A DNA stretch of 64,000 bases from Luteolibacter rhizosphaerae. Lineage in GTDB: Bacteria; Verrucomicrobiota; Verrucomicrobiia; Verrucomicrobiales; Akkermansiaceae. The stretch is from contig NZ_JAPDDR010000003.1 of assembly GCF_025950095.1 (NCBI RefSeq), positions 372,001 through 436,000 of the forward strand, written 5' to 3'. A program made the position numbers and the translations under genes. Of the stretch, positions 1 to 64,000 are shown in pieces (positions within the stretch are counted from its first letter, which is position 1; each line of letters begins with the position of its first letter). The notes below the pieces were generated by a model, which saw only the letters and a list, made by a program, of their open reading frames with translations, did no database searches and was not told the origin of the DNA.

Positions 1-552
1 GCCAAGCTTGTCGATGGTCCTGCCAGGGTAGAGCGCGATCACCTGGAGGAAGAAGCCGAGATCCTGCTCCAGGCCCACGAGAAGATCGCCACCGCCCGCT
101 TCGCCATCGAGGGGGATTCCACTTATCCCGATGCTACCTTCAGCCTGCGCCTCGCCTATGGCGTGGTGAAGGGCTATCAGGAGAGCGGAGCGAATGTGCC
201 ATGGGCTACCACTTTGGGCGGGCTCTTCGAGCGCTCGGAATTGCAGGGCAATGTCGAACCCTTCGATCTCCCGCAGCCGTGGAAGGCGGCGCAAGACAAG
301 ATCAACCGCAAGGCGGAGTTTAACTTCATCTGCACCGCGGACATCACCGGTGGCAACTCCGGCAGCCCGGTGGTCAACAAGGCCGGTGAACTTGTCGGCC
401 TGATCTTCGATAGCAATGCTCCCGGCCTGAAGCTCGGTTACGGCTACAAGGAAGGGAACGGTCGCGCCGTTTCCGTTCACTCCGCCGGCATGCTGGAAGC
501 GCTCGATACCATCTACGGGGCGAAGCGCGTGCTGGAAGAACTCGAGAAGTAG
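1..552 (+). CDS. S46 family serine peptidase (DPP7/DPP11-like), C-terminal part
   Basis: The frame is open from the left window edge to the stop at 550-552, so this is the last 183 residues of a longer gene. S46 enzymes are periplasmic dipeptidyl-peptidases of about 700 residues that cut dipeptides from the N-terminus of peptides. Visible family signatures are YPDATFSLRLAYGVVKGY, then TADITGGNSGSPV around residue 117. The Ser of GNSGSP is the catalytic nucleophile, and the following VNKAGELVGLIFD strand is typical of the chymotrypsin fold. The His and Asp of the triad lie outside the window. trmL starts 5 bases after the stop. Substrate preference cannot be read from this fragment. Confidence 0.93.
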   Translation, partial: AKLVDGPARVERDHLEEEAEILLQAHEKIATARFAIEGDSTYPDATFSLRLAYGVVKGYQESGANVPWATTLGGLFERSELQGNVEPFDLPQPWKAAQDKINRKAEFNFICTADITGGNSGSPVVNKAGELVGLIFDSNAPGLKLGYGYKEGNGRAVSVHSAGMLEALDTIYGAKRVLEELEK

Positions 553-557
553 TCGCC

Positions 558-1022
558 ATGCTCCACATCGTCCTCGTCGCTCCCGAGATCCCGCACAATG
601 CCGGTGCGGCGGGCCGTCTCGCGCTCGCCACCGGCTCGCGCCTGCATCTGGTCAAGCCGCTCGGCTTCTCCTTGGATGACAAGCATGTGAAGCGCACCGG
701 GCTGGATTACTGGAAGGACGTGGACCTCCATGTCTGGGAATCCTTCGAGGAGCTGAAGGCCGCCGCCGATCCTGCCGCAAGGTACTGGTACCTTAGTACT
801 AAAACCACGCGCGCCCATTGGGATGCCGATTTCAAGGATGGCGACTACCTGGTCTTCGGCTGCGAGACCCGCGGCTTGCCGGAGTCGGTGGTGCAGGCCG
901 CCGGGGATCACGGCCTGCGCATCCCCATGGTGGATGGCGGCACCCGCAGTCTGAACCTCTCGACCGCCGTTGCGATCACGCTTTACGAAGCCGTCCGCCA
1001 GCGTTCCGTCGTATCTAACTGA
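558..1022 (+). CDS. trmL: tRNA (cytidine(34)-2'-O)-methyltransferase
   Basis: A 154-residue protein of the SPOUT superfamily. TrmL methylates the ribose of the wobble nucleotide in some tRNA-Leu species using SAM. Sequence support: the start HIVLVAPEIPHNAGAAGRLA (PEIPxNxG motif), the middle LVKPLGFSLDDKHVKRTGLDYW, and the C-terminal trefoil-knot segments LVFGCETRGLP and IPMVDGGTRSLNLSTAVAI, which bind SAM. The length matches the family (about 155). It starts 5 bases after the S46 peptidase stop, so it may be co-transcribed. The ATG at 558 agrees with the family N-terminus. Confidence 0.95.
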   Translation: MLHIVLVAPEIPHNAGAAGRLALATGSRLHLVKPLGFSLDDKHVKRTGLDYWKDVDLHVWESFEELKAAADPAARYWYLSTKTTRAHWDADFKDGDYLVFGCETRGLPESVVQAAGDHGLRIPMVDGGTRSLNLSTAVAITLYEAVRQRSVVSN

Positions 1023-1089
1023 TTGAGACGAAGGGGGATATTCTAACATCTTGAGGATATCGTCTCTTCCCTATATGCGGGGAAGCTCC

Positions 1090-3948
1090 ATGAACCGCAC
1101 CCGGCTCTTCTCCCGTGCCGCGGCACTCCTGGCCCTGGCAGCCTCCTTCCTCTCCCCGGCTGTCGCGGACCAGTTGCCCTTCACCGCAAATCAAGTCGCC
1201 CAGCTGGCCTACAACCAAGGCTTCCGCGGTGGCTCGCTGATGACCGCGGTCGCAGTGGCCTCCGCCGAGTCATCCTTCGATCCGGATGCGGTCTGCAATA
1301 ACCTGCATGAGATCGATGCGGCGAACAACCCGCTCTTCTATCCGAACGGCAAGCCGCGCATCGCGATCATCGCCACCTACGACGGCACCATGCTGCCGCT
1401 CAATCAGATCTATAACTTGAGCTCGGGCGGCCGGGGCAGGGTGATCGGTCATTGCCGCGGGCTATGGCAGGTCAATAGCCTGCAGCATCCGACCATCAGG
1501 GATTCGGACACCTTCACGCCCTCCATCGCAGTGCGGCGTGCATGGGGGATCTCGCGCGGCGGACGCTTCTGGGGCAAATGGACCAGCGTGGTGACCGGCA
1601 CCGCATGGGAGCCGACCCGTCTTTCCGCCGCGCGTGCAGCGGCTCGTGCCATCGACCCCACCGTGCTGCAGCAGAATGCGCCGGTCGGCACGCGCGTGCG
1701 CGCATGGACCACCGGCGGCGGGGTGCGCGCCACGCCGGGCGGGACCTTCCACCGCGGGATCCGCCTCGGCGATACTGGCACCATCCTTGCCGGGCCGGTG
1801 ATCGCGTCCATCACGCAGGGACCTCTGACTAGCCAGCACCTGTGGTATCAGGTCCAGTGGGACCACGGCACCACCGGCTGGTGCGTGGAGGAGTATCTCA
1901 CCCAGACCACGCTCCCGGTTCAGAATGCCTCCCCAGCCTACAATCCGATTCCTGCGGATGGCCAGGTGCGCATGCCGGTGGCGGGAGTCACCCTCGACTG
2001 GGCTATCGGAGGAAACACGAAGGAGCTGCGGCTGCGCTTCGGCACCGATCCGGCGCTGACCGCGGCGAATACCCTGAAGCTGAACGGCGGCCTGCCAACC
2101 CAGTGGCCCACCGGCCCCCTCGAGACGTATCGGAACTACTACTGGCGGGTCGATTCGGTGAGCAACAATGGCAGCGTGGTCCAAGGACCGACTTGGACCT
2201 TCCGCACGGTGCCGCCGGTGGCGCAGCCGGTCACGCTCTCTAACATCACGGTGACACCGCGCCCGGCAGGCCGCGGGCAGACGATCACCATCAGCGGCAC
2301 GGCCTCATCGCCGGGCCAGCAAGCGGTGCTGCTCGGGGCTAGCGTGGGCAGCTACAGCGATCCCGCGCGCGACGTGGCCTTCACCGTGCCCGGCGGGAAT
2401 GTGCCCACGCAGTTCTCGCGCAGCTTCGTATTGCCCGCGGACATCCCCTTCGGCACTTACGCCGTCACCGTCGGTGCCTGGCAGGATCTCGATGGCAGCG
2501 GCACGATCGAAGCGGGTGACGTTCGGATCACCGAAGCCTCCGCCGCGAACGGTGCCGTGGTCGCCGATGTCACCTTGCCCAGCTTGACGAACCTTTCCGC
2601 GAGCTCGCCTACCAACCTGCCCAATCAGCTGGTGCAGCTCTCCGCCACCGCGAGCGATAGCGGTGGCAGCGGACTGGTAGGCGTCTACTTCTATCGCGCC
2701 GTCAGTGAGACCACGCCCTCGCTCGGGAGCTGGCAGGTGGTGGCCTACCGCCCGGCGACTGGGAATGGCCCCATCACCCTGACCGCCCAGGACAACCCCA
2801 CGGTGGAGGGCCGCTATTGGTACGAGATGGAAGCGATCGATGGTGCGGGCAATCGTCGCCGGGTCTCCGCTGGCACCTTTCGCATCCAGATCCCGGACCT
2901 CGCGCCGCCGGTAGCGAAATGGCTGAACCCGGAGAACGGGGCGACAGTTGGTGGCGGCGGTATCAGCGTGACCGGTCAGGCGACGGATGACCGCACGGTG
3001 GCGAGCGTCTACTACCGGATCAATGGCGGCGCGTGGACGCAGGTCTTCCAGAACTTCAACAACTGGTCGGTCTTCGTGAATCTGGAACCCGGGTCGAACC
3101 TGATCGAGATGCGGGCCTTCGACCAAGCAGGCAAGGTCTCCCTCATCGAGCCGCTCTATCTCTACAATCCAGGCGGTAGCTTCGATTCCACCATTTTCGA
3201 TGATCTTATCAACTTCGACGGCGATCAGGTCAACCAACGCTGGCAGCTCGAATCGCAAGGTCCTTCGTTCGACAATGGGATCGTGAGCGGCCGCCTGCAA
3301 TCGAACTCCGGGAACTCCGCGCTGATCCGTTCGAACAAGACCGTGCCTGCCAATACCCGCGCGGTGGAGATGCGTTTCGCGGCGGAAGGCGAGGCGGGGA
3401 TCTATTGGCGGGACAATGCCTTCCGGAACTGGCGCATCGTATTCCAGCAGAACCAGAACCGTCTGGAGATCGGTCACGAGACTTCGCTGCAATACCTCGC
3501 CGTGCCCGCCGGTGGTGGCGGACCGCTCGCGAAGGTCCGGAGCCTCTGGCGGGATGGCGGGATCGAGATCGAAGTCTCCCGTCAGGGCAGCACCCTGGCC
3601 CATACCATTTCTTTCCCGCAGTTGCGGCTTGCGAATCTCTCCGGCCAGATGGAGGCCCGGACACAGAGCAACTTCAACAGCTCGGTGATGGATGACATCC
3701 AACTGCGGGCCTTGCGGCCTTGGGATCTCTTCGCGATCGACTCGCACAGCTTGAAGGCGGGACAGAGTTCCAAGGTGCGCTGGCCTTCCTTCGCCGGTCG
3801 CAGCTATACGGTGGAGACCTCGGCCACGCTGAATAATCCCTTGTGGAGCAGCGCTGGCCAAGTGTTCTCGAACGGCACGGTCACGGAGCATACGTTCACG
3901 CTGCCGAGCGGATCGAAGCGTTTCGTGCGGGTGCGGGAGCTACCTTGA
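1090..3948 (+). CDS. Secreted lysozyme-like protein with SH3-like and Ig/FN3-like domains
   Basis: About 952 residues. I chose the ATG at 1090 over upstream TTG/ATG codons because GGGGA lies just upstream and a clean signal peptide follows (MNRTRLFSRAAALLALAAS, cut after AVAD). Residues about 30-190 look like a lysozyme/transglycosylase fold: AVASAESSFDPDAV (candidate catalytic Glu about 60) and GLWQVNS (about 125). An SH3-like segment (about 200-275, ending TTGWCVEEYL) follows, then FN3/Ig-like beta-sandwich regions (PVAKWLNPENGATV near 615) and a region with a lectin/laminin-G-like look. The last 70 residues carry the secreted-protein tail ending KRFVRVRELP. A peptidoglycan or glycan target is inferred only. 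Confidence 0.75.
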   Translation: MNRTRLFSRAAALLALAASFLSPAVADQLPFTANQVAQLAYNQGFRGGSLMTAVAVASAESSFDPDAVCNNLHEIDAANNPLFYPNGKPRIAIIATYDGTMLPLNQIYNLSSGGRGRVIGHCRGLWQVNSLQHPTIRDSDTFTPSIAVRRAWGISRGGRFWGKWTSVVTGTAWEPTRLSAARAAARAIDPTVLQQNAPVGTRVRAWTTGGGVRATPGGTFHRGIRLGDTGTILAGPVIASITQGPLTSQHLWYQVQWDHGTTGWCVEEYLTQTTLPVQNASPAYNPIPADGQVRMPVAGVTLDWAIGGNTKELRLRFGTDPALTAANTLKLNGGLPTQWPTGPLETYRNYYWRVDSVSNNGSVVQGPTWTFRTVPPVAQPVTLSNITVTPRPAGRGQTITISGTASSPGQQAVLLGASVGSYSDPARDVAFTVPGGNVPTQFSRSFVLPADIPFGTYAVTVGAWQDLDGSGTIEAGDVRITEASAANGAVVADVTLPSLTNLSASSPTNLPNQLVQLSATASDSGGSGLVGVYFYRAVSETTPSLGSWQVVAYRPATGNGPITLTAQDNPTVEGRYWYEMEAIDGAGNRRRVSAGTFRIQIPDLAPPVAKWLNPENGATVGGGGISVTGQATDDRTVASVYYRINGGAWTQVFQNFNNWSVFVNLEPGSNLIEMRAFDQAGKVSLIEPLYLYNPGGSFDSTIFDDLINFDGDQVNQRWQLESQGPSFDNGIVSGRLQSNSGNSALIRSNKTVPANTRAVEMRFAAEGEAGIYWRDNAFRNWRIVFQQNQNRLEIGHETSLQYLAVPAGGGGPLAKVRSLWRDGGIEIEVSRQGSTLAHTISFPQLRLANLSGQMEARTQSNFNSSVMDDIQLRALRPWDLFAIDSHSLKAGQSSKVRWPSFAGRSYTVETSATLNNPLWSSAGQVFSNGTVTEHTFTLPSGSKRFVRVRELP

Positions 3949-4020
3949 GCCCGGCCTCCACGCCGCTTGCCGAGTTTGCGGTTGCTGGACCGGCGGATTT
4001 CGGGTTTGTGGCAGCTTGAA

Positions 4021-6093
4021 TTGAAGACGGAACTTCTCGCGGTTTTTGGGATCGGCACGATGGCGGCAGCGGCACAGGACGGCTTGCCCGACATCACGGT
4101 GCTCGCCGAGCGCCGTAGCGATGGCGTGGTCGATATCCCCGGCTGGACCTTGGCGGAGTGGAACCAGGTGCAACTCTCGGAGGAAGCTCCCCGCACCTTG
4201 GATGAGCTGCTGGCCAAGGAGCCTTCCTTCTCCCTCTACCGCCGCCAGACCTCGCTCTTCGGCAATCCCACCTCCGCCGGTGTCAGCCTGCGGAATACCG
4301 GGGCCACCGCCGCCTCGCGCACCTTGGTTCTGTTAGATGGTATCCCGCAGAATGATCCTTTCGGTGGCTGGGTCTATTGGGCGCGTCATGATCCCTCGAC
4401 CCTGGATTCGGTCCGCATCGTCCCCTCGGCGCATTCCGTGGTGTGGGGGAATCAGAGTCCCGCGGGCGTGGTCCAGCTTACCAGCCATTCACCCTTCGAG
4501 GAGCGGCACCTGCTGCGCGTCGGTGGTGGCAGCCAGGGCACCGTCTCCGCAGCCAGCACCCACACCCTGGTCGCGGATGATGGCTCGCTCGGTGTCACCT
4601 TCTCGGCCTTCGGTCTCCATTCGGACGGCTTCTTCGCCGTCCCCTCCTGGCAGCGCGGCACGCTCGACCGCAGGCTGGATATCGACACCGTCGGTGCCGA
4701 CCTGAAGCTCGCGTGGAAGGCTGCCCCCGGGCTCGTGGTCGAGCCGATGTTTTCCTTCTACGAGGAAGATCGTGGCAATGGCACCCCTCTCGCGGGAAAC
4801 TCGACCGAGGCCATGGACTTTGCCCTGCGAGTGACCTCGGAGGAAGCAGGCGGCCTTTCCTGGCAGGCTCTCGCCTATCATCAGCGCCGCCGCTTCGAGT
4901 CGATGTTCACCTCGGTGAATGCCACCCGCAGCGCGGAGAATCCCTCGCTCGATCAGTTCCACGTTCCGGGGAATGGCAGCGGCGGTGCCTTCACCCTGAT
5001 ATGGGAACCCGAAGGCCCATGGTCGCTGAATGCCGGAGCCGACTTCCGCCAGATCGATGGTGCCACCAACGAGAAGGCCAGCTTCATCGGCGGCCGCTTC
5101 ACGCGCTTGCGCCATGCGGGCGGCGAGCAAGGTCAAGCCGGGCTCTTCCTCGCCGCCGGATACGAGACGGACGCGAAGACCCGCATCGATGCCAGCCTGC
5201 GCGGCGATGCCTGGTGGCTCGACAATGGCAAGCGGCTCGAGACCTCTCTGGTCACCGGGCTGCCGCTACGCACCGATCTCCAGCCGGATCGCGACGGGCT
5301 CGAGCCTTCCTTCTCCCTCGCGCTGAGCCACCCCTTCACGCCCTGCTTGCAGGCCGGACTTTCCGCAGGCACCAGCTTCCGCCTGCCGAATCTCAATGAA
5401 CTGCATCGCCCCTTCCGGGTGCGGAACGACATCACCGAAGCGAACCCGAACCTCGATCCCGAGCGTTTCTACAGCGTCGAGGGCACCCTCGATTGGCAGG
5501 CCTTGGATTCGCTGAGCTTCGATCTCGCGGTCTTCCATCACTGGATCCGCGACGCCATCGCGAACGTGCCGATTACGGATCCCGCTCAGATCGCCGCGAT
5601 CTTCGGCACCATCCCTGCGGGCGGCTCCGGCCAGCAGCGCCAGAATGTCGATGAGGCGCGGGTGCTCGGCCTCGAGGCGGGTGTCGAGTGGCGGCCGCGC
5701 GAAGCGTTTTCCATCGGGCTCGACGGGATCTGGAGCGATACCGAGTTCAGCGAGTCCTCCAAGCAACCCTTGCTGGCGGACAAGCCCTTCCCGCAGGCCC
5801 CCGATCTGCGCCTGATCGCCTCCGCGGATTGGCAGGCCTGGGAGCGCCTGACGCTCTCCGCGGGCTACGAGTACGGCTCGCATCAGTTCGACGATGCCCT
5901 CGCCGCCCGCCGCATCCCCAGCTACACCAGCGCCCGCGTTGGCGCGACTTGGAAGGCCCGGGAGGACCTGCTTCTCCATGCCCGCGTGGACAATCTCTTC
6001 GACGAGGAGATTGCCACGGGCCTCAGCACCGATGGCATCCGGACCATCGCCGGCCCGCGCTCTTTCTGGGTCGGGGCGGAGTGGGGCTTCTAG
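4021..6093 (+). CDS. TonB-dependent outer-membrane receptor
   Basis: About 690 residues. The open frame begins at 3967, but I chose TTG at 4021 because it gives a normal signal peptide (MKTELLAVFGIGTMAAAAQ). The plug domain is clear: PRTLDELLAKEPSF, GVSLRNTGATAASRTLVLLDG, then VRIVPSAHSVVWGNQSPAGVV. The rest is a 22-strand beta-barrel pattern of alternating aromatic strands, with a family-typical middle (SAGTSFRLPNLNELHRPF) and end (LHARVDNLFDEEIATG). The C-terminal residue is Phe, as expected for BAM insertion. These receptors import iron complexes, vitamins or glycans using TonB energy. No substrate-specific neighbour and no riboswitch is visible in the 72 bases upstream. Confidence 0.9.
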   Translation: MKTELLAVFGIGTMAAAAQDGLPDITVLAERRSDGVVDIPGWTLAEWNQVQLSEEAPRTLDELLAKEPSFSLYRRQTSLFGNPTSAGVSLRNTGATAASRTLVLLDGIPQNDPFGGWVYWARHDPSTLDSVRIVPSAHSVVWGNQSPAGVVQLTSHSPFEERHLLRVGGGSQGTVSAASTHTLVADDGSLGVTFSAFGLHSDGFFAVPSWQRGTLDRRLDIDTVGADLKLAWKAAPGLVVEPMFSFYEEDRGNGTPLAGNSTEAMDFALRVTSEEAGGLSWQALAYHQRRRFESMFTSVNATRSAENPSLDQFHVPGNGSGGAFTLIWEPEGPWSLNAGADFRQIDGATNEKASFIGGRFTRLRHAGGEQGQAGLFLAAGYETDAKTRIDASLRGDAWWLDNGKRLETSLVTGLPLRTDLQPDRDGLEPSFSLALSHPFTPCLQAGLSAGTSFRLPNLNELHRPFRVRNDITEANPNLDPERFYSVEGTLDWQALDSLSFDLAVFHHWIRDAIANVPITDPAQIAAIFGTIPAGGSGQQRQNVDEARVLGLEAGVEWRPREAFSIGLDGIWSDTEFSESSKQPLLADKPFPQAPDLRLIASADWQAWERLTLSAGYEYGSHQFDDALAARRIPSYTSARVGATWKAREDLLLHARVDNLFDEEIATGLSTDGIRTIAGPRSFWVGAEWGF

Positions 6094-6166
6094 ATTGAAA
6101 TTTGGTTAGCGCCGAACACGCGGGGAATTGAAATTGCCGCGATCCCTCTTAGAACCCGTGCATCCC

Positions 6167-7585
6167 ATGAAACGCTTCCTCCTCTTGCCGCTGCTGCTGC
6201 CCGCGCTTTCCGCCCAGGACAAGCCCGACTTCTCCAAGATGAAGGCGGATCAGATCTTCGATCAGCTCTGCTCGAGCTGCCACGGCAAGGATCTCAGCGC
6301 GGGAGTCGGCGGCTCGCTCGTCGATGGCGAGTGGAAGCACGGCAGCTCGGATGACGAGCTGATGAAGTCGATCAAGGAAGGCAATGCCCAGCTCGGCATG
6401 ACTCCGTTCAAGACCGTGCTCGACGACCGCCAGATCCGCTCGCTGGTCATCTTCATCCGCGAGAAGGAGAAGCAGGCCAAGGAGCGTGGCGTGGAATTTC
6501 CAAAGCCGGAGCCCGGGAAGGTCACCAAGACCCAGCACGAGGACTACAAGATCGAGATGGTCGTCGAGGACGGCCTCAAGAATCCCTGGGCCATCGCTTT
6601 CCTGCCGGACGGCCGCAAGCTGGTAACGGAGAAAGCCGGTCGCCTCCGCATTATCGAGGCCGATGGCAAGCTGAACCCGGAACCGGTGAAGGGTATCCCG
6701 ACAATCATCGATCATGGACAGGGCGGCCTGATGGAAGTGGCGACCCACCCGGACTACGAGAAGAACGGCTGGATCTACCTCGGCTTCGCAGATGGCAAGC
6801 GCGAGGGCCGCGAGGTGAAGACCATCACCGCCTATGTCCGCGGCAAGCTGAAGGATGGCCAATGGAGCGACCAGGAATGGATCTGGAAGGCGGACCCGAA
6901 ATTTTACGGCGGTGCCGGCGTCCACTTCGGCACCCGCATCGTCTTCGACAAAGGCTACATTTACTTCCCCGTCGGGGAGCGCGGTGGCTGGCATGACGCG
7001 CAGGATGTCGAGAATGCGAAGGGCAAGATCTACCGCCTCCACGACGACGGACGCGTGCCGGAAGACAACCCGAAGTTCGAGGGCAAGACTCCCGTTCCCG
7101 GCCTCTGGAGCTACGGCCACCGCAATCCGCAGGGCCTCGACATGGATCCCCGCGATGGTTCGCTCTGGGATACCGAGCACGGCCCGCGCGGCGGCGACGA
7201 GCTGAACTTGATCCTGCCCGGCCACAACTACGGCTGGCCCGTCATTACCTACGGGATGAACTACGACGGCACCCCGATCACCGGCAAGACCGCGGAGGAA
7301 GGCATGGACCAGCCTGTCACCTACTGGCAGCCGAGCATCGCCGCCTGCGGTCTTTCCTTCTACCGCGGCGATAAATTCCCGAAATGGAAAAATGATCTCT
7401 TCGCCGGCGCGCTTGCCCAGCAGGAGATCCGCCGCCTCCGCCTCGTCGATCACAAGGTCGTCGAGCAGGAGGTTGTGCTGAAGAACATCGGCCGCGTCCG
7501 AGACGTGACCGATGCTCCCGATGGATTCATTTATGTGATCTTGAACGGACCGGATCGTGTGATTCGCTTGGTTCCTTCGGAATGA
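6167..7585 (+). CDS. Cytochrome c-PQQ sugar dehydrogenase fusion (cytochrome N-terminal)
   Basis: About 472 residues. ATG 6167 gives a signal peptide (MKRFLLLPLLLPALSAQ). Residues about 25-110 are a class I cytochrome c with haem motif CSSCH (35-39) and a distal GMTPF methionine region. Residues about 125-470 match the six-bladed PQQ glucose/sorbosone dehydrogenase family: NPWAIAFLPDGRKLVTEKAGRL, GQGGLMEVATHPDY, GHRNPQGLDMDP and NYGWPVITYG. The expected role is periplasmic sugar or aldose oxidation with electrons passed to the attached haem. Its stop overlaps the ATG of the next, related gene, so the two are probably translated together. The substrate is unknown. Confidence 0.9.
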   Translation: MKRFLLLPLLLPALSAQDKPDFSKMKADQIFDQLCSSCHGKDLSAGVGGSLVDGEWKHGSSDDELMKSIKEGNAQLGMTPFKTVLDDRQIRSLVIFIREKEKQAKERGVEFPKPEPGKVTKTQHEDYKIEMVVEDGLKNPWAIAFLPDGRKLVTEKAGRLRIIEADGKLNPEPVKGIPTIIDHGQGGLMEVATHPDYEKNGWIYLGFADGKREGREVKTITAYVRGKLKDGQWSDQEWIWKADPKFYGGAGVHFGTRIVFDKGYIYFPVGERGGWHDAQDVENAKGKIYRLHDDGRVPEDNPKFEGKTPVPGLWSYGHRNPQGLDMDPRDGSLWDTEHGPRGGDELNLILPGHNYGWPVITYGMNYDGTPITGKTAEEGMDQPVTYWQPSIAACGLSFYRGDKFPKWKNDLFAGALAQQEIRRLRLVDHKVVEQEVVLKNIGRVRDVTDAPDGFIYVILNGPDRVIRLVPSE

Positions 7586-8991
7586 AACCGTTCGCGTTCC
7601 TCCTCCTTCCCGCCATCGCGGCTGCCGCGCCGCTCTCGATCTCTGCTCCACCCGATGCCGCGCTCGTCACGCCGCACCGGGTGGAGACCATCGCGACGGA
7701 CCTGGTCGTCCCATGGGAACTGCGCTTCCTGCCGGACGGTCGCCAGATCTTCACCGAACGGGTCGGACGCGTCCGGATCATCGAGAAGGGTAAGCTGCTG
7801 GATGAACCGGCGCTCGTCCTGCCCGCCGCGCAGGACAACAAGATGGGTCTGCTCGGCCTCGCGCTCGCGCCGGATTTCGCGCGGACCGGCCTGCTCTTCC
7901 TCGCTTGGGATAAGGCACTCGGAAACAACCGCTTCGAGCTCCGCATGGAGCGCTACCGCTTGGAAGGGAACAAGCTGGTCGAACCGAGGACCATTGTCGA
8001 AGGCATCGCCGCCAACCGCAACCACACCGGCTGCCGTCTTGAGTTCGGTCCGGACGGCAAGCTCTACATGAGCACCGGCGACGCCGACCGGCAGGACGAC
8101 GCGCAGAAGCTCGATCACCTTCACGGCAAGATCCTGCGTTTTAATGCTGACGGCTCCGTGCCGCAGGATAACCCCTTCGTCGGCCGGGAAGCCGCCCGCC
8201 CCGAGATCTGGTCCTACGGCCACCGCAATCCGCAGGGCCTCGCCTTCCAACCCGGCACCGGTCGCCTCTACGAGTCCGAGCACGGCCCCCTCCACGGCGA
8301 TGAGGTGAACCTGATCACAAAAGGCGCGAACTACGGCTGGCCGCTCATCAGCCATCGCCGGGAAGCGGAGGGCATGCTCACCCCGCTGATCGAGATCACC
8401 CCCGCCGCCGGCCCGGGTCGCCTGCTCTTCTACCAAGGCACCGCCTTCCCGGAACTGCGCGGTTGCCTGCTCATGGCCTGCCTGCGCGGGGAGGGCGTCT
8501 TCCGCATCTCCCTCGGCGGCGATGGCCTGCCGACCCATGTCGAGCGCCTCTGGCACCGCAAGTGGGGTCGCATCCGCTTCATCACCGAGGCGCCCGACGG
8601 CTCGCTCTGGATGGGCACCTCCATGCAGGACCCTGCCGAGGGTAAGCCGCGCGAAGGTGACGACCGCATCATCCGTCTTGTTCCAGATCCGGCTGGCACG
8701 GTCGAGACGGTGGCAGGTCAGGAGGCTGCGCCGGTCGTGCTTACCCCGGAAACGACGGATGCCGAGACGATCATCGCTGCCGCCTGCTCCGCTTGTCACG
8801 GAGCCGGGCTCGCGGGAGGGGAGAAGCGCGGCTTGCTTTCCGGCGAGTTCAAGCATCTGAAGGATCTTGCCGAGCTTGAACGGATCATCCGCGATGGCGT
8901 GCCCGCCGCTGGCATGCCTCCCGCCGGAGGCTTGCTCACGGAAAGCCAGATTTCGAAAGTGGCGGACTATATCCGTGCGAAACGACGCTAA
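7582..8991 (+). CDS. PQQ sugar dehydrogenase-cytochrome c fusion (cytochrome C-terminal)
   Basis: 469 residues, with its ATG overlapping the upstream stop (ATGA). A signal peptide (MKPFAFLLLPAIAAAAPLS) is followed by the PQQ dehydrogenase propeller: VVPWELRFLPDGRQIFTERVGR, KMGLLGLALAPDF, GNNRFELRMERY, NHTGCRLEFGPDGKLYMSTGD and GHRNPQGLAFQP. The last 75 residues are a cytochrome c with CSACH near residue 398 and AGMPPAG as the likely Met-ligand region. The domain order is the reverse of the upstream gene. Together the pair probably forms a periplasmic sugar-oxidising system feeding electrons to the respiratory chain. Confidence 0.9.
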   Translation: MKPFAFLLLPAIAAAAPLSISAPPDAALVTPHRVETIATDLVVPWELRFLPDGRQIFTERVGRVRIIEKGKLLDEPALVLPAAQDNKMGLLGLALAPDFARTGLLFLAWDKALGNNRFELRMERYRLEGNKLVEPRTIVEGIAANRNHTGCRLEFGPDGKLYMSTGDADRQDDAQKLDHLHGKILRFNADGSVPQDNPFVGREAARPEIWSYGHRNPQGLAFQPGTGRLYESEHGPLHGDEVNLITKGANYGWPLISHRREAEGMLTPLIEITPAAGPGRLLFYQGTAFPELRGCLLMACLRGEGVFRISLGGDGLPTHVERLWHRKWGRIRFITEAPDGSLWMGTSMQDPAEGKPREGDDRIIRLVPDPAGTVETVAGQEAAPVVLTPETTDAETIIAAACSACHGAGLAGGEKRGLLSGEFKHLKDLAELERIIRDGVPAAGMPPAGGLLTESQISKVADYIRAKRR

Positions 8992-9000
8992 GGGGAAGGT

Positions 9001-11190
9001 TCAAGCGGGCTGCAAGGAAGCCCGGCGGATCTCGATGGCACGGAAGAGCTTCAGCTTCCCATAGCTGATCCGGCCTCCGAGATGCTCGAAAACGGGCTTC
9101 AGCGAAGGATCGTCATAGCCATCCAGGGCTGCGCGAATCTCCTGTTCTTCCCCGGTGCTGTAGATGCGCCGGGGATCGATGTCCTCGCCTGCTTCGATTG
9201 CCGAGACGAGATGACCCTCGATGGTGGAGGCCGCGAACCCCCTTTTGGCAGCGATCTCCTCGACGCTTTTCCCCGCACGCCAGAGTTCCAAGGTCGCATA
9301 GGCAGTGCCGTTGAGCACGGGCTTCGGGAACTTCACTCCGGGGATCTCATGCACCGGCAGCGGTGCGAACTCACGCCGTTCATGGTTCTCCAGCCACGCG
9401 GAAATCTCGCGGAGAAAGCCGTTGCCGTGGTCGCTCAGCTTGCGCTCCCCCACACCCGGAATGCGGAGGAAGGAAGCATCGTCGCCGGGATACTCGCGCG
9501 CCATGTGGCGCAGCGAGACATCGGAGAATACCACGTAGGGCGGCACTCCGGCGGCGTCCGCCACCTGTTTGCGGTGGGCGCGCAGGGCCTCGAAGAGCTC
9601 CGCGTCACACTCGATGTCACCGGCCCGGCGGGCAGAAGGTTTCTCGACCGTCATCAGCCGGGTGAGACTGACTGCCTGACGCTCGCGGAGCACGGCGTTG
9701 CCTTCGGTGGTGATCGAGACCACCGGATAGTTTCCTCCCTCCACGGCGAACCACCCCTTGTGCACCAGTTGGCGGGCGACCTCCGCCCACTTGGCGGCGG
9801 AGTGCTCCTTGCCGATCCCGTAAGTACTGAGCTTATCGTGATTGCGTGCCAAGAGCTTCTCCGCGCGGGAGCCTGCGAGGATATCGGCCAGATGGCGAAT
9901 GCCGACGGGCGACCCACCGGCTTGCTTCACGCGGATGGCGCAGCTCAGGAGCTTCTGGGTTTCCACCGTGGCGTCCCAGCTTTCCCGTGGGGCGAGACAA
10001 TTGTCGCAGGCACCGCAGTTATCCACCGCCCATGTTTCGCCGAAGTAGCCGAGCAGACCGGTGCGCCTGCAGGCATCGCTCTCGGCGAAGTCGGCCATGT
10101 GCTCGAGCTGGAAGCGGGCTGTCTCCCGCGCGTCCTCGTCCGTGATCTCGCCGAGGAAACGCTGCTGCTTGACGACATCGCCGCGGGAGAAGAGCAGCAT
10201 GCAATCGGCAGGCAGGCCATCACGGCCCGCCCGGCCGGTTTCCTGGTAGTAGCCTTCAAGGTTCTTCGGCAGATCGGCATGGATCACGAAACGGACGTCC
10301 GGTTTGTTGATGCCCATGCCGAAAGCGACGGTGGCACACACCACCCGGATCTCGTCGCGCAGAAAGGCTTCTTGGTTCCGCGCGCGTTCCGCGGTCTCCA
10401 GACCGGCGTGGTAACAAACAGCGGGGATGCCGGCACCGCGCAGGCTCGCGGCCAGTTCCTCGCTGCGTTTGCGGGACTGGGCATACACGATCCCTGAATC
10501 CCGGCCGCGCTCGCGGATGAATCCAACGATGCGGGCCGTCGCATCCTGCTTCGGCTCGACGAGGTAGTTCAGGTTCGGGCGGTTGAAGCTGGCCAGGAAG
10601 ACCGCGGGTTCGCGCAGGGAGAGCTGAGTCAGGATGTCTTCTCGCACCCGCGGAGTCGCGGTGGCTGTCAGCGCAATTGCGGGTAGATCCGGCAGCGCCT
10701 GCCGCAGTTCGCGCAGGCGCCGGTACTCGGGGCGGAAATCGTGCCCCCATTCGCTGATGCAATGGGCCTCGTCCACGGCCAGCGCAGTGACATTCCAGCG
10801 GCGGATTTCGGAAAGGAAGTCCCGGGAAAGAAGGCGCTCCGGCGCGAGATAGACGAGCTTGAAGCCGCCGCCGCGGATCGCCTCAAGCCGCTGGCGGTTC
10901 TCCTGAGGGTCCAAGGTGGAGTTGAGGAAAGTGGCCGCCACACCAGCTGCGGTGAGCTGGTCGACTTGGTCCTTCATCAGCGCGATGAGCGGGGATACGA
11001 CCAAGGTGACCCCTTGCCGGGCCAATGCCGGGAGCTGGTAGCAGAGACTTTTCCCCGCCCCGGTTGGCAGGATTGCCAGCACATCGCGGCGGACGAGCGC
11101 CGCTTCCATGATCTCCCGCTGTAGCGGGCGGAAGGCATCGTAGCCGAAATGCCTTTTAAGAAGGCGGGACAGGTCCGTTACCATGGTCAT
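9001..11190 (-). CDS. recQ: ATP-dependent DNA helicase RecQ
   Basis: 729 residues. RecQ unwinds DNA 3'-5' in recombination and fork repair. The N-terminus FGYDAFRPLQREIMEAAL is motif 0. Walker A is LPTGAGKSLCYQLPAL, the DEAH box is AVDEAHCISEWGHDFRPEY, and motif VI is QETGRAGRDGLPA. The zinc-binding domain has CRRTGLLGYFGE and NCGACDNC. A winged-helix RQC region follows, then an HRDC domain (LFEALRAHRKQVADAAGVPPYVVFSD) and a C-terminal helix-turn-helix-like segment (GKSVEEIAAKRGFAASTIEGHL). The true start may be the second Met (position 3). It is convergent with the PQQ gene and divergent from the Fur-family gene. Confidence 0.96.
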   Translation of the reverse strand: MTMVTDLSRLLKRHFGYDAFRPLQREIMEAALVRRDVLAILPTGAGKSLCYQLPALARQGVTLVVSPLIALMKDQVDQLTAAGVAATFLNSTLDPQENRQRLEAIRGGGFKLVYLAPERLLSRDFLSEIRRWNVTALAVDEAHCISEWGHDFRPEYRRLRELRQALPDLPAIALTATATPRVREDILTQLSLREPAVFLASFNRPNLNYLVEPKQDATARIVGFIRERGRDSGIVYAQSRKRSEELAASLRGAGIPAVCYHAGLETAERARNQEAFLRDEIRVVCATVAFGMGINKPDVRFVIHADLPKNLEGYYQETGRAGRDGLPADCMLLFSRGDVVKQQRFLGEITDEDARETARFQLEHMADFAESDACRRTGLLGYFGETWAVDNCGACDNCLAPRESWDATVETQKLLSCAIRVKQAGGSPVGIRHLADILAGSRAEKLLARNHDKLSTYGIGKEHSAAKWAEVARQLVHKGWFAVEGGNYPVVSITTEGNAVLRERQAVSLTRLMTVEKPSARRAGDIECDAELFEALRAHRKQVADAAGVPPYVVFSDVSLRHMAREYPGDDASFLRIPGVGERKLSDHGNGFLREISAWLENHERREFAPLPVHEIPGVKFPKPVLNGTAYATLELWRAGKSVEEIAAKRGFAASTIEGHLVSAIEAGEDIDPRRIYSTGEEQEIRAALDGYDDPSLKPVFEHLGGRISYGKLKLFRAIEIRRASLQPA

Positions 11191-11411
11191 GGTGACGGGA
11201 ATTGAAAGTGTTCATTTGATCACTTCAAGCAGAAATATCATTGGTCTGATAGGGATGGCCGGTGGCTCCTTCGACGATGGAGGCATACCGGGGCAATGTT
11301 GGAAGCTCCGCTCTCGCCAGCGCATCCAGTGGGTGGCCACTGATTATCAGCTGGATAAGCCCTCCGTCGCACTGGTCCGGAGGTAGACGAAAGGTTGGCA
11401 AAAACTAAAAA

Positions 11412-11426
11412 TTAGAATTATTCTTG
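11412..11426. promoter_or_regulatory. Candidate PerR/Fur box upstream of the fur-suf cluster
   Basis: TTAGAATTATTCTTG matches the Bacillus PerR-box consensus TTATAATTATTATAA at 11 of 15 positions by eye, and its core AGAAT-T-ATTCT is a perfect inverted repeat. It overlaps a -10-like TAGAAT and lies 40 bases before the regulator's longest start. That position would suit autoregulation plus control of the suf-dps genes. The call is inferred from resemblance only. Confidence 0.45.
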
Positions 11427-11465
11427 CCTTAGGGGTGGCTGGGCGTAGCTTCCGCCGCCCGACCC

Positions 11466-11900
11466 ATGGTGGATCTTTCAACAGACAGCGATTCCGATTT
11501 TTCCGCGGAGACTCCGCAGGAAACGGGAGGGCTGCGGATGACACGCCAGAGGCAGGAAGTCTATCGCCTTCTACTTGAACAGAGGGATCACCCGACCGCG
11601 CAGGATGTTTTCATGCGCGTGAAGGACACCCTGCCGAACATCTCGCTCGCCACGGTTTACAACACCTTGGAAGCGCTGGTTCAGCACGGGCTGGTCCGGC
11701 AGGTGAATTTCGACCGCGAGCCCTCACGCTTCTGCCCGAATCTCGCCGACCACGGTCACTTCCACGACAAGGCCAGCGGCAAGATTCACGACGTCACTTT
11801 CAAGCCGGGCGTCTGCCTTGCCGACCTTCTCGATCTTCCGGAGGGAGCAGTCGTTACCGGTATCGAGATCACTCTCCGCGGCGAGCTGCCCTCCCCTTGA
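11466..11900 (+). CDS. Fur/PerR-family transcriptional regulator
   Basis: 144 residues from ATG 11466. A second ATG at 11538 has a strong GGAGG 7 bases upstream and would give 120 residues, but it would drop the N-terminal helix. The winged helix is clear: LRMTRQRQEVYRLLL, DHPTAQDVFMRVK and ISLATVYNTLEALVQHGLV. Against B. subtilis PerR, the metal-site residues His42, His96, His98 and Asp109 are kept. The position of PerR Asp85 is Cys90 (SRFC), and the structural-zinc CxxC motifs are absent. It lies just upstream of sufC-dps-sufB-sufD in the same direction, so a role in iron or peroxide control of Fe-S assembly is likely. Confidence 0.88.
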   Translation: MVDLSTDSDSDFSAETPQETGGLRMTRQRQEVYRLLLEQRDHPTAQDVFMRVKDTLPNISLATVYNTLEALVQHGLVRQVNFDREPSRFCPNLADHGHFHDKASGKIHDVTFKPGVCLADLLDLPEGAVVTGIEITLRGELPSP

Positions 11901-11940
11901 TTTGAAATCTGGAACTCAGAATTTGGAAATTTAACGCATC

Positions 11941-12699
<759 letters not shown>

Positions 12700-12722
12700 T
12701 CCCTGCTACGGCAGGCACTGCC

Positions 12723-13274
12723 ATGAAACTGCGCAAGACACGTCACCCCCTCGATTCACAGAGCCGCGAAAAATCCGTCGCTCTGCTGAATGACTTCCTT
12801 GTACTCGTCATCGACCTCCGCCTCCAAGTGAAGCAAGCGCACTGGAACGTGCGCGGGCCGAACTTCATGACCCTTCACGAGCTCTTCGACCGCTTGGCCG
12901 GGGAGCTGGATGAATCCACCGACGAGCTGGCCGAGCGCATCACCGCCTTGGGTGGCCGCGCGCTTGGCACCGCCAGCCGGATCGCGAAAAAGACCGACTT
13001 GGACCATCTGCCGAAGAAGGCAACCTGGGGGCCGAACCTGGTAGCCCTGCTGGCAGACCGTTACGCCGCCGTCGCCGATTGTGCCGGTCTCGCCATCGAG
13101 CGGGCACAGGAAGTGGACGACGAAGTCACCGCCGACCTTTTCATCAAGACCGCGCATGGTCTCGACCGCGCGCTGTGGTTCCTCGAAGCCACGCTCGAAC
13201 CGGCACCGGAGCCGAAGCAAAAACCGGAACCTGAACCCGAGCAGGCTGCCGCGCCCGAAGAGGCGGTCGCCTAG
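12723..13274 (+). CDS. dps: Dps-like ferritin (DNA-binding protein from starved cells family)
   Basis: 183 residues from ATG 12723; the open frame extends upstream inside sufC without a credible start. Dps proteins form 12-mers that oxidise and store iron with H2O2. All intersubunit ferroxidase ligands are present at the spacing of E. coli Dps: His40 (QAHWN), His52, Asp56, Asp67 and Glu71. After about residue 160 there is a low-complexity Pro/Glu-rich tail ([21 protein letters not shown]), which is unusual and acidic, unlike the Lys-rich N-tail of E. coli Dps. It sits between sufC and sufB with gaps of 23 and 19 bases, so it is very probably part of the suf operon. Confidence 0.93.
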
Positions 13275-13293
13275 CCCATCTCCCGATTTTTTC

Positions 13294-14730
13294 ATGTCCT
13301 ACGACGCATCCAGTACCATCGACGCCGACACGCAGGAGGCCATCGACATCGACCGCTCGAAGGGGGATTTCTCCTTCCCGGAGCGCCACAAGTTCGATGC
13401 CGGTCGCGGCCTGACCGAGCGCACGATCGATTATATCAGCGATGTGAAGGGCGAGCCGCAGTGGATCCGCGAGTTCCGTCACAACGCGCTCAAGGTCTTC
13501 CGCGAGAAGCCCATGCCCACGAATTGGGCGACGGAGGACTTGGACAACATCGATTTCGACATCATCCGCTATTACCTGTCGGATGGTGAGAAGCCGAAGC
13601 GTTCCTGGGAAGATGTGCCCGAGGACGTGCTCCGCACCTTCGAGCGACTGGGCATCCCGGAACAGGAACGCGCGTTCCTGGCCGGGGTGGAAGCCCAGTA
13701 CGACTCGGAGGCGGCCTACTCCAACATGAAGGAGGAGCTGACCAAGCAGGGCGTGATCTTCGTGAACTCGACCGAGGGTCTGAAGAACCACGAGGAGATC
13801 TTCCGTCCTTACTTCGGCAAGGTCATCCCGACCGGCGACAACAAGTTCTCCGCGCTGAACAGCGCGGTGTTTTCGGGCGGCTCCTTCATCTACATTCCGA
13901 AGGGCGTGAAGCTGAAGCAGCCGCTGCAGGCCTACTTCCGGATCAACTCGGAAAACTTCGGCCAGTTCGAGCGCACGCTCATCATCGCGGACGAAGGTGC
14001 GGAGGTGATGTACATGGAAGGCTGCACCGCGCCGAAGTTCGAGACCTCCACCTTGCACTCCGCAGTGGTGGAACTCGTCGCGCTCAAGGGCGCGAAGATC
14101 CAGTATGTCACGGTCCAAAACTGGAGCAGCAATGTCTTCAACCTGGTGACCAAGCGCGGCATGGCGATGGAAGATGCGGAGGTCCGCTGGATCGACTGCA
14201 ACATCGGCAGCCGCCTGACCATGAAGTATCCCGGCGTGATCATGAAGGGTGAGCGCGCCCGCGGCGAGGTGATCTCGATCGCCCTCGCGAACAGCGGCCA
14301 GCACCAGGACACCGGTGCGAAGATGATTCACGCCGCGAACAACACGACCTCCAACGTTGTGTCCAAGTCGATCTCCGTGGGCGAAGGCCGCGCGACCTAC
14401 CGTGGCCAAGTTCACATCCCGAAGCATCTGAAGGGCTGCAAGAACAACACCGAGTGTGATGCCCTGCTGATCAACACCCGCAGCCGCACGGATACCTATC
14501 CGGCGATCACGGTGAAGGGTAACCAGCACGCGACGCAGCACGAGGCCAGCGTCTCGCAGGTTTCGGAAGAAATGCTCTTCTACATGCAGCAGCGCGGCCT
14601 GAGCGAGGGCGCCGCCATGTCCCTCGCCGTGAACGGTTTCATCAACGATCTGGTCCGTGAATTCCCGATGGAATACTCCGTCGAGCTCAAGCGCCTGATC
14701 GATCTCGAAATGGAAGGCAGCGTAGGCTGA
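13294..14730 (+). CDS. sufB: Fe-S cluster assembly scaffold SufB
   Basis: 478 residues from ATG 13294. SufB is the scaffold subunit of the SufBCD complex. Typical segments are [84 protein letters not shown], and the near C-terminal QMSEE-like [21 protein letters not shown]. The conserved cluster-ligand Cys is probably the one in [10 protein letters not shown]. Length and order match SufB of other bacteria. The gene follows dps after 19 bases and precedes sufD after 43. Confidence 0.98.
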
Positions 14731-14773
14731 TCCCTCTCCCAATCCTCTCTCTACACTTCTTCACTTCATTTCG

Positions 14774-16081
14774 ATGCCCGCCGTGCTCGAACACTCCGCT
14801 TCCCTGCTCGAATCCGCTCCCGAAACCTCTGCCGCCCTTCCCGCGTGGTTCGCGGAGCGCCGGCGCGCGGCATGGCAGCGCTTTCTCGAAACTCCCACGC
14901 CCAAGCGTGGGGACGAGCCATGGCGTTTCTCTTCCTTCAAGCAGCTCGATTTCTCCGGCTATGCCGTGGCCGAGGCCGCCTCGGTTGCCGGCTTGGTCGA
15001 ACGCTCGAAGGCTCTCGAAGCCCCGGCGGCCAAGTTCGTGTTCGCGAACGACGCCCTGCTGCATTCGGAGTCGGATCTGCCAGCGGGCGTAATCTGTCTC
15101 CCCTTGGCCGAAGCCTTGGTCTCGCATGGCGATCTGGTGCGTGAGCACTTCATGAAGCGTGATACGCGTCTCGGCTCGCTCAAGTGGACGGCGCTCCACG
15201 AGGCGAACGTCAGCACGGGCCTCTTCGTGCATGTGCCCGCCGGTGTCGAAGTGGCAGGCAGCATCGAGGTCTACCACTGGCTCTCCGGCGAGAAGAGCGT
15301 GATCTTCCCGCACACGCTGGTCGTGACCGGGGCGAACTCCAAGGTCCGCGTTGTCGATTACTTTCAGTCCGCCAATGACAGCGATGTCGGCCTTGCGATC
15401 GCAGTGAATGACCTGAATGCAGGTCCCGGCTCGAAGCTCGATTACATTGCCATCCAGGCCTTTAACGAGAAAACCAAGGTGATCCAGGTCAATGAGACCG
15501 GTGTTGCCAAGGATGCCTCTGCCACCGGTTTCATCCTGAACACCGGGGCTGCATGGGCGCGCAATGAATCGCTCAGCCGCCTCGAAGGCGAAGGCTCCCG
15601 CTCGGACATGCTCTCCGTGAGCGTTCCAGCCCGCGAGCAGGAGTATGACCAGCGCACCTTCCAACACCACGTGAGCCCGGGAGCCTACAGCGACCTGCTC
15701 TACAAGAACTCCCTCTACGATGAGTCTCGTACCATTTTCTCGGGCCTGATCTTCGTGGATGAAGGCGCGCATCGCACCGATGCCTACCAGACCTGCCGGA
15801 ACCTGTTCATGAGCGACAAGGCGGAAGCCAACTCGATGCCCGGCCTGGAGATCAATGCAGATGACGTGAAGTGCTCCCATGGCAGCACCAGCGCCCAGAT
15901 CGCGGACGAAGAGATCTTCTACCTGCGGGCCCGTGGTATCGATCCGGTCCGTGCCCGCCAGCTCATTGCCCGCGGCTTCTCGGTCGAGGTGATCGAGCGT
16001 CTTGGTGACGACAAGGTGGAGGAGATGGTCCTCAAGTTCCTCGACGATAAGTTCGCGCACATCGCGAGCGGAGGAGCCTGA
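14774..16081 (+). CDS. sufD: Fe-S cluster assembly protein SufD
   Basis: 435 residues. SufD is a SufB paralogue that pairs with it on the SufC dimer and helps iron entry. Support: N-terminal GDEPWRFSSFKQLDFSGY, then GLFVHVPAGVEVAGSIEVYHWLSGE, the central right-handed helix, QRTFQHHVSPGAYSDLLYKNSLYDESRTIFSGLIFVDEGAHRTDAYQ-type sequence, and the family end HGSTSAQIADEEIFYLRARGI followed by ARQLIARGF. It is the last gene of the suf operon here. No cysteine desulfurase (SufS) or SufE follows in the next 490 bases, so those must lie elsewhere. Confidence 0.97.
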   Translation: MPAVLEHSASLLESAPETSAALPAWFAERRRAAWQRFLETPTPKRGDEPWRFSSFKQLDFSGYAVAEAASVAGLVERSKALEAPAAKFVFANDALLHSESDLPAGVICLPLAEALVSHGDLVREHFMKRDTRLGSLKWTALHEANVSTGLFVHVPAGVEVAGSIEVYHWLSGEKSVIFPHTLVVTGANSKVRVVDYFQSANDSDVGLAIAVNDLNAGPGSKLDYIAIQAFNEKTKVIQVNETGVAKDASATGFILNTGAAWARNESLSRLEGEGSRSDMLSVSVPAREQEYDQRTFQHHVSPGAYSDLLYKNSLYDESRTIFSGLIFVDEGAHRTDAYQTCRNLFMSDKAEANSMPGLEINADDVKCSHGSTSAQIADEEIFYLRARGIDPVRARQLIARGFSVEVIERLGDDKVEEMVLKFLDDKFAHIASGGA

Positions 16082-16187
16082 CAGGGCACTCTTGCACATC
16101 TCTGAAACGTCGGGATCGCCAAGGGCGAATCGATCTGAATCGATTCAGGTGAGACCCGTGTTTGTGGAACTGATAGACAAGTTCTCG

Positions 16188-16210
16188 TCACGTATCGGAA
16201 TGATACGTGA
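16188..16210. repeat. Perfect inverted repeat downstream of sufD
   Basis: TCACGTATC-GGAAT-GATACGTGA: two 9-base arms with no mismatch, about 110 bases after the sufD stop. It could be an mRNA 3' structure protecting the suf transcript or a protein-binding site. There is no U-run after it. Confidence 0.6.
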
Positions 16211-16528
16211 GCAGGCCTGACGGGAAGCGGTTTAGTCGCAAATCGCACGTAGGCATTTCTATCTGTTAGATCCTGCGAGTCGCTCTGATCGAGCCACTAA
16301 CAGGAGGCGGATTCGCAAATTCAGCCGCCATGTGTCTGCGCTGAAAATTATCGGACGCAAGTATAACGATTCCTGCGGGCGACGGTTAGAAAAGCATTGC
16401 CCGGAGGGTCATGCAGGTGGTAGGGGCGAGCTTCGATCCTAGAGCTGCCCATTGGATCGGAACACTGCGGAAGCCATGAATTTGCGCCCTGCAATTCTAT
16501 GAAATTACAACCCAACCCAAACCTGGCA

Positions 16529-16571
16529 GGGAGCATTTCTTGGCTTCGTGGTAACCCACTAAAAAAAGCCA
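16529..16571 (+). promoter_or_regulatory. Shine-Dalgarno separated from the start codon by a hairpin
   Basis: GGGAG at 16529-16533 is too far from ATG 16572 for direct use. The bases between can fold: TGGCTT (16541-16546) pairs with AAGCCA (16566-16571), and inside it GTGG (16548-16551) pairs with CCAC (16556-16559). With the hairpin folded, the spacing from GGGAG to ATG is 7 bases, a normal distance. This is inferred from pairing only. Confidence 0.35.
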
Positions 16572-19553
16572 ATGAACTCCCGTATCAACCCGAACCACAG
16601 CAGGCGGCGGACATGGAGTAGAGCCGCAGCAGCCACAGCGCTGATCACCCTCGGCATCGTCTTCGTGCCGCGCGGTGAGAAGAACGAACATGATCCCGTC
16701 GCGACTCAGGCGAAAGCCTCGGCGCGGCCCGACAAGCCCGCACCTCCCGATCATGAGAAGGAAATGCGGCGGCTCACCGACCTTGTCGAGAAAGGCAAGG
16801 CCGCCATCCCGCTTGCGCAATTGCCTGCCGATAGTCCTCCGGTGCCCACCGCGGTGCCCGAGCGTGAACTCACCGCAAGCGCTTGGCTGAAGGACCCTCA
16901 TCCGGCGATGCAGGATTTCGCCGCGTGGGCTCAACGCTACCTTGCGACCTCGGAAGCCGGCCGCAGCCTGCTTGAGGAAGAGGGTATCGCTGCCGCCACG
17001 GCACGTCGTGACGCGCTCGAAGCTCAGATCGGCTCGGATCCGCGGCGCGCGCTCGCCAATGCCGTGCCTCTCAAGGTCCGCGATCAACTTCCAGCCTCGA
17101 TCCAGGCGCTTCTCGAATCCCGTGTCGATGGTTTCGGGGATCTCTCGATACTGAACGTGATGGCGGTTCCCGGTGGCGAGCCGATTCCGCCGGCCGATCG
17201 TGTCGCTGTCGATGGTAACTTCTACGAGGCCTTCCGCTACGGCAATCGCGAGAACGTCTCGTGGATGCGGGACATCTCGCTGCACGGCATCGTCCTCGAT
17301 AACAAGATGGCTGTCCTCGATAGCCCGGTGCGGATGCTCGAAGAGGGTGAATCGCTTGACGGCGAGGTGGTGAACGAAAGCTGTCCGGTCTCCGGCGAGA
17401 CGGTCGCGAAGGCGGGAACAGGAATCGTGCCGCAAGGCAGTAGCACCCTCTTCCAGCTCGGCCGCGGTATCTATGAAGTCTGCGAACCGGAACACGTGAT
17501 CAATGTGGAATCCGGGATCGTGGCGAGCGAGAAGGCGAACGAGCCTACCGGCCAAACGCTTGCGGATCTCGGCCTGCACACGCTGTGCATGCCCAAGCCG
17601 CAGGCACTGGGAGACAGTGCGGTGTCGGGTTCGGTCGGCTATCTCGGCAAGCCGCCGACCAGCATGACCTTCGGCGGGAAGAAGATCCTGATCATGCGCG
17701 TGCAGGCAAACGACACCGGCTTTCCGGCCAATGGCAGTCCCACCGACTTCAACAACATGGTCTACGGCGCCGGCGGCTTCGATGTCCGCATGCGCCGCAT
17801 CTCCTACAACAACACGTGGATTTCGCAATCCGACGTGACGCCGGTGATGACCCTGCCGCAGCCGCGAACCTACTATGTGGGCAATCCCCTCGGCGCCGGC
17901 TACGACTGCAACCGCTGGATCACGGATGCCAAGAATGCCGCGCAGGCGTTGGGCTACAATCTCTCCAGCTACGCGCAGCTGATCGTCGCGCACGAAAGCT
18001 ACAATACCGGTGCCGCCGGTCTGGCATGGGCGGGCTACATCTTCCTCAATGGTTTCTTCGGCGTGGAGGTGACGTTGCACGAATACGGGCACACCTTCCG
18101 GCTGCCGCACGGGAACTCCTGGTACGCGACGGATGGCAACCCGATCTCCGCGAGCAAGCAGCATCGCGAGTATGGCGATGCCGCGGACCCGATGGGCAAT
18201 GCCTGGGGTGCCAACCAGTACAACAGCTTCAATCCCTACTATAAAAACATCTGTAGCTGGCTCCCCGACAGCGCGGTCCAGACCGTGAATCGCAGCGGCA
18301 CCTATCGTGTCTATCAGCACGATGGCTCGACGGCGCTGAATCGCACCGTGGCCATCAAGATCGGCCGCGACTACGAGTACAACTATTGGCTGGGCATCCA
18401 TGGCGATCCGATCGCCCAAGGCAACTTCAACAACGGCGTGGCTGTTTATGCGGTGTCCTCGTTCAAGTTTTCGGATAGTCACCTGCTGGACTTGAACAAC
18501 CCGGGCGATGATAACCGGGACAATGCCCCGCTCGCGGTGAACCAGACCTGGTATGACTCGGCGGCGGATCTCACGATCAAGACCGTCGCGGTGGGAGGTA
18601 CGAATCCCAATCGTTATGCGGATGTGCAGATCACCTTCGGTCCGCGCAATACCGCGAACTATCGTCCCTTGGTCAGCGGCGGGGTCTATCGCTTCAAGAA
18701 CCGCAACAATGGCAAGTATCTCGGCATCGCCGGGAATAGTTCGGCCAACGGCGTGCCACTGACGGTATTCAACGCAACGAACACCGCTGCGGAAAACTGG
18801 GTGGCTTGGCGCGAGAGCGATGGCAGCTATCGTTTCAACCACCAAGGCACCGACAAGTGGATGGACGTGGACAACAACGGCCAGGGCGATGGTCCCGAGA
18901 TCTGGCAATACACTGGAAACACCAGCGACGCGCAGCGCTGGTACATCGGCCAGAATCCCGACGGGCACATCTACTTCACCCACAAGGGCACGGACGGCAA
19001 GGTGATCGACATGGATCCCGGTGGCGTCAACGACGTGCATCAGTGGGGATGCTTCGAGGCCACTTGGCAGCAGTGGTATCCGGAGCTGGTGGGAATGAGC
19101 CCGGGCACCTACCGGCTTATCCCGCGTCATGCCCAAGCCCAATGCCTGGATATTTCAGGTGGTGGCACGAACAACGGCGCCGGCACCATCTTGCAGCAGT
19201 GGAATGCCAGCGCGAACCAGAGGTTCACCCTGAGCGATGTGTCCGGTTTCGCGGGCCGCATCCGGTTGACACCCACCTCCGCGACGGCCAAGGCGCTCGA
19301 TGTGAATGCCTCGGGCACTGCCAATGGCACCAAGCTCCAGCAGTGGGATTGGCTGGGCACCGGCAATGCCGCGCAACGCTGGGCCTACACCCGCACGGAC
19401 GGCAACTGGCTCCGCTTCACCCCGGATTGTGCGACGGGTAGCTGCATGGAAGTGAGCGGCAACGACAACCAGTTCGCCAATGGCAGCGTGGTCCAGCTCT
19501 GGCAATTCACCGGCGCGGTGGACCAGCAGTGGCGCTTCGCCGATTCTGACTGA
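16572..19553 (+). CDS. Secreted metzincin-like zinc metalloprotease with ricin-type lectin domains
   Basis: 993 residues. The N-terminus is Arg-rich and then hydrophobic (AAAATALITLGIVFV), so a signal peptide or anchor. A charged linker and a conserved-looking pro-region occupy residues about 60-360. The catalytic domain has HEYGHTFRLPH at about 503-513, fitting HExxHxxxxxH with Arg where metzincins usually have Gly. DPMGN (about 540) is a plausible Met-turn, recalling the M11 gametolysin group. Residues about 700-835 and 845-993 are beta-trefoil ricin-B-like domains with YLGIAGNSS, CLDISGGGTNNGAGTILQQWN and QQW repeats. The role is probably digestion of glycoprotein or cell-wall protein. A strong terminator follows the stop. 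Confidence 0.85.
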   Translation: MNSRINPNHSRRRTWSRAAAATALITLGIVFVPRGEKNEHDPVATQAKASARPDKPAPPDHEKEMRRLTDLVEKGKAAIPLAQLPADSPPVPTAVPERELTASAWLKDPHPAMQDFAAWAQRYLATSEAGRSLLEEEGIAAATARRDALEAQIGSDPRRALANAVPLKVRDQLPASIQALLESRVDGFGDLSILNVMAVPGGEPIPPADRVAVDGNFYEAFRYGNRENVSWMRDISLHGIVLDNKMAVLDSPVRMLEEGESLDGEVVNESCPVSGETVAKAGTGIVPQGSSTLFQLGRGIYEVCEPEHVINVESGIVASEKANEPTGQTLADLGLHTLCMPKPQALGDSAVSGSVGYLGKPPTSMTFGGKKILIMRVQANDTGFPANGSPTDFNNMVYGAGGFDVRMRRISYNNTWISQSDVTPVMTLPQPRTYYVGNPLGAGYDCNRWITDAKNAAQALGYNLSSYAQLIVAHESYNTGAAGLAWAGYIFLNGFFGVEVTLHEYGHTFRLPHGNSWYATDGNPISASKQHREYGDAADPMGNAWGANQYNSFNPYYKNICSWLPDSAVQTVNRSGTYRVYQHDGSTALNRTVAIKIGRDYEYNYWLGIHGDPIAQGNFNNGVAVYAVSSFKFSDSHLLDLNNPGDDNRDNAPLAVNQTWYDSAADLTIKTVAVGGTNPNRYADVQITFGPRNTANYRPLVSGGVYRFKNRNNGKYLGIAGNSSANGVPLTVFNATNTAAENWVAWRESDGSYRFNHQGTDKWMDVDNNGQGDGPEIWQYTGNTSDAQRWYIGQNPDGHIYFTHKGTDGKVIDMDPGGVNDVHQWGCFEATWQQWYPELVGMSPGTYRLIPRHAQAQCLDISGGGTNNGAGTILQQWNASANQRFTLSDVSGFAGRIRLTPTSATAKALDVNASGTANGTKLQQWDWLGTGNAAQRWAYTRTDGNWLRFTPDCATGSCMEVSGNDNQFANGSVVQLWQFTGAVDQQWRFADSD

Positions 19554-19576
19554 GACTGATTGGACAGCGCATCGCG

Positions 19577-19607
19577 GCCCCGGGAGGAGACTCCCGGGGC
19601 TTTTTTT
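19577..19607 (+). terminator. Rho-independent terminator after the metalloprotease gene
   Basis: A perfect 10-base stem, GCCCCGGGAG / CTCCCGGGGC, with a GAGA loop, followed by seven T. It lies 24 bases after the stop at 19553 and just touches the 3' end of the convergent hypothetical gene. Confidence 0.95.
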
Positions 19608-20130
19608 ACTCGATCGAGACCGGCCAGTGCGCCGTCTCCCAAATCGCCGCGCAGACCGCGGTGATGAGCTGCTCCATTCTTTTGGCGCGGATCTTCGAGC
19701 CCTTCTCGCGGCCCATGCTTTCCAGGATATCGGCCGCGGTAGCAGCCACTTGCTCCTGCGCGGTTTCCACGAAGAGCCCTTCCAGGCGGTCTTCCATTTC
19801 CTCCCCGGGCACCCGGTTCGCCATCTTCAGGTCATACCAAGAGGACATCCGGAAAGCATCCGGCTCGTAGTCCTTGCCCACGGTCGGATGCATCGCCCCG
19901 AGCGCCATGATTGTCACCGTGAAGACCGCCTGCAGCTCGTCGTCATTGAGCGACTCGTCCAGATCGGCCAGCTCCTCGAGCAGGTCGCCCAGCCGGATCT
20001 CCAGACGATTCCACAAGGCCGGGTCCCCGATCACCGCATCCATCCGCTTCTGCAACAGATCACCCTTCAGCAGCGGCTGGGAAGGTGGGGGATCGAGCGG
20101 GGCGTCCTCGTAGTCATCGTCGGGTTCCAT
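19606..20130 (-). CDS. Hypothetical acidic protein
   Basis: 174 residues from ATG at 20130 (MEPDDDYEDAPLDPPPSQPLLKG); a start 12 codons upstream is possible. I do not recognise a family. It is acidic and mostly helical: RLGDLLEELADLDESLNDDELQAVFTVTIMALG, then MEDRLEGLFVETAQEQVAATAADILES and a C-terminal AVCAAIWETAHWPVSIE. There is no signal peptide or membrane segment, so it is likely cytoplasmic. Its start faces the start of the SNF2 helicase gene, so the two are divergent from a shared short region. It ends at the terminator of the opposite gene. Confidence 0.72.
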   Translation of the reverse strand: MEPDDDYEDAPLDPPPSQPLLKGDLLQKRMDAVIGDPALWNRLEIRLGDLLEELADLDESLNDDELQAVFTVTIMALGAMHPTVGKDYEPDAFRMSSWYDLKMANRVPGEEMEDRLEGLFVETAQEQVAATAADILESMGREKGSKIRAKRMEQLITAVCAAIWETAHWPVSIE

Positions 20131-20224
20131 GGTCCCAGCGTGGGAAGCGCCACTGCTTCCGTCCATTCTGAAAAGCGTCGCCGGATGGCCGTTACTTACC
20201 CTCGACTCCGCACGCGGCTGCGGC

Positions 20225-22963
20225 ATGCTCAGCGGCCCTTTGGAAAGCCAGCCCGACATCCACGGATTCTTCGACGACGAGCTCTGGAAAGAGCGCTTCG
20301 AAGAGGAGTGCGCGCAAGCCGGGCATCGGCTGCGGCCTAAGGTGCGCGAGCTGAGTGGCGATTGGGTGGATGCGGATAGTTTCACCCTCAAGGCGAGCAT
20401 TGCGGGCGAATCCTGCGAGGTGTCCCTCTGGCCCTCCGGCAGCGACTGGGATTTCGAGAGTAACTGTAGCTGCGAGACGGGCCGCTTCTGTGCGCATGCG
20501 GCGGCCCTCCTCGAAGAAGCGGGAAAGGGGAAGAATCTCTCCCGCCTGCTCGACGGCCTTTCGGCACGCACAACGGCGCCCTCGTCGTCTGCGGTTTCTA
20601 CGATTGCTCCTGAAGATCTTCCCCACGTCGAGTTCAAGCCGGGCTTCGTGCTCACGATCCTTCGCGAGCCCACCGAGACGAAGGTCGTGCGGTTGCTGCT
20701 TCAGGCGCTCAAAATCCCGGATGCCGGCGACTGGGTCGTCGCGCGTCCCCACGCGATCTACGGTGAACATCGTATCCCGCTCGGCGGCATTCCCGGGCCT
20801 CGTGAACACCGGGTCGATACCTCAAAGGGGCCGCTGGTCATCCGCCGTGATATCGCGGCGGAGATGAATGCAATCCTTACCCTCCAGCAGGCCGGTCTCG
20901 CCAGTCTTGCGGGGCATTCGCAGTTCCGCTTCTTGCTCGGGTTGGCGGGGAAAGGGAAGCAAGGCACGCCCTCGGAGGCTGGCCTCTGGTTCCCGAATCC
21001 CAGCCATGGCTCCTTGGCGGAATTCTGGCCATGGCTGCGCGCGACCGGTGCTGCTTCCTTGGAAGCCGCAGGTTGGGCCGTGGTCTTCGATCCGGAGGTC
21101 GGGCATGAGGTGATCGACCTCGATCCCGATGGCTTCATCTACACCCTCGAAGATGATGGCTCGGGATGGTTTCATCTTTCCGTGGGCTTCGAAGTCGGCG
21201 GCAAACAACTCGATCTCCTTCCCATCCTCGCCCAGCTCCTCGACCGCGGTGCGATGGAGACCACGCTTGAGTTTCCGGCGGACGGACATTTCCTGCATCA
21301 TCTCGAGGACGGTCGCGCCTTGCGCCTGCCTTCCGCGCGCATCCGCAAAATTCTGAAGCAGTTCGCCGCGTTGATCGATCCACGCCGCTTCAAGGGCAGC
21401 AAGCTCCGGCTCCACCCGCTCGACGCGGCGGCCATCGCCACCTCGGAAGAGCTCGGCATCCAGGCGCCCGAACGCTTGGCCGAACTCGCGCAGAAGCTGG
21501 GGAATTTCGCCGGCATCGAGAAGATCCCTTCTCCCCCCGGCATCAAGGCCGAGCTCCGGGAATACCAGGCGGAGGGCTACCACTGGATGCAGTTCCTCGC
21601 GCGCCATGAGCTGCACGGCATCCTCGCCGATGACATGGGTTTGGGCAAAACGCTCCAGACCATCACCCACATCCTCGCCGAGAAAGATTCCGCCCGCTCG
21701 AAGGGCAAGCCGGCCCTGGTCGTCGCACCGACCAGCGTGGTGCCGAACTGGCGGGCGGAGGTGCAGAAGTTCGCGCCCTCGCTCCGCATCCTCATGCTGG
21801 ATGGACCGCAGCGTAAGAAGTACTTCCGCTCGATCCCTTACGCGGATCTCGTCCTCACCTCCTACGCTCTGATCCAGCGGGATATCGACAAGCTCAAGGA
21901 ACACTCCTTCCACCTCGCCGTTCTCGACGAGGCACAGTACGTCAAGAATCCCGCCTCCAAGATGGCACAGGCCGTCTGCCAGCTCGATGCCCGCCATCGT
22001 CTCTGTCTCTCGGGAACTCCGGTGGAGAATCACCTCGGCGAACTTTGGAGCCTCATGCGCTTCCTCATGCCGGGATTCCTCGGCGGGCAAGAGGACTTCA
22101 ACCGCCGCTTCCGCACTCCTATCGAACGCGATGGCGATGAAGACCGCCGCGCCGCGCTCAAGACACGCGTCGCCCCGCTCATTCTCCGCCGGACGAAGGA
22201 CCAAGTCGCGAAGGAACTGCCTCCGAAAACCATTCTCATCCACCCGGTCGAGCTCAATACCGGTCAGAAGGACCTCTACGAAACCGTGCGCGCCACCATG
22301 GACAAGCGCGTCCGCCAGGCGATCGCGATCAAGGGCCTCGAGGGATCGCGCATGGTGTTCCTGGAAGCTCTGCTCAAGCTCAGGCAGATCTGCTGCGAGC
22401 CGAAGCTGCTCAAGTTCGAAGGCGAATCGAAGCTCGAAGCCGAAGCCGCTGGCTCGGCGAAGCTCGATTACCTCGTCGAGCTATTGGAGACATTGATCGA
22501 GGAAGGCCGTAGGATCCTTCTCTTCTCCCAGTTCACCTCCATGCTCGAGATCATCGAGGGCCTCCTCCAAGTACGGAAGATTCCGTACCTCAAGCTTACC
22601 GGGGAGTCCAAGAACCGCGGCGAGTTGGTAGAGAAGTTCCAGGGCGGTAACTATCCAGTCTTCCTGATCTCGCTGAAGGCGGGTGGCACCGGCCTCAATC
22701 TCACCGCGGCGGATACCGTGATCCACTACGATCCATGGTGGAACCCCGCCGCCGAGGCCCAGGCTACCGACCGCGCCTACCGCATCGGGCAGACCCAGCC
22801 GGTCTTCGTCCACAAGCTCATCTGCCAAGGCACCGTCGAGGAACGCATCCACCAGCTCCAAGCGAAGAAAAGCCAGCTCGCGGACTCGCTTCTCTCCGAC
22901 GCCGCCCGTGCTGCCGCTCCGGACGAGATCACTTTGTCCGCCTTGCTGGCTCCTTTGGGTTAA
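20225..22963 (+). CDS. SWIM zinc-finger SNF2-family helicase
   Basis: About 912 residues from ATG 20225. The frame stays open to an ATG at 20129 that would overlap the divergent gene's start. Near residue 85 there is a SWIM motif (CSCETGRFCAHAAALLEEA, CxC...CxH). A bacterial SNF2-associated region follows, then the helicase core: LADDMGLGKTLQTI (Walker A), VVAPTSVVPNWRAEV, VLDEAQYVKN (DEAQ), LCLSGTPVENHLGELWSLM. The C-terminal lobe has LFSQFTSMLEII, ISLKAGGTGLNLTAADTVIHYDPWWNP and TDRAYRIGQTQPVFVHKLI. Proteins of this type remodel DNA-protein complexes; the bacterial substrate is not established. Confidence 0.92.
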   Translation: MLSGPLESQPDIHGFFDDELWKERFEEECAQAGHRLRPKVRELSGDWVDADSFTLKASIAGESCEVSLWPSGSDWDFESNCSCETGRFCAHAAALLEEAGKGKNLSRLLDGLSARTTAPSSSAVSTIAPEDLPHVEFKPGFVLTILREPTETKVVRLLLQALKIPDAGDWVVARPHAIYGEHRIPLGGIPGPREHRVDTSKGPLVIRRDIAAEMNAILTLQQAGLASLAGHSQFRFLLGLAGKGKQGTPSEAGLWFPNPSHGSLAEFWPWLRATGAASLEAAGWAVVFDPEVGHEVIDLDPDGFIYTLEDDGSGWFHLSVGFEVGGKQLDLLPILAQLLDRGAMETTLEFPADGHFLHHLEDGRALRLPSARIRKILKQFAALIDPRRFKGSKLRLHPLDAAAIATSEELGIQAPERLAELAQKLGNFAGIEKIPSPPGIKAELREYQAEGYHWMQFLARHELHGILADDMGLGKTLQTITHILAEKDSARSKGKPALVVAPTSVVPNWRAEVQKFAPSLRILMLDGPQRKKYFRSIPYADLVLTSYALIQRDIDKLKEHSFHLAVLDEAQYVKNPASKMAQAVCQLDARHRLCLSGTPVENHLGELWSLMRFLMPGFLGGQEDFNRRFRTPIERDGDEDRRAALKTRVAPLILRRTKDQVAKELPPKTILIHPVELNTGQKDLYETVRATMDKRVRQAIAIKGLEGSRMVFLEALLKLRQICCEPKLLKFEGESKLEAEAAGSAKLDYLVELLETLIEEGRRILLFSQFTSMLEIIEGLLQVRKIPYLKLTGESKNRGELVEKFQGGNYPVFLISLKAGGTGLNLTAADTVIHYDPWWNPAAEAQATDRAYRIGQTQPVFVHKLICQGTVEERIHQLQAKKSQLADSLLSDAARAAAPDEITLSALLAPLG

Positions 22964-23565
22964 AGTCTGCGGAGCGCATCGGTAATCTTCTTCTGAACTT
23001 CAGCCCACGAATCTCCATTCAGTGAGATGGGATCGGGTTCCAGTTCCGCATCCTCGAACCAAGCCATGCTGCGCAGGACGATAAAGCGGTCCGAGTTCCG
23101 GTACTTGCTTTCGAAGTCCGTCATCATTTCGTCGAGCGACCGATGTTTGAGTAGCTCGCATAGATCGAAGAAATCCTTCTTCGATCCCCGGTTTGCAATC
23201 GCGTTCAGCTTCATCGCCGTCACGTCGCGGATCGAAAGCATCGCAACGCCATCGATGTGATCAGGCTTCGCGAGGAGGGGGTAAGCGTGACGAAGGAAAT
23301 CCAGCTTCACACCGCCTGCATCCAGCGTCAGCGTTCCCGTGCTCCGGCCAACCACGTTCGCACCTGCCATGTTCAAGGCCGTTTGGAGTTGTTCGGGTTC
23401 AAAAGTATCCGTGGCAAAGAAATCAAGGTCCACGGAAAGGCGATGCCCGAAACGCAAGGCGAGCGAGGTTCCTCCCCCAAGCTGGAAAGCACGCAACTCC
23501 TCTCGCGTGGCAAGTTGCTCTAGCAAGAGCCGGACTGCGACGGGGATGGCATCAAGGTGGAGCAT
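22960..23565 (-). CDS. AbiEii/AbiGii-type nucleotidyltransferase (putative toxin)
   Basis: 201 residues. The nucleotidyltransferase core is visible: FQLGGGTSLALRFGHRLSVDLDFF, that is GGxxS at 30-34 and DxD at 46-48. KLDFLRH follows as the third strand and LSIRDVTAMKLNAIANRGSKKDFFDLCELL as the helical part typical of AbiEii. In type IV toxin-antitoxin and abortive-infection systems this fold transfers nucleotides, for example onto tRNA. Its start overlaps the small upstream gene by 46 bases, so the two form one cassette. It ends against the 3' end of the SNF2 gene (4-base overlap). Confidence 0.88.
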   Translation of the reverse strand: MLHLDAIPVAVRLLLEQLATREELRAFQLGGGTSLALRFGHRLSVDLDFFATDTFEPEQLQTALNMAGANVVGRSTGTLTLDAGGVKLDFLRHAYPLLAKPDHIDGVAMLSIRDVTAMKLNAIANRGSKKDFFDLCELLKHRSLDEMMTDFESKYRNSDRFIVLRSMAWFEDAELEPDPISLNGDSWAEVQKKITDALRRL

Positions 23566-23807
23566 CGGAAGGAAGAAGCGGGTAGATCGAAGATGGCCCG
23601 GCAGAACGCAAAGGCACGAGGATCCAGTGTTCTCAGGCGCGTTACCGTCTCACGTAGCCGGGGTTTGCCATAGAGATCGACGATAAGTCTCCAGTCGTTC
23701 CAGTAGCCATGTTCCAAGACCCTCCGCACCAGCCAAGCCTCGTGCTTCTCGGGATCGATCTCCCGAGCATCCACATCCCAGAAGAGATGCTTTGATAGGG
23801 GCGGCAT
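23520..23807 (-). CDS. Small partner of the AbiEii-type gene (putative antitoxin)
   Basis: 95 residues from ATG 23807 (MPPLSKHLFWDVD). Sequence features are FWDVDAREIDPEKHEAWLVRRVLEHGYWNDWRLI and YGKPRLRETVTRLRTLDPRAFAFCRAIFDLP. This resembles the small FWDxD / DUF6922-type proteins often found beside AbiEii-like nucleotidyltransferases. It shares 46 bases with the next gene and is translated first. It lacks the obvious winged helix of classical AbiEi antitoxins. The antitoxin role is inferred from position. Confidence 0.72.
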   Translation of the reverse strand: MPPLSKHLFWDVDAREIDPEKHEAWLVRRVLEHGYWNDWRLIVDLYGKPRLRETVTRLRTLDPRAFAFCRAIFDLPASSFRCSTLMPSPSQSGSC

Positions 23808-23860
23808 GCATCCATCATAGCCCCCACGGCTGGGCGGGGAAGAACGAAGATGCGCCGCTT

Positions 23861-25927
23861 CTAGTTCCGCTTCCGGAACTGGCCCAGAGCGGAGGGCACC
23901 GTTCCCCACACTCGCGCTAGAACGGATCTCCCGCCGCCATCGCCTCGTTCTGCAGCGAGCAGAATCCGGGTGCCGCTCTTCTCCACGTCCCATGTTCCGC
24001 TGGATTCCCCTGGCTGCCAACCCTGTGCGAGAAGGTCCTCCAAAAAGTCTTCCCTCGATGCTCCATTGGCGGACCAAAGGGAAAACTCGATACCCGGTCC
24101 CAATCCCGACGAGTCGTCGTGGCTCTTGGCAGGGCGCCACCATCCACGGCAGCGAAACCAAGCCCGGATCCGCGGTTGTAGGTTGGAGACCAGATCGAGC
24201 TGTGTTCTCGATAAAAGATTGTCGAACCGCGTATCCAGGGGGCGCAGCGGCTGCATGCGATCCACCACGCCCTGATAGCCCGCCAGACCCATCTGCCCGT
24301 AGTAAATGATCGAGCCCTCCACCGCCCTCACCGGTCCGCCCGAGTAGACAAAGCCCTCCCACTTCGCATCACCATTGGAGGTGAAACGCCGCGGATGCTT
24401 CGCGATCAGCAGCGCCTCCGCCTTGCCGTAGCCGATCTGCTGCCGCAGGTAGCCGCGCAGCGCAGGCCGGCGGTGATGCCACACGAAGGCGGTCGGCGCG
24501 AAGCCCAGCCGGTAGCCCTTGTCCCGCAGCCGCCAGCAGAAATCCACATCGTCGCCCGCGGTCTTGAACTGCGGATCGAATCCGCCGATGTCGAAGTACG
24601 CCGTACGTCGTACCGCGATGTTGCAGCCGGGTAGATGCTCCGCCTCTTCGTCATCCAGCATCACATGGCTGGGAGCACCCGGCGCTGCCGCGACCACGGC
24701 CTCCACCGCATCTTTCGGTGGCGGTGGTAGGTTCGGCCCGCCGACCCCATCCCAGCCTTTGGCGAAGGCGGTCGCCAGGCCTGCCAGCCAGTCGCGATCC
24801 GGCTCGCAGTCGTCATCCGTGAAGGCCACGAACTCGCCCGTCGCCGCCTCTGCCCCGGCATTGCGCGCGGCGCTCAGGCCTGAGGGCTCCAGCCGGATCA
24901 GGATCGCGCCGGGGAATTGCTTCTCCACCAGCCCGGCAGTGCCGTCGCTTGATCCGTCATCCACCACGATCACCTCGTGCGCGGACAGCGACTGCTTCTC
25001 CAGCGCCTTCAGACAGGCCCCGATCCGCGGCCTGCCATTCCGCGTGCACACGATCACCGAGATCTTCGCATCCGGGGTTATCGGGGGCTTCACGGCAAAG
25101 GCCTTGGCCACTGCCGGGAGTGCCGGCTTCGGCCGGCCATCGCGATCGACCAGGCCGAAATCCCAGTCCTTCACCTCCAGCCCCGCATTCCACCAGCGGT
25201 CGCTCCACGCGTAGATCGTGAGCCCCGCCGTGCCTTCCTCTCTCATCGCACGGATGCCCCACGCGAGGGTCTCCGCCTGCCGTTCCAAGCCGTTGCGGCG
25301 GGAATCCAAGCCAAATTCCGAGATCATCACCGGACGATCTCCGGCGATGTGGTGGAGCCGCCGCAGATACTTCCGGAAAGCCCCCTCGTCCTCCAAGTAC
25401 ACGTTGAAGGCCGTGAAGTCGGCATTCTCGGGCTCGAGGTATTCCGTGCTCGGGTAGTTCCCGTAGCACCAGAGCAGTCCCGGCCGCAGTTCCTTTCCTA
25501 AGGTGATCACGCTCTCGAGGGCTTTCCGAACCTTCACCGGGCCCATCCATCGCACCAGGTCGGCAGGTACCTCGTTGGCTACGAATACCGCCGCCAGAGC
25601 CGGATGGTCCTCCAGCGGTCGCAGCGCCTCGGCCAGCGACACCTTGGCTGACGCCAGGATTCGCTCGTCCTTCAAGAAATCCACGGCTTGCGGCCATTTC
25701 AGCCCGCCCATCACCCGCAGCCCGTGGGCCAGCGCCGCATCCAGCAGATTGCGCGTCGGCATTTCGTACAGGCGCAGCGCATTGAAGCCCGCCGCGGCAA
25801 TTCCTTGGAAATCCGTGCTGAAGTCCTCCGGCCAGCCTCCGGGGAAGGGGCCGTAGGTCACGGCGCGCACGGCGATGCGGCTTCCTCCGGCACGGAAGAA
25901 TTTGCCATCGACGCACAGGGCCTCCAT
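23861..25927 (-). CDS. Glycoside hydrolase (clan A-like)-GT2 glycosyltransferase fusion
   Basis: 688 residues. Residues 1-275 look like a clan GH-A TIM barrel. The acid/base Glu is in FVANEVPAD (about 119) and the nucleophile Glu in MISEFGLD (about 204); FNALRLYEMPT and IYAWSDRWWN are further barrel strands. From about 288 a family 2 glycosyltransferase begins: ISVIVCTRNGRPRIGACLKALEKQ, VIVVDDGSSDGTAG, GLSAARNAGAE, FTDDDCEPD (DxD at 371-373), GCNIAVRRTAYFDIGGFD and DVDFCWRLRDKGYRLGF. A tail of about 120 residues is unassigned. No signal peptide is seen, so the hydrolase half appears cytoplasmic. It may build or trim a surface glycan. Divergent from glutamate dehydrogenase. Confidence 0.88.
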   Translation of the reverse strand: MEALCVDGKFFRAGGSRIAVRAVTYGPFPGGWPEDFSTDFQGIAAAGFNALRLYEMPTRNLLDAALAHGLRVMGGLKWPQAVDFLKDERILASAKVSLAEALRPLEDHPALAAVFVANEVPADLVRWMGPVKVRKALESVITLGKELRPGLLWCYGNYPSTEYLEPENADFTAFNVYLEDEGAFRKYLRRLHHIAGDRPVMISEFGLDSRRNGLERQAETLAWGIRAMREEGTAGLTIYAWSDRWWNAGLEVKDWDFGLVDRDGRPKPALPAVAKAFAVKPPITPDAKISVIVCTRNGRPRIGACLKALEKQSLSAHEVIVVDDGSSDGTAGLVEKQFPGAILIRLEPSGLSAARNAGAEAATGEFVAFTDDDCEPDRDWLAGLATAFAKGWDGVGGPNLPPPPKDAVEAVVAAAPGAPSHVMLDDEEAEHLPGCNIAVRRTAYFDIGGFDPQFKTAGDDVDFCWRLRDKGYRLGFAPTAFVWHHRRPALRGYLRQQIGYGKAEALLIAKHPRRFTSNGDAKWEGFVYSGGPVRAVEGSIIYYGQMGLAGYQGVVDRMQPLRPLDTRFDNLLSRTQLDLVSNLQPRIRAWFRCRGWWRPAKSHDDSSGLGPGIEFSLWSANGASREDFLEDLLAQGWQPGESSGTWDVEKSGTRILLAAERGDGGGRSVLARVWGTVPSALGQFRKRN

Positions 25928-25989
25928 CGGGGCGAAACCCTAGGCGGCGCGGCGGAAGTTCCAAGCTCCAAGCGCGATCAGGCCGCGCT

Positions 25990-26006
25990 CCAAACGATTC
26001 GTTTGG
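25990..26006. promoter_or_regulatory. Inverted repeat between the GH-GT2 and glutamate dehydrogenase genes
   Basis: CCAAACG-ATT-CGTTTGG, perfect 7-base arms with a 3-base spacer. It lies 31 bases before the glutamate dehydrogenase ATG and 63 bases before the divergent gene's ATG. Its size and place fit a dimeric repressor operator; no regulator is assigned. Confidence 0.45.
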
Positions 26007-26036
26007 CAAGCCGCCGATCGTGGTTAGAAAGGACTC

Positions 26037-27299
26037 ATGCGCGAAGAGCTCCTCCGGAACCCGGTTTTCTCGATGGCGGCCACCCAGTTCGACCTCGTGG
26101 CGGACTTCCTCGGCCTGAATGACGAGATCCGGGAGCGCACCAAGTGGCCCAAACGTCTGATCACCGTGACCGTGCCGATCCGTCATGACGATGGTGCCGT
26201 GAAGGTCTACTTCGGCCACCGGGTGCAGCACCACCTCACCCGCGGCCCGGTGAAGGGCGGCCTCCGCTATCATCCGAATGTCGATCTCGGCGAGGTCGCG
26301 GCCCTGGCCATGTGGATGAACTGGAAGTGCGCCCTCATGGACCTGCCCTTCGGCGGGGGCAAGGGCGGCATCACCTGCGACCCACGCAAGATGAGCATCG
26401 GCGAACTCGAGCGCCTCACCCGCCGCTACACCATGGAGATGATTCCCTTCATCGGGGAGGACATCGACATCATGGCGCCGGACATGGGGACGAACGAACA
26501 AACCATGGCATGGATGACGGACACTTACTCCACCCATGCCGGCCGACTGATTCCCGGTATCGTCACCGGCAAGCCGATCGGCCTGCAGGGTTCCGCCGGG
26601 CGCACCCAAGCAACCGGCCATGGCGTCGCCTTCCTCGCCTGCCGTGCATTGAACAAGCTCGGCATCAAGCTCACCGACGCCACGGCGATCGTTCAGGGTT
26701 TCGGCAATGTCGGCTCGCATGCCGCCTACGGACTCTCCAATTCCGGGGTGAAGATCACCGGCATTTCGGATGTCACCGGAGCGATCTGGAATGCGAATGG
26801 GATCGATACCCGCAAGCTCCGCGATCATGTCGCCGCGCGCGGAAGCATCGCGGGATTCACCGAGGCGGATCCCATCGATCCTGCCCTGCTTCTCACACAG
26901 CCTTGCGATATCCTCGTTCCGGCTGCGACCGACATGGTGATCACCGGTGACAATGCACCGCAGTTGAAATGTAGGATTCTCGCGGAGGGTGCGAATGGTC
27001 CGACCACTCCTGAGGCGGACAAGGTGATCGATGCCCGCGGGGATATTTTTGTGATCCCGGACATCCTCTGCAATGCGGGCGGCGTCACCGTTTCTTATTT
27101 CGAGTGGGTGCAAAATCTCCAGCGCTTCCAGTGGTCCGAACGCGAGGTGCTGACCAAGCTGGAAACCATGCTGGAGAGTGCCTTCTCGCGGGTGCTGGTC
27201 TTTGCCGAACGCAACAAATTGTCGCACCGCATGGCCGCGCAGTCGCTTGCCGTGAAGACCGTCGCCGATGTCAAGGCACAGCGCGGCCTCTTTCCCTGA
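26037..27299 (+). CDS. gdhA: Glu/Leu/Phe/Val dehydrogenase (glutamate dehydrogenase)
   Basis: 420 residues, typical of hexameric glutamate dehydrogenases. It interconverts glutamate and 2-oxoglutarate plus ammonia in the cytoplasm. Catalytic segments: PVKGGLRYHP, the Lys-bearing DLPFGGGKGGI, and DIMAPDMGTNEQTMAWM. The Rossmann NAD(P) site is IVQGFGNVGSHAAYGL, and AEGANGPTTPEAD and VIPDILCNAGGVTVSYFEWVQN complete the family. AAGGA lies 5 bases before ATG 26037. An inverted repeat at 25990-26006 may be an operator. Cofactor preference and direction are not readable with certainty. Confidence 0.96.
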   Translation: MREELLRNPVFSMAATQFDLVADFLGLNDEIRERTKWPKRLITVTVPIRHDDGAVKVYFGHRVQHHLTRGPVKGGLRYHPNVDLGEVAALAMWMNWKCALMDLPFGGGKGGITCDPRKMSIGELERLTRRYTMEMIPFIGEDIDIMAPDMGTNEQTMAWMTDTYSTHAGRLIPGIVTGKPIGLQGSAGRTQATGHGVAFLACRALNKLGIKLTDATAIVQGFGNVGSHAAYGLSNSGVKITGISDVTGAIWNANGIDTRKLRDHVAARGSIAGFTEADPIDPALLLTQPCDILVPAATDMVITGDNAPQLKCRILAEGANGPTTPEADKVIDARGDIFVIPDILCNAGGVTVSYFEWVQNLQRFQWSEREVLTKLETMLESAFSRVLVFAERNKLSHRMAAQSLAVKTVADVKAQRGLFP

Positions 27300-27336
27300 A
27301 CTTGCCGCCATTCGTTTGACCTGCTAGCTTCCCACC

Positions 27337-27867
27337 GTGAGCCTCGCGATCCAACTGCCGCCGCGGGAGAACCAGATGGAGTTCAATCTCCGCATCTGGG
27401 AGCAATTGCTTGCCGATCCGGTGCTGGCGAAGATCGAGGGTCGCATCGAAACGGACCGGCATGGCCGTATCATCATGACTTCTCCTCCCGGGCCGTCCCA
27501 CGGCAGCAAACAAGCAGAGATAAGCTATGTTCTTCGCGTCCTTCTGAGTGGCCGCGTTGTCACGGAATGCCCGATCTCCACCTCGGATGGCGTCCGAGCT
27601 GCCGATGTCGCTTGGTTTTCCGATCTCCGTTATGCGCGGGCTTTCGACCGCCGCTGCTTCCTCGAAGCTCCCGAGATCTGCGTGGAAGTGATCTCTCCCG
27701 GGAACACGAAGGCGGAAATGGAGGAAAAGATGGCGCTCTATTTCGATGCGGGAGCCATCGAGGTTTGGTTCTGCGATGAAGACGGGCGGATGCGCTTCCA
27801 TTCCCCGCAGCAATCCTTGGAGAAGTCTTTGCTCTGTCCTGATTTCCCGGCGATGATCGAAGCCTGA
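27337..27867 (+). CDS. Uma2 family PD-(D/E)xK putative endonuclease
   Basis: 176 residues from GTG 27337. It matches the Uma2/DUF820 family, with a restriction-endonuclease-like fold that is abundant in cyanobacteria and PVC bacteria but of unproven function. Signatures: SPPGPSHGSKQAEISYVLRVLL, SDGVRAADVAWFS (Asp of the core), APEICVEVISPGNTKAEMEEKMALYFDAGAIEVWFCD (ExK-like and the following conserved Lys). The family often shows 3-5 nearby copies; only one is seen here. Its stop overlaps the start of the next gene, so the two are translationally linked. Confidence 0.9.
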   Translation: MSLAIQLPPRENQMEFNLRIWEQLLADPVLAKIEGRIETDRHGRIIMTSPPGPSHGSKQAEISYVLRVLLSGRVVTECPISTSDGVRAADVAWFSDLRYARAFDRRCFLEAPEICVEVISPGNTKAEMEEKMALYFDAGAIEVWFCDEDGRMRFHSPQQSLEKSLLCPDFPAMIEA

Positions 27868-28814
27868 TGCAGGCACTACGATTTCATCAGTTCGGCAAGC
27901 CCCTCGAAGTGCTTCGCTTGGAGGAGCTCGAGCTTCCGCCGCTGAAGCAGAATGAGGTCTGTCTCAAGATGCTCGCCGCGCCGGTGAACCCGGCGGACCT
28001 CAATCTCATCGAAGGCACGTATGGAGTGAAGCCGCCCCTGCCTTCGACTCCCGGGATTGAAGGTTGCGGGGAAGTTGTGGAAAGCACTTCGCCGGACTTC
28101 GCGCCAGGCGACCGCGCGATCATTCTCCGCCGGGCAGGAAGCTGGGCCTCGCATGTTCAGATCGATGCGGCATCGCTCTTCAAGCTTCCCTCCGGCCTCG
28201 ATCCTGCCCAAGCCGCGATGCTGAAGGTGAACCCCGCGACCGCGTGGCGCTTGCTCACCGGCTTCGGGATGCCGGAGAAGGAATCATGGGTCGTGCAGAA
28301 CGCCGCGAACTCCGCGGTGGGTCGCTGCGTGATCGTGCTGGCGAAGCAACTCGGCCTACACACCATCAATCTCGTGCGGCGGGCGGAGTTGGTCGGGGAG
28401 CTCGAAGCCTTGGGTGCCGATGTGGTTGCCCTTGATGACGACGTCGCGGTCGCGGCTCACGGTGACAAGGCTCCCGTTCTTGCTTTCAATTGTGTGGGGG
28501 GCGAGAGCGCGCTCCGACTCATGAATCTCCTCGCGCCCGGTGGCACCCACATCACCTTCGGTGCCATGGCCCGGCGTCCGCTCAACGTCCCGAACGGGCT
28601 TCTCATTTTCAAGAATCTCAACCTCCGCGGTCTCTGGATCACGAAGTGGATCGAGGCTGCCTCTTCCGAAGAGATTCGGGAAGTTTACGGACGTCTCGCT
28701 ACCAGCGGTCTGCATATGCCGGTCGATCGCCTCGTTCCTTTGGCGAACTACCCGGAAGCATTGGAGGCTCTCGCCTCACCGGAGCGGAACGGGAAAGTAC
28801 TACTGGTTCCGTAG
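27867..28814 (+). CDS. Medium-chain dehydrogenase/reductase, 2-enoyl thioester reductase-like
   Basis: 315 residues. The N-terminal GroES-like domain has VNPADLNLIEGTYGVKPPLPSTPGIEGCGEVVE. The Rossmann domain has ESWVVQNAANSAVGRCVIVLAKQLGLHTINLVRR, a close match to mitochondrial MECR/ETR enoyl reductases. These reduce trans-2-enoyl-thioesters with NADPH. Zinc-binding residues of alcohol dehydrogenases are absent, as in this subgroup. It could serve fatty-acid synthesis or be a general quinone/enal reductase. The ATG overlaps the Uma2 stop (TGATG). The gene ends directly against the convergent SLOG gene. Confidence 0.88.
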   Translation: MQALRFHQFGKPLEVLRLEELELPPLKQNEVCLKMLAAPVNPADLNLIEGTYGVKPPLPSTPGIEGCGEVVESTSPDFAPGDRAIILRRAGSWASHVQIDAASLFKLPSGLDPAQAAMLKVNPATAWRLLTGFGMPEKESWVVQNAANSAVGRCVIVLAKQLGLHTINLVRRAELVGELEALGADVVALDDDVAVAAHGDKAPVLAFNCVGGESALRLMNLLAPGGTHITFGAMARRPLNVPNGLLIFKNLNLRGLWITKWIEAASSEEIREVYGRLATSGLHMPVDRLVPLANYPEALEALASPERNGKVLLVP

Positions 28815-30236
28815 CTAGCGCTTCCGCTTGCCCCGCGTGCCCGCCCACTCCCAGAGCTCCGTCAGTAACAGCCTCTCGCAAGAAGCCACCACGGCGGCCG
28901 CCGTGGTGTAGCACTTGGCTTCCATCAGCTCGGCCCGTTTCTCGGTGAGTTGATCCGCTACCTGTAGATACACCTTGGCCCGTCGCTTGTGTTCGAAGAG
29001 CGGGATCATCGCCAGACACCATGCGGCGATTGCGGGCAGTACCGTTGGCAAGAAGTTGAGGACGACCCGGTTTATCCCCTCCGGTACCTGCCATTTCCAC
29101 ACGCCCGCCGAGATCGCGGTGGCACCCAGGATCATCGCACCGATCGAGGTGATGCGGAAGAGTGTCTGGAACACGCGCAGACGTCGTGCCGCGAGGTGAC
29201 CTTTCTCCGTGAAGTAGCGGATCTGTCCGTCGAGCCTCTCTGCCAGATAGTGAACGCGGGCCGATCTCCAGTCTTGGCGCTCCCGGACCAAGTGCCAGGC
29301 CGAGCTCCGCAAAAAAGGCGCATCCTCATCGAAGAGATCCGCTGCAATGGGGCGCAATGGTGGCGCGAACGAATGTGATGCCAGCAGCGAGCGCAGTAGC
29401 TCGGCGTGGAGGCGGTCTTCCATCCACGCATCGCTGATCCGGAAACGTGCTCCCACCCACGGCAATGTTGCCGCGAGCGAGACGACCACGAACTTGATCG
29501 CGGGAGCCGCATTCTCCGCCAGCTTGAAGGCGACTAGAACCGCGGTCGCGATCGTCGCAAACTGGTTCAGCGAGATGGATCCGGCAGCGAACCAGCGCGA
29601 GCGCGGGGCGCCGTGCACGGCGCGTTGATCCAAGGTGTTGAAAAGTTTCTCCACGTTTGTTGCCGGTGGGAAAGCAGCGAACTCTTGATCGATCCAAGGG
29701 AAAGGTTTCGTTCCTTCCACCGGTCCGATCACTCCGCTACCCGCCTCGATGATCCGGAAAGGCAGCTTCCTCTCCCGTGCTTCGGAGATGGTCTCCGCGG
29801 TGCCGCCGATCCCGCGTGCCGGCTTGCCATCCCAGAAGAACAGCATCGCGTCGGAAACATCCAGGATCTCCCGCGCCGCCAGATGGTAAGCTTCCGGGGC
29901 GACTTCGTTTCCAGGTGCGATCTCAGTAAAGGTCGCGCCTTCCGTCAGCGCTTCCGCCCGAGCCCATTCCGCAGGATCGTCGAAGTCTTCTTGGAAGCGA
30001 TCCTTCGGGAAGGGCAGCACCACGCTGTAGGCCAGCCCCAGCTCCCGACAGGATTCCAGGAAAATCAAGTCCGCCCCCCCCGCGGCGCTTGCCCGGCCCG
30101 TCACCACCCCTTTCGCATGCTGGCAGAAATCCCGCAGCCCGGCGAGGATCGCCGTCTTGGTTGCCACCGCATCGGCAATCGTCCGGTGACCGGCAAACCC
30201 GATCACCCAGACGCGCTGGATCTTCCCTTCAGTCAT
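28815..30236 (-). CDS. SLOG-like nucleotide-sensor protein with four membrane segments
   Basis: About 473 residues from ATG 30236, which lies in ATGACTGA overlapping the patatin stop; a TTG at 30251 is the alternative. Residues about 5-180 look like a Rossmannoid SLOG domain: WVIGFAGHRTIAD, ASAAGGADLIFLESCRELGLAYSVVLPFP, LDVSDAMLFFWDGKPA and GIGGTAETISEA (glycine-rich ligand loop). Two hydrophobic pairs follow (about 225-261 and 361-415), with a soluble segment between and a Cys-containing helix at the end. This recalls SLATT/S-4TM pore-forming effectors that Burroughs, Aravind and colleagues linked to SLOG sensors. Probable role: membrane effector triggered by a nucleotide signal. It is last in a four-gene minus-strand operon. 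Confidence 0.75.
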   Translation of the reverse strand: MTEGKIQRVWVIGFAGHRTIADAVATKTAILAGLRDFCQHAKGVVTGRASAAGGADLIFLESCRELGLAYSVVLPFPKDRFQEDFDDPAEWARAEALTEGATFTEIAPGNEVAPEAYHLAAREILDVSDAMLFFWDGKPARGIGGTAETISEARERKLPFRIIEAGSGVIGPVEGTKPFPWIDQEFAAFPPATNVEKLFNTLDQRAVHGAPRSRWFAAGSISLNQFATIATAVLVAFKLAENAAPAIKFVVVSLAATLPWVGARFRISDAWMEDRLHAELLRSLLASHSFAPPLRPIAADLFDEDAPFLRSSAWHLVRERQDWRSARVHYLAERLDGQIRYFTEKGHLAARRLRVFQTLFRITSIGAMILGATAISAGVWKWQVPEGINRVVLNFLPTVLPAIAAWCLAMIPLFEHKRRAKVYLQVADQLTEKRAELMEAKCYTTAAAVVASCERLLLTELWEWAGTRGKRKR

Positions 30237-31344
30237 GGTCGAAGTGTTCAAGCTTCACCGCGTGCTCCGCATAGGTCGCCCCCATCTCACCGAGAAAGTC
30301 CATCAGCTCGATGTTATCCAGCGTGAAGCCCTTCTTGCTCACCTCCAGCGCGGCCTTCATCTCAGCCTCACCGATCGCCCGGTCATAGCGCGCGTAGAGA
30401 AACGCGGCTCGCGGGTTCTCGCGCACCAGCGTGCCCAGCTCGCTATCCAGCGGATCGCCGTAGCGGCATTCCCCTTGCTGGCGGCAGACCAGGTCCTGCA
30501 TCCATTGCGCCGATCCGATCAGCGCGGCGGGCAACGACTTCGCTTGCGCTAACAGATGCTCGACCAGTTTACCGCCGCGGCCGGTCTTCACTCGCCCCGT
30601 GCCGACGGATACCAGGCTCATCCGCTCCTTCCCGTCCGGCCATGCCAGCTTGTATTCCGGCAGCGTGGCCATCGTGTAGAGCAGGTAGGCAGGATTGTTG
30701 AAGGGTGTCACGCCCCCGTCCTCGAAGGCGAAGACATGCTTCTTTATGCTCCCATCGATTTGATCCGTGATCTCGATCACCTCCGGCGGGAAAAAGGTCG
30801 GCGCGGCTGTGCTCGCACGCACGATCTGCCACAGCGGCAGGTCCAGGTTGCAGCCCGGCTTGCTGCGATCGTTGTAGAGCGCGCGGGGATTGTTCGACAT
30901 CGGCCACGGTGAGCCAGTCGAAGCATTCCGCGTCACCACCAGCAGTAAGGTCCGAAGCTTCGAGGTTCCGAGTGTCGCCGGGGTGCCGTTGTTCTCGACG
31001 AAGAAGCTTCTCAGGAAATCGGAGATTGGTTCGCCATCGAAGCGGTTCTTGAAGATCGCCCCCAGCCCCGCCTTCGTGAACATCAGCTTGGAGTTCTCCC
31101 GATACAGCCGGATCACCTCGTTCACCGGCATGCCCCAGGAGAGGAAGGTGGCAATGATTGCTCCCGTGCTGGTGCCACCCATGTAGTGGAAGTGGTCGGC
31201 CAACACGAGGTCCGGCTTGCCGGTCTTCTCCCGCAACAGCGTTTCGATCCGTTTCGCGACTTCCAAGGAGAATAGCCCTCGGATACCCCCGCCATCGAAG
31301 GCAAGCAAGCGAGCGCGGCCGGAAGGGGGAGCCGTAAGATCCAT
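30229..31344 (-). CDS. Patatin-like phospholipase (putative membrane-degrading effector)
   Basis: 371 residues. All catalytic parts are present: oxyanion loop FDGGGIRGLFSL (17-26), nucleophile elbow GGTSTGAIIA (Ser59), and the catalytic Asp in FEDGGVTPFNNPA (Asp209). The middle contains APTFFPPEVI and VSVGTGRV, typical of the CapV-like and eukaryotic patatin branch. Such enzymes hydrolyse phospholipid acyl chains; in bacterial defence they destroy the membrane when activated. The start is 61 bases after the STAND ATPase stop, and the end overlaps the SLOG gene start by 8 bases. No signal peptide. It could also be a housekeeping lipase, but the neighbours favour a regulated effector. Confidence 0.92.
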   Translation of the reverse strand: MDLTAPPSGRARLLAFDGGGIRGLFSLEVAKRIETLLREKTGKPDLVLADHFHYMGGTSTGAIIATFLSWGMPVNEVIRLYRENSKLMFTKAGLGAIFKNRFDGEPISDFLRSFFVENNGTPATLGTSKLRTLLLVVTRNASTGSPWPMSNNPRALYNDRSKPGCNLDLPLWQIVRASTAAPTFFPPEVIEITDQIDGSIKKHVFAFEDGGVTPFNNPAYLLYTMATLPEYKLAWPDGKERMSLVSVGTGRVKTGRGGKLVEHLLAQAKSLPAALIGSAQWMQDLVCRQQGECRYGDPLDSELGTLVRENPRAAFLYARYDRAIGEAEMKAALEVSKKGFTLDNIELMDFLGEMGATYAEHAVKLEHFDHD

Positions 31345-31405
31345 GGGCGGGTTATCTAACGAATCAAACCGAGCAAGGCCAGAAAGGAACGAGAAATGCG
31401 AGGCT

Positions 31406-34400
31406 TCACTCTGCCTCCGGAAGCCCTCCCTCTTCAGGGACGGGGATGGCTGCCGGTGGTTCGCCCGCGGCTCGCTTGGCCGCGCTCAGGAGGGATTGCT
31501 TCAGCTCCTCCGGCCAGTCGATCCCTTTGACACTCTCTTCGGATCCCCACTCCGGGCTGAGCTCAAACAACTCCGCGAAGCTCTTGTCCGCCATCTCCAC
31601 CCGTTGCGTTTGCTCCGCTGCACAGACAAACATGGCCAGCGTCATTTGCTTCTGTTCCTCGGGGAAAGGGATAGTGAAACCATGTTCGAGGAAGATGCCC
31701 GCTTCTTCCGGTCGGCCGTTGGTGAGAAGCATCCACGCCGCATCCAGGGTGAAGCCGGCATCCTCGGGATAGCGGGCCTTGCCCCGGTTCAAAAGCTCGA
31801 TCGCCGCCGCGGGCTGCATGTCTTCCAAGACGCAGCGAGCCGCCTCCAGGTAGTCGGAGGAGATCACCGCCTTGCCTTCCGTGTCGAAGAGCTGCACCCA
31901 GCGGGCGTATCCGCCGGTGAAGTCACCGGCCGCCATGAAGTTACGGGCTTCGATCCGCAGGCAATCCGCGTTCGGTGCCCCGGCCAAGCGGGCACGCTCG
32001 ACCATTGCCGATACCTGTGCATCAGCGGTCGACTCGTAGGCAAGTTGCAGGGCGCAGTGAACCATCGCGTCCCGCACCCGCTTGATCCCGAAGGTCGCCG
32101 TGGTCTCCGGTGCCAGCAGTCGCGTGGCCAGCTCCTGAAGTTGCTCGACGGATGCCTCCGGGTCCGGCTTTAGCGAGGCGACCTGTTGGTCGAGTTTCCC
32201 CATGAACTCATGGGTCTCCTTCCATGGCAGCGCTGCCTCCCAGCCGTTCGTGTCCGTGTAGTCGAGCGTCGCTTGGATGTTCGGCACCTCATCGGGCCAG
32301 ATGCCGAATACCTCGGCATGCTTGCCGGATGCCCACAGCGCCCTCGCCCCCACGTATTCGGCGATCGGGGCGGGTAAATCCTTCGCAAGGGAAAGCGCTG
32401 TCGAGATCACTGCGGCATCGTCCGACTTCAGCGCCGCATGCAACGCGGCGAAGCCTGTCGGACCATGTCCATCCGCGGCCTTCATCGCCCGCTCGATGCG
32501 CTGTTGCAGCGAGCCGCCGGGTAGTGCCAGCCATGCCTTCCAAAGCCATGGAGAAGCCAAGCGATCCAAGGCCCTGTCGATCGCTTCCGGCGCGGTGGTA
32601 TCGAGGCGAGCAGCGATCAGGAAATGAGCTTGTGCGAGATCGAGCTCGGCATCTGCGGGGATCTTCCCTTGTAGGAAAGCCTGCGCCTCAGGCATCTGTC
32701 CCCGCAAGGCCAAGGCCTCGGCGTGATGGATCGCGTTGCCATGAGACGGCTCCTTCTCGAATGTCGCCTGGGTCTCCGCAACCTTTGCGTCCAGCAAGGT
32801 CACGGCCTTGGCTCTCCCGGGCAGTTCGTCGATCACCACTCGCCGCCAGTCGCGCATGTCTCCTTCATTCAGCGCCTCGCGCATCAGCTTCAGCGAATCG
32901 GCGTCCAGTTGCTCGAGTGCCTTGAGATCCAGCCCGGGAAACTCGTCGTCTTCCACGCCCTCCGCGAGTTCCTTGCCAAGCCGTGCCGGATCGGTGCGAG
33001 CAAGCAGCCAGGCTGCCTGGCTCGCCTCGCCCGCCGATCGCGGATCCCCTGCCAGCTGGTGGTAGGCGACCACCTCGTCATCATGCGGCAGCGGGTTCTG
33101 GGGATCGAAGTCGTCCTCCTCCACCGGATTCTCTCCGCGCTGCCACGCATAGAGCTTGGCGTCGGATCCGGCGATGAGACCACGCAGGTAAGTCCGGTAC
33201 CAGGCATTCTCGGACCCCAGATTGGCGGCCGAGCGCGCGATCTTCGGGCCCGCCCCCGGTTGGGAGGACAAACGCTCCCACAGGGGAACCCAGATTTCGG
33301 GCGACGCCGTACGCGGAGCCAGCGCGGCAATTCGATCTAACAGGACCTGCGCTCCCGGCACCACCGCTTCGAGATCGCCGCTGTCGATCCCGGCCGCCAG
33401 CTCACGCCGCCGTTCCGGGGAATAAGACATCATCGACCGGGATCCTTCCGCGAAGCCCGTTCCCGCCAAGGCTCCGGCGAGTGCCCGCACCGCCGCCAGC
33501 TGCTTCGGATCCAGTCCCGCCGGACGTGCCAGCGGGAGTATCGCTCCGTCTCCCAAAGAGAGGGCGATCGCGCCGTCCTTCTCCACGAACTCCATCGGCT
33601 TCCCCGGAGATGGAACTACCAAACCGGAGATCAATGCCCGCCCGTTCTTCAAGGACCAGAGATCCAACCTGCCCTCGCGACGGTATGCCAGCCAACCGCG
33701 TGTTGGCTCTTCCGCCCAGTCCTGCGGAAGATCGTTATCCCACCCGCTCCAGCGCTCCGCCACGCTCATCGGCAGCGTAATGATCCGGGAGAAATCTTTC
33801 TCATCGAAGAGATGCACTTCATCAGATGTCGCCACCGCCAGTGCCCCTAGCGATTCCACATGATGCAGCGAGAGAGACTCCACCACCGGGATCGTCGCAA
33901 CTCTTCGGAATCCCTTTTCCGATGCATCGGCAATCACCACTTCGCTGATTCCCATCGCGGCCACGCGATGCGTGTCTCCCAGGAAGATGAGCCCGCTGAT
34001 CTGATCCACCGGTTCCAGATCACTTGTTAGAGAGCCGCTGGCGGTATCGTTCACCACCATTCCGGAAAAGGAATACCCACCGCTTCCCGAGCTGTAGCCC
34101 CCTTGTACCACGAAGGACTCGTCGGCCGGACGCACCGCATACATCGGATACATCCAGTTCGGATGCGCCTCAAGCGACACGTCCTTGCCTTCCTTGTCCT
34201 TCAATCTCCAGTCGTGACCCCGGTGCTGCAGGTCCGAGTTCCTTCCCTTGTCTTCGGTCACCCAGCCGTTGTCACTCGTCGTTTCGTCCTCCTTCTTCTC
34301 CGCGCTCGGGAAGCTGTAACCGATGCGCGGCAGCACCTCGCGAATCTCCAAGGTCCCCGACGAGCTACCCACCGCCACACGGTTGCCCGAGAATGCCACG

Positions 34401-37400
34401 GATTCGATCTGCGCATCGGCGCGCACCGGTGCTCGCGGTGCCTGTTCAATGCCATTGATGTCTCTCGTCTCAAGTCGCGTGCCTACCACCTTCAGCGGCG
34501 GCGTGGAGTCCCGCGCATCACCCGCATAGTTTTCCCAGAACGGCGATAGCGCCCGTGCCCACGGAAAGCGCTCGGTGAGTGCTGTCGACCCGGTCCAGCG
34601 ATCATCCGCACCGTATCCCGCGCTCTGCAGCTCGATGTAGCCCTCCTCCGGCTTGGCCGCCACGGCATAGACTTCGCATGGTGACGAATCCTTATCCTCC
34701 CGTGTCATCGTCGCCAGCACTTGGCCTCCATCGGGACTGAAGACCGCGGCCTTGAAGGTGCTCAGGGTTGTCCCTCCCCGCAACACCGGTGCCGCGGGAT
34801 TGATCGGCATCTCTACCAACGATCCATCCGCGGAAACCACCCGCAAGCGCGTGGCGTCGAGCTGCGCCGCCAGCGGTGCCGGACCGCCGGAGATCGGCTC
34901 GGATTCACGGATCACCTTTCCCCGTGTAGTGTCGATGATCCGCCAGACATATGGCGAGGCTGCAGCGGCGTCCTCCTCCAGCTTCGCAGGAAAGCCGAGC
35001 AGCAACCCGTCCGGCGACCACGCGAAGCAGCTCGCGGGAATCGCATGTGCGCTAGACACGGGCAGACGCGCGATCATCCGCATCGTCTCCGCATCGCAGA
35101 GATCCGCATCTTCCAGGAATTTGTAAGCCCGCTGCAGGATCAAACGCTTGCCGCTCGGCGCCACCGAGAGATTCAGCGTCACTTCTCCCCAACTCGGGGA
35201 GATCATCCCTTCGATCGCGGTCTTCTCCAGATCCCAGCGCAGCGTCGTATTAAAGCCGGCACCGCTCGATGACGAATCCGTGGATGCGAAGAGCGTGTCG
35301 CGATCCGGTCCGAAGCTTAGAGCTCGAAGCGGCAGCGGATGCTTCAGGGTCAGCTCCGGGAAGTTCCATGCCGTATGCCGCAGCGTGCCTAATAGAAGCG
35401 CCTGCGCGTCCAGGTTCTCCGGATCGCTCTCCAGCGCTGCCAGCAGATAGGGCAGCGCCTCGTCCGATGCTCCGCTTGCCACCCGTGCCGCACCGGCATC
35501 GAAGTCTGCCGCTGCCAGAGAGCGCCGCGTTTCGGCCGCTGAGTTGTTAGCCTTGTCCTCGGCCACCTCCGCCTGCTGCTGCTTCTCTCTCGCGACCATC
35601 CCCAGAGCGCCCGCACCGATTGCAAGACCCGCAAAGACCACGGTCGCTCCTTGGAACATCCGTAGCTTCCGTCGCGCCCGGATCCGCGATACCCGCACCA
35701 GATCCTCCTCATCCTCGCTCAAACGGAAGACCCCGCTTGAGGTCACCCGCTCCGCCTCGGCCAGTCGGCCTTCTGTTAGATAAAAGCGCGTGGACTTCCG
35801 CCCGTCCGTCCACAGCCGGGTCGCATCCTCCAGCCGCCGCCGCGCCAGCAGCAGATCGCGGTGATCCTCGATCCATTGTTTCAGCACCGGCCAGTGTGTG
35901 ATCAGCGCCTCGTGCGCCAGCGTCACCACCGCGGCCCCGTTCTCCTCGCTCGTCACCAGCAGCTTCGCTTCCACGAATGCCCCGATGAATCCCGGTGCCC
36001 CCGGGTGCGCATCCTCTAACAGACTGCGCCGCGTCCTCCGCCGCGTTGCCGGGCCTTCGTTGCCCGTATCGATCGTCACCAGCTCGCCGAAGATCCGCTG
36101 CGCCGCCTCGCTCCGTGTCTCGGAGGGCAGTGCGTCGTAAGTCTCCTGCGCCCTTTTCGCGATCGCTCCAGCCAGCCCCCCCAGTTCCTCGTAGGCAGTC
36201 CAGGTCAGCACGTGATCGCGCCGCCGCTGATACAGCTCCTCCAGCGTGAACTCCAGCAGCGGCAGAGCATCATGGGCCTCCGCAGCGTCCTGATAGACCT
36301 GCTCGGAGAGATCGCGCCCGTTTTGCGGATGCCGCTCGAATTGCAGCCCCGCGGAAAGCGCCGGGTAGCGGATGATCTGGTGCAGCTCCGGCAGCTCCGG
36401 CGGGCTCAGGATGTAGCCGCCGCCATGCCGCACCAGTTGGAAGAGATCCCGGTGTTCCGGCACCCGCGGGAAGAACTCGCTCCGCATCGTCGCCACCACC
36501 CAGATCCGCCGGGACATCGCCAACGCCGCCAGCACATGGAACCACTGATCCTGCATCTCCTGGGTGACATCCTTCGCCGTGAAGATCTCCTCAAGCTGAT
36601 CTACTAGGATCAGCAGCTGCGCCGGCTTGCCCGCGCTCACCCGGTCGAGTGCCGCCACGATCGCCGCGATGCCGAAGGCGATTTCCTCCGGCTTGCCCAG
36701 AGTCCGCATCAGCCGCGCGCTGTCCCACACCGCCTCTGCCTGCTTCACCGGAGATTTCGCAGCCTGCTGCTGCTTCTTTCCCCGCTTGCCCTTCGCGGAT
36801 TTCGCGGATGGGGCGGGGGAGGGCGTTGAGGAAGAAGTATCGCGCAGTTTCGCCAGATCCGGCAGCGCATCCACCAGCGCCCGTGCCAGTGTCTCCAGCG
36901 GTGGCGAGGTGCCCTCTACCGGCCGCAGCCCGCAGCCGCACCAGGTGCCCACCTCCGGCAGGTAGCCTTCCGCCATCAGGCGCGGGGCCAGACCTGCCTT
37001 CATCAGCGAGGACTTCCCGTAGCCGGAGCCACCGTAGATCAGCAGGAAGGCATGCCCTGCCGCGTGATTTTCCTTTAGCTTCGCCAGCGCCTCGGAGATC
37101 GGCCGGTTCCGTCCGAAGAAAAGCGGCGCATCCTCGAACTCGAAGGCCCCCAGCCCCTTGAAGGGCGAGCCCTCCAGCGGCAGCGGTCGCACCGCCTCCT
37201 CCGCCAGCCCGCGCTGGAAATGAATATGCCGCAGCAGCAGCTTCTCCAGATGCTGCTCGAACAGCGATGAGAACTCGTCCACCGACTCATACGGCGAGAA
37301 GGCCCGGCGGATCGTCTTGTCCTTATTGAAGAAGAAGCGCTCGCAAAAGGCATCCAGCTTCTTCCTCTGCTCCTTCCGCGCCCCCTCCTGCGCCGGATCA

Positions 37401-37798
37401 CCCGTCGGCGGCTCGCTTATCCGGCGATACACCAGAATATCCGGCTTCGCCTTCGTCGGGTCCTTCTTCGCCCTCTCCTCGAAGGCCTCCGTCGCCTCCT
37501 CCAGCTCCCACTCCGTGCCGGAGTCGAAGCGCGTCCCATCCTTCCGGTTGAACTGCGAGGGCAAGGGAGACCCCAGCCGCGACCACAGGATCCCCACGAA
37601 AAGATCGCAATCGGAAGGGCGGATCAGCTCCTCGTTGAAATGGGCCGTCGCCCGCAGCGGCTCCTTCTCCCACAGCACTGGCTCCAACCGGATGAAGTTC
37701 CAGTAGCGCGCTTGCAATCGCTCCACGATTCTCCCGACGGCTTGGCGTTCGTCGCGAACGTCGCCGGGGGAGCTGACAAAGAGGGTGAGGACCTGCAT
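31406..37798 (-). CDS. Giant DUF4062-nSTAND ATPase with beta-propeller and TPR-like regions
   Basis: 2130 residues. Residues 1-100 are DUF4062-like (TLFVSSPGDVRDERQAVGRIVERL, SDCDLFVGILWSRLG), an adaptor or effector-linked TIR-like fold. An nSTAND1-type NTPase follows: SPFKGLGAFEFEDAPLFFGR, Walker A GGSGYGKS (256-263), Walker B LLILVDQLEEIF (Asp about 400), and ALPLLEFTLEELY. A Ser/Lys/Gln-rich linker lies at about 320-352 inside the NTPase. A membrane segment sits near 715-735 (GATVVFAGLAIGAGALGMV), followed by a coiled stretch. Residues about 800-1450 are irregular WD40-like blades and the C-terminal third is helical, TPR-like. STAND proteins act as switches that oligomerise on ligand sensing. 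72 bases separate it from the kinase and 61 from the patatin. Confidence 0.88.
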   Translation of the reverse strand: MQVLTLFVSSPGDVRDERQAVGRIVERLQARYWNFIRLEPVLWEKEPLRATAHFNEELIRPSDCDLFVGILWSRLGSPLPSQFNRKDGTRFDSGTEWELEEATEAFEERAKKDPTKAKPDILVYRRISEPPTGDPAQEGARKEQRKKLDAFCERFFFNKDKTIRRAFSPYESVDEFSSLFEQHLEKLLLRHIHFQRGLAEEAVRPLPLEGSPFKGLGAFEFEDAPLFFGRNRPISEALAKLKENHAAGHAFLLIYGGSGYGKSSLMKAGLAPRLMAEGYLPEVGTWCGCGLRPVEGTSPPLETLARALVDALPDLAKLRDTSSSTPSPAPSAKSAKGKRGKKQQQAAKSPVKQAEAVWDSARLMRTLGKPEEIAFGIAAIVAALDRVSAGKPAQLLILVDQLEEIFTAKDVTQEMQDQWFHVLAALAMSRRIWVVATMRSEFFPRVPEHRDLFQLVRHGGGYILSPPELPELHQIIRYPALSAGLQFERHPQNGRDLSEQVYQDAAEAHDALPLLEFTLEELYQRRRDHVLTWTAYEELGGLAGAIAKRAQETYDALPSETRSEAAQRIFGELVTIDTGNEGPATRRRTRRSLLEDAHPGAPGFIGAFVEAKLLVTSEENGAAVVTLAHEALITHWPVLKQWIEDHRDLLLARRRLEDATRLWTDGRKSTRFYLTEGRLAEAERVTSSGVFRLSEDEEDLVRVSRIRARRKLRMFQGATVVFAGLAIGAGALGMVAREKQQQAEVAEDKANNSAAETRRSLAAADFDAGAARVASGASDEALPYLLAALESDPENLDAQALLLGTLRHTAWNFPELTLKHPLPLRALSFGPDRDTLFASTDSSSSGAGFNTTLRWDLEKTAIEGMISPSWGEVTLNLSVAPSGKRLILQRAYKFLEDADLCDAETMRMIARLPVSSAHAIPASCFAWSPDGLLLGFPAKLEEDAAAASPYVWRIIDTTRGKVIRESEPISGGPAPLAAQLDATRLRVVSADGSLVEMPINPAAPVLRGGTTLSTFKAAVFSPDGGQVLATMTREDKDSSPCEVYAVAAKPEEGYIELQSAGYGADDRWTGSTALTERFPWARALSPFWENYAGDARDSTPPLKVVGTRLETRDINGIEQAPRAPVRADAQIESVAFSGNRVAVGSSSGTLEIREVLPRIGYSFPSAEKKEDETTSDNGWVTEDKGRNSDLQHRGHDWRLKDKEGKDVSLEAHPNWMYPMYAVRPADESFVVQGGYSSGSGGYSFSGMVVNDTASGSLTSDLEPVDQISGLIFLGDTHRVAAMGISEVVIADASEKGFRRVATIPVVESLSLHHVESLGALAVATSDEVHLFDEKDFSRIITLPMSVAERWSGWDNDLPQDWAEEPTRGWLAYRREGRLDLWSLKNGRALISGLVVPSPGKPMEFVEKDGAIALSLGDGAILPLARPAGLDPKQLAAVRALAGALAGTGFAEGSRSMMSYSPERRRELAAGIDSGDLEAVVPGAQVLLDRIAALAPRTASPEIWVPLWERLSSQPGAGPKIARSAANLGSENAWYRTYLRGLIAGSDAKLYAWQRGENPVEEDDFDPQNPLPHDDEVVAYHQLAGDPRSAGEASQAAWLLARTDPARLGKELAEGVEDDEFPGLDLKALEQLDADSLKLMREALNEGDMRDWRRVVIDELPGRAKAVTLLDAKVAETQATFEKEPSHGNAIHHAEALALRGQMPEAQAFLQGKIPADAELDLAQAHFLIAARLDTTAPEAIDRALDRLASPWLWKAWLALPGGSLQQRIERAMKAADGHGPTGFAALHAALKSDDAAVISTALSLAKDLPAPIAEYVGARALWASGKHAEVFGIWPDEVPNIQATLDYTDTNGWEAALPWKETHEFMGKLDQQVASLKPDPEASVEQLQELATRLLAPETTATFGIKRVRDAMVHCALQLAYESTADAQVSAMVERARLAGAPNADCLRIEARNFMAAGDFTGGYARWVQLFDTEGKAVISSDYLEAARCVLEDMQPAAAIELLNRGKARYPEDAGFTLDAAWMLLTNGRPEEAGIFLEHGFTIPFPEEQKQMTLAMFVCAAEQTQRVEMADKSFAELFELSPEWGSEESVKGIDWPEELKQSLLSAAKRAAGEPPAAIPVPEEGGLPEAE

Positions 37799-37870
37799 CC
37801 CGCACGGAGTAAAAACCGCCGGGGCGGAAATTTCTAACTACGATTTCTCCGCAAGATTGTCATTGGTCGA

Positions 37871-40732
37871 TCAATCTACCCAATCCATCCCCATTCTCGC
37901 CAGCTCCGCCCTCAACCCTGGCAAGTCCCACAGCACCAGATTCCCGTCTGCCGTGTGTAGGCCCAGCCGCCGCCCGTCCCTACTGAATTGTAGGGTCGCC
38001 ATCCCCACTTCGCCTGCCTGTTCCGGGACCGCCAGCCGGGCCAGTTCCTGCAAATCCGCGGCCCGGTGAATCACCACTGCCTGCCGCGTCACACTCGCGG
38101 CCAAGCCGCCTTCCCGATCCACGGTCAATCCCGGCGGCACCGACCGCACCAGCTCGCCTGCTTGCGACCAGTCCTCGCTGCGCCAGCGGCTCAGGGCCTT
38201 GCCACTCCACAGCCACAGCTCCCTGCCCCCGGCCGTGAATGCCGCATTGGTCACCAGTTCCGGATGCTCCAGCCTCTTCTCCAGCCTCCCATCCGGAAGG
38301 CTCCAGACCTGTGCTCCCTTGCTGCGGAAACTCCCCGTCACCACCCGCTTCCCGTCCGGGCTGAAGGCCGCACTGAAAGGATCCACCTGCGCCAGCCGCG
38401 TGAACTTCCCGTCTTTGGTACTAAGCACGCCCACGAAGTCGTCCTTCGTCTCCGGCAGATTCTGGGTCATCGCCACTGCCGATCCGTCGGCATTCATGGC
38501 CACCAGCAGCGGTCCCGGCCCGGGCCCGATTTTCTCCGGCTGGCCGATCTCCGGCCAAGCTCCGGTCTTCACCGGGATCTTCCGCATGGGCGAGTTCCAG
38601 CCGACCAGCCACAGCGCGGAGGCATCCGGTGCCAGCGCGCAGGAAAGCCATTCGCGGTCGAGCTTCGGGAACAGCCCCGCCATGCTTCCCGTGTCGGTCG
38701 CCCACAGGCGACACCCGCTTTCGTCCGTCGTCGCGGCGAACTTGCCTTCGTGATCGAGATCCAAGCTCGGGATATTCTCCGATCTCGGCTCCGCGATGCC
38801 CGGTCCCAGCACCCGCACGTTCCGCGGCCAGTCAAAGCGGAAGACACTCGTCGCGCTGCCATCGAATCGCCGCAGCTTCAGCCGCGTTCCATCGGCAGAC
38901 CATTCGCCTTGGCCCGCATGTTCCGGCAAGCCGCTCAGGGCCATGACCTCCGCGGCGCAGCCCGCGTGCCACACCCTCAGCATGCCGTCGCGCGCCATGC
39001 TGATGAATTCCTGTCCGCCCTTGCGGAACATCACGGTCTCCAGATCCGCCTGATGTCCGCTGAAGCGGTGCAACAAACGGAAGCGCTGCGTGTCCCAGAG
39101 GTGGATCAGCCGGTTCGAGCTTCCCCCCGCCACCAGCAGCTCGTCCGCCCAATCGAGGCAGGTCACCGGGTTGTCATGATCCAGCCTGCCGAGCAGCTTG
39201 CCGGAAGGCAGCTCGTGGATCTCGATTGCGTTCGCGCTCTTCGGTCCCACCGGGCGCACGATTGCCACCCGCTTGCCCCGGTGATCCAGTTTGAGCAAGG
39301 GCGGCTTGTCGTAACCGCCGAATCTCGTGATCTCTCGACCGCTCTCGGTCACGATCACTTCACCCTTCTCGTGCCGCACTTCCCTGCTTCCGTCGGCGCT
39401 TCTCCTGTCGGGAACTACGGCGTCCATCGTAGTCGTTTCCAGCCGCAGCCCGGGAAGGGCCAGGCAAGCGATCGCCTCGTTGCGGATCTCGGGGAGGTTT
39501 CCGATTTTCCATGCGCTTGCCAGCGCTTGCAGCGCCGCACCCCGCGAGTTCCCCGTCGCCTCCAGCCGTAGTTCGCGTGCTTCGGCCAGCAGCGCCGTCC
39601 GTTGCTGCTCGCGGTGTTCCCGCCGCGCCACCATCAGCGAGCCCGCGACCAGGGTCGCACCAAGTAGGATCGACACCCCGAGCAGTGCCGCTACCCACGG
39701 CTTCCGCCGACACCAGCGCCAGGCGATCCCCGCCGGCGAAATCGGCCGGGCCCGGATCGGCTCGCGCTTGAGGAATCTTTCCAGATCCGCGGCCAGCTCC
39801 GCCGCGCTGGCATAGCGCTTCCGCACATCTTTCCACAGGCAGTGCAGGCAGATAGTTTCCAGATCCTGCGGCACCGCCGGATTCAACCGCCGCGGGGACA
39901 GCGGGTCGTCTTCCCGCAGTTGCATCAGGATCGCATCGATCGTCGGACCTTGGAACGGCGGGCGACCTGTTAGGAGGTGGTAGAGCAGAGCCCCCAGACC
40001 ATAGACATCCGTCTGCACTCCGGTCTCGCCGCCCAGCGCCTGCTCGGGCGCCGCATAGCCGGGAGAGCCTAGGATCTGCCCGGTCCTGGTCAGGGTCGCG
40101 TTGTCACCGCTGCTCCCCAGGATCCGGGCGATCCCGAAGTCCGTGACCCGCGGCACGCCTTCCTCGTCTAACAGGATGTTTGAAGGTTTCAGGTCCCGGT
40201 GCAGCACCCCGTGCTCGTGTGCGTGTTGAACCGCTTCAGCCACCTGCTTCACGCAGCTTGCGGCGTCCCGCGAATCCATCGGGTGTTCGCGCACGAGTTG
40301 TTCCAGACTCTTGCCCTCCACATACTCCATGCTGAACCACGGCGTGCCTTCGTCCTCGCCGATGTCGTGGATCCGCGTGATGCCGGGGTGCCTCAGCCTT
40401 GCCGCAGTCTGCGCCTCGCGCAGAAAGCGCTCCCGCTGTTCCTCTCCCGCGAATTTCGCCTGCAGCAGCACCTTCACCGCGATGATCCGGTCCAGCCCCG
40501 TCTGCCGTGCCCGGTAGACCACTCCCATTCCGCCCCTGCCGATCTCTTCGTAGAGCTCGTAGTTCGCGATCCGTGTCCATGGCTGTGCCCCGTCCTCCTC
40601 GCTTGGAAGCTCCTCCTCAAGATTGCCGAAGGAAGTCTTGAAGAGGCAGCGCGAGCAATGTCCCCCATCCTCCCGCGATACTGGCAGGGGGTCGCCGCAT
40701 GTCTCGCACAGCGCTGGGGAGCTCGTCGCCAT
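37871..40732 (-). CDS. Zinc-ribbon Ser/Thr protein kinase with membrane segment and WD40-like domain
   Basis: 953 residues. A short zinc ribbon (Cys9, Cys12, Cys26, Cys29) precedes a Hanks-type kinase: IGRGGMGVVYRA (64-75), Lys87 in AVKVLL, HRDLKPSNILL (178-188), DFG (198-200) and GSPGYAAPEQ. It therefore looks active. A single membrane helix lies at about 347-369 (AALLGVSILLGATLVAGSLMVA). The outer part has beta-propeller repeats such as VTCLDWADELLVAGGSSNRLIHLWD, ETVMFRKGGQEFISMARDGMLRVWH and MATLQFSRDGRRLGLHTADGNLVLWDLP. This architecture is common in Verrucomicrobiota and Planctomycetes. It is the first gene of the minus-strand cluster running through STAND ATPase, patatin and SLOG genes. 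Confidence 0.93.
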   Translation of the reverse strand: MATSSPALCETCGDPLPVSREDGGHCSRCLFKTSFGNLEEELPSEEDGAQPWTRIANYELYEEIGRGGMGVVYRARQTGLDRIIAVKVLLQAKFAGEEQRERFLREAQTAARLRHPGITRIHDIGEDEGTPWFSMEYVEGKSLEQLVREHPMDSRDAASCVKQVAEAVQHAHEHGVLHRDLKPSNILLDEEGVPRVTDFGIARILGSSGDNATLTRTGQILGSPGYAAPEQALGGETGVQTDVYGLGALLYHLLTGRPPFQGPTIDAILMQLREDDPLSPRRLNPAVPQDLETICLHCLWKDVRKRYASAAELAADLERFLKREPIRARPISPAGIAWRWCRRKPWVAALLGVSILLGATLVAGSLMVARREHREQQRTALLAEARELRLEATGNSRGAALQALASAWKIGNLPEIRNEAIACLALPGLRLETTTMDAVVPDRRSADGSREVRHEKGEVIVTESGREITRFGGYDKPPLLKLDHRGKRVAIVRPVGPKSANAIEIHELPSGKLLGRLDHDNPVTCLDWADELLVAGGSSNRLIHLWDTQRFRLLHRFSGHQADLETVMFRKGGQEFISMARDGMLRVWHAGCAAEVMALSGLPEHAGQGEWSADGTRLKLRRFDGSATSVFRFDWPRNVRVLGPGIAEPRSENIPSLDLDHEGKFAATTDESGCRLWATDTGSMAGLFPKLDREWLSCALAPDASALWLVGWNSPMRKIPVKTGAWPEIGQPEKIGPGPGPLLVAMNADGSAVAMTQNLPETKDDFVGVLSTKDGKFTRLAQVDPFSAAFSPDGKRVVTGSFRSKGAQVWSLPDGRLEKRLEHPELVTNAAFTAGGRELWLWSGKALSRWRSEDWSQAGELVRSVPPGLTVDREGGLAASVTRQAVVIHRAADLQELARLAVPEQAGEVGMATLQFSRDGRRLGLHTADGNLVLWDLPGLRAELARMGMDWVD

Positions 40733-40886
40733 CTTCTAACTACTTACTCCCTACCCGAGCTTCCCCATTACACGCCAGCCTTCGCTCCCGGGAGCGCGAT
40801 CTTCAGTCCGCTTGGACGGTCGGGCGAAGCACGCTTCTCGTCCCTCCAATCTCGCGTCTTCACATCGCCAACTCTATCCTCCCCCG

Positions 40887-41291
40887 ATGAATTCCAACTC
40901 CACCGACGAACAACTGATCCGCAACCTCATCCAGACATGGATCGATGCCAGCGCCGCCGGTAATCTCGAAACCGTCCTCGACCTCATGACGGAAGACGCC
41001 GTCTTCCTCCTCCCCGGCCAGCCTCCCTTGCGCGGACGCCCCGCCTTCGCCGCTCGCTCGCAGGGCAACTCCGGCCTGGGAATCTCCGGCACCGCCGAGA
41101 TCCAGGAGATCGAAATCCACGGAGACTTCGCCTGGTGTTGGAACCAGCTCCGCCTCTCCATCACCCCGGAAGATGCCAGCACGATCTACCGCTCCGGGCC
41201 GGTTTTCACCGTTTTCCGCAGGGAAGGTGACGGCAGGTGGCGGCTCCACCGCGATGCCAACCTGCTGACCGTGGAGCCGGTTGATTCTTAG
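40887..41291 (+). CDS. SnoaL-like / DUF4440 nuclear transport factor 2-fold protein
   Basis: 134 residues from ATG 40887. It matches the SgcJ/EcaC-type NTF2-fold group: DEQLIRNLIQTWIDASAAGNLETVLDLMTEDAVFLLPGQPPLRGRPAF, then GDFAWCWNQLRLSI and a C-terminal strand RWRLHRDANLLT. These are small cone-shaped proteins that may bind ligands or catalyse simple isomerisations; many have no proven function. No signal peptide. It lies between the divergent kinase gene (154-base gap) and a secreted-protein gene that begins 35 bases downstream. Confidence 0.88.
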   Translation: MNSNSTDEQLIRNLIQTWIDASAAGNLETVLDLMTEDAVFLLPGQPPLRGRPAFAARSQGNSGLGISGTAEIQEIEIHGDFAWCWNQLRLSITPEDASTIYRSGPVFTVFRREGDGRWRLHRDANLLTVEPVDS

Positions 41292-41326
41292 TAATCTATT
41301 GGAGGGCACCGGGTGGAAGGTACCCT

Positions 41327-44300
41327 GTGAACACCCTGCTTCGCGCCATCCTCTCCTTGGGCGTCTTAAGTTTCCTCGCAGCTAGCGCTGCCGCGGAGGA
41401 GCCCGTCATCTTCGAATCCGCCCGCATGTATGCGAACTTCGATGGGATCCACAACGGCCAGTTCCAGACCCAGGCTGCCCCGCCCAGCGTCTCCGGAGGT
41501 GTCGGCAAGCAGGGTATCCTGCAAGTGGTAAATAGTGTTGCCGCCTATTATCCGAAGACTGGCAACGAGAGTCGCACCCCGCTCTGGCACATGTCGCTCA
41601 CCGGTGCGGCTTCCGCCTTCCCCACCTCGGTCTCCACCTTCGATCCCCGCGCTTGGTATGATCCTTCCGCGGATCGCTTCGTGATGACGATCCTTGAGAT
41701 CAAAAATACCGCGCCCAAGTCCTCCACGCTCCACCTCGCCGTCTCGAAGACCGGCCACCCCGATGGCATCATCAACTCCGGGAACCGCGTCTTCGATCCC
41801 GCCGAATGGCACCGCTACCGCTACGATCTCACCCGTAGCGGCAGCCTCGGCGGCGATTTTCCTACGCTCACCGGGGATGCCGGCCATCTCCATGTCACTC
41901 TGAACTTCCTGGAGATCGCCGATGCCGCGCTCAACCGCCGCTTCATCGGCGGCATCCAGCAGGCCGGCATCTTCGTCTTCGACAAGCCCGCTCTCTACGG
42001 CGGTGTCGGCGCGGCTCCGGATGGTTCCGCACCGCCTCCTGCACCGCAGACATACTTCCCGTCCTCCACCGATGGCTCGATCCAGCCGGCGATGCAGCGG
42101 TGGGAGACTCTCGCCCCGGGCTGGTGGAACCACGCCTGGTTCAGCAGCCTCGATCAGGATGCCGTCGATACCTTCCTGGATAGCTACTTCATCAGCTACC
42201 CGGGCGGCACCGGCTTTGCCACCGATGACGACCAGACCGCTCTCGATGACGTGGCCATGGGCGACCCCGTGCCGCAGCCCGGTGGAGCCCCGCCGATTGG
42301 CGTGGAGTGGGACCGCCTGAGCTCCGTCGCCCGCGAACAGGGGGAGATGATCGCCGCCTTTACCGGCGAGTGGCATCAGGGCTACCCGGTCGTTCACACC
42401 GCCGCCCTGCGGCCCCTGACCGGGGAGACCACTTTGCTCGCAGCGACCCACCATGACCAGGGCTTCCTCCCGACCATCGCGAGCGGTTACGATCGCTTCT
42501 GCATGGTCTATACCCATGCCGACGCCGGGGATAATCCCACGACCAAGATGGCTCTCGTCCGCCGGGTGAACAGCGAGACGGGATTCACGACCCCTGTCAC
42601 CACGACCCTCATGCGCAGTGCTGTCCCCTACTTCGGGGACTTGGTTCCGGGCGAATCTTATACTCGCTGGGCACGCTATGCCCACGTCTCGCAAGATCCG
42701 GTCGATCAGACTTTCTGGATCTGTTACCCGTACGCTCGCGGCACCGGGCCGAACCAGTGGGGCACCCGCTGGTTCAATGTCACCACGCTAACGAATCCGG
42801 CCACGGCCGATATCCCGGAGTTCACCAAGCATCCTTACGTCACGGCCCAGGCGGACCCGACACCGCAGAATGGCACGCTGCTGCCGCAGGGCGAGACCGG
42901 TCTCCCGGTTCGGACCATCAAGGTGCCTCAAGGCTACCAGGCTTCACTAAATGTCGAGGTGGTGAAGAAGATCTCGCGCGACCCATGGATCGCCCTGGTC
43001 ACTTGGTTGAAGAACGGCGTCGTCATCCCGAATCTCTATGACCAGCGACTCAACTTCCCCTCGGTCACGCTCGCGGATCAAGGCTACTACCAGGTAGTGG
43101 CGAAGAACGAGGTCGGGGAGCTAATCTATAGCGAGGAGATCTTCCTCGATGTCGTCGTGCCACCCTCCGCCACCATCGCCCAGAACAAGCTTCGCCTCTA
43201 CCCCGGCGCAAATGGTTATCTGGAAGTGATCCCGAATCCCGCGCAGTTGGCGGAGATGGATGAGCTCGCTTATTCATGGAACAGGAGCGGCGGCACCGAT
43301 GTGCTAAGCGGCAAGGTGAAGGCCTTCCTCGGCATCAACTCCGCCGCGGGCGCCGCGGCCGTGGACGGGTATTGGACTTGCACCGTGGCGAACTTGGCCT
43401 GCTCCACCCAGGTCAGCGCGGAAGTCATCGCCGGACCTCGCATCAACAATGGCCCCTTGGTCCCCGGCAATGGGCAGGTTCTCGGACCCTCTCTGGAACT
43501 CAGCGTCGAAGCCACCGGCATCCACAATGCCGGCGGCAGCACCACCACCCGCCCTGACTTCCCCGGCTACGAGGCTACCCAGTGGCGGCAGGCCGTTGCC
43601 ACCGGCATCCATTCCGTCACTTGGCGGAAAGATGGTGTGCCTCTCCCGATCGGTGGCCGCTTCACCACCAGTGGCAGCGCCGCCAGCGATACCTGGCGGC
43701 TCTTCATCGCAAACCCCGATTACGAGGACGAGGGCCTCTACGACTGCATCGTCACCGATATCTGGGGCGCGGGCCGCGCCGTCACCTCAGGCAAGCGCGA
43801 GCTGCTCCTCAATCCGCTCGCGCCACCCTACATCACCATCCTGAAGGGTCAGGGCCCGGAACAGCGCACGAATTCCGGCATGGTTTACGACAGCCGCCGC
43901 AAGCGGACTGTCATCTTCGGTGGTGAAGCCTTCGGCTACAGCCCGCGTTCCACCTTCAACACTCCCATGCACTTCACTTCGAATGATACCTGGGAGTGGG
44001 ACGGCAAGGTTTGGCTCAAGCGCAATCCCGCCAATCGTCCGCCGCCGATGTCCTCCTTCGGCATCGCCTACGATAGCATCCGCGGCCGCACCGTCGTCTT
44101 CGGCGGCTACAAGGACACCCCGCCGAACTATCAGCCCGGTTACGAGGTCATCCACAACGACGTCTGGGAGTGGGACGGAAACGACTGGACCAAGATCACA
44201 CCGCCCTCATCGCCTCCCGCCCGGCTCAATCCGATCATGTGCTTCGATAGCATTCGCGGCGAGGTCCTCATGCTCGGCGGCGGCAACTTCAATCCCGAGC

Positions 44301-45322
44301 CATCCGACTACTATGGAGCCCGTAAGACGCTCTGGGGCTGGAATGGTAGCCAGTGGACCCAGCGCGGCGTTCTCCCGAATGGCAACCAATCCCCTTTTGT
44401 CAGCGGCTTCAATGCCTTCGGCTTCGATCCCGTGCGTGGGGTCGCCGTCCTCTTCGGCCACTTCGATGACACCAGCTATCCTGTCTGGGAATGGAACGGC
44501 TCGGCGTGGAATAAGATCGTCCCGCCCCTCGCACTGAGGGTCGTCGATTCGCGTTACGCCGCCTTCCCGTTCTACGATCCCGTGCGTCGGCGCATCGGTC
44601 TCCCGATCATCACGAACAACCTCTTTCCCCCCTCCAGCCAGAGCATCCCGGTTGTCGTCTGGTGGGATGGCGCCAGCTTCATCCGCGGCGACACCAGCAC
44701 CATCGACGATATCAACAACACGGTCATCACCAACGCCGAGGGCGGTCCCACCGGGCAGATCAGCGACATGGCCGCCTTCGATGCCGACCGCCGCTGCCTC
44801 GTCTGGCACGATCTCCAGGGCTTCTTGAACACCGGCGCGGCCTACACCCGCGAAATGCATTTCAGCGCGAAGGTAAAGCACCTCCACCAGCCCGCGGAAG
44901 TCTCCTTCGCCCCGAATGGCACCCTCCAGCTCCGCAGCATCAATGCCGGCCTGCGCCCGCTCACCTATCAGTGGTATCGCAATGGCGTCCTCATCACCGA
45001 TGGCGGCCACTTCTCCGGCGCCACCACCGCCACGCTGACCATCACCGGAGCCACCGCCGCCGATGCCGGCATCTACACCGTCCGAGTCACCAACGCCGGT
45101 AACCAGATCGACACCCCGCAGATCCATGTCGTCGTCCAGGGCAACGGCCTCGCCATCGAATCTCAAGGCAACAACCTCGTCCTCACCTGGCCCGGCACCA
45201 ACGGCATCCTCGAAACCTCCACCACCCTAACAGGAACCTGGACCCCCCTCTACGGAGCCACCTCGCCCTACCCGATCTCCAAGGACGAACCCCGCCGCTT
45301 CTTCCGCGTCCGCTATCCCTGA
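41327..45322 (+). CDS. Large secreted protein with Ig-like and kelch-like repeats
   Basis: 1331 residues from GTG 41327; signal peptide MNTLLRAILSLGVLSFLAASAAA. The first 500 residues are a probable exo-facing propeller or enzyme-like domain I cannot assign. Ig-like domains follow, for example WLKNGVVIPNLYDQRLNFPSVTLADQGYYQVVAKNEVG and a second with ADAGIYTVRVTNAG near 1240. Kelch-like motifs lie at about 840-1080 (SGMVYDSRRKRTVIFGGEA, GIAYDSIRGRTVVFGGYK, WEWDGNDWTKITPP). The last 65 residues form the shared tail ending RRFFRVRYP. The likely role is surface adhesion or substrate binding. No catalytic motif was recognised. Confidence 0.8.
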   Translation: MNTLLRAILSLGVLSFLAASAAAEEPVIFESARMYANFDGIHNGQFQTQAAPPSVSGGVGKQGILQVVNSVAAYYPKTGNESRTPLWHMSLTGAASAFPTSVSTFDPRAWYDPSADRFVMTILEIKNTAPKSSTLHLAVSKTGHPDGIINSGNRVFDPAEWHRYRYDLTRSGSLGGDFPTLTGDAGHLHVTLNFLEIADAALNRRFIGGIQQAGIFVFDKPALYGGVGAAPDGSAPPPAPQTYFPSSTDGSIQPAMQRWETLAPGWWNHAWFSSLDQDAVDTFLDSYFISYPGGTGFATDDDQTALDDVAMGDPVPQPGGAPPIGVEWDRLSSVAREQGEMIAAFTGEWHQGYPVVHTAALRPLTGETTLLAATHHDQGFLPTIASGYDRFCMVYTHADAGDNPTTKMALVRRVNSETGFTTPVTTTLMRSAVPYFGDLVPGESYTRWARYAHVSQDPVDQTFWICYPYARGTGPNQWGTRWFNVTTLTNPATADIPEFTKHPYVTAQADPTPQNGTLLPQGETGLPVRTIKVPQGYQASLNVEVVKKISRDPWIALVTWLKNGVVIPNLYDQRLNFPSVTLADQGYYQVVAKNEVGELIYSEEIFLDVVVPPSATIAQNKLRLYPGANGYLEVIPNPAQLAEMDELAYSWNRSGGTDVLSGKVKAFLGINSAAGAAAVDGYWTCTVANLACSTQVSAEVIAGPRINNGPLVPGNGQVLGPSLELSVEATGIHNAGGSTTTRPDFPGYEATQWRQAVATGIHSVTWRKDGVPLPIGGRFTTSGSAASDTWRLFIANPDYEDEGLYDCIVTDIWGAGRAVTSGKRELLLNPLAPPYITILKGQGPEQRTNSGMVYDSRRKRTVIFGGEAFGYSPRSTFNTPMHFTSNDTWEWDGKVWLKRNPANRPPPMSSFGIAYDSIRGRTVVFGGYKDTPPNYQPGYEVIHNDVWEWDGNDWTKITPPSSPPARLNPIMCFDSIRGEVLMLGGGNFNPEPSDYYGARKTLWGWNGSQWTQRGVLPNGNQSPFVSGFNAFGFDPVRGVAVLFGHFDDTSYPVWEWNGSAWNKIVPPLALRVVDSRYAAFPFYDPVRRRIGLPIITNNLFPPSSQSIPVVVWWDGASFIRGDTSTIDDINNTVITNAEGGPTGQISDMAAFDADRRCLVWHDLQGFLNTGAAYTREMHFSAKVKHLHQPAEVSFAPNGTLQLRSINAGLRPLTYQWYRNGVLITDGGHFSGATTATLTITGATAADAGIYTVRVTNAGNQIDTPQIHVVVQGNGLAIESQGNNLVLTWPGTNGILETSTTLTGTWTPLYGATSPYPISKDEPRRFFRVRYP

Positions 45323-45356
45323 AGCGGGAGCGCAACCGAGCGAATCACTCGTCACC

Positions 45357-46085
45357 TCAAACTCCCAATGCCGCCGCAAGCGCGCGCATCTCCTCATCCA
45401 CCATCTCTTTGCTTCTCAAGCCCGCGGCGACCTCTTCCCGCACCATCGTACGGAACTCACCCCGCAGCCGGTGCACCGATACCGCCACGCTCTTCGGATT
45501 GATCCCCAGCTTGCCCGCAGCCGCCTCGTATTCCCCCGCCGCTGCTTCCCGCGAAAGGAAGCCGCCTAGCAAGGAGAACAGCTTCCCGCGCCCCGTCGCC
45601 TCGCACTCCTCCCGCAGCCGCTCCAGTGCTGCCTCCATCACTGCGTGCGCCCAGCGCTTCTCGAATAGTCCCTCCGGCGTCTCCTCCGTCGCCGGTTCCC
45701 GCCCAAACCACCGCTCCGCATCCGCCAGATCCAGCGAGAGCGGCAGCTCTCCGCCACCCCGCTTCTGCGCCACCTCATGGCGGTGCTGCTTGATCAGGAA
45801 ATTCTTCAGGATTGTCACTAGCAGCGTGCTGAAGCGCGTCTCCCGCCGCTCCACCCGCGCCAGCCAGTCCTGCTCCACCAGCTTCGCGAAGAAAGCCTGC
45901 GTCAGATCGCTCGCGTCCTCCGGCCCAGTCCCGCGTCTCCGGATGAAGGCATAGACCGGATACCAGTAGCTCCGGCAAAAATGCGCCCACGCCTGATCAC
46001 GCCGCGTCGAATCCGCCGCGCCGTCCATGATCGTCCAGCGCGTCGTGCAGAAGCGCGGGGAGGGCGGCAGATCATCGCGGATCAT
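45357..46085 (-). CDS. ECF-type RNA polymerase sigma factor
   Basis: About 242 residues from ATG 46085 (MIRDDLPPSPRFCTTRWTIM); the open frame runs further upstream, but that start is unlikely. Region 2 is visible as CRSYWYPVYAFIRRRGTGPEDASDLTQAFFAKLVE and RFSTLLVTILKNFLIKQHR. Region 4 is YEAAAGKLGINPKSVAVSVHRLRGEFRTMVREEV, a helix-turn-helix for -35 binding. The spacer between regions is long, as in the planctomycete/verrucomicrobial ECF groups that often occur with zinc-ribbon Ser/Thr kinases; one such kinase lies 4.6 kb away on the same strand. No anti-sigma factor was found next to it. Confidence 0.9.
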   Translation of the reverse strand: MIRDDLPPSPRFCTTRWTIMDGAADSTRRDQAWAHFCRSYWYPVYAFIRRRGTGPEDASDLTQAFFAKLVEQDWLARVERRETRFSTLLVTILKNFLIKQHRHEVAQKRGGGELPLSLDLADAERWFGREPATEETPEGLFEKRWAHAVMEAALERLREECEATGRGKLFSLLGGFLSREAAAGEYEAAAGKLGINPKSVAVSVHRLRGEFRTMVREEVAAGLRSKEMVDEEMRALAAALGV

Positions 46086-46462
46086 TCGGACAGGGACGGG
46101 TGAAAGGCAGACGAACGACTCCCGAATATCATCTGAAATGCGCATCTGGCCAGCCTCCGGACTTCGGGTTCGCATGAAACCCACATCCCCGGAAATCATC
46201 GGTCTGTTAGGTGCTAGGGCTAACAAGTTGATTCATCGGACCTTGTCTCTTGATCGCTCATCATGGCCGACCCTCTCGCGGAGAATTCTCCGGAAATCCG
46301 GTAATCCTTCCCCGTCTTCCGGGTGAAACCATTCCAAGAGTCCCCCCTCCGTTCGCTGTTCACCCGTTTTCCCCTCCCAGCCTGTCCGCCCGGTCCGCGC
46401 GTCTCTCCCCGCGCGACCGGGAGGACAGGTTGCTTCTTTCGTAGCATCCCCGGGAAACCCGT

Positions 46463-46489
46463 TTGACAGGGTAGGGGCGGCAAGATAGT
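46463..46489 (+). promoter_or_regulatory. Candidate sigma-70-type promoter for the MATE leader
   Basis: TTGACA (46463-46468) with a 15-base spacer to GATAGT (46484-46489, 4 of 6 to TATAAT). Transcription would begin near 46497 and run through the structured element before the MATE start at 46667. The -35 is perfect, the -10 weak, and the spacer is short. Confidence 0.4.
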
Positions 46490-46553
46490 CCTTCCTTCGT
46501 CTCCATGAACCCGTTCTCCACTCCCGCAGCACTTGCAGGCCTGATTGGCCGGC

Positions 46554-46632
46554 GCGGGGGCATGGCGTAACGGATCGGAATCGCGATCACCGCTTGTCCC
46601 CGCCCGCTTGGCTTCCGCCTCGCGGGCTTTTT
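46554..46632 (+). ncRNA. Structured leader with terminator-like hairpin upstream of MATE gene
   Basis: A 9-pair helix GCGGGGGCA (46554-46562) / TGTCCCCGC (46595-46603, one G-T pair) encloses GGCG/CGC(T) pairing and GATCG (46573-46577) / CGATC (46584-46588). A second helix, GCCCGC (46602-46607) / GCGGGC (46622-46627) with inner GGC-TTCC-GCC, is followed by five T. The two share two bases. The whole could be an attenuator or riboswitch-like leader, or the end of a small RNA of about 135 bases. No known riboswitch consensus was matched. Confidence 0.45.
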
Positions 46633-46666
46633 CGTCTCCCGACCCAACCGTGAATTCCGATTTTCC

Positions 46667-48061
46667 ATGTCTTTCTCCGTCTCTTCGATCCTCGATGAAA
46701 GCCGCACCACCTTCCGGCTCGCCATCCCCCTGATCATCGGCCAGCTCGGCCAGATGCTCATCGGTCTTTCCGATACCTTGATGCTCGGCTGGCTCGGCGT
46801 CACCCAGCTGGCGGCCTCGTCGTTCGCAAATACCATCATCTACCTGCCGATGATGGTCGGCATCGGCATGTCCATGGCCGTCTCCATCCGCGTCTCCCAA
46901 GCACGCGGGGCGGAGGATCCGGTGGTGGCCCGTGCAGCCCTGCGGCACGGCCTCTACATCACCTTTGTCCTCGGCCTGCTCACGATCGCCATGGCCTTCG
47001 CGCTGCTGCCCTTCCTGCACCTCTTCAAGCAGGATCCGGCGGTCGTCGCCATCGCGCCCACTTTCTTCGTGCTTATCGCCGTTTCCATGGTCCCGGCCAT
47101 GACCTCCATGGCGGTGAAAAGCCACGCGGACGCCATGAACCGGCCTTGGCCCGTCTTCTGGATCTCCCTCGGCGGCGTGTTCCTGGATATCTTCCTGAAC
47201 TGGGTCATGATCTTCGGTAAGCTCGGCTTCCCGGCCCTCGGTCTGGAAGGTGCCGCCATTTCCACCATCATCTCCCGCGCCCTTGTGTTGGGAGCGATGA
47301 TCTTCTGGTGCGTGCGTGATCCCGGCATGAAGGACTGGGTCCCGCAGCGTTGGTTCCGCGCGCCGGACTGGCCGGCTGTGAAGGACCTGCTGCGCACCGG
47401 CTTCCCGGCCAGTATGCAGCTCCTTGCGGAAGTCAGCGCTTTCGTCATGGCTACCTTCATCATCGGGAATATGGGCCAAGCCGCCCTCGCTTCCCATCAG
47501 GTCGCCATCACCTGCGCCGCCACCATCTTCATGGTTCCGCTGGGCATCTCCATGGCCCTCACCGTGCGGATGGGGGAGGCCTTCGGGGCGAAGAACCGCG
47601 GCGTCATGCGGAATATCGTCCTCAGCGGCTGGCTCATGGGCATCGTCTTCACGGTCTTCAGTGCCGCCAGCTTCGTGCTCTTCAATCACGAGATCGCCTC
47701 CGCCTTCATCAAGGGTGAGCGCTCGGCTGAAGTCCTCGAAGTCGCCGCCGCCCTGCTCATCGTGGCCGCCGCCTTCCAGTTCTGCGATGCCCTCCAGATT
47801 ATCTCCGCCGGGGCGCTCCGCGGCTTGGATGACGTCCACACCCCGGCATGGATCGCCTTCTGGGCCTATTGGGTGGTCTCCATCCCGCTCGGCTGGGCCC
47901 TCGCCCGCCCCCTCGGCTGGGGCGTCACCGGCATGTGGTGGGGCATCACCGTCGGACTCACGATGACCTGCATCCTCCTCGGCCGCCGCATCTGGCTGAA
48001 AACCGCCCGCGTCGCCATGATTGACGACTCAAAACGGGAAGCTATCCTGAGTGAGTCGTGA
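46667..48061 (+). CDS. MATE family efflux transporter
   Basis: 464 residues with about 12 membrane segments. MATE proteins export cationic drugs or metabolites in exchange for Na+ or H+. Support: TTFRLAIPLIIGQLGQMLIGLSDTLMLGWLGVTQLAASSFAN at the N-terminus, GIGMSMAVSIRVSQARGAED, and in the second half GFPASMQLLAEVSAFVMATFIIGNMGQAALASHQVAITCA and PLGISMALTVRMGEAFGAKN. It resembles the NorM branch in length and motifs. A structured leader lies immediately upstream. The last 11 bases overlap the GTG start of the following gene. Confidence 0.95.
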   Translation: MSFSVSSILDESRTTFRLAIPLIIGQLGQMLIGLSDTLMLGWLGVTQLAASSFANTIIYLPMMVGIGMSMAVSIRVSQARGAEDPVVARAALRHGLYITFVLGLLTIAMAFALLPFLHLFKQDPAVVAIAPTFFVLIAVSMVPAMTSMAVKSHADAMNRPWPVFWISLGGVFLDIFLNWVMIFGKLGFPALGLEGAAISTIISRALVLGAMIFWCVRDPGMKDWVPQRWFRAPDWPAVKDLLRTGFPASMQLLAEVSAFVMATFIIGNMGQAALASHQVAITCAATIFMVPLGISMALTVRMGEAFGAKNRGVMRNIVLSGWLMGIVFTVFSAASFVLFNHEIASAFIKGERSAEVLEVAAALLIVAAAFQFCDALQIISAGALRGLDDVHTPAWIAFWAYWVVSIPLGWALARPLGWGVTGMWWGITVGLTMTCILLGRRIWLKTARVAMIDDSKREAILSES

Positions 48062-48842
48062 GTTCGGAAAAAAAAGCGCCATCGTTTCCGGCCAAGCCTT
48101 CAGCGGCTCGCCCGATTCGCTTGAGACCTTCCTCAAGCGACTACGCGACCGCTGTCAGGACCACGGCGGATGCCATGGGCTTGACCGGCCCGGCCGCATC
48201 CAAGTCGAAGCCCAGCAAGCGCTTGCTTTGGCTGACGAGCTTGGAATCGTAAGAAGGCCTGCCTTCGGCTGGCAGGAGTTCCTCGCGACCGAGCAAGAGC
48301 TCTGGATCGGTACCGAGCACTTGGTCGAGCTCGCGGTGGGGGAGGGGCGGTACCGAAAAACAACTGCTCCTCCCGGCTTTGGACTGGTCCCCGCTGTAGT
48401 GGAGATTCCTGTTGTAAACCTCCGCGGCGATCCGGGATTACCCTCCTGTCGCAAGGCGATCGAATTCGTCCATGCGAGCCCGGTAGAATATCTTGAGCGA
48501 TGGGAAGCCTCGAACGAGATCTTCCAGGACGACGTCCGGCTCGTCTCGGTGATCGAATGGAAGGAGGGCTTCATCTCCTTCGGAATCTCACAGCCTCAAT
48601 ATCACGGGTCGCCAGCCGAATACCGCGATATAGAGCGCTGCTTTCTCTCGGCAGGCTGGACCCGCCTCAAGGATCCCTCCGGTCACGCCGTTTTCTTCAA
48701 CTACGCTTTCGGCGTCATGGCCATCGATGCCGAACGCCGCAATTGTTACCTCACCGACGGCGAACTCCAGCCCTTCGATGTCATCCTCTGCCGACCCGAT
48801 GAGGCCATGCAGGCCTACCTCGGAATCTACCCGGATTCCTGA
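48051..48842 (+). CDS. Uncharacterised protein resembling polyvalent-protein kinase-like domains
   Basis: 263 residues from GTG 48051, overlapping the MATE stop by 11 bases. The beginning is not family-typical (KKSAIVSGQAFSGSPDSLETFLKRLRDRC). The middle has HLVELAVGEGRYRKTTAPPGFGLVP. The end, VFFNYAFGVMAIDAERRNCYLTDGELQPFDVILCRPDEAMQAYL, resembles the metal-binding end (DAHPGNFL...PFDV-type) of putative kinases found in phage polyvalent proteins. The canonical first Asp is kept (AIDAERRNC), the Asn is present, and the final Asp is in PFDV. Any kinase activity is only suggested. Confidence 0.65.
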   Translation: MSREFGKKSAIVSGQAFSGSPDSLETFLKRLRDRCQDHGGCHGLDRPGRIQVEAQQALALADELGIVRRPAFGWQEFLATEQELWIGTEHLVELAVGEGRYRKTTAPPGFGLVPAVVEIPVVNLRGDPGLPSCRKAIEFVHASPVEYLERWEASNEIFQDDVRLVSVIEWKEGFISFGISQPQYHGSPAEYRDIERCFLSAGWTRLKDPSGHAVFFNYAFGVMAIDAERRNCYLTDGELQPFDVILCRPDEAMQAYLGIYPDS

Positions 48843-48905
48843 GCGAACCCTAACCATCACATTGCCGGATTGACCGCGCCTCGCCGCTTCCTACTGTCGC
48901 CACCT

Positions 48906-49046
48906 ATGAAAATCCGCCTCGCCCTCTACGCTGGCCTCGGTCTGGCCGCCATAGCCCTGTCGTCCTGCAGCGCGGCCAATAGCGTCAATGGCTACGCCAA
49001 CCGCATGATGGAGTCCGTCCAGCGCACCGTGGGCTTGGCTCAGTGA
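48906..49046 (+). CDS. Small lipoprotein (46 residues)
   Basis: ATG 48906 opens a 46-residue frame: MKIRLALYAGLGLAAIALSS, then Cys21, then SAANSVNGYANRMMESVQRT and a short end. It has a positively charged start, a hydrophobic core and a lipobox LSSC, so it is probably lipid-anchored after signal peptidase II cleavage. Size and layout recall entericidin-like lipoproteins, but the mature sequence is not clearly of that family. Its last 7 bases overlap the 3' end of tsaE on the other strand. Confidence 0.7.
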   Translation: MKIRLALYAGLGLAAIALSSCSAANSVNGYANRMMESVQRTVGLAQ

Positions 49047-49453
49047 GGCAAGGTCACTCGCCGCCCGCCCTCGGCCAACACCTCGAAGCGCAGCCAGATC
49101 GTCCTCGCCGGCAGCAGATCTGGAAAAAGATCCGCCCATTCCGCGATCACCACCCCCGGCTCGTCCAGAAATTCGTCCCAGCCGATTCCCAGCAGTTCCT
49201 GATCATCCTTTAGCCGGTAGAGGTCGAAGTGGAAGACCGGCACCCGCCCGCCACGGTACTCGTGCACCAGCGAAAAAGTCGGGCTCGTCACCTCTCCCGG
49301 GAAGCCCATCGCCCGCGCCAAGCCCTTGACCAGCCGCGTCTTGCCCGCCCCCAGCCCGCCCACCAGCGCCAGCACGGAACCCGCTGCCAGCCCGGCCGCC
49401 AGCTCTGTTCCCAGCGCCTCCATTTCCGCCTCATCCCGGACGATCCGATCCAT
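49040..49453 (-). CDS. tsaE: tRNA threonylcarbamoyladenosine biosynthesis ATPase TsaE
   Basis: 137 residues from ATG 49453. TsaE is the ATPase of the TsaB-TsaD-TsaE complex that makes the t6A37 modification in ANN-decoding tRNAs. Walker A is VGGLGAGKTRLVKGLA (Gly32-Thr39). TSPTFSLVHEY is the family switch region and HFDLYRLKDDQELLGIGWDEFLDEPGVVIAEWADLFP the diagnostic middle (HxDxYR, EW). The length is normal (about 140-150). Divergent from rplU with a 128-base gap; its 3' end overlaps a small lipoprotein gene. Confidence 0.96.
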   Translation of the reverse strand: MDRIVRDEAEMEALGTELAAGLAAGSVLALVGGLGAGKTRLVKGLARAMGFPGEVTSPTFSLVHEYRGGRVPVFHFDLYRLKDDQELLGIGWDEFLDEPGVVIAEWADLFPDLLPARTIWLRFEVLAEGGRRVTLPH

Positions 49454-49581
49454 GCCCCGCAAAAACCTGATCCGGCGGAGCACGTCGATTTCAAAAAATT
49501 CCCTTGCCCGTTCGCCGCACCCGTGGTGATCTCCCCGCCCGCCCGACTCCCGGGTGGACCCGAATCCTTTCTTCTACGGCC

Positions 49582-49893
49582 ATGGCCTACGCAGTGATCA
49601 AAACCGGCGGTAAGCAATACCGCGTCCAGCAGGGTGACAAGATCGACGTCGAGAAGCTCGACGCCGAGCTCGATAGCGAACTCACCTTCGACGTGCTCAT
49701 GGTGGGCGAAGGCGACAGCATCAAGCTGGGTGCCCCGCTCGTGAGCGGCGCCAGCGTCACCGCCAAGGTCGTCCAGCAGCATCGCGGACCGAAGGGTGTT
49801 GCCTTCAAGTTCAAGCGCCGCAAGGGCTTCCACAAGACCAAGGGCTTCCGCCGCCACCTCACCAAGCTGGAGATCGTCTCCATCGCGGGTTAA
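49582..49893 (+). CDS. rplU: 50S ribosomal protein L21
   Basis: 103 residues from ATG 49582. It is a structural protein of the large subunit that binds 23S rRNA. The family start AYAVIKTGGKQYRVQQGDKIDVEKL is present, then VLMVGEGDSIKLGAPLVSGA and the basic end FKFKRRKGFHKTKGFRRHLTKLEIVSI. rpmA follows after 21 bases, the usual rplU-rpmA operon. The gene order rplU-rpmA-obgE seen in many bacteria stops here, because a terminator follows rpmA. Confidence 0.98.
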   Translation: MAYAVIKTGGKQYRVQQGDKIDVEKLDAELDSELTFDVLMVGEGDSIKLGAPLVSGASVTAKVVQQHRGPKGVAFKFKRRKGFHKTKGFRRHLTKLEIVSIAG

Positions 49894-49914
49894 TCTTCTT
49901 ACCACTCTCCAGTC

Positions 49915-50172
49915 ATGGCTCATAAGAAAGGTCAAGGTTCCGTCAAGAACGGTCGCGATTCCCGCTCCAAGCGCCTCGGCGTGAAGAAGTTCGGTGGTCA
50001 GGCCGTGATCCCGGGCAATATCATCATCCGCCAGCGCGGCACCAAGTGGCACCCCGGTGCCGGTGTCGAGATCGGTCGTGACCACACCATCTTCGCCGTA
50101 GTGGAAGGCCGCGTGTTCTTCGACAAGGACGGTCGCCGCGTGAACGTCGGCGCGAACGCTTCCGCCAACTGA
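49915..50172 (+). CDS. rpmA: 50S ribosomal protein L27
   Basis: 85 residues, the usual length. It is located near the peptidyl-transferase centre. The N-terminus [20 protein letters not shown] carries the expected basic tail and lacks the cleavable extension seen in Firmicutes. [22 protein letters not shown] is the family signature. It is co-transcribed with rplU and is followed by a clear rho-independent terminator. Confidence 0.98.
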
Positions 50173-50191
50173 GCGATCCAAGCTTTCCCGA

Positions 50192-50223
50192 AAGCCGCCA
50201 CCCGCAAGGGCAGGCGGCTTTTT
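50192..50223 (+). terminator. Rho-independent terminator after rplU-rpmA
   Basis: AAGCCGCC (50192-50199) and GGCGGCTT (50213-50220) form a perfect 8-base stem around a 13-base loop, followed by three more T after the two in the stem. It lies 20 bases after the rpmA stop. Confidence 0.9.
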
Positions 50224-50372
50224 CGTTTAAAGAAGGAAAGCGAGATGGCCCACCGCGATGGGAGAGACGCCACGTCGCCCCGCCGCCTTCGAACGGCAAC
50301 GCCGTTCCCTCTTATAGCCCGGGGTCATGCCCGCAGATTCGCCAACCCCATCGGGGTTGCCTCGGGCCACAA

Positions 50373-50717
50373 TTACCTCGTCCCCTTGCTGCGGCTCCCG
50401 CTCCGCGACCGCCGTTTCATCTCCCGCAGCCACATCCCCGCGCAGATCAGGAATCCCGCCGCCGCGATCATCACCAGCGCCCAGCCGATCTGGTTTCCCA
50501 GCTCCACCGAATTCCGGAATTCTAGCGTGGCATCCACCAGTTGCGGATCTTTCTGGGCTGCCACGAACCGCTGCTTCAGCGCCTCGATCCCCCATGCCAT
50601 GAAGGCCACCCGTCCATAGAAGGCCAGACCCGCCGCCACCGCGAAGCCCAGCATCCAGTTGAACCAGCGCTTCTCGATCGGGCCCGCCAGCGAATGATCC
50701 GGTAACTTGATTCCCAT
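50373..50717 (-). CDS. Hypothetical membrane protein with two membrane segments
   Basis: 114 residues. Two hydrophobic helices are visible: WMLGFAVAAGLAFYGRVAFMAWGI (about 20-44) and ELGNQIGWALVMIAAAGFLICAGMWL (about 72-97), with a charged loop between and a very basic tail (KRRSRSGSRSKGTR). I do not recognise a family. It lies alone on the minus strand between the ribosomal terminator and pyrE, which starts about 100 bases away divergently. The 150 bases between the terminator and this gene's stop show nothing else. Confidence 0.7.
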   Translation of the reverse strand: MGIKLPDHSLAGPIEKRWFNWMLGFAVAAGLAFYGRVAFMAWGIEALKQRFVAAQKDPQLVDATLEFRNSVELGNQIGWALVMIAAAGFLICAGMWLREMKRRSRSGSRSKGTR

Positions 50718-50816
50718 TTCCGGGCTCGATCCTGTCCGCCCCTCCCCCCGCGGTCGAACCCAAATCCCGCCCTACTTCGTCTGGACTCTTGGCCCGTGCC
50801 TCTGGACTCTCCCCGC

Positions 50817-51380
50817 ATGTCCGATACCGCCGCCGCGCTCAAAGCCATCCTCCTCGAGAAGTCCGTCCGCACCGGCACCTTCACCCTCGCCTCCGGCGCG
50901 CAGAGCGATCTCTACATCGATTGCCGCGTCACCGCCCTCGATCCCTTCGGCGCGAATCTGATCGGCCGGCTCGGCTGGGCGGCTGTCCGTGAAAAAATCC
51001 AGGCGGAAGGCCTCAAGATCGACTCCATCGGCGGCATGACCCTCGGGGCCGACCCCATCTCGCTTGCCGTCGGGATGGCCAGCGCCACGCAGCATCCGGA
51101 GGAAGCCCTGCAGGTCTTCACCGTGCGCAAGGAGCCGAAGGGCCACGGCCGCGGCAAGCAGATCGAGGGCAACTTCGCCTCCGGCCAGACCGTCATCGTC
51201 GTCGATGACGTCATCACCACCGGCGGTTCCACGCTCAAAGCCATCGACGTCATCGAGCGCGAGGGCGGTAAGGTCGCTTTCGCCCTCGTCCTCGTCGATC
51301 GCGAGGAAGGCGGCAGGCAAGCCATCGAGGCACGCGGTATCCCCGTCCTCGCTCTCTACTCCCGCAGCACCCTGTTGTGA
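50817..51380 (+). CDS. pyrE: Orotate phosphoribosyltransferase
   Basis: 187 residues from ATG 50817; an upstream in-frame ATG at 50796 is less likely. It makes OMP from orotate and PRPP in pyrimidine synthesis, in the cytoplasm. Signatures: RTGTFTLASGAQSDLYIDCRV, SIGGMTLGADPISLAVGMAS, VRKEPKGHGRGKQIEG, and the PRPP loop VIVVDDVITTGGSTL (about 127-140). Length matches the family. It is separated from the downstream DUF1080 gene by 85 bases and is probably transcribed alone. Confidence 0.96.
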   Translation: MSDTAAALKAILLEKSVRTGTFTLASGAQSDLYIDCRVTALDPFGANLIGRLGWAAVREKIQAEGLKIDSIGGMTLGADPISLAVGMASATQHPEEALQVFTVRKEPKGHGRGKQIEGNFASGQTVIVVDDVITTGGSTLKAIDVIEREGGKVAFALVLVDREEGGRQAIEARGIPVLALYSRSTLL

Positions 51381-51465
51381 GTCACCGGGTGCGCTCGCCG
51401 CCGCCGTGCTTCCTTGTAAAACTTCCTGAGTCCGCCACCGTAAGGGGAACTTTCCTGAGAAATCC

Positions 51466-52146
51466 ATGAAATCCCTTCTCCTTACCGCCTTGCTCCTTCC
51501 TGTCTCCCTTCACGCCGGAGAGACAAAACTCTTCAATGGCAAGGACCTCAGCGGCTGGGAGGGGAATACCAAGCTCTGGTCGGTCCGGGACGGCGCCATC
51601 ACTGGCAAGACCAGCGACTCGGGCGAAACCAAGATCGCCCACAATACCTTCCTCGTCTGGAAAGACGGCACTGTCGGCGATTTCGAGCTCACCTTCAAAT
51701 ACCGCATCGAGAAGGGGAACAGCGGCGTCCAGTACCGCTCGAAGAAGCTCGAGGACGGTGCCGCCGGCCCCATTGTCTCCGGCTATCAGGCGGATTTCGA
51801 GGCCGGCACCACCTACAGCGGCATCCTCTATGAGGAGCGCGGCCGCGGTATCCTCGCCGAGCGCGGGCAAAAGACCGAGATTGGAGCCGACTCCAAACCC
51901 AAGGCCACCGGCACCGTCGGCGATTCCAAGGAGATCCAGGCCGCCATCAAGCATGAGGACTGGAACGACTACAAGATTGTCGCCAAGGGCAACCACGTGC
52001 AGCACTTCATCAACGGCAAGCAGACCGTCGACGTCACCGACAAGGACGAGGCCCACGCGCCGAAGGAAGGCATCCTCGCCCTCCAGATCCACGCCGGCCC
52101 CGCCATGGTCGTCCAGTTCAAGGACTTCGTCCTGAAGACCGACTGA
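51466..52146 (+). CDS. DUF1080 (3-keto-disaccharide hydrolase-like) secreted protein
   Basis: 226 residues; signal peptide MKSLLLTALLLPVSLHAG. The mature part starts with the family hallmark TKLFNGKDLSGWEGN, followed by WSVRDGAITGK, DFELTFKYRIEKGNSGVQYRSK, GYQADFEAGTTYSGILYEERGRGIL and WNDYKIVAKGNHVQHFINGKQTVDVTD. DUF1080 proteins have a concanavalin-like jelly roll; some cleave 3-keto-glycosides. They are very numerous in Verrucomicrobiota and Planctomycetes. Substrate unknown. Confidence 0.93.
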   Translation: MKSLLLTALLLPVSLHAGETKLFNGKDLSGWEGNTKLWSVRDGAITGKTSDSGETKIAHNTFLVWKDGTVGDFELTFKYRIEKGNSGVQYRSKKLEDGAAGPIVSGYQADFEAGTTYSGILYEERGRGILAERGQKTEIGADSKPKATGTVGDSKEIQAAIKHEDWNDYKIVAKGNHVQHFINGKQTVDVTDKDEAHAPKEGILALQIHAGPAMVVQFKDFVLKTD

Positions 52147-52211
52147 GAGACCCGGGGCCCGCCACATTCTTGTCTCTGGTTTCTTGCGGCCGCTTCGTTC
52201 ACGCTCAGCCC

Positions 52212-53228
52212 GTGATCTCCCGCCGCAAGATCAAGTACGAGGTTTCCGCGCCGCTGCGGCAGTATCTCTATCATTTCGACCGCCTCCGGGACATCCCGCT
52301 GGTCTACGACGATCTCGCCCGCTTCGTCGGCTCCATGCCCTATGAGGACCCGCGCGGAAAAGAGACCCTCTGGCTCACGGTCTACTACGATCCCGATCTC
52401 ATGGCCGAGCTCCGGCCGAAGCTCACCAAGATCTATGCGGAGCTGAAGATCGGCGGGGAAACCGACCTGCACGAGCACCTCACCGTCGATCGCATCGACT
52501 TCGGCGAATTCGGCAATTCCCGCCCCTTCCGCATCCGCATCACCAACCTCTACAACGACAACTCCGACTACTTCTATGTGAAGCAGGCGGATGCCTCCCG
52601 CATCTACGGCCTCGAGCTCGAGCACATCCTCTCGCCGAACCGCATCAATTACCTCGTCAATGGCAACACCCTCATCGAGGAACACATCGCCGGCGTTCCC
52701 GGGGATGTATTCCTCGCCAATCACCTCCCGCGTCCCGAACTGAACAAGGTCCGCATCGCGAAGGAGTTCACCAAGTTCAACGAGCGCTGCTTCATCCGCC
52801 TGCTGGGTGACATGCGCAGCGTGAACTACGTCGTCGATATCACCCCGGACTTCGAGGAGGTCCAGTACCGCGTCCGCCCCATCGACTTCGACCAACAGAG
52901 CTACGAACGCCGCGGCAAGACCTACCTCGCCTACCGCTTCGATTCGAACAAGACGGTCACCAAGCTGGCCTTCGATGTCCTCAATCGGAAGACCATCGAC
53001 CAGTATGTCGCGGAAGAGCACGCCCAGATGACCCGGCGTGCGAAGGTTGAGGGCGGCCGTCTCAAGGGCCTGCTCGGCATCATGCGGCGCGATGAGATCG
53101 CTCCCTCCCACCATGTGGCCTCACTTGCGGCGGATCTGGCGAAGTATCATCACACGGACATCTTCCGCGATTGCACCACGATGGGCGAGCTGACTGCCGC
53201 ACACGTGGCCCACATGCTGGAGCTCTAG
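52212..53228 (+). CDS. Conserved protein of unknown function with kinase-like C-terminal motif
   Basis: About 338 residues from GTG 52212 (VISRRKIKYEV); the open frame starts at TTG 52170. No signal peptide or membrane segment. I do not recognise a named family. Motifs worth noting are TLIEEHIAGVPGDVFL and LLGDMRSVNYVVDITPDF followed by VRPIDFDQQSYERR. This recalls the GD...N...D/IDFD catalytic pattern of phosphotransferase-fold kinases, but the match is loose. The C-terminal part is helical (RTIDQYVAEEHAQMTRRAK). It starts 66 bases after the DUF1080 gene in the same direction. Confidence 0.75.
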   Translation: MISRRKIKYEVSAPLRQYLYHFDRLRDIPLVYDDLARFVGSMPYEDPRGKETLWLTVYYDPDLMAELRPKLTKIYAELKIGGETDLHEHLTVDRIDFGEFGNSRPFRIRITNLYNDNSDYFYVKQADASRIYGLELEHILSPNRINYLVNGNTLIEEHIAGVPGDVFLANHLPRPELNKVRIAKEFTKFNERCFIRLLGDMRSVNYVVDITPDFEEVQYRVRPIDFDQQSYERRGKTYLAYRFDSNKTVTKLAFDVLNRKTIDQYVAEEHAQMTRRAKVEGGRLKGLLGIMRRDEIAPSHHVASLAADLAKYHHTDIFRDCTTMGELTAAHVAHMLEL

Positions 53229-53626
53229 TACTTCGGGTCCACGCACAGCGCTTGGTATCTCCGGGTCGCGAGCAGCACCGAGAAGAACGCCAGATACACC
53301 ATTTGCATCCCCGCCGCTCCCCAGTCCTGCACCGAGCAAGCACCGAAGAGCAGCGTGAACATCAGCAGGTGACCGGCGATCAGCGTCGCCCGCATCTGCC
53401 ACCCGGCCAGCAGCATCGCCCCGATCACCGATTCGGCGATTACGATGCCGTAGGAGCTCAGTCCCACCAGACCCACCGGCAGGAAGCTCGGTTCGAACTT
53501 CACGCGCATCCCCGCGGCGAATTCATGGATCATCGGAATCCGTGTCCACCCGTGCAGCGCGATGTTGATCCCCAATCCGATCCGGGCCAGCCCATGGGCC
53601 CATTGTGCGTCGCTGAGATCCTTCAT
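53225..53626 (-). CDS. DoxX-like small membrane protein
   Basis: 133 residues with four hydrophobic helices: ARIGLGINIALHGWTRIP, LVGLSSYGIVIAESVIGAMLLAG, TLIAGHLLMFTLLFGACSV and MQMVYLAFFSVLLA. The layout and the early GLGINIALHG motif fit the DoxX family, whose members are membrane proteins of unclear or redox-related roles. Its last 4 bases overlap the 3' end of the convergent gene. Exact function is not determinable here. Confidence 0.82.
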   Translation of the reverse strand: MKDLSDAQWAHGLARIGLGINIALHGWTRIPMIHEFAAGMRVKFEPSFLPVGLVGLSSYGIVIAESVIGAMLLAGWQMRATLIAGHLLMFTLLFGACSVQDWGAAGMQMVYLAFFSVLLATRRYQALCVDPKY

Positions 53627-53706
53627 GATGTTGTTGCATCATGGGAGCCCTTCATGCGTCTACACCTTCCCGGAAAGTCTTCACGGGGCCACCCGGCCCG
53701 TTTGAA

Positions 53707-53967
53707 TCATTCGAAGTGAATCCACGCCCGATCCTCGATCACCAGCGGCATCTTCTGTCCCTCACACCATGCGGCGGCATCGGCACGCACTCTTTCCCAT
53801 TGTCCCGCCGCCCACTCCGGGGCCGCCTGTTCCCACTTCGCCTCGCTCGGCAGGTAGGCAGTGTAGACTCCCATCGTCATCTCGATGATGAACTGCCTCC
53901 CGTCCATCATGCAGACGAGTTCCTCTTTCCATCGCGGATTGAACTGAACCTTCGAGGGGATGCTCAT
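53707..53967 (-). CDS. Small conserved hypothetical protein
   Basis: 86 residues (MSIPSKVQFNPRWKEELVCMMDGRQFIIEMTMGVYTAYLPSE...). It has no signal peptide or membrane segment. YLPSEAKWEQAAPEWAAGQWERV and AAWCEGQKMPLVIEDRAWIHFE give the look of a small globular protein with several Trp. I do not recognise a domain family. It is alone on the minus strand between the DoxX-like gene and the next plus-strand gene. Confidence 0.72.
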   Translation of the reverse strand: MSIPSKVQFNPRWKEELVCMMDGRQFIIEMTMGVYTAYLPSEAKWEQAAPEWAAGQWERVRADAAAWCEGQKMPLVIEDRAWIHFE

Positions 53968-54042
53968 GGAATGCGGGGGCTCTGATACGGATCATTAAAT
54001 CGGGCATCAACGCAAGACCGCACTTGTGGTAGTCGTTGAGGA

Positions 54043-54906
54043 GTGATGACCCGGAGGCTTCTCTTGTGTGCCCTCTTCGTGCTGTCCGCTCTTCCTCTCC
54101 GCGCTCTCGACACCACCTTGCTCCAGCCGGACAATCTCATGGCCTGGTGCATCGTCCCTTTCGATGCAAAGAAGCGCGGCCCGGAGGAACGCGCCCTGAT
54201 GTTGAAGCGCCTCGGTATCCACAAGCTCGCCTACGATTGGCGCGAGGAGCACATCGCCAGCTTTGATGCCGAGGTGGAGGCGATGCAGCGTCACGGCATC
54301 GAGATTACTGCATGGTGGATGCCCGGATCGCTAGATCCTACCTGCCGCAAGATCATCGAAGTCATGCGTCGTCATGAGATTCACCCTCAATGGTGGGTCC
54401 TGATCCCTGAACCTCTCCTTGGTAACACCGATCAAACGGCCAAGGTCAAAGCCGCGGCGGATCAGCTCCGCCCGCTCGCCTTGGAAGCGCAAGCCCTCGG
54501 CTGCAAGCTCGCGCTTTACAACCACGGCGGCTGGTTCGGCGAGCCTGACAACCAGCTTGCTATCATCCGAGCCCTCGACCTGCCGCATGTCGGCATGGTC
54601 TACAATTTCCACCATGGCCACCATCACATCGCGGACTTCCCCCGGCTCTTCGATCTCATGAAGCCGCATCTCTTCGCCCTCAATCTGAACGGCATGCTCG
54701 CTGATGCTGAAGCACGCGGCATGAAGATCCACCCCATCGGCCATGGCGACCAAGAAGCCACCATGATCCGACATGTCCTCCGAAGCGGTTGGAAAGGCCC
54801 CGTCGGAATTCTGAACCACATCGACACCGCCGATGCGGAAGCAACGCTGCGCGTCAATCTTCAAGGCCTCGATCGCCTGGCGAAGGAACTCAGGTCCCAA
54901 CCCTGA
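54043..54906 (+). CDS. Secreted sugar phosphate isomerase/epimerase-like TIM-barrel protein
   Basis: 287 residues with a signal peptide (MTRRLLLCALFVLSALPLRAL; the second Met is a possible start). The mature part resembles xylose isomerase-like TIM barrels: MLKRLGIHKLAYDWREEHI, FDAEVEAMQRHGIEITAWWMPGS, LGCKLALYNHGGWFGEPDN, VGMVYNFHHGHHHIADFPRLFDLM and HIDTADAEATLRVNLQGLDRL. His/Asp/Glu residues at strand ends may bind a metal, as in the family. Export suggests periplasmic action on released sugars, but the substrate is unknown. It is followed after 112 bases by another secreted-protein gene. Confidence 0.9.
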   Translation: MMTRRLLLCALFVLSALPLRALDTTLLQPDNLMAWCIVPFDAKKRGPEERALMLKRLGIHKLAYDWREEHIASFDAEVEAMQRHGIEITAWWMPGSLDPTCRKIIEVMRRHEIHPQWWVLIPEPLLGNTDQTAKVKAAADQLRPLALEAQALGCKLALYNHGGWFGEPDNQLAIIRALDLPHVGMVYNFHHGHHHIADFPRLFDLMKPHLFALNLNGMLADAEARGMKIHPIGHGDQEATMIRHVLRSGWKGPVGILNHIDTADAEATLRVNLQGLDRLAKELRSQP

Positions 54907-55018
54907 ACTCCACTTGGGCGAAGCACCAAGGAGAGGGTGCGTCTCGCGCCCTCCGATTCTCATCCTTGAGCTTGCTCGGATATTCGGCTGTTATGTCGCC
55001 GCTTTCTCCCTTTCCACC

Positions 55019-57505
55019 ATGAACCGAATCAACCGCTATCTCCTGGCGGCCGGGCTGCTCTTGGCTGCCATCGCCCTTCTCCCGCTGCACTTCAGCTCGC
55101 AGTCCGCCGGCACGCCTTCCGGGCAGATATCCTCCTCCCTCGCCGCATCGTCTCCGGCACCGGTTGCCCCCCACCTTTCCTCCTACTCGGAATCTCTCAA
55201 TGCCCACCCGGACCTTGCGAAGGTAGTCACTGCATCCTTCCATCAGATCCGCCCGATCAGCGGCGAGGAAAGCCTCCTCCCTAAGAACGAGGGCTCGCTC
55301 TACTTCGCGAACAATCCCGGCCAGTCCTATAGCGCCCGCTTCCAGCAGGATGGCGTCCTGATCCGGAATGCGGACGGTGCCAGAGACCTTAAGATCGCCA
55401 GCCGCTCCACCCAGACCGCGTCCATTACCGTTCAAGGCTCGCGCATCAGCTACAAGCGGGCCGATGGATCGGGCGAGTGGTTCGAGAATGGTCCCCGCGG
55501 CCTGGAGCACGGTATGACCCTTGCCGCCCGCCCTGCCGATGCCGGGGTGCAGCTTGAGATCCCCTTCACGATCGAAGGCATGAGTTCGGCTCGCGATGCC
55601 TCGGGCAACATCGCTTTCAAAGATAAGGACGGCACCACCGCTTACGCCTATAAGGACATCAAGGCATGGGATTCCCGTGGCGAGATTCTCGATGCTTCGC
55701 TCGCTGCCATCGATGGCGGAGTGGCATGGATCGTGAATGACCGTGAGGCGGTCTATCCGATCACGATTGATCCCTTGATCGTGAATACTCAGACCCTCCC
55801 TCTCCCTTCACCGGGGAATGGCTATGGGACTGCCGTCGACTTGAACGGAAATCTTGCCGCGGTCTCAGCCTTGGGAGAGCCATCTGCTCCGGCTCAGAAC
55901 TCGGGCGCGGTTTACGTCTACCGAAAGACCGGGACCACGTGGGCACAGGAAGCCCGCCTCACATCGTCGACTCCGAACGATAACGAAGGCTTTGGCGCAG
56001 CTGTGGCAATCGAGGGAGACGTACTCGCCGTGGTCACCCAGTTCGACAACAGTCCGTCCAATACCTCATCGATCCAGATCTTCCGTACCTTTGGATCCAG
56101 TTGGAATCATCAGGAGACCATTCAGCCGAATCCCTTGGGCTATTATTTCATCGGATCTCCGATCGATATGGACGGCGGGGTTTTGGTGGTCGGTGTGCCC
56201 GGTGAAGTGTTCGGACCATCGGTGGTGGGGGCCCTGTGGGTCTATCAGGTGAACCAAGGCGGAGTCACCGGGCCAACCAAGATTTTCAGTTCGGGGATGG
56301 TGCCGCAGGAAGGCTTCGGAGGCAGCGTCGCGATCAAGGGCAATCAGATCGCGGCGGGTGCTAGCTGGGCGACCAAGGATGGCGTCCAGAATGTTGGAGC
56401 GGTTTACGTTTTCAGTGGCTTTGGAGCCTTCTGGAACCAGCAGGCGAAACTCCACTCTCCCGAGCCGACAGCCAATGAGGCCATGGGGACGGCGGTTGCG
56501 ATCGATACCGACAAGATCCTTGCCGGAGCCGTGAACCGGAAACCGGGGGCCTATCAGCATGGGGCAGCCTATGTCTTCACGCGCAATGGCGGCTCTTGGG
56601 GGCATGAGACGAGCATCCGGGTGAATCCGGCGATACAGCGCAATATCTTCCTGGGAGAATCGGTGGCCATTTCCGGCAACCTGCTCGCCCTCACTGCGGC
56701 GATCTCACCGCTCGATGAGACCAACCGGATCGTCCTCTACCAAAGAATCGGGAGGACCTGGTTCCGTCGCAACAATCCGGAGACGGAGTATCTGGGTGAT
56801 ACCCGCTACCCGAAGATCTCCTTGGATGGATCGGCCATGGTCGCCGGTTACAGCTTGGCCGGGGTGGCACGCGCTTACTCCCTCGGAAACGCCAACTCGG
56901 CTCAGGAGATCGCCGTCTACACCGGGGAGGATACCGCCTTGGTCGAGACCCTGAATGGCGCCCCACTGAACTTCGGCGATGTGCCGGTATCCACGAACAA
57001 GAGTTGGCCGATCACCATTTACAACGACGGGCTCACCGATCTCGAAGTCACCGCGGCAAGCCTTCTCCCCGGAGCCAGCAGCGACATCTCGGTCGATCCG
57101 ATTCAGACCTTCCCCTTCGGCTCCCTGATCATCGCCCCTGGTGCTACGGCCAAGATCACGGTCAGAACCAACTTCTCCACCACCGGCAACAAGACCGCCA
57201 CCCTACGCTTGGAGAGCAACGATGCTGATGAACCGAACTTCGATATCCCGCTCAGCTTCCGGTCCTACGAGCCACCCGCCCCCGGTGGCCTGACAATCAC
57301 CCGCGAAAATGGCATCCCCGTCCTTCGCTACCCGCACCTCCAGTTCTTCAACTATCAGGTCGAAGTCTCTACCGACCTCAACCAGTGGAACCACGCCGGC
57401 TTCATGCAAATGGAGTTCGATCCCAACTCCGGAGCCCAAGTAAGGATCTTCCGCGACTTCAACGCCCCCTTCGGCAAGTCCTTCTACCGTGTGAAGGTGA
57501 ATTGA
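55019..57505 (+). CDS. Secreted FG-GAP repeat protein with Hydin-like Ig domain
   Basis: 828 residues from ATG 55019. The open frame extends 62 codons upstream without a signal peptide; this start gives MNRINRYLLAAGLLLAAIALL. Residues about 270-620 contain FG-GAP/integrin-like propeller repeats: YGTAVDLNGNLAAVSA, SGAVYVYRKTGTTWAQEARL, GFGAAVAIEGDVLAVV, MGTAVAIDTDKILAGA. At about 640-750 there is a choice-of-anchor-D/Hydin-like Ig domain (LNFGDVPVSTNKSWPITIYNDGLTDLEV). The final 70 residues are the shared tail ending GKSFYRVKVN. It is likely surface-exposed and adhesive. Confidence 0.85.
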   Translation: MNRINRYLLAAGLLLAAIALLPLHFSSQSAGTPSGQISSSLAASSPAPVAPHLSSYSESLNAHPDLAKVVTASFHQIRPISGEESLLPKNEGSLYFANNPGQSYSARFQQDGVLIRNADGARDLKIASRSTQTASITVQGSRISYKRADGSGEWFENGPRGLEHGMTLAARPADAGVQLEIPFTIEGMSSARDASGNIAFKDKDGTTAYAYKDIKAWDSRGEILDASLAAIDGGVAWIVNDREAVYPITIDPLIVNTQTLPLPSPGNGYGTAVDLNGNLAAVSALGEPSAPAQNSGAVYVYRKTGTTWAQEARLTSSTPNDNEGFGAAVAIEGDVLAVVTQFDNSPSNTSSIQIFRTFGSSWNHQETIQPNPLGYYFIGSPIDMDGGVLVVGVPGEVFGPSVVGALWVYQVNQGGVTGPTKIFSSGMVPQEGFGGSVAIKGNQIAAGASWATKDGVQNVGAVYVFSGFGAFWNQQAKLHSPEPTANEAMGTAVAIDTDKILAGAVNRKPGAYQHGAAYVFTRNGGSWGHETSIRVNPAIQRNIFLGESVAISGNLLALTAAISPLDETNRIVLYQRIGRTWFRRNNPETEYLGDTRYPKISLDGSAMVAGYSLAGVARAYSLGNANSAQEIAVYTGEDTALVETLNGAPLNFGDVPVSTNKSWPITIYNDGLTDLEVTAASLLPGASSDISVDPIQTFPFGSLIIAPGATAKITVRTNFSTTGNKTATLRLESNDADEPNFDIPLSFRSYEPPAPGGLTITRENGIPVLRYPHLQFFNYQVEVSTDLNQWNHAGFMQMEFDPNSGAQVRIFRDFNAPFGKSFYRVKVN

Positions 57506-57534
57506 GTCGATGGCGCCCCGAGCCGTTGAATTTT

Positions 57535-57556
57535 GATAGTATCATATGATACTATC
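57535..57556. repeat. 22-base perfect palindrome in AT-rich islet
   Basis: GATAGTATCAT (57535-57545) is followed without spacer by its exact reverse complement, ATGATACTATC. It lies 30 bases after the stop of the FG-GAP gene and 58 bases before the 3' end of the small minus-strand gene. It could be an operator, a phage-type site or a recombination core. No transposase is nearby and there is no T-run, so a terminator or IS end is not supported. Confidence 0.8.
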
Positions 57557-57613
57557 GCTCCCTTGCCGTTGGCTATGCGTGGAGGCCGACATCTCGGATA
57601 CTTAGGTGGCCTT

Positions 57614-57889
57614 CTACTGGTCCGAGGGGGAGGCTGGCTTCTTAGATTTCTTAGTTTGGCGCGTCGAAGGATCTGGATTGGGAGATCGACGGTTGAACAG
57701 GATAGAGAACATCGCCAGACGAGTGGCGGCATCGCTCTTTTCAGTGAGGGCTATTATTCCCAAAACTTGGGCTATCCATTTGAGAACTCCGACTGCGATG
57801 AGAATGGTGATTGCTGTCAAAGCGTCTGGTAAGAGCTCGGGAGGAATGGAGTGGAAAATCCTCATAAGATCCGAAATGAAGATCGTCAT
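57614..57889 (-). CDS. Small hypothetical membrane protein
   Basis: 91 residues from ATG 57889. The N-terminal half holds one long hydrophobic helix (LLPDALTAITILIAVGVLKWIAQVLGIIAL, about 19-48) and the C-terminal third is basic and polar (RRSPNPDPSTRQTKKSKKP). Size and shape allow a holin-like or regulatory membrane peptide, but nothing recognisable proves that. Base use is visibly AT-richer than the window average. It faces the plus-strand unknown gene, with a palindromic site between their starts. Confidence 0.5.
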   Translation of the reverse strand: MTIFISDLMRIFHSIPPELLPDALTAITILIAVGVLKWIAQVLGIIALTEKSDAATRLAMFSILFNRRSPNPDPSTRQTKKSKKPASPSDQ

Positions 57890-57994
57890 AGTGGATTGGG
57901 TGAAGTGAGTTTTGTCTTCGGGCGGACATTACTTCGCACACCCAGTTAGTTCTTAAAAGTAGTATATAATCTAAAGCGCAAGATCTCATTTTTT

Positions 57995-58014
57995 AGAAAT
58001 AACTAGTTATTTCT
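57995..58014. promoter_or_regulatory. 20-base perfect palindrome between divergent starts
   Basis: AGAAATAACT (57995-58004) is followed directly by AGTTATTTCT, its exact reverse complement. The site is 25 bases before the ATG of the unknown gene at 58040 and about 106 bases before the start of the divergent membrane-protein gene at 57889. Both genes could be controlled from it. Confidence 0.65.
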
Positions 58015-58039
58015 TCTATGAGAGCTATAGGTCTTTTTG

Positions 58040-58849
58040 ATGTCTCTCTCCCCGTCCCCGTTCTCCTCTGCGGAGCTTCATCTTAGCGAGGCAGCATACG
58101 ATGAACTTCTTTATGTTAGAGAAATGTTGAGTCGGCTTCAATATGCACCTTCTCGGAAGACCATCTTGAATGCATTTCTGGCGGTTCTGCCCGATTGGTG
58201 CGTTGAGAACATCGAGAAACTGCCGGATATCCGAAGCCACACTATTTGGAAGAGAAGGATCGCTTTCAAGCTTGATTCCAAAGTTCACGATCTTGTTCGT
58301 GGCGATCTATTTGCCACGCCTATGAAAGAGGTGGATCTCTCTCAGTTACTCGACTATCTTCTAGTTCATCAGAGAGAAAGTGGTCATGGACGCGATCTTC
58401 AAGGACGTCTCCTCGCTAGTATGGCTAGGAGTCAATATCTTAAAAAGAAGGGAATCCTAATGTTTCGGCTTCCGGAAGCTTTGGAGCAGGGGGTTCATCC
58501 AATGTCGAAACAGCTGGTGGGACAAACGCTCGAGGCAGACACTTGGAAGCGGAGATGCTCTGGATCATCGAAGGAATATCAAGAATCCATCCAAAGTCGC
58601 ATTGAAGAGCTTTTTCTTCATAGGAAGTTCAGCCCGAAAGTCTGGCCTCCCTTAAGAGAGGAGCATGCGTCCTGTCGTGAAGAGGCGGCTCGGCTCTTGA
58701 GGAATCCCTCTACGCTTCGACTTATTTCAATTCAACTAAGGGAAGAGGCTTTTGGGAAGGTTAGGAAGATGGACCCGACCGATCTTGAAACCGCTGCTGT
58801 TGCCACACTCGTTTGGTGCAAGAATAATAATCTTCTTCAATGTGGGTGA
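58040..58849 (+). CDS. Uncharacterised protein in AT-rich islet
   Basis: 269 residues from ATG 58040 (MSLSPSPFSSAELHLSEAA); a TTG at 58037 is also possible. No family recognised, no signal peptide, no membrane segment. It appears mostly helical: YDELLYVREMLSRLQYAPSRKTILNAFL, WKRRIAFKLDSKVHDLVRGDL, ESIQSRIEELFLHRKF and REEHASCREEAARLLRN. Basic patches (KRRCSGSSKEY) would allow nucleic-acid binding, but this is a guess. AT-rich codon use and isolation between long palindromes suggest recent transfer. It ends one base before the convergent binding-protein gene. Confidence 0.8.
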   Translation: MSLSPSPFSSAELHLSEAAYDELLYVREMLSRLQYAPSRKTILNAFLAVLPDWCVENIEKLPDIRSHTIWKRRIAFKLDSKVHDLVRGDLFATPMKEVDLSQLLDYLLVHQRESGHGRDLQGRLLASMARSQYLKKKGILMFRLPEALEQGVHPMSKQLVGQTLEADTWKRRCSGSSKEYQESIQSRIEELFLHRKFSPKVWPPLREEHASCREEAARLLRNPSTLRLISIQLREEAFGKVRKMDPTDLETAAVATLVWCKNNNLLQCG

Positions 58850-59854
58850 TCAGAAATCGAACTGATCGATGTTCTCCTTCGTGAAGGAGAACGGGGTGCC
58901 CAAGAGGATGTTGTCTCCTTCCACCTTAAGCGTTCCCAGCTTGCCCGCATTGAACTCCGTATCGCCTTTCTTCAGCGATCCATCCGCCAGCGCGGCACCC
59001 GCCTTGATCGCGAGATAGCCGAGATCCTCGACTTTCCACAGGACTACCGATTGGGTCACACCCTCCTTCACGTAGGCCTTGTTCTCGCTCGGCAGACCCA
59101 GACCCACGACCTTCACGGTGCCGGTCTTGCCCGCCTGCTTCACCGCTTCCGCCGCTCCGGGCACGCCCGGGGAGCACACGGAGATCACGGCCTTCAGGTT
59201 CGGGTAGGCACTCAGCAGGTTGGTGGTCTCCTGCTGCGCCTTGTCCTTCAGGTCGTCGCAGGGCTTGATGTCCACCAACTTCATGTCCGGATACTTCTCG
59301 GCTTGGCGCGCCTTGATCGCTGCGATCCACGCATTCTGGTTCGCGGCCGTGAGATTCGCCGTGATGATCGCGAACTCGCCTTGGTTCCCCACCAGCGATG
59401 CCGCGTTATCCAACAGCGCATCGCCGATGCCCTGCTCGGTCGCCTGGTTCACGAAGAAAGTCCGCGCATCCGGCAGTGCGTCCGCATCGTAGGTGATCAC
59501 CTTGATCCCGTCCGCCTGTGCCTTGCGCAGCGCCGTCGAGAGTCCCTCTTTGTTCTCGCAAGCCGCCACGATCACATCCACGCCCAGAGAGATCCAGTTC
59601 TCCACGATCTCGTTCTGCTTCGCCGGATCCGAGTTCGTTGGCCCGTCGAAGAGCAGCTCCGCGCCGATCTCCTCCGCTGCCTTCTCCGCACCCTTGTGGC
59701 AGGTCACGAAGTACTGGTTGCCCTTGCTCTTCGGCAGGAAGGCGATCGTCAGTTTCTCGCCGCCACCGGCGGATTCACCGGACTTCTTGCAAGCACCCAA
59801 GAAGGGCACGGCACAGACAGCGAGCGAGCAGAGAAGAAAGCGGGTGCGTTTCAC
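58850..59854 (-). CDS. rhaS: Rhamnose ABC transporter substrate-binding lipoprotein
   Basis: 334 residues. A lipobox (LGAC at about 19-22) follows a signal peptide, so it is a membrane-anchored or periplasmic lipoprotein. The periplasmic binding fold is of the ribose/rhamnose type: LTIAFLPKSKGNQYFVTCHKGAEKAAEEIG, NSDPAKQNEIVENWISLGVDVIVAACENKEGL, VITYDADALPDARTFFVNQAT, SVCSPGVPGAAEAVKQAG, VGLGLPSENKAYVKEGVTQSVVLWKVEDLGYLA. The position after two permeases, an ATPase and L-rhamnose isomerase favours rhamnose as ligand. It is the last gene of the operon. Confidence 0.9.
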   Translation of the reverse strand: MKRTRFLLCSLAVCAVPFLGACKKSGESAGGGEKLTIAFLPKSKGNQYFVTCHKGAEKAAEEIGAELLFDGPTNSDPAKQNEIVENWISLGVDVIVAACENKEGLSTALRKAQADGIKVITYDADALPDARTFFVNQATEQGIGDALLDNAASLVGNQGEFAIITANLTAANQNAWIAAIKARQAEKYPDMKLVDIKPCDDLKDKAQQETTNLLSAYPNLKAVISVCSPGVPGAAEAVKQAGKTGTVKVVGLGLPSENKAYVKEGVTQSVVLWKVEDLGYLAIKAGAALADGSLKKGDTEFNAGKLGTLKVEGDNILLGTPFSFTKENIDQFDF

Positions 59855-59884
59855 GGGAGCTTGGGTTGATGGGTTGAGTTCGAT

Positions 59885-60916
59885 CTAAGGTTTGAGAATA
59901 GCCTGTCTGCGGGAACGCCGCGTGGCGAGGATTCTTGCGAGCGGGTTCACCGCCAGCGCCACAATCAGCAGCAGCCCCGTCAGCATTCCGGAGAGCTCCG
60001 CGGAGATGTTCGAGATCGGCCGGTCGAAGATCTCGATGCTGGTGATCCGCTTCAGCCCGTTCTGTAGTACCGCGATCACCACATAGCCCAGCAGCGTGCC
60101 GATCACCGAGCCGGAGCCGCCGAAGATGCTCGTGCCGCCCAGCACCACTGCCGTGATTGCCAGCAGCTCGTAGCCGATTCCCGCATTCGCCCGCGCCTCA
60201 CCCAGCCGCGCCACGAAGATCACCGCCGCCAGTCCCGCGATTGCCCCGGCCAACACATAGGCCAGGCTGACGTTTCGCCCCACCGGCAACCCCGCATAGC
60301 GCGATCCCTCCGGCGAATACCCGATCGCCCGGAACGAGCGCCCGAAGCTGGTGTGATGCACCAGCAGGTAGATCCCCACCGCGACCAGCAGGAAGATCCA
60401 CACCTGCGCCGGCAAACCCGCCACCGAAGAATTGCCCAAGGCCAAGAATGAGTCAGGAAAACCCGAATAAGATCTCGATCCCTTCGTCAGCGCTTCCGCC
60501 AACCCACGGAACAGCGAGAAGGTCCCCAGCGTCACGATCAGCGGCGGCAGCTTCAGCCGCGCGATCAGGAAGGCATTCACCCCGCCACCCATTGCCCCGA
60601 TCAGGATCGAGATCGCCCCAGCCACCACCGGCGAGAGCGCCGCATCCTTCACCAGCATGCCGAAGCACACCGCGCACAGTCCCATCATCGATCCCACCGA
60701 GAGATCAATCCCGCCTGTTAGAATCACCGGCGTCATCGCCAGCGCCAGCAGCCCGATCTCCGTCGAGTGCCGGAAGATGTTCGCCACGTTGGAGCCATCC
60801 GTGAACTTCCGCCCCAGCATGCTGAAGATCACCACCTCGATGGCGATCACCAGCAGCAGCACCACCTCGTGGCGGGCCAGTAGCGCTTTAATCGAAAAGG
60901 GTTTCGCGTCCGGCAT
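59885..60916 (-). CDS. rhaQ: Rhamnose ABC transporter permease
   Basis: 343 residues with about 8-10 hydrophobic segments in the RbsC-type permease pattern. Support: the typical loop GSMMGLCAVCFGMLVKDAALSPVVAGAISILIGAMGGGVNAFLIARLKLPPLIVTLGTFSLFRGLA and the EAA-like segment YAGLPVGRNVSLAYVLAGAIAGLAAVIFVARLGEA. AITAVVLGGTSIFGGSGSVIGTLLG is the family signature near the end. It is the second permease of the system, 30 bases before rhaS and 6 bases after the other permease. Confidence 0.9.
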   Translation of the reverse strand: MPDAKPFSIKALLARHEVVLLLVIAIEVVIFSMLGRKFTDGSNVANIFRHSTEIGLLALAMTPVILTGGIDLSVGSMMGLCAVCFGMLVKDAALSPVVAGAISILIGAMGGGVNAFLIARLKLPPLIVTLGTFSLFRGLAEALTKGSRSYSGFPDSFLALGNSSVAGLPAQVWIFLLVAVGIYLLVHHTSFGRSFRAIGYSPEGSRYAGLPVGRNVSLAYVLAGAIAGLAAVIFVARLGEARANAGIGYELLAITAVVLGGTSIFGGSGSVIGTLLGYVVIAVLQNGLKRITSIEIFDRPISNISAELSGMLTGLLLIVALAVNPLARILATRRSRRQAILKP

Positions 60917-60922
60917 GGTGTT

Positions 60923-61849
60923 TCACTTCTTGCTCCGGCGCAGTCCGTCGAAGACCACGGCCAGAAGGATTACGAGACCTTGGATTGCCCGCTCCCAGTA
61001 GGGCGGTTGATGGAAATGCGTCAGCGCCGGGTTCACGTTCACCAGCAGCATCAGGCCCAGCAGCACACCGATCAAATTGCCTCGGCCTCCCGTGATCGCC
61101 ACTCCGCCCACCACCGCCGCCGCGATCACCTTCAGCTCCAGACCCTCGCCCGCGCTCGGCTGCACCTGCGGCGATTGCACCATGTTCAGCACCGCGGCGA
61201 TTCCCGCCAGCGCACCACTCAGCGTGAAGACGCCGAAGGTCATCCAGCGCGGATTTATTCCCGCCAGTCGCGCCGCTTCCGCATCCGTGCCGGTCGCATA
61301 CACGTAGCGCCCCAGCGCCAAGTTCCGCATCGCCCACGCGAAGAACACCAGCAGCACCAGCGAGCAGCAGATCACGATACCTTGCCCGCCCGCCTGGCTC
61401 ATCCCGAACCACTGCACCCCGCTCGGCAGCGGCATCAGCCGTCCTTGCTGCCATAGCCGCAGCAGTTCGTTCCAAGTCACCATCGTCGCCAGCGTCACCA
61501 CGATGCTCGGCAGCCCGAGCCCCGCTACGAGCAGGCCGTTGAAAGCACCCATCACCACACCCGTGCCCACCGCCGCCAGCATCGCCACCGGTAGCGGCAT
61601 CCCCGCTCCCGCCACGACCCCCGCGACCACCGCGCACATGCTGAATTGCGCCCCGATCGAAATGTCGATCTGCCGCGTGATGATCACCAGCGTGATCCCG
61701 ATCGCCGCCACCAGCGCCGGCATCTGCGCCGTGAAGCGCGACAGCAGCGGCTGCCCGTCGAAGAAATTCGGCGCACACACCGCCAGCGCCACGAATAGCA
61801 GCACCAGCGCCACTGCCACCGTCAGCTCGCGCGAATACTTCCCGATCAT
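60923..61849 (-). CDS. rhaP: Rhamnose ABC transporter permease
   Basis: 308 residues. Same family as its downstream partner: TLVIITRQIDISIGAQFSMCAVVAGVVAGAGMPLPVAMLAA, NGLLVAGLGLPSIVVTLATMVTWNELLRL, AARLAGINPRWMTFGVFTLSGALAGIAAVL, and VIAAAVVGGVAITGGRGNLIGVLLG. Two permeases form the inner-membrane channel for the sugar. Its start overlaps the end of the ATPase gene by 4 bases (ATGA), so expression is coupled. Confidence 0.9.
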   Translation of the reverse strand: MIGKYSRELTVAVALVLLFVALAVCAPNFFDGQPLLSRFTAQMPALVAAIGITLVIITRQIDISIGAQFSMCAVVAGVVAGAGMPLPVAMLAAVGTGVVMGAFNGLLVAGLGLPSIVVTLATMVTWNELLRLWQQGRLMPLPSGVQWFGMSQAGGQGIVICCSLVLLVFFAWAMRNLALGRYVYATGTDAEAARLAGINPRWMTFGVFTLSGALAGIAAVLNMVQSPQVQPSAGEGLELKVIAAAVVGGVAITGGRGNLIGVLLGLMLLVNVNPALTHFHQPPYWERAIQGLVILLAVVFDGLRRSKK

Positions 61850-63363
61850 GCGACCTCCTTCCCGCGCTGCCCCAGCGCCGCCGCCATCACCGTATCCGCA
61901 TCGCTCCCGCCCGGAAGTACGGCAGCCAGCGTACCTTCCCGCATCACCGCGATCCGGTCGCTCATCCCCAGCACCTCCGGCAGATCGCTTGAGATCATCA
62001 GCACCGCCAGTCCCTCCTTCGCCAGCTCGCGGATGATCCGGTGGATCTCGCTCTTTGCGCCCACATCCACACCCTGCGTCGGCTCGTCCAGGATCAGCAA
62101 CTTCGGCTTCGTCGCCAGCCAGCGGGAAACGCTCACCTTCTGCTGGTTCCCGCCGCTCAGGCTACCACCCGGAGCCTCCGGCCCATAGGCCTTGATTCCC
62201 AGGTCCGCGATGAACTTCTTCGCCAGATCCGTCTCGGCCTTCCCGCGCAGCCAGCTCCCGCGGAACAGCACCGGATGCACCGCCATCGAAATATTGTGCG
62301 CGATTGGCATCTCCAGAATCACCCCGTGACGCCGCCGGTCCTCCGGCACATACGCGATCCCTTGCGCAATCGCCTCCCGCGGCGAACCGATCCTCACCGG
62401 CCTGCCCTCTAACAAAATCTCCCCGCCATCCGCCGGCGTGATCCCGAAGAGGATCCGCGCCAGCTCCGTGCGCCCGGCGCCCACCAGCCCCGCCATCCCC
62501 ACGATCTCTCCCGCCCGCACCTCCAGCGACACATCCCGCACCCCGCTCTCCTTGCAGCAAAGCTCCTTCACCGACAGCACCGTCGCTCCCGGCTCGCCCT
62601 CCGCAGGCGGATACAGCGTCGCCACCTCGCGACCGACCATCAGCTTGATCATCGCCGCCTCGTTCAAATCCTTCACCGCGTGCGTGCCCACGCTCTCGCC
62701 ATCCCGCAGCACCGTCACCCGGTCCGCCAGCGCGAAGATCTCTTCCAGCCGGTGCGAAATATACACCACGCCCACACCGCTCGCCCGCAGGTCCCTCACC
62801 ACGCCGAAGAGCAAGTGCTGCTCCTTCTGGGTCAGGGATGCCGTCGGCTCGTCCATGATCACGATCTTCGCACCCGATCCCAGCGCGCACGCGATCTCCA
62901 CCAGTTGCTGCTCCGGCATCGAGAGCTCGCGCACCTCCTTGTCCGGCGGAATCTCCGCACCCACCCGCTTCAGCAGCTCCAGCGCCTTCCGCCGCTGCTC
63001 GCCCCTGCTCACGATTGAGAAGGCCTTCGGCTTCTTCAGCCGCAGCCCGATGTTCTCCGCCACGCTCAGATCCGGAAACAGCGCCGGCTGCTGATAGATA
63101 CACGCGATCCCCAGCGCCCGCGCATGGGCAGGCGTCAATGCGGACAGCGTCTCCTCGCCCACCTTCAGCACGCCCTCATCCGGCGCATGCGCCCCGGTGA
63201 TCACTTTGATCAGCGTCGATTTACCCGCGCCGTTCTCGCCCAGTAGGGCGTGTACCTCTCCCTCCAAAAGGTCGAACGAAACACCCTTCAGTGCGCGCAC
63301 GGCACCGAAGGACTTCCGGACATCGGAAAGTTGGAGCAGGGTTTTCAAGGCGCTTGGGTTCAC
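61846..63363 (-). CDS. rhaT: Rhamnose/sugar ABC transporter ATP-binding protein
   Basis: 505 residues with two ABC domains, the RbsA/MglA-type layout. First domain: LLGENGAGKSTLIKVITG (Walker A), LSMPEQQLVEIACALGSGAKIVIMDEPTASLT. Second domain: GLVGAGRTELARILFG (degenerate Walker A as usual), LSGGNQQKVSVSRWLATKPKLLILDEPTQGVDVGAK. The second half carries the family linker EDRRRHGVILEMPIAHNI. It energises uptake through the two permeases. It follows L-rhamnose isomerase by 28 bases and overlaps the next permease by 4 bases. The rhamnose assignment rests on neighbours. Confidence 0.92.
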   Translation of the reverse strand: MNPSALKTLLQLSDVRKSFGAVRALKGVSFDLLEGEVHALLGENGAGKSTLIKVITGAHAPDEGVLKVGEETLSALTPAHARALGIACIYQQPALFPDLSVAENIGLRLKKPKAFSIVSRGEQRRKALELLKRVGAEIPPDKEVRELSMPEQQLVEIACALGSGAKIVIMDEPTASLTQKEQHLLFGVVRDLRASGVGVVYISHRLEEIFALADRVTVLRDGESVGTHAVKDLNEAAMIKLMVGREVATLYPPAEGEPGATVLSVKELCCKESGVRDVSLEVRAGEIVGMAGLVGAGRTELARILFGITPADGGEILLEGRPVRIGSPREAIAQGIAYVPEDRRRHGVILEMPIAHNISMAVHPVLFRGSWLRGKAETDLAKKFIADLGIKAYGPEAPGGSLSGGNQQKVSVSRWLATKPKLLILDEPTQGVDVGAKSEIHRIIRELAKEGLAVLMISSDLPEVLGMSDRIAVMREGTLAAVLPGGSDADTVMAAALGQRGKEVA

Positions 63364-63391
63364 GCGTTGGAGCTGCCGTCAGGCGTCGTGC

Positions 63392-64000
63392 TCACGCATA
63401 GCTATGCTCCGTTGCGATGCCAAGTTCCTGCCGTCGCTTCGAGCGTTCCGCCGCCGCCTTCTCCGCGTAACCGGAAGCCCGGTGCGCCGCCAGCGGATCC
63501 GCGTCGAGGCCCTTCGACTTCCGCCACTCCGCGATCGCTTCCGTCACATCCGTGTTGAAGGCCTTCTTCAGGCAGCTCTCCGCATCCACGATGTTGCCCT
63601 TCCGCTGCGCCTGCTGCAGCGCCGCGTGATCCACCAGTGCCGCCTTCGCGTACAGCTCCTGCGCCGTGCACACCGTCTGGATCATCGCCTCGATCTTCGG
63701 CTTCAGGTTGTGCGATTGGTCGATCATGTATTCGATCTCCGGATACTTCCCGCCGTGATCTGCCGCGTAGCTGTGGATCTCGTGGAAGATCCGGAAAATC
63801 TGATAGGGATCGATCGAGCCGAGGGTCAGGTCGTCGTCCGCATACTTGCGATCGTTGAAGTGGAAGCCGCCCAGCATTTCCTCGTCCAGCAGCCAAGCCA
63901 CGATCTGCTCGATGTTCTGCGAGAGATAGTGATGCCCCGTATCCACCAGCACCTTCGCCTGTGGCCCTGCCTTCTTCGCCGTCAGGAAGGACATCCCCCA
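63392..64000 (-). CDS. rhaI: L-rhamnose isomerase (RhaI type), C-terminal part
   Basis: The frame runs past the right window edge, so only about the last 203 residues are seen (about half of a family member of about 420-430). It interconverts L-rhamnose and L-rhamnulose with a divalent metal in a TIM barrel. Support: VLVDTGHHYLSQNIEQIVAWLL, GGFHFNDRKYADDDLTLGSIDPYQIFRIF (metal-binding His/Asp region), YMIDQSHNLKPKIEAMIQTV, and the C-terminal WRKSKGLDADPLAAHRASGY. This matches the Pseudomonas stutzeri-type RhaI. First visible gene of the rhamnose operon. Confidence 0.93.
   Translation of the reverse strand, partial: WGMSFLTAKKAGPQAKVLVDTGHHYLSQNIEQIVAWLLDEEMLGGFHFNDRKYADDDLTLGSIDPYQIFRIFHEIHSYAADHGGKYPEIEYMIDQSHNLKPKIEAMIQTVCTAQELYAKAALVDHAALQQAQRKGNIVDAESCLKKAFNTDVTEAIAEWRKSKGLDADPLAAHRASGYAEKAAAERSKRRQELGIATEHSYA

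Follow-up and report, generated by a model that had tools for sequence, protein, structure and literature searches.

Introduction

Polysaccharide-cutting enzymes and polysaccharide-building enzymes normally work in separate places. The closest analogue that we found in print for the protein described here is the pseudomonad "Orphan"/NdvB-type GH17-GT2 synthase, in which an N-terminal TIM-barrel glycosidase and a family 2 glycosyltransferase (GT2) share one chain, and the GH17 domain, modelled as periplasmic and as linked through membrane helices to a BcsA-like GT2 domain, is proposed to transglycosylate or cyclise the glucan that the GT2 domain makes (PMC10237404). For the two halves taken singly, the nearest described relatives lie elsewhere. 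GH157 is a family of endo-beta-1,3-glucanases, one member of which, BcellWH2_01931, is predicted to reside at the cell surface and is encoded within a glucan-use locus (PMC10229575). MftF, the mycofactocin oligo-glucosyltransferase, makes an oligo-beta-1,4-glucan and, at the 470 aa given in PMC7491314, is too short to also contain a glycosidase half of the kind reported below.

Here we analyse a gene from a 64,000-nucleotide stretch of Luteolibacter rhizosphaerae DNA (the window), whose product joins a clan GH-A glycosidase to a GT2 glycosyltransferase. This fusion is a real and conserved CAZyme architecture, and a search of literature that excluded most subscription journals and preprints returned no description of a GH157-like GH-A::GT2 protein. 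We propose, with a probability of about 0.5, that it is a cytosolic two-step glycan-assembly enzyme, the glycosidase half of which acts on the chain that the GT2 half builds.

Results

Gene and domain architecture

The fusion gene occupies positions 23861..25927 on the minus strand of the window and consists of a single open reading frame of 688 codons plus a stop. Its product begins with a GH157-like GH-A barrel (residues 1-282; 25082..25927, minus strand), delineated by AlphaFold2, Foldseek, VIA and profile comparison, which is joined directly, through a short linker, to a GT2 (GT-A) domain (residues ~287-545; 24293..25069, minus strand) recognised by PF00535, by a match to the MftF model below its cut-off, and by AlphaFold2. 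A small, family-specific alpha/beta domain follows at the C terminus (residues 566-688; 23864..24232, minus strand), as defined by alignment, fold prediction and hydropathy. The AlphaFold2 model, computed from the window protein and 67 homologues, has a mean pLDDT of 92.6 and a pTM of 0.91.

The initial annotation, made from the letters alone, had placed two hydrolase glutamates (E119 in FVANEVPAD and E204 in MISEFGLD) and a GT2 aspartate motif (D371-D373 in FTDDDCEPD) in one 688-residue chain, and had assigned that chain to clan GH-A and GT2; the barrel of the AlphaFold2 model and a PF00535 match at 4.3e-28 bear out both points and, together with a GH157 profile match at 3.5e-25, rule out chance occurrence of the motifs. 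It had also described the protein as lacking a signal peptide. The stop-to-stop frame comprises 692 residues and, with no more than four codons ahead of the ATG, leaves no room for a signal peptide. This description therefore stands, and both an overlooked upstream signal peptide and a wrongly chosen start are ruled out.

The GH half resembles GH157

The GH half (residues 1-282) yields no Pfam match at E 1 when the full protein is scanned, and a single sub-threshold match (E 0.028) when scanned alone. A 12-row profile of this half, in contrast, matches the GH157 structures 9fz9 and 9g5g in the PDB at 3.5e-25 and 9g4n at 6e-24, with the best GH2 match behind at 1.2e-10, and GH158 also appears among the PDB matches listed. 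Foldseek searches with the fusion model return chains of LaGH157 (9fz9, 9g4n, 9g5g) in the first six rows, followed by GH5_18 and GT2 chains. Identity to GH157 is about 18-20% in both Foldseek and VIA-align, and the fusion differs further from GH157 in its lack of an export signal and in its attached GT2 domain. In the profile alignment, E119 (25571..25573, minus strand), the presumed acid/base, and E204 (25316..25318, minus strand), the presumed nucleophile, fall in register with the glutamates of the NE and EFG motifs of LaGH157; 9g4n, an E224A mutant, reads AFG where the window protein has E204. DSSP analysis of the model places E119 immediately after strand 111-118, the fourth of the barrel, and E204 within strand 200-205, the seventh, which is the arrangement of clan GH-A.

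Structural superposition by VIA-align gives a Z of 30.5 against GH157 (288 aligned residues, rmsd 2.5) and of 29.7 against GH2 beta-glucuronidase/galacturonidase, a tie by the VIA rule, so that an exo-acting role may also apply to the GH half. By definition, GH2 enzymes carry their TIM barrel after sugar-binding and immunoglobulin-like domains; the barrel of the fusion starts at the N terminus with nothing before it, and the GH2 chains are matched only in their C-terminal barrel, from about residue 254. Among 12 GH members tested, eight match PF02836 (GH2) and seven match PF03198 (GH72; best 1.4e-11), while the window protein shows no match to PF03198 at E 1 in the full-protein scan. GH158 and GH72 enzymes act on beta-1,3-glucan, the GH72 beta-1,3-glucanosyltransferases being fungal and surface-anchored. 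No GH17 is named among the 60 of 142 PDB matches listed or among the Pfam matches. Judged by sequence profile and structure model, the GH half is thus a member of clan GH-A whose nearest solved relative is GH157.

The GT2 half resembles MftF

PF00535 aligns to residues 290-397 with 98.8 bits, against a cut-off of 23.3. Three motifs mark this half: the DxD-type metal/nucleotide motif D371-D373 (24809..24817, minus strand); the GDDVD stretch G458-D462 (24542..24556, minus strand), which we take to be the GT2 catalytic-base region, a putative role carried over from the family; and the H484xRR...QQxGYG501 motif (24425..24478, minus strand), which presumably occupies the place of the QxxRW motif of polymerising GT2 enzymes. 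The best NCBIfam GT2 model is that of MftF, TIGR03965, at 175.7 bits (1.5e-51). Identity as the mycofactocin glycosyltransferase is ruled out, since this score lies below the model's cut-off of 280 bits and MftC (TIGR03962) has no match in the organism's own genome, which is 98.05% complete; matches in 14 control genomes were all below the cut-off, leaving that search with no true positive control.

Both catalytic centres are invariant among close homologues

A contig scan for relatives of the fusion returned at least 591 pattern matches, at least 531 of them confirmed as relatives, from which the best 80 loci were kept. The alignment comprises 78 of these together with the window protein (79 rows); two loci were left out because their matches start within the GH half (L092 at residue 92, L095 at residue 64). 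R52, W78, N118, E119, Y155, N175, E204 and W245 of the GH half and D371, D373, D462, H484, R486, R487, Q496, Q497 and Y500 of the GT half are identical in all 79 rows. D324 and D460 are each present in 78, the exception being an N for the former and an unknown residue for the latter. Conservation of D459-D462 and of C435 is partly built in, because the DNA patterns used for the scan encode AEH[LVI]PGCN and AGDDVD[FVL]C; the GH residues, D371 and D373 lie outside these patterns. In a second set of 65 rows, which overlaps the first in part and contains some genes twice, E119, E204, D371 and D373 are again present in every row. The aligned loci are those most like the window, and distant members without one of the centres could be missed. 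Within this range, loss of a catalytic centre among homologues, which the initial annotation had named as one of two findings that would count against it, is not observed.

Compared with the window protein, homologues average 51.9% identity in the GH half, 58.7% in the GT half and 28.0% in the C-terminal part; in these sequence comparisons the two catalytic halves evolve at similar rates. The pattern of invariance bears on a reading in which the GH half serves mainly to bind or position a glycan and has little or no catalysis left. Inactive GH modules do occur in fused proteins, and the confident prediction of the whole chain, both halves included, is in keeping with such a module, yet the invariance of both glutamates and of the six other GH residues listed above makes this reading improbable.

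The C-terminal domain and membrane topology

The last ~120 residues, which had been left unassigned, form a distinct and faster-evolving domain. Modelled alone, residues 566-688 reach a pLDDT of 84.9 and a pTM of 0.58, and the best PDB match, to a CIPK regulatory domain at E 0.033, was taken as no assignment.

No hydrophobic segment is present in the window protein, in which the highest 19-residue mean hydropathy is 1.08. Hydrophobic segments occur beyond residue 540 in 25 of 78 homologues, near positions 580-625, and 20 of these have further ones near 750-850, while 53 have none; the C-terminal segments of these longer homologues are probably membrane segments. By a simple hydropathy measure, only L090, L105, L110 and L130 of the 78 show an earlier segment, which by match offsets falls inside the barrel or the GT core in the latter three and, in L090, spans the GH-GT junction and the first GT2 strand (281-300). 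To judge by the distribution of segments along the chain, the membrane probably does not come between the two catalytic halves, which would thus share one side. Nucleotide sugars are cytosolic, as is established for GT2 enzymes in general, and this shared side should therefore be the cytosol, making a cytoplasmic location of both halves probable on topological grounds.

The fusion thus parts from the NdvB-type synthases in having no membrane segment between its halves, and also in that its nearest GH relative is GH157 or GH2 and its GT2 half is MftF-like. An outward-facing GH half would nonetheless have a precedent in the pseudomonad GH17-GT2 proteins, for which such an arrangement is published as a model (PMC10237404), and the hydrophobic stretch at the junction of L090, one homologue in 78, could accommodate it. 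We consider this topology very unlikely for the window protein, which has neither room for a signal peptide nor a membrane segment, and whose longer homologues place their segments after the GT2 domain.

The fusion occurs in many Verrucomicrobiota and patchily beyond

Matches to the fusion at E < 1e-100 occur in 95 of 116 genomes, the organism's own included, and the best GT2-only match among those listed is far weaker (3.6e-31). Cut or split fragments account for at least four of the 95 (G004, G012, G100 and G115); of the remaining genomes, one (G082) has a GT fragment only, 16 have only weaker GT2-type matches and four have none. In a phylum-wide draw, 19 of 240 genomes, again including the organism's own, match at 1e-30. 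Searched alone, with at most 22 candidates scored in each of 106 related genomes (limit 1e-8), the GH profile gives 90 strong matches in 86 genomes, each within an open frame of 484 aa or longer and one of them a fragment (2.1e-27), and 13 weak matches at 6.8e-15 or worse; no standalone copy of the GH half was found among these candidates. Likewise, no called gene beside the GT2-only relatives L167 and L168 matches the GH half, the gene calls there being crude.

Two further matches in the organism's own genome (L002 and L003, contig C5) belong to an 873-aa open frame, which resembles the fusion in two separate GT2-type stretches and may encode a tandem GT2 protein. In genus g3 of the same family, five genomes (G019, G043, G052, G060 and G067) contain GT2-type matches only; since the fusion is present in most of the family's sampled genera, this suggests loss.

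The fusion is conserved in many Verrucomicrobiota and occurs patchily in a few other phyla. Seven records lie outside Verrucomicrobiota, in Rokuibacteriota, Cyanobacteriota (Xenococcus), Bacteroidota (Cognataquiflexum), Gemmatimonadota, Pseudomonadota (two) and Actinomycetota. Six of the seven are metagenome-assembled genomes, so their phylum labels may err, whereas Cognataquiflexum rubidum AIY15W carries a strain name. In a 43-row tree, the seven outside copies form a clade of 10 (support 96/98) with L052, L053 and L054, second copies from the window's own family, a grouping that suggests horizontal transfer. Sampling of the Xenococcus phylum recovered the fusion in 1 of 146 genomes, the seed itself (at most six candidates scored per genome in the rows listed), and sampling of the phylum of the gammaproteobacterial genome in 1 of 299, again the seed (at most three), depths at which copies may be missed.

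Mobile elements were considered as a source and rejected. None of 149 plasmid records matched by the whole protein covers 80% of the query, and the 20 listed match the GT2 domain only; the GH half has one weak archaeal plasmid match (22.6% identity), annotated as GH2 and located in a sugar-uptake locus. The 50 listed viral fold matches include no protein named as a hydrolase fusion, and those that carry a name are mostly GT2-type.

Genomic neighbourhood

Neighbouring genes, up to three per side, were called with a crude script, which makes the gene starts and some of the small genes unreliable. A divergent gene lies 109 bp upstream of the window gene, and on the downstream side an AbiEii-type gene follows after 295 bp in the same orientation; no sugar pathway is found among the listed neighbours of the window gene. 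The AbiEii-type nucleotidyltransferase (22960-23565, minus strand) matches PF08843 at 1.3e-17 and PADLOC AbiEii models at up to 7.6e-9. Elsewhere in the window, three adjacent genes (28815-37798, minus strand) look like an anti-phage defence cassette, encoding a 2130-aa protein with an nSTAND1 NTPase domain (PF20703, 3.3e-91), a patatin-like phospholipase (PF01734; PADLOC "Effector" models to 5.7e-34) and a SLATT_1 2TM-effector protein. A 993-aa protein (16572-19553, plus strand) has four ricin-type beta-trefoil stretches (PF14200) and a long N-terminal part that has no Pfam match at 1e-5 and appears metalloprotease-like by eye.

A cluster of MsbA-like ABC exporter genes accompanies the fusion in eight of 89 loci, all 11 of its genes lying one or two positions downstream on the same strand. 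These loci are L136, L146, L147, L152, L153, L149 (Methylacidimicrobium) and the own-family second copies L053 and L054; a ninth case is L165, a second fusion copy in the Rokuibacteriota genome. Counted by lineage, six of eight copies outside Verrucomicrobiota (L144 and L151 being the exceptions) have the exporter one or two genes downstream, whereas the window copy and most Verrucomicrobiota copies have no such neighbour. Pfam confirms ABC_membrane and ABC_tran in the two exporter genes tested, and MsbA-type models are among the best NCBIfam matches of three, all under cut-off. Further along lie hexapeptide-transferase and GT4-type genes (L136), a pyruvyl-transferase-like gene (L147) and an aldolase-II gene (L146). 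Of three cluster-5 neighbours taken by eye for glycosyltransferases, that of L152 passes the Pfam cut-off, that of L153 falls below it and that of L147 has no match. Nine neighbours tested from Verrucomicrobiota are mixed (cytochrome c, glycerophosphate-oxidase-like, methyltransferase, CBM96, Gfo/Idh/MocA, sigma factor, MORN and others), so that no glycan operon is seen in the window's lineage.

These neighbourhoods bear on whether the two halves act on different glycans, with the GH half recycling an oligosaccharide of imported or internal origin and the GT2 half using the released sugar or glycosylating something else. Sugar salvage is a common role of cytosolic GH-A and GH2 enzymes, GH2 exo-glycosidases are equally close to the GH half by structural score, and the missing sugar pathway at the window gene and the mixed Verrucomicrobiota neighbours are consistent with such a division. 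Against it, the GH half was not found without GT2 among the candidates scored in the 106 genomes, and in the loci read in detail the sugar-related neighbours are exporters and transferases, with no uptake system; we therefore regard separate substrates as unlikely, though less so than a non-catalytic GH half.

In many Verrucomicrobiales the fusion adjoins queA, which directly follows it on its own strand in 24 of the 83 loci with a downstream gene (17 within 30 bp) and is the next upstream gene, on the other strand, in five more. It overlaps or closely trails the fusion in L037, L039, L050, L093, L126, L141 and other Verrucomicrobiales, and one member checked matches PF02547 at 2.1e-118. Sugar-modified queuosines exist in animals, and the adjacency could mean that the fusion glycosylates this tRNA base; queA is, however, absent from the listed neighbours (three or fewer per side) of the window gene and of copies outside Verrucomicrobiota, and the GH half would have no obvious job there, making this the least probable of the readings considered. 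A comparison for identical last 300 residues gave one pair, L048 and L138, neither with queA. In all five loci that contain a cluster-17 gene (L041-L043, L133 and L134), this gene comes directly after the fusion; it encodes a 123-171-aa protein that is lipoprotein-like by eye, with a MORN_2 match in L041.

Discussion

Returning to the reading that we favour, a two-step assembly enzyme, the fusion would be cytosolic and, in many relatives, membrane-anchored. Its GT2 half would add sugars from a nucleotide-sugar donor, with the inversion expected of the family, to an acceptor at the inner membrane face, and its GH-A half would act on the same beta-linked chain as a transglycosylase or a trimming endo-glycanase, setting its length or branching. 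The product would then pass to a flippase or exporter, for which the MsbA-like ABC exporter found as the next or next-but-one gene in several phyla is a candidate. With no membrane crossing predicted between them, the halves probably share one chain as their substrate and act on it within the cell. We infer a shared substrate, a beta-1,3-glucan-like linkage, transfer over hydrolysis and a lipid carrier. The substrate is probably a beta-glucan-like chain, since the GH families concerned act on beta-1,3-glucan and MftF on beta-1,4-glucan, although the resemblance of the GT2 half to MftF, a beta-1,4-glucan maker (PMC7491314), argues by analogy against the beta-1,3 linkage. Transfer would be more economical than hydrolysis, as a synthase would lose product to a plain hydrolase in the same chain. 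By analogy with the GH17-GT2 synthases, the fusion may work in a similar way.

The initial annotation had suggested that a cytoplasmic pair could remodel or proofread a nascent glycan, or that the hydrolase half may be a transglycosylase. Remodelling or transglycosylation remains plausible in light of the GH157, GH158 and GH72 matches and of the exporter neighbours in other lineages, with the window's own neighbours lending it no support; nothing specific supports proofreading. A broader and more tentative proposal, which we hold to be possible but rather less probable than the two-step reading itself, is that these proteins constitute a widespread new class in which a GH157-like domain, obligately fused to GT2, transglycosylates or measures the chain in the cytosol before ABC export. 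If so, the cytosol, and not the periplasm, would be where chain length or branching is fixed.

The GH half would also be a candidate transglycosylase for making defined beta-glucans. For the Verrucomicrobiota, whose surface-glycan pathways are, to our knowledge, little known, the fusion would point to one such pathway, and a conserved single chain that holds a builder and a cutter with no membrane between them makes internal glycosidase control of glycan length or branching before export a testable idea.
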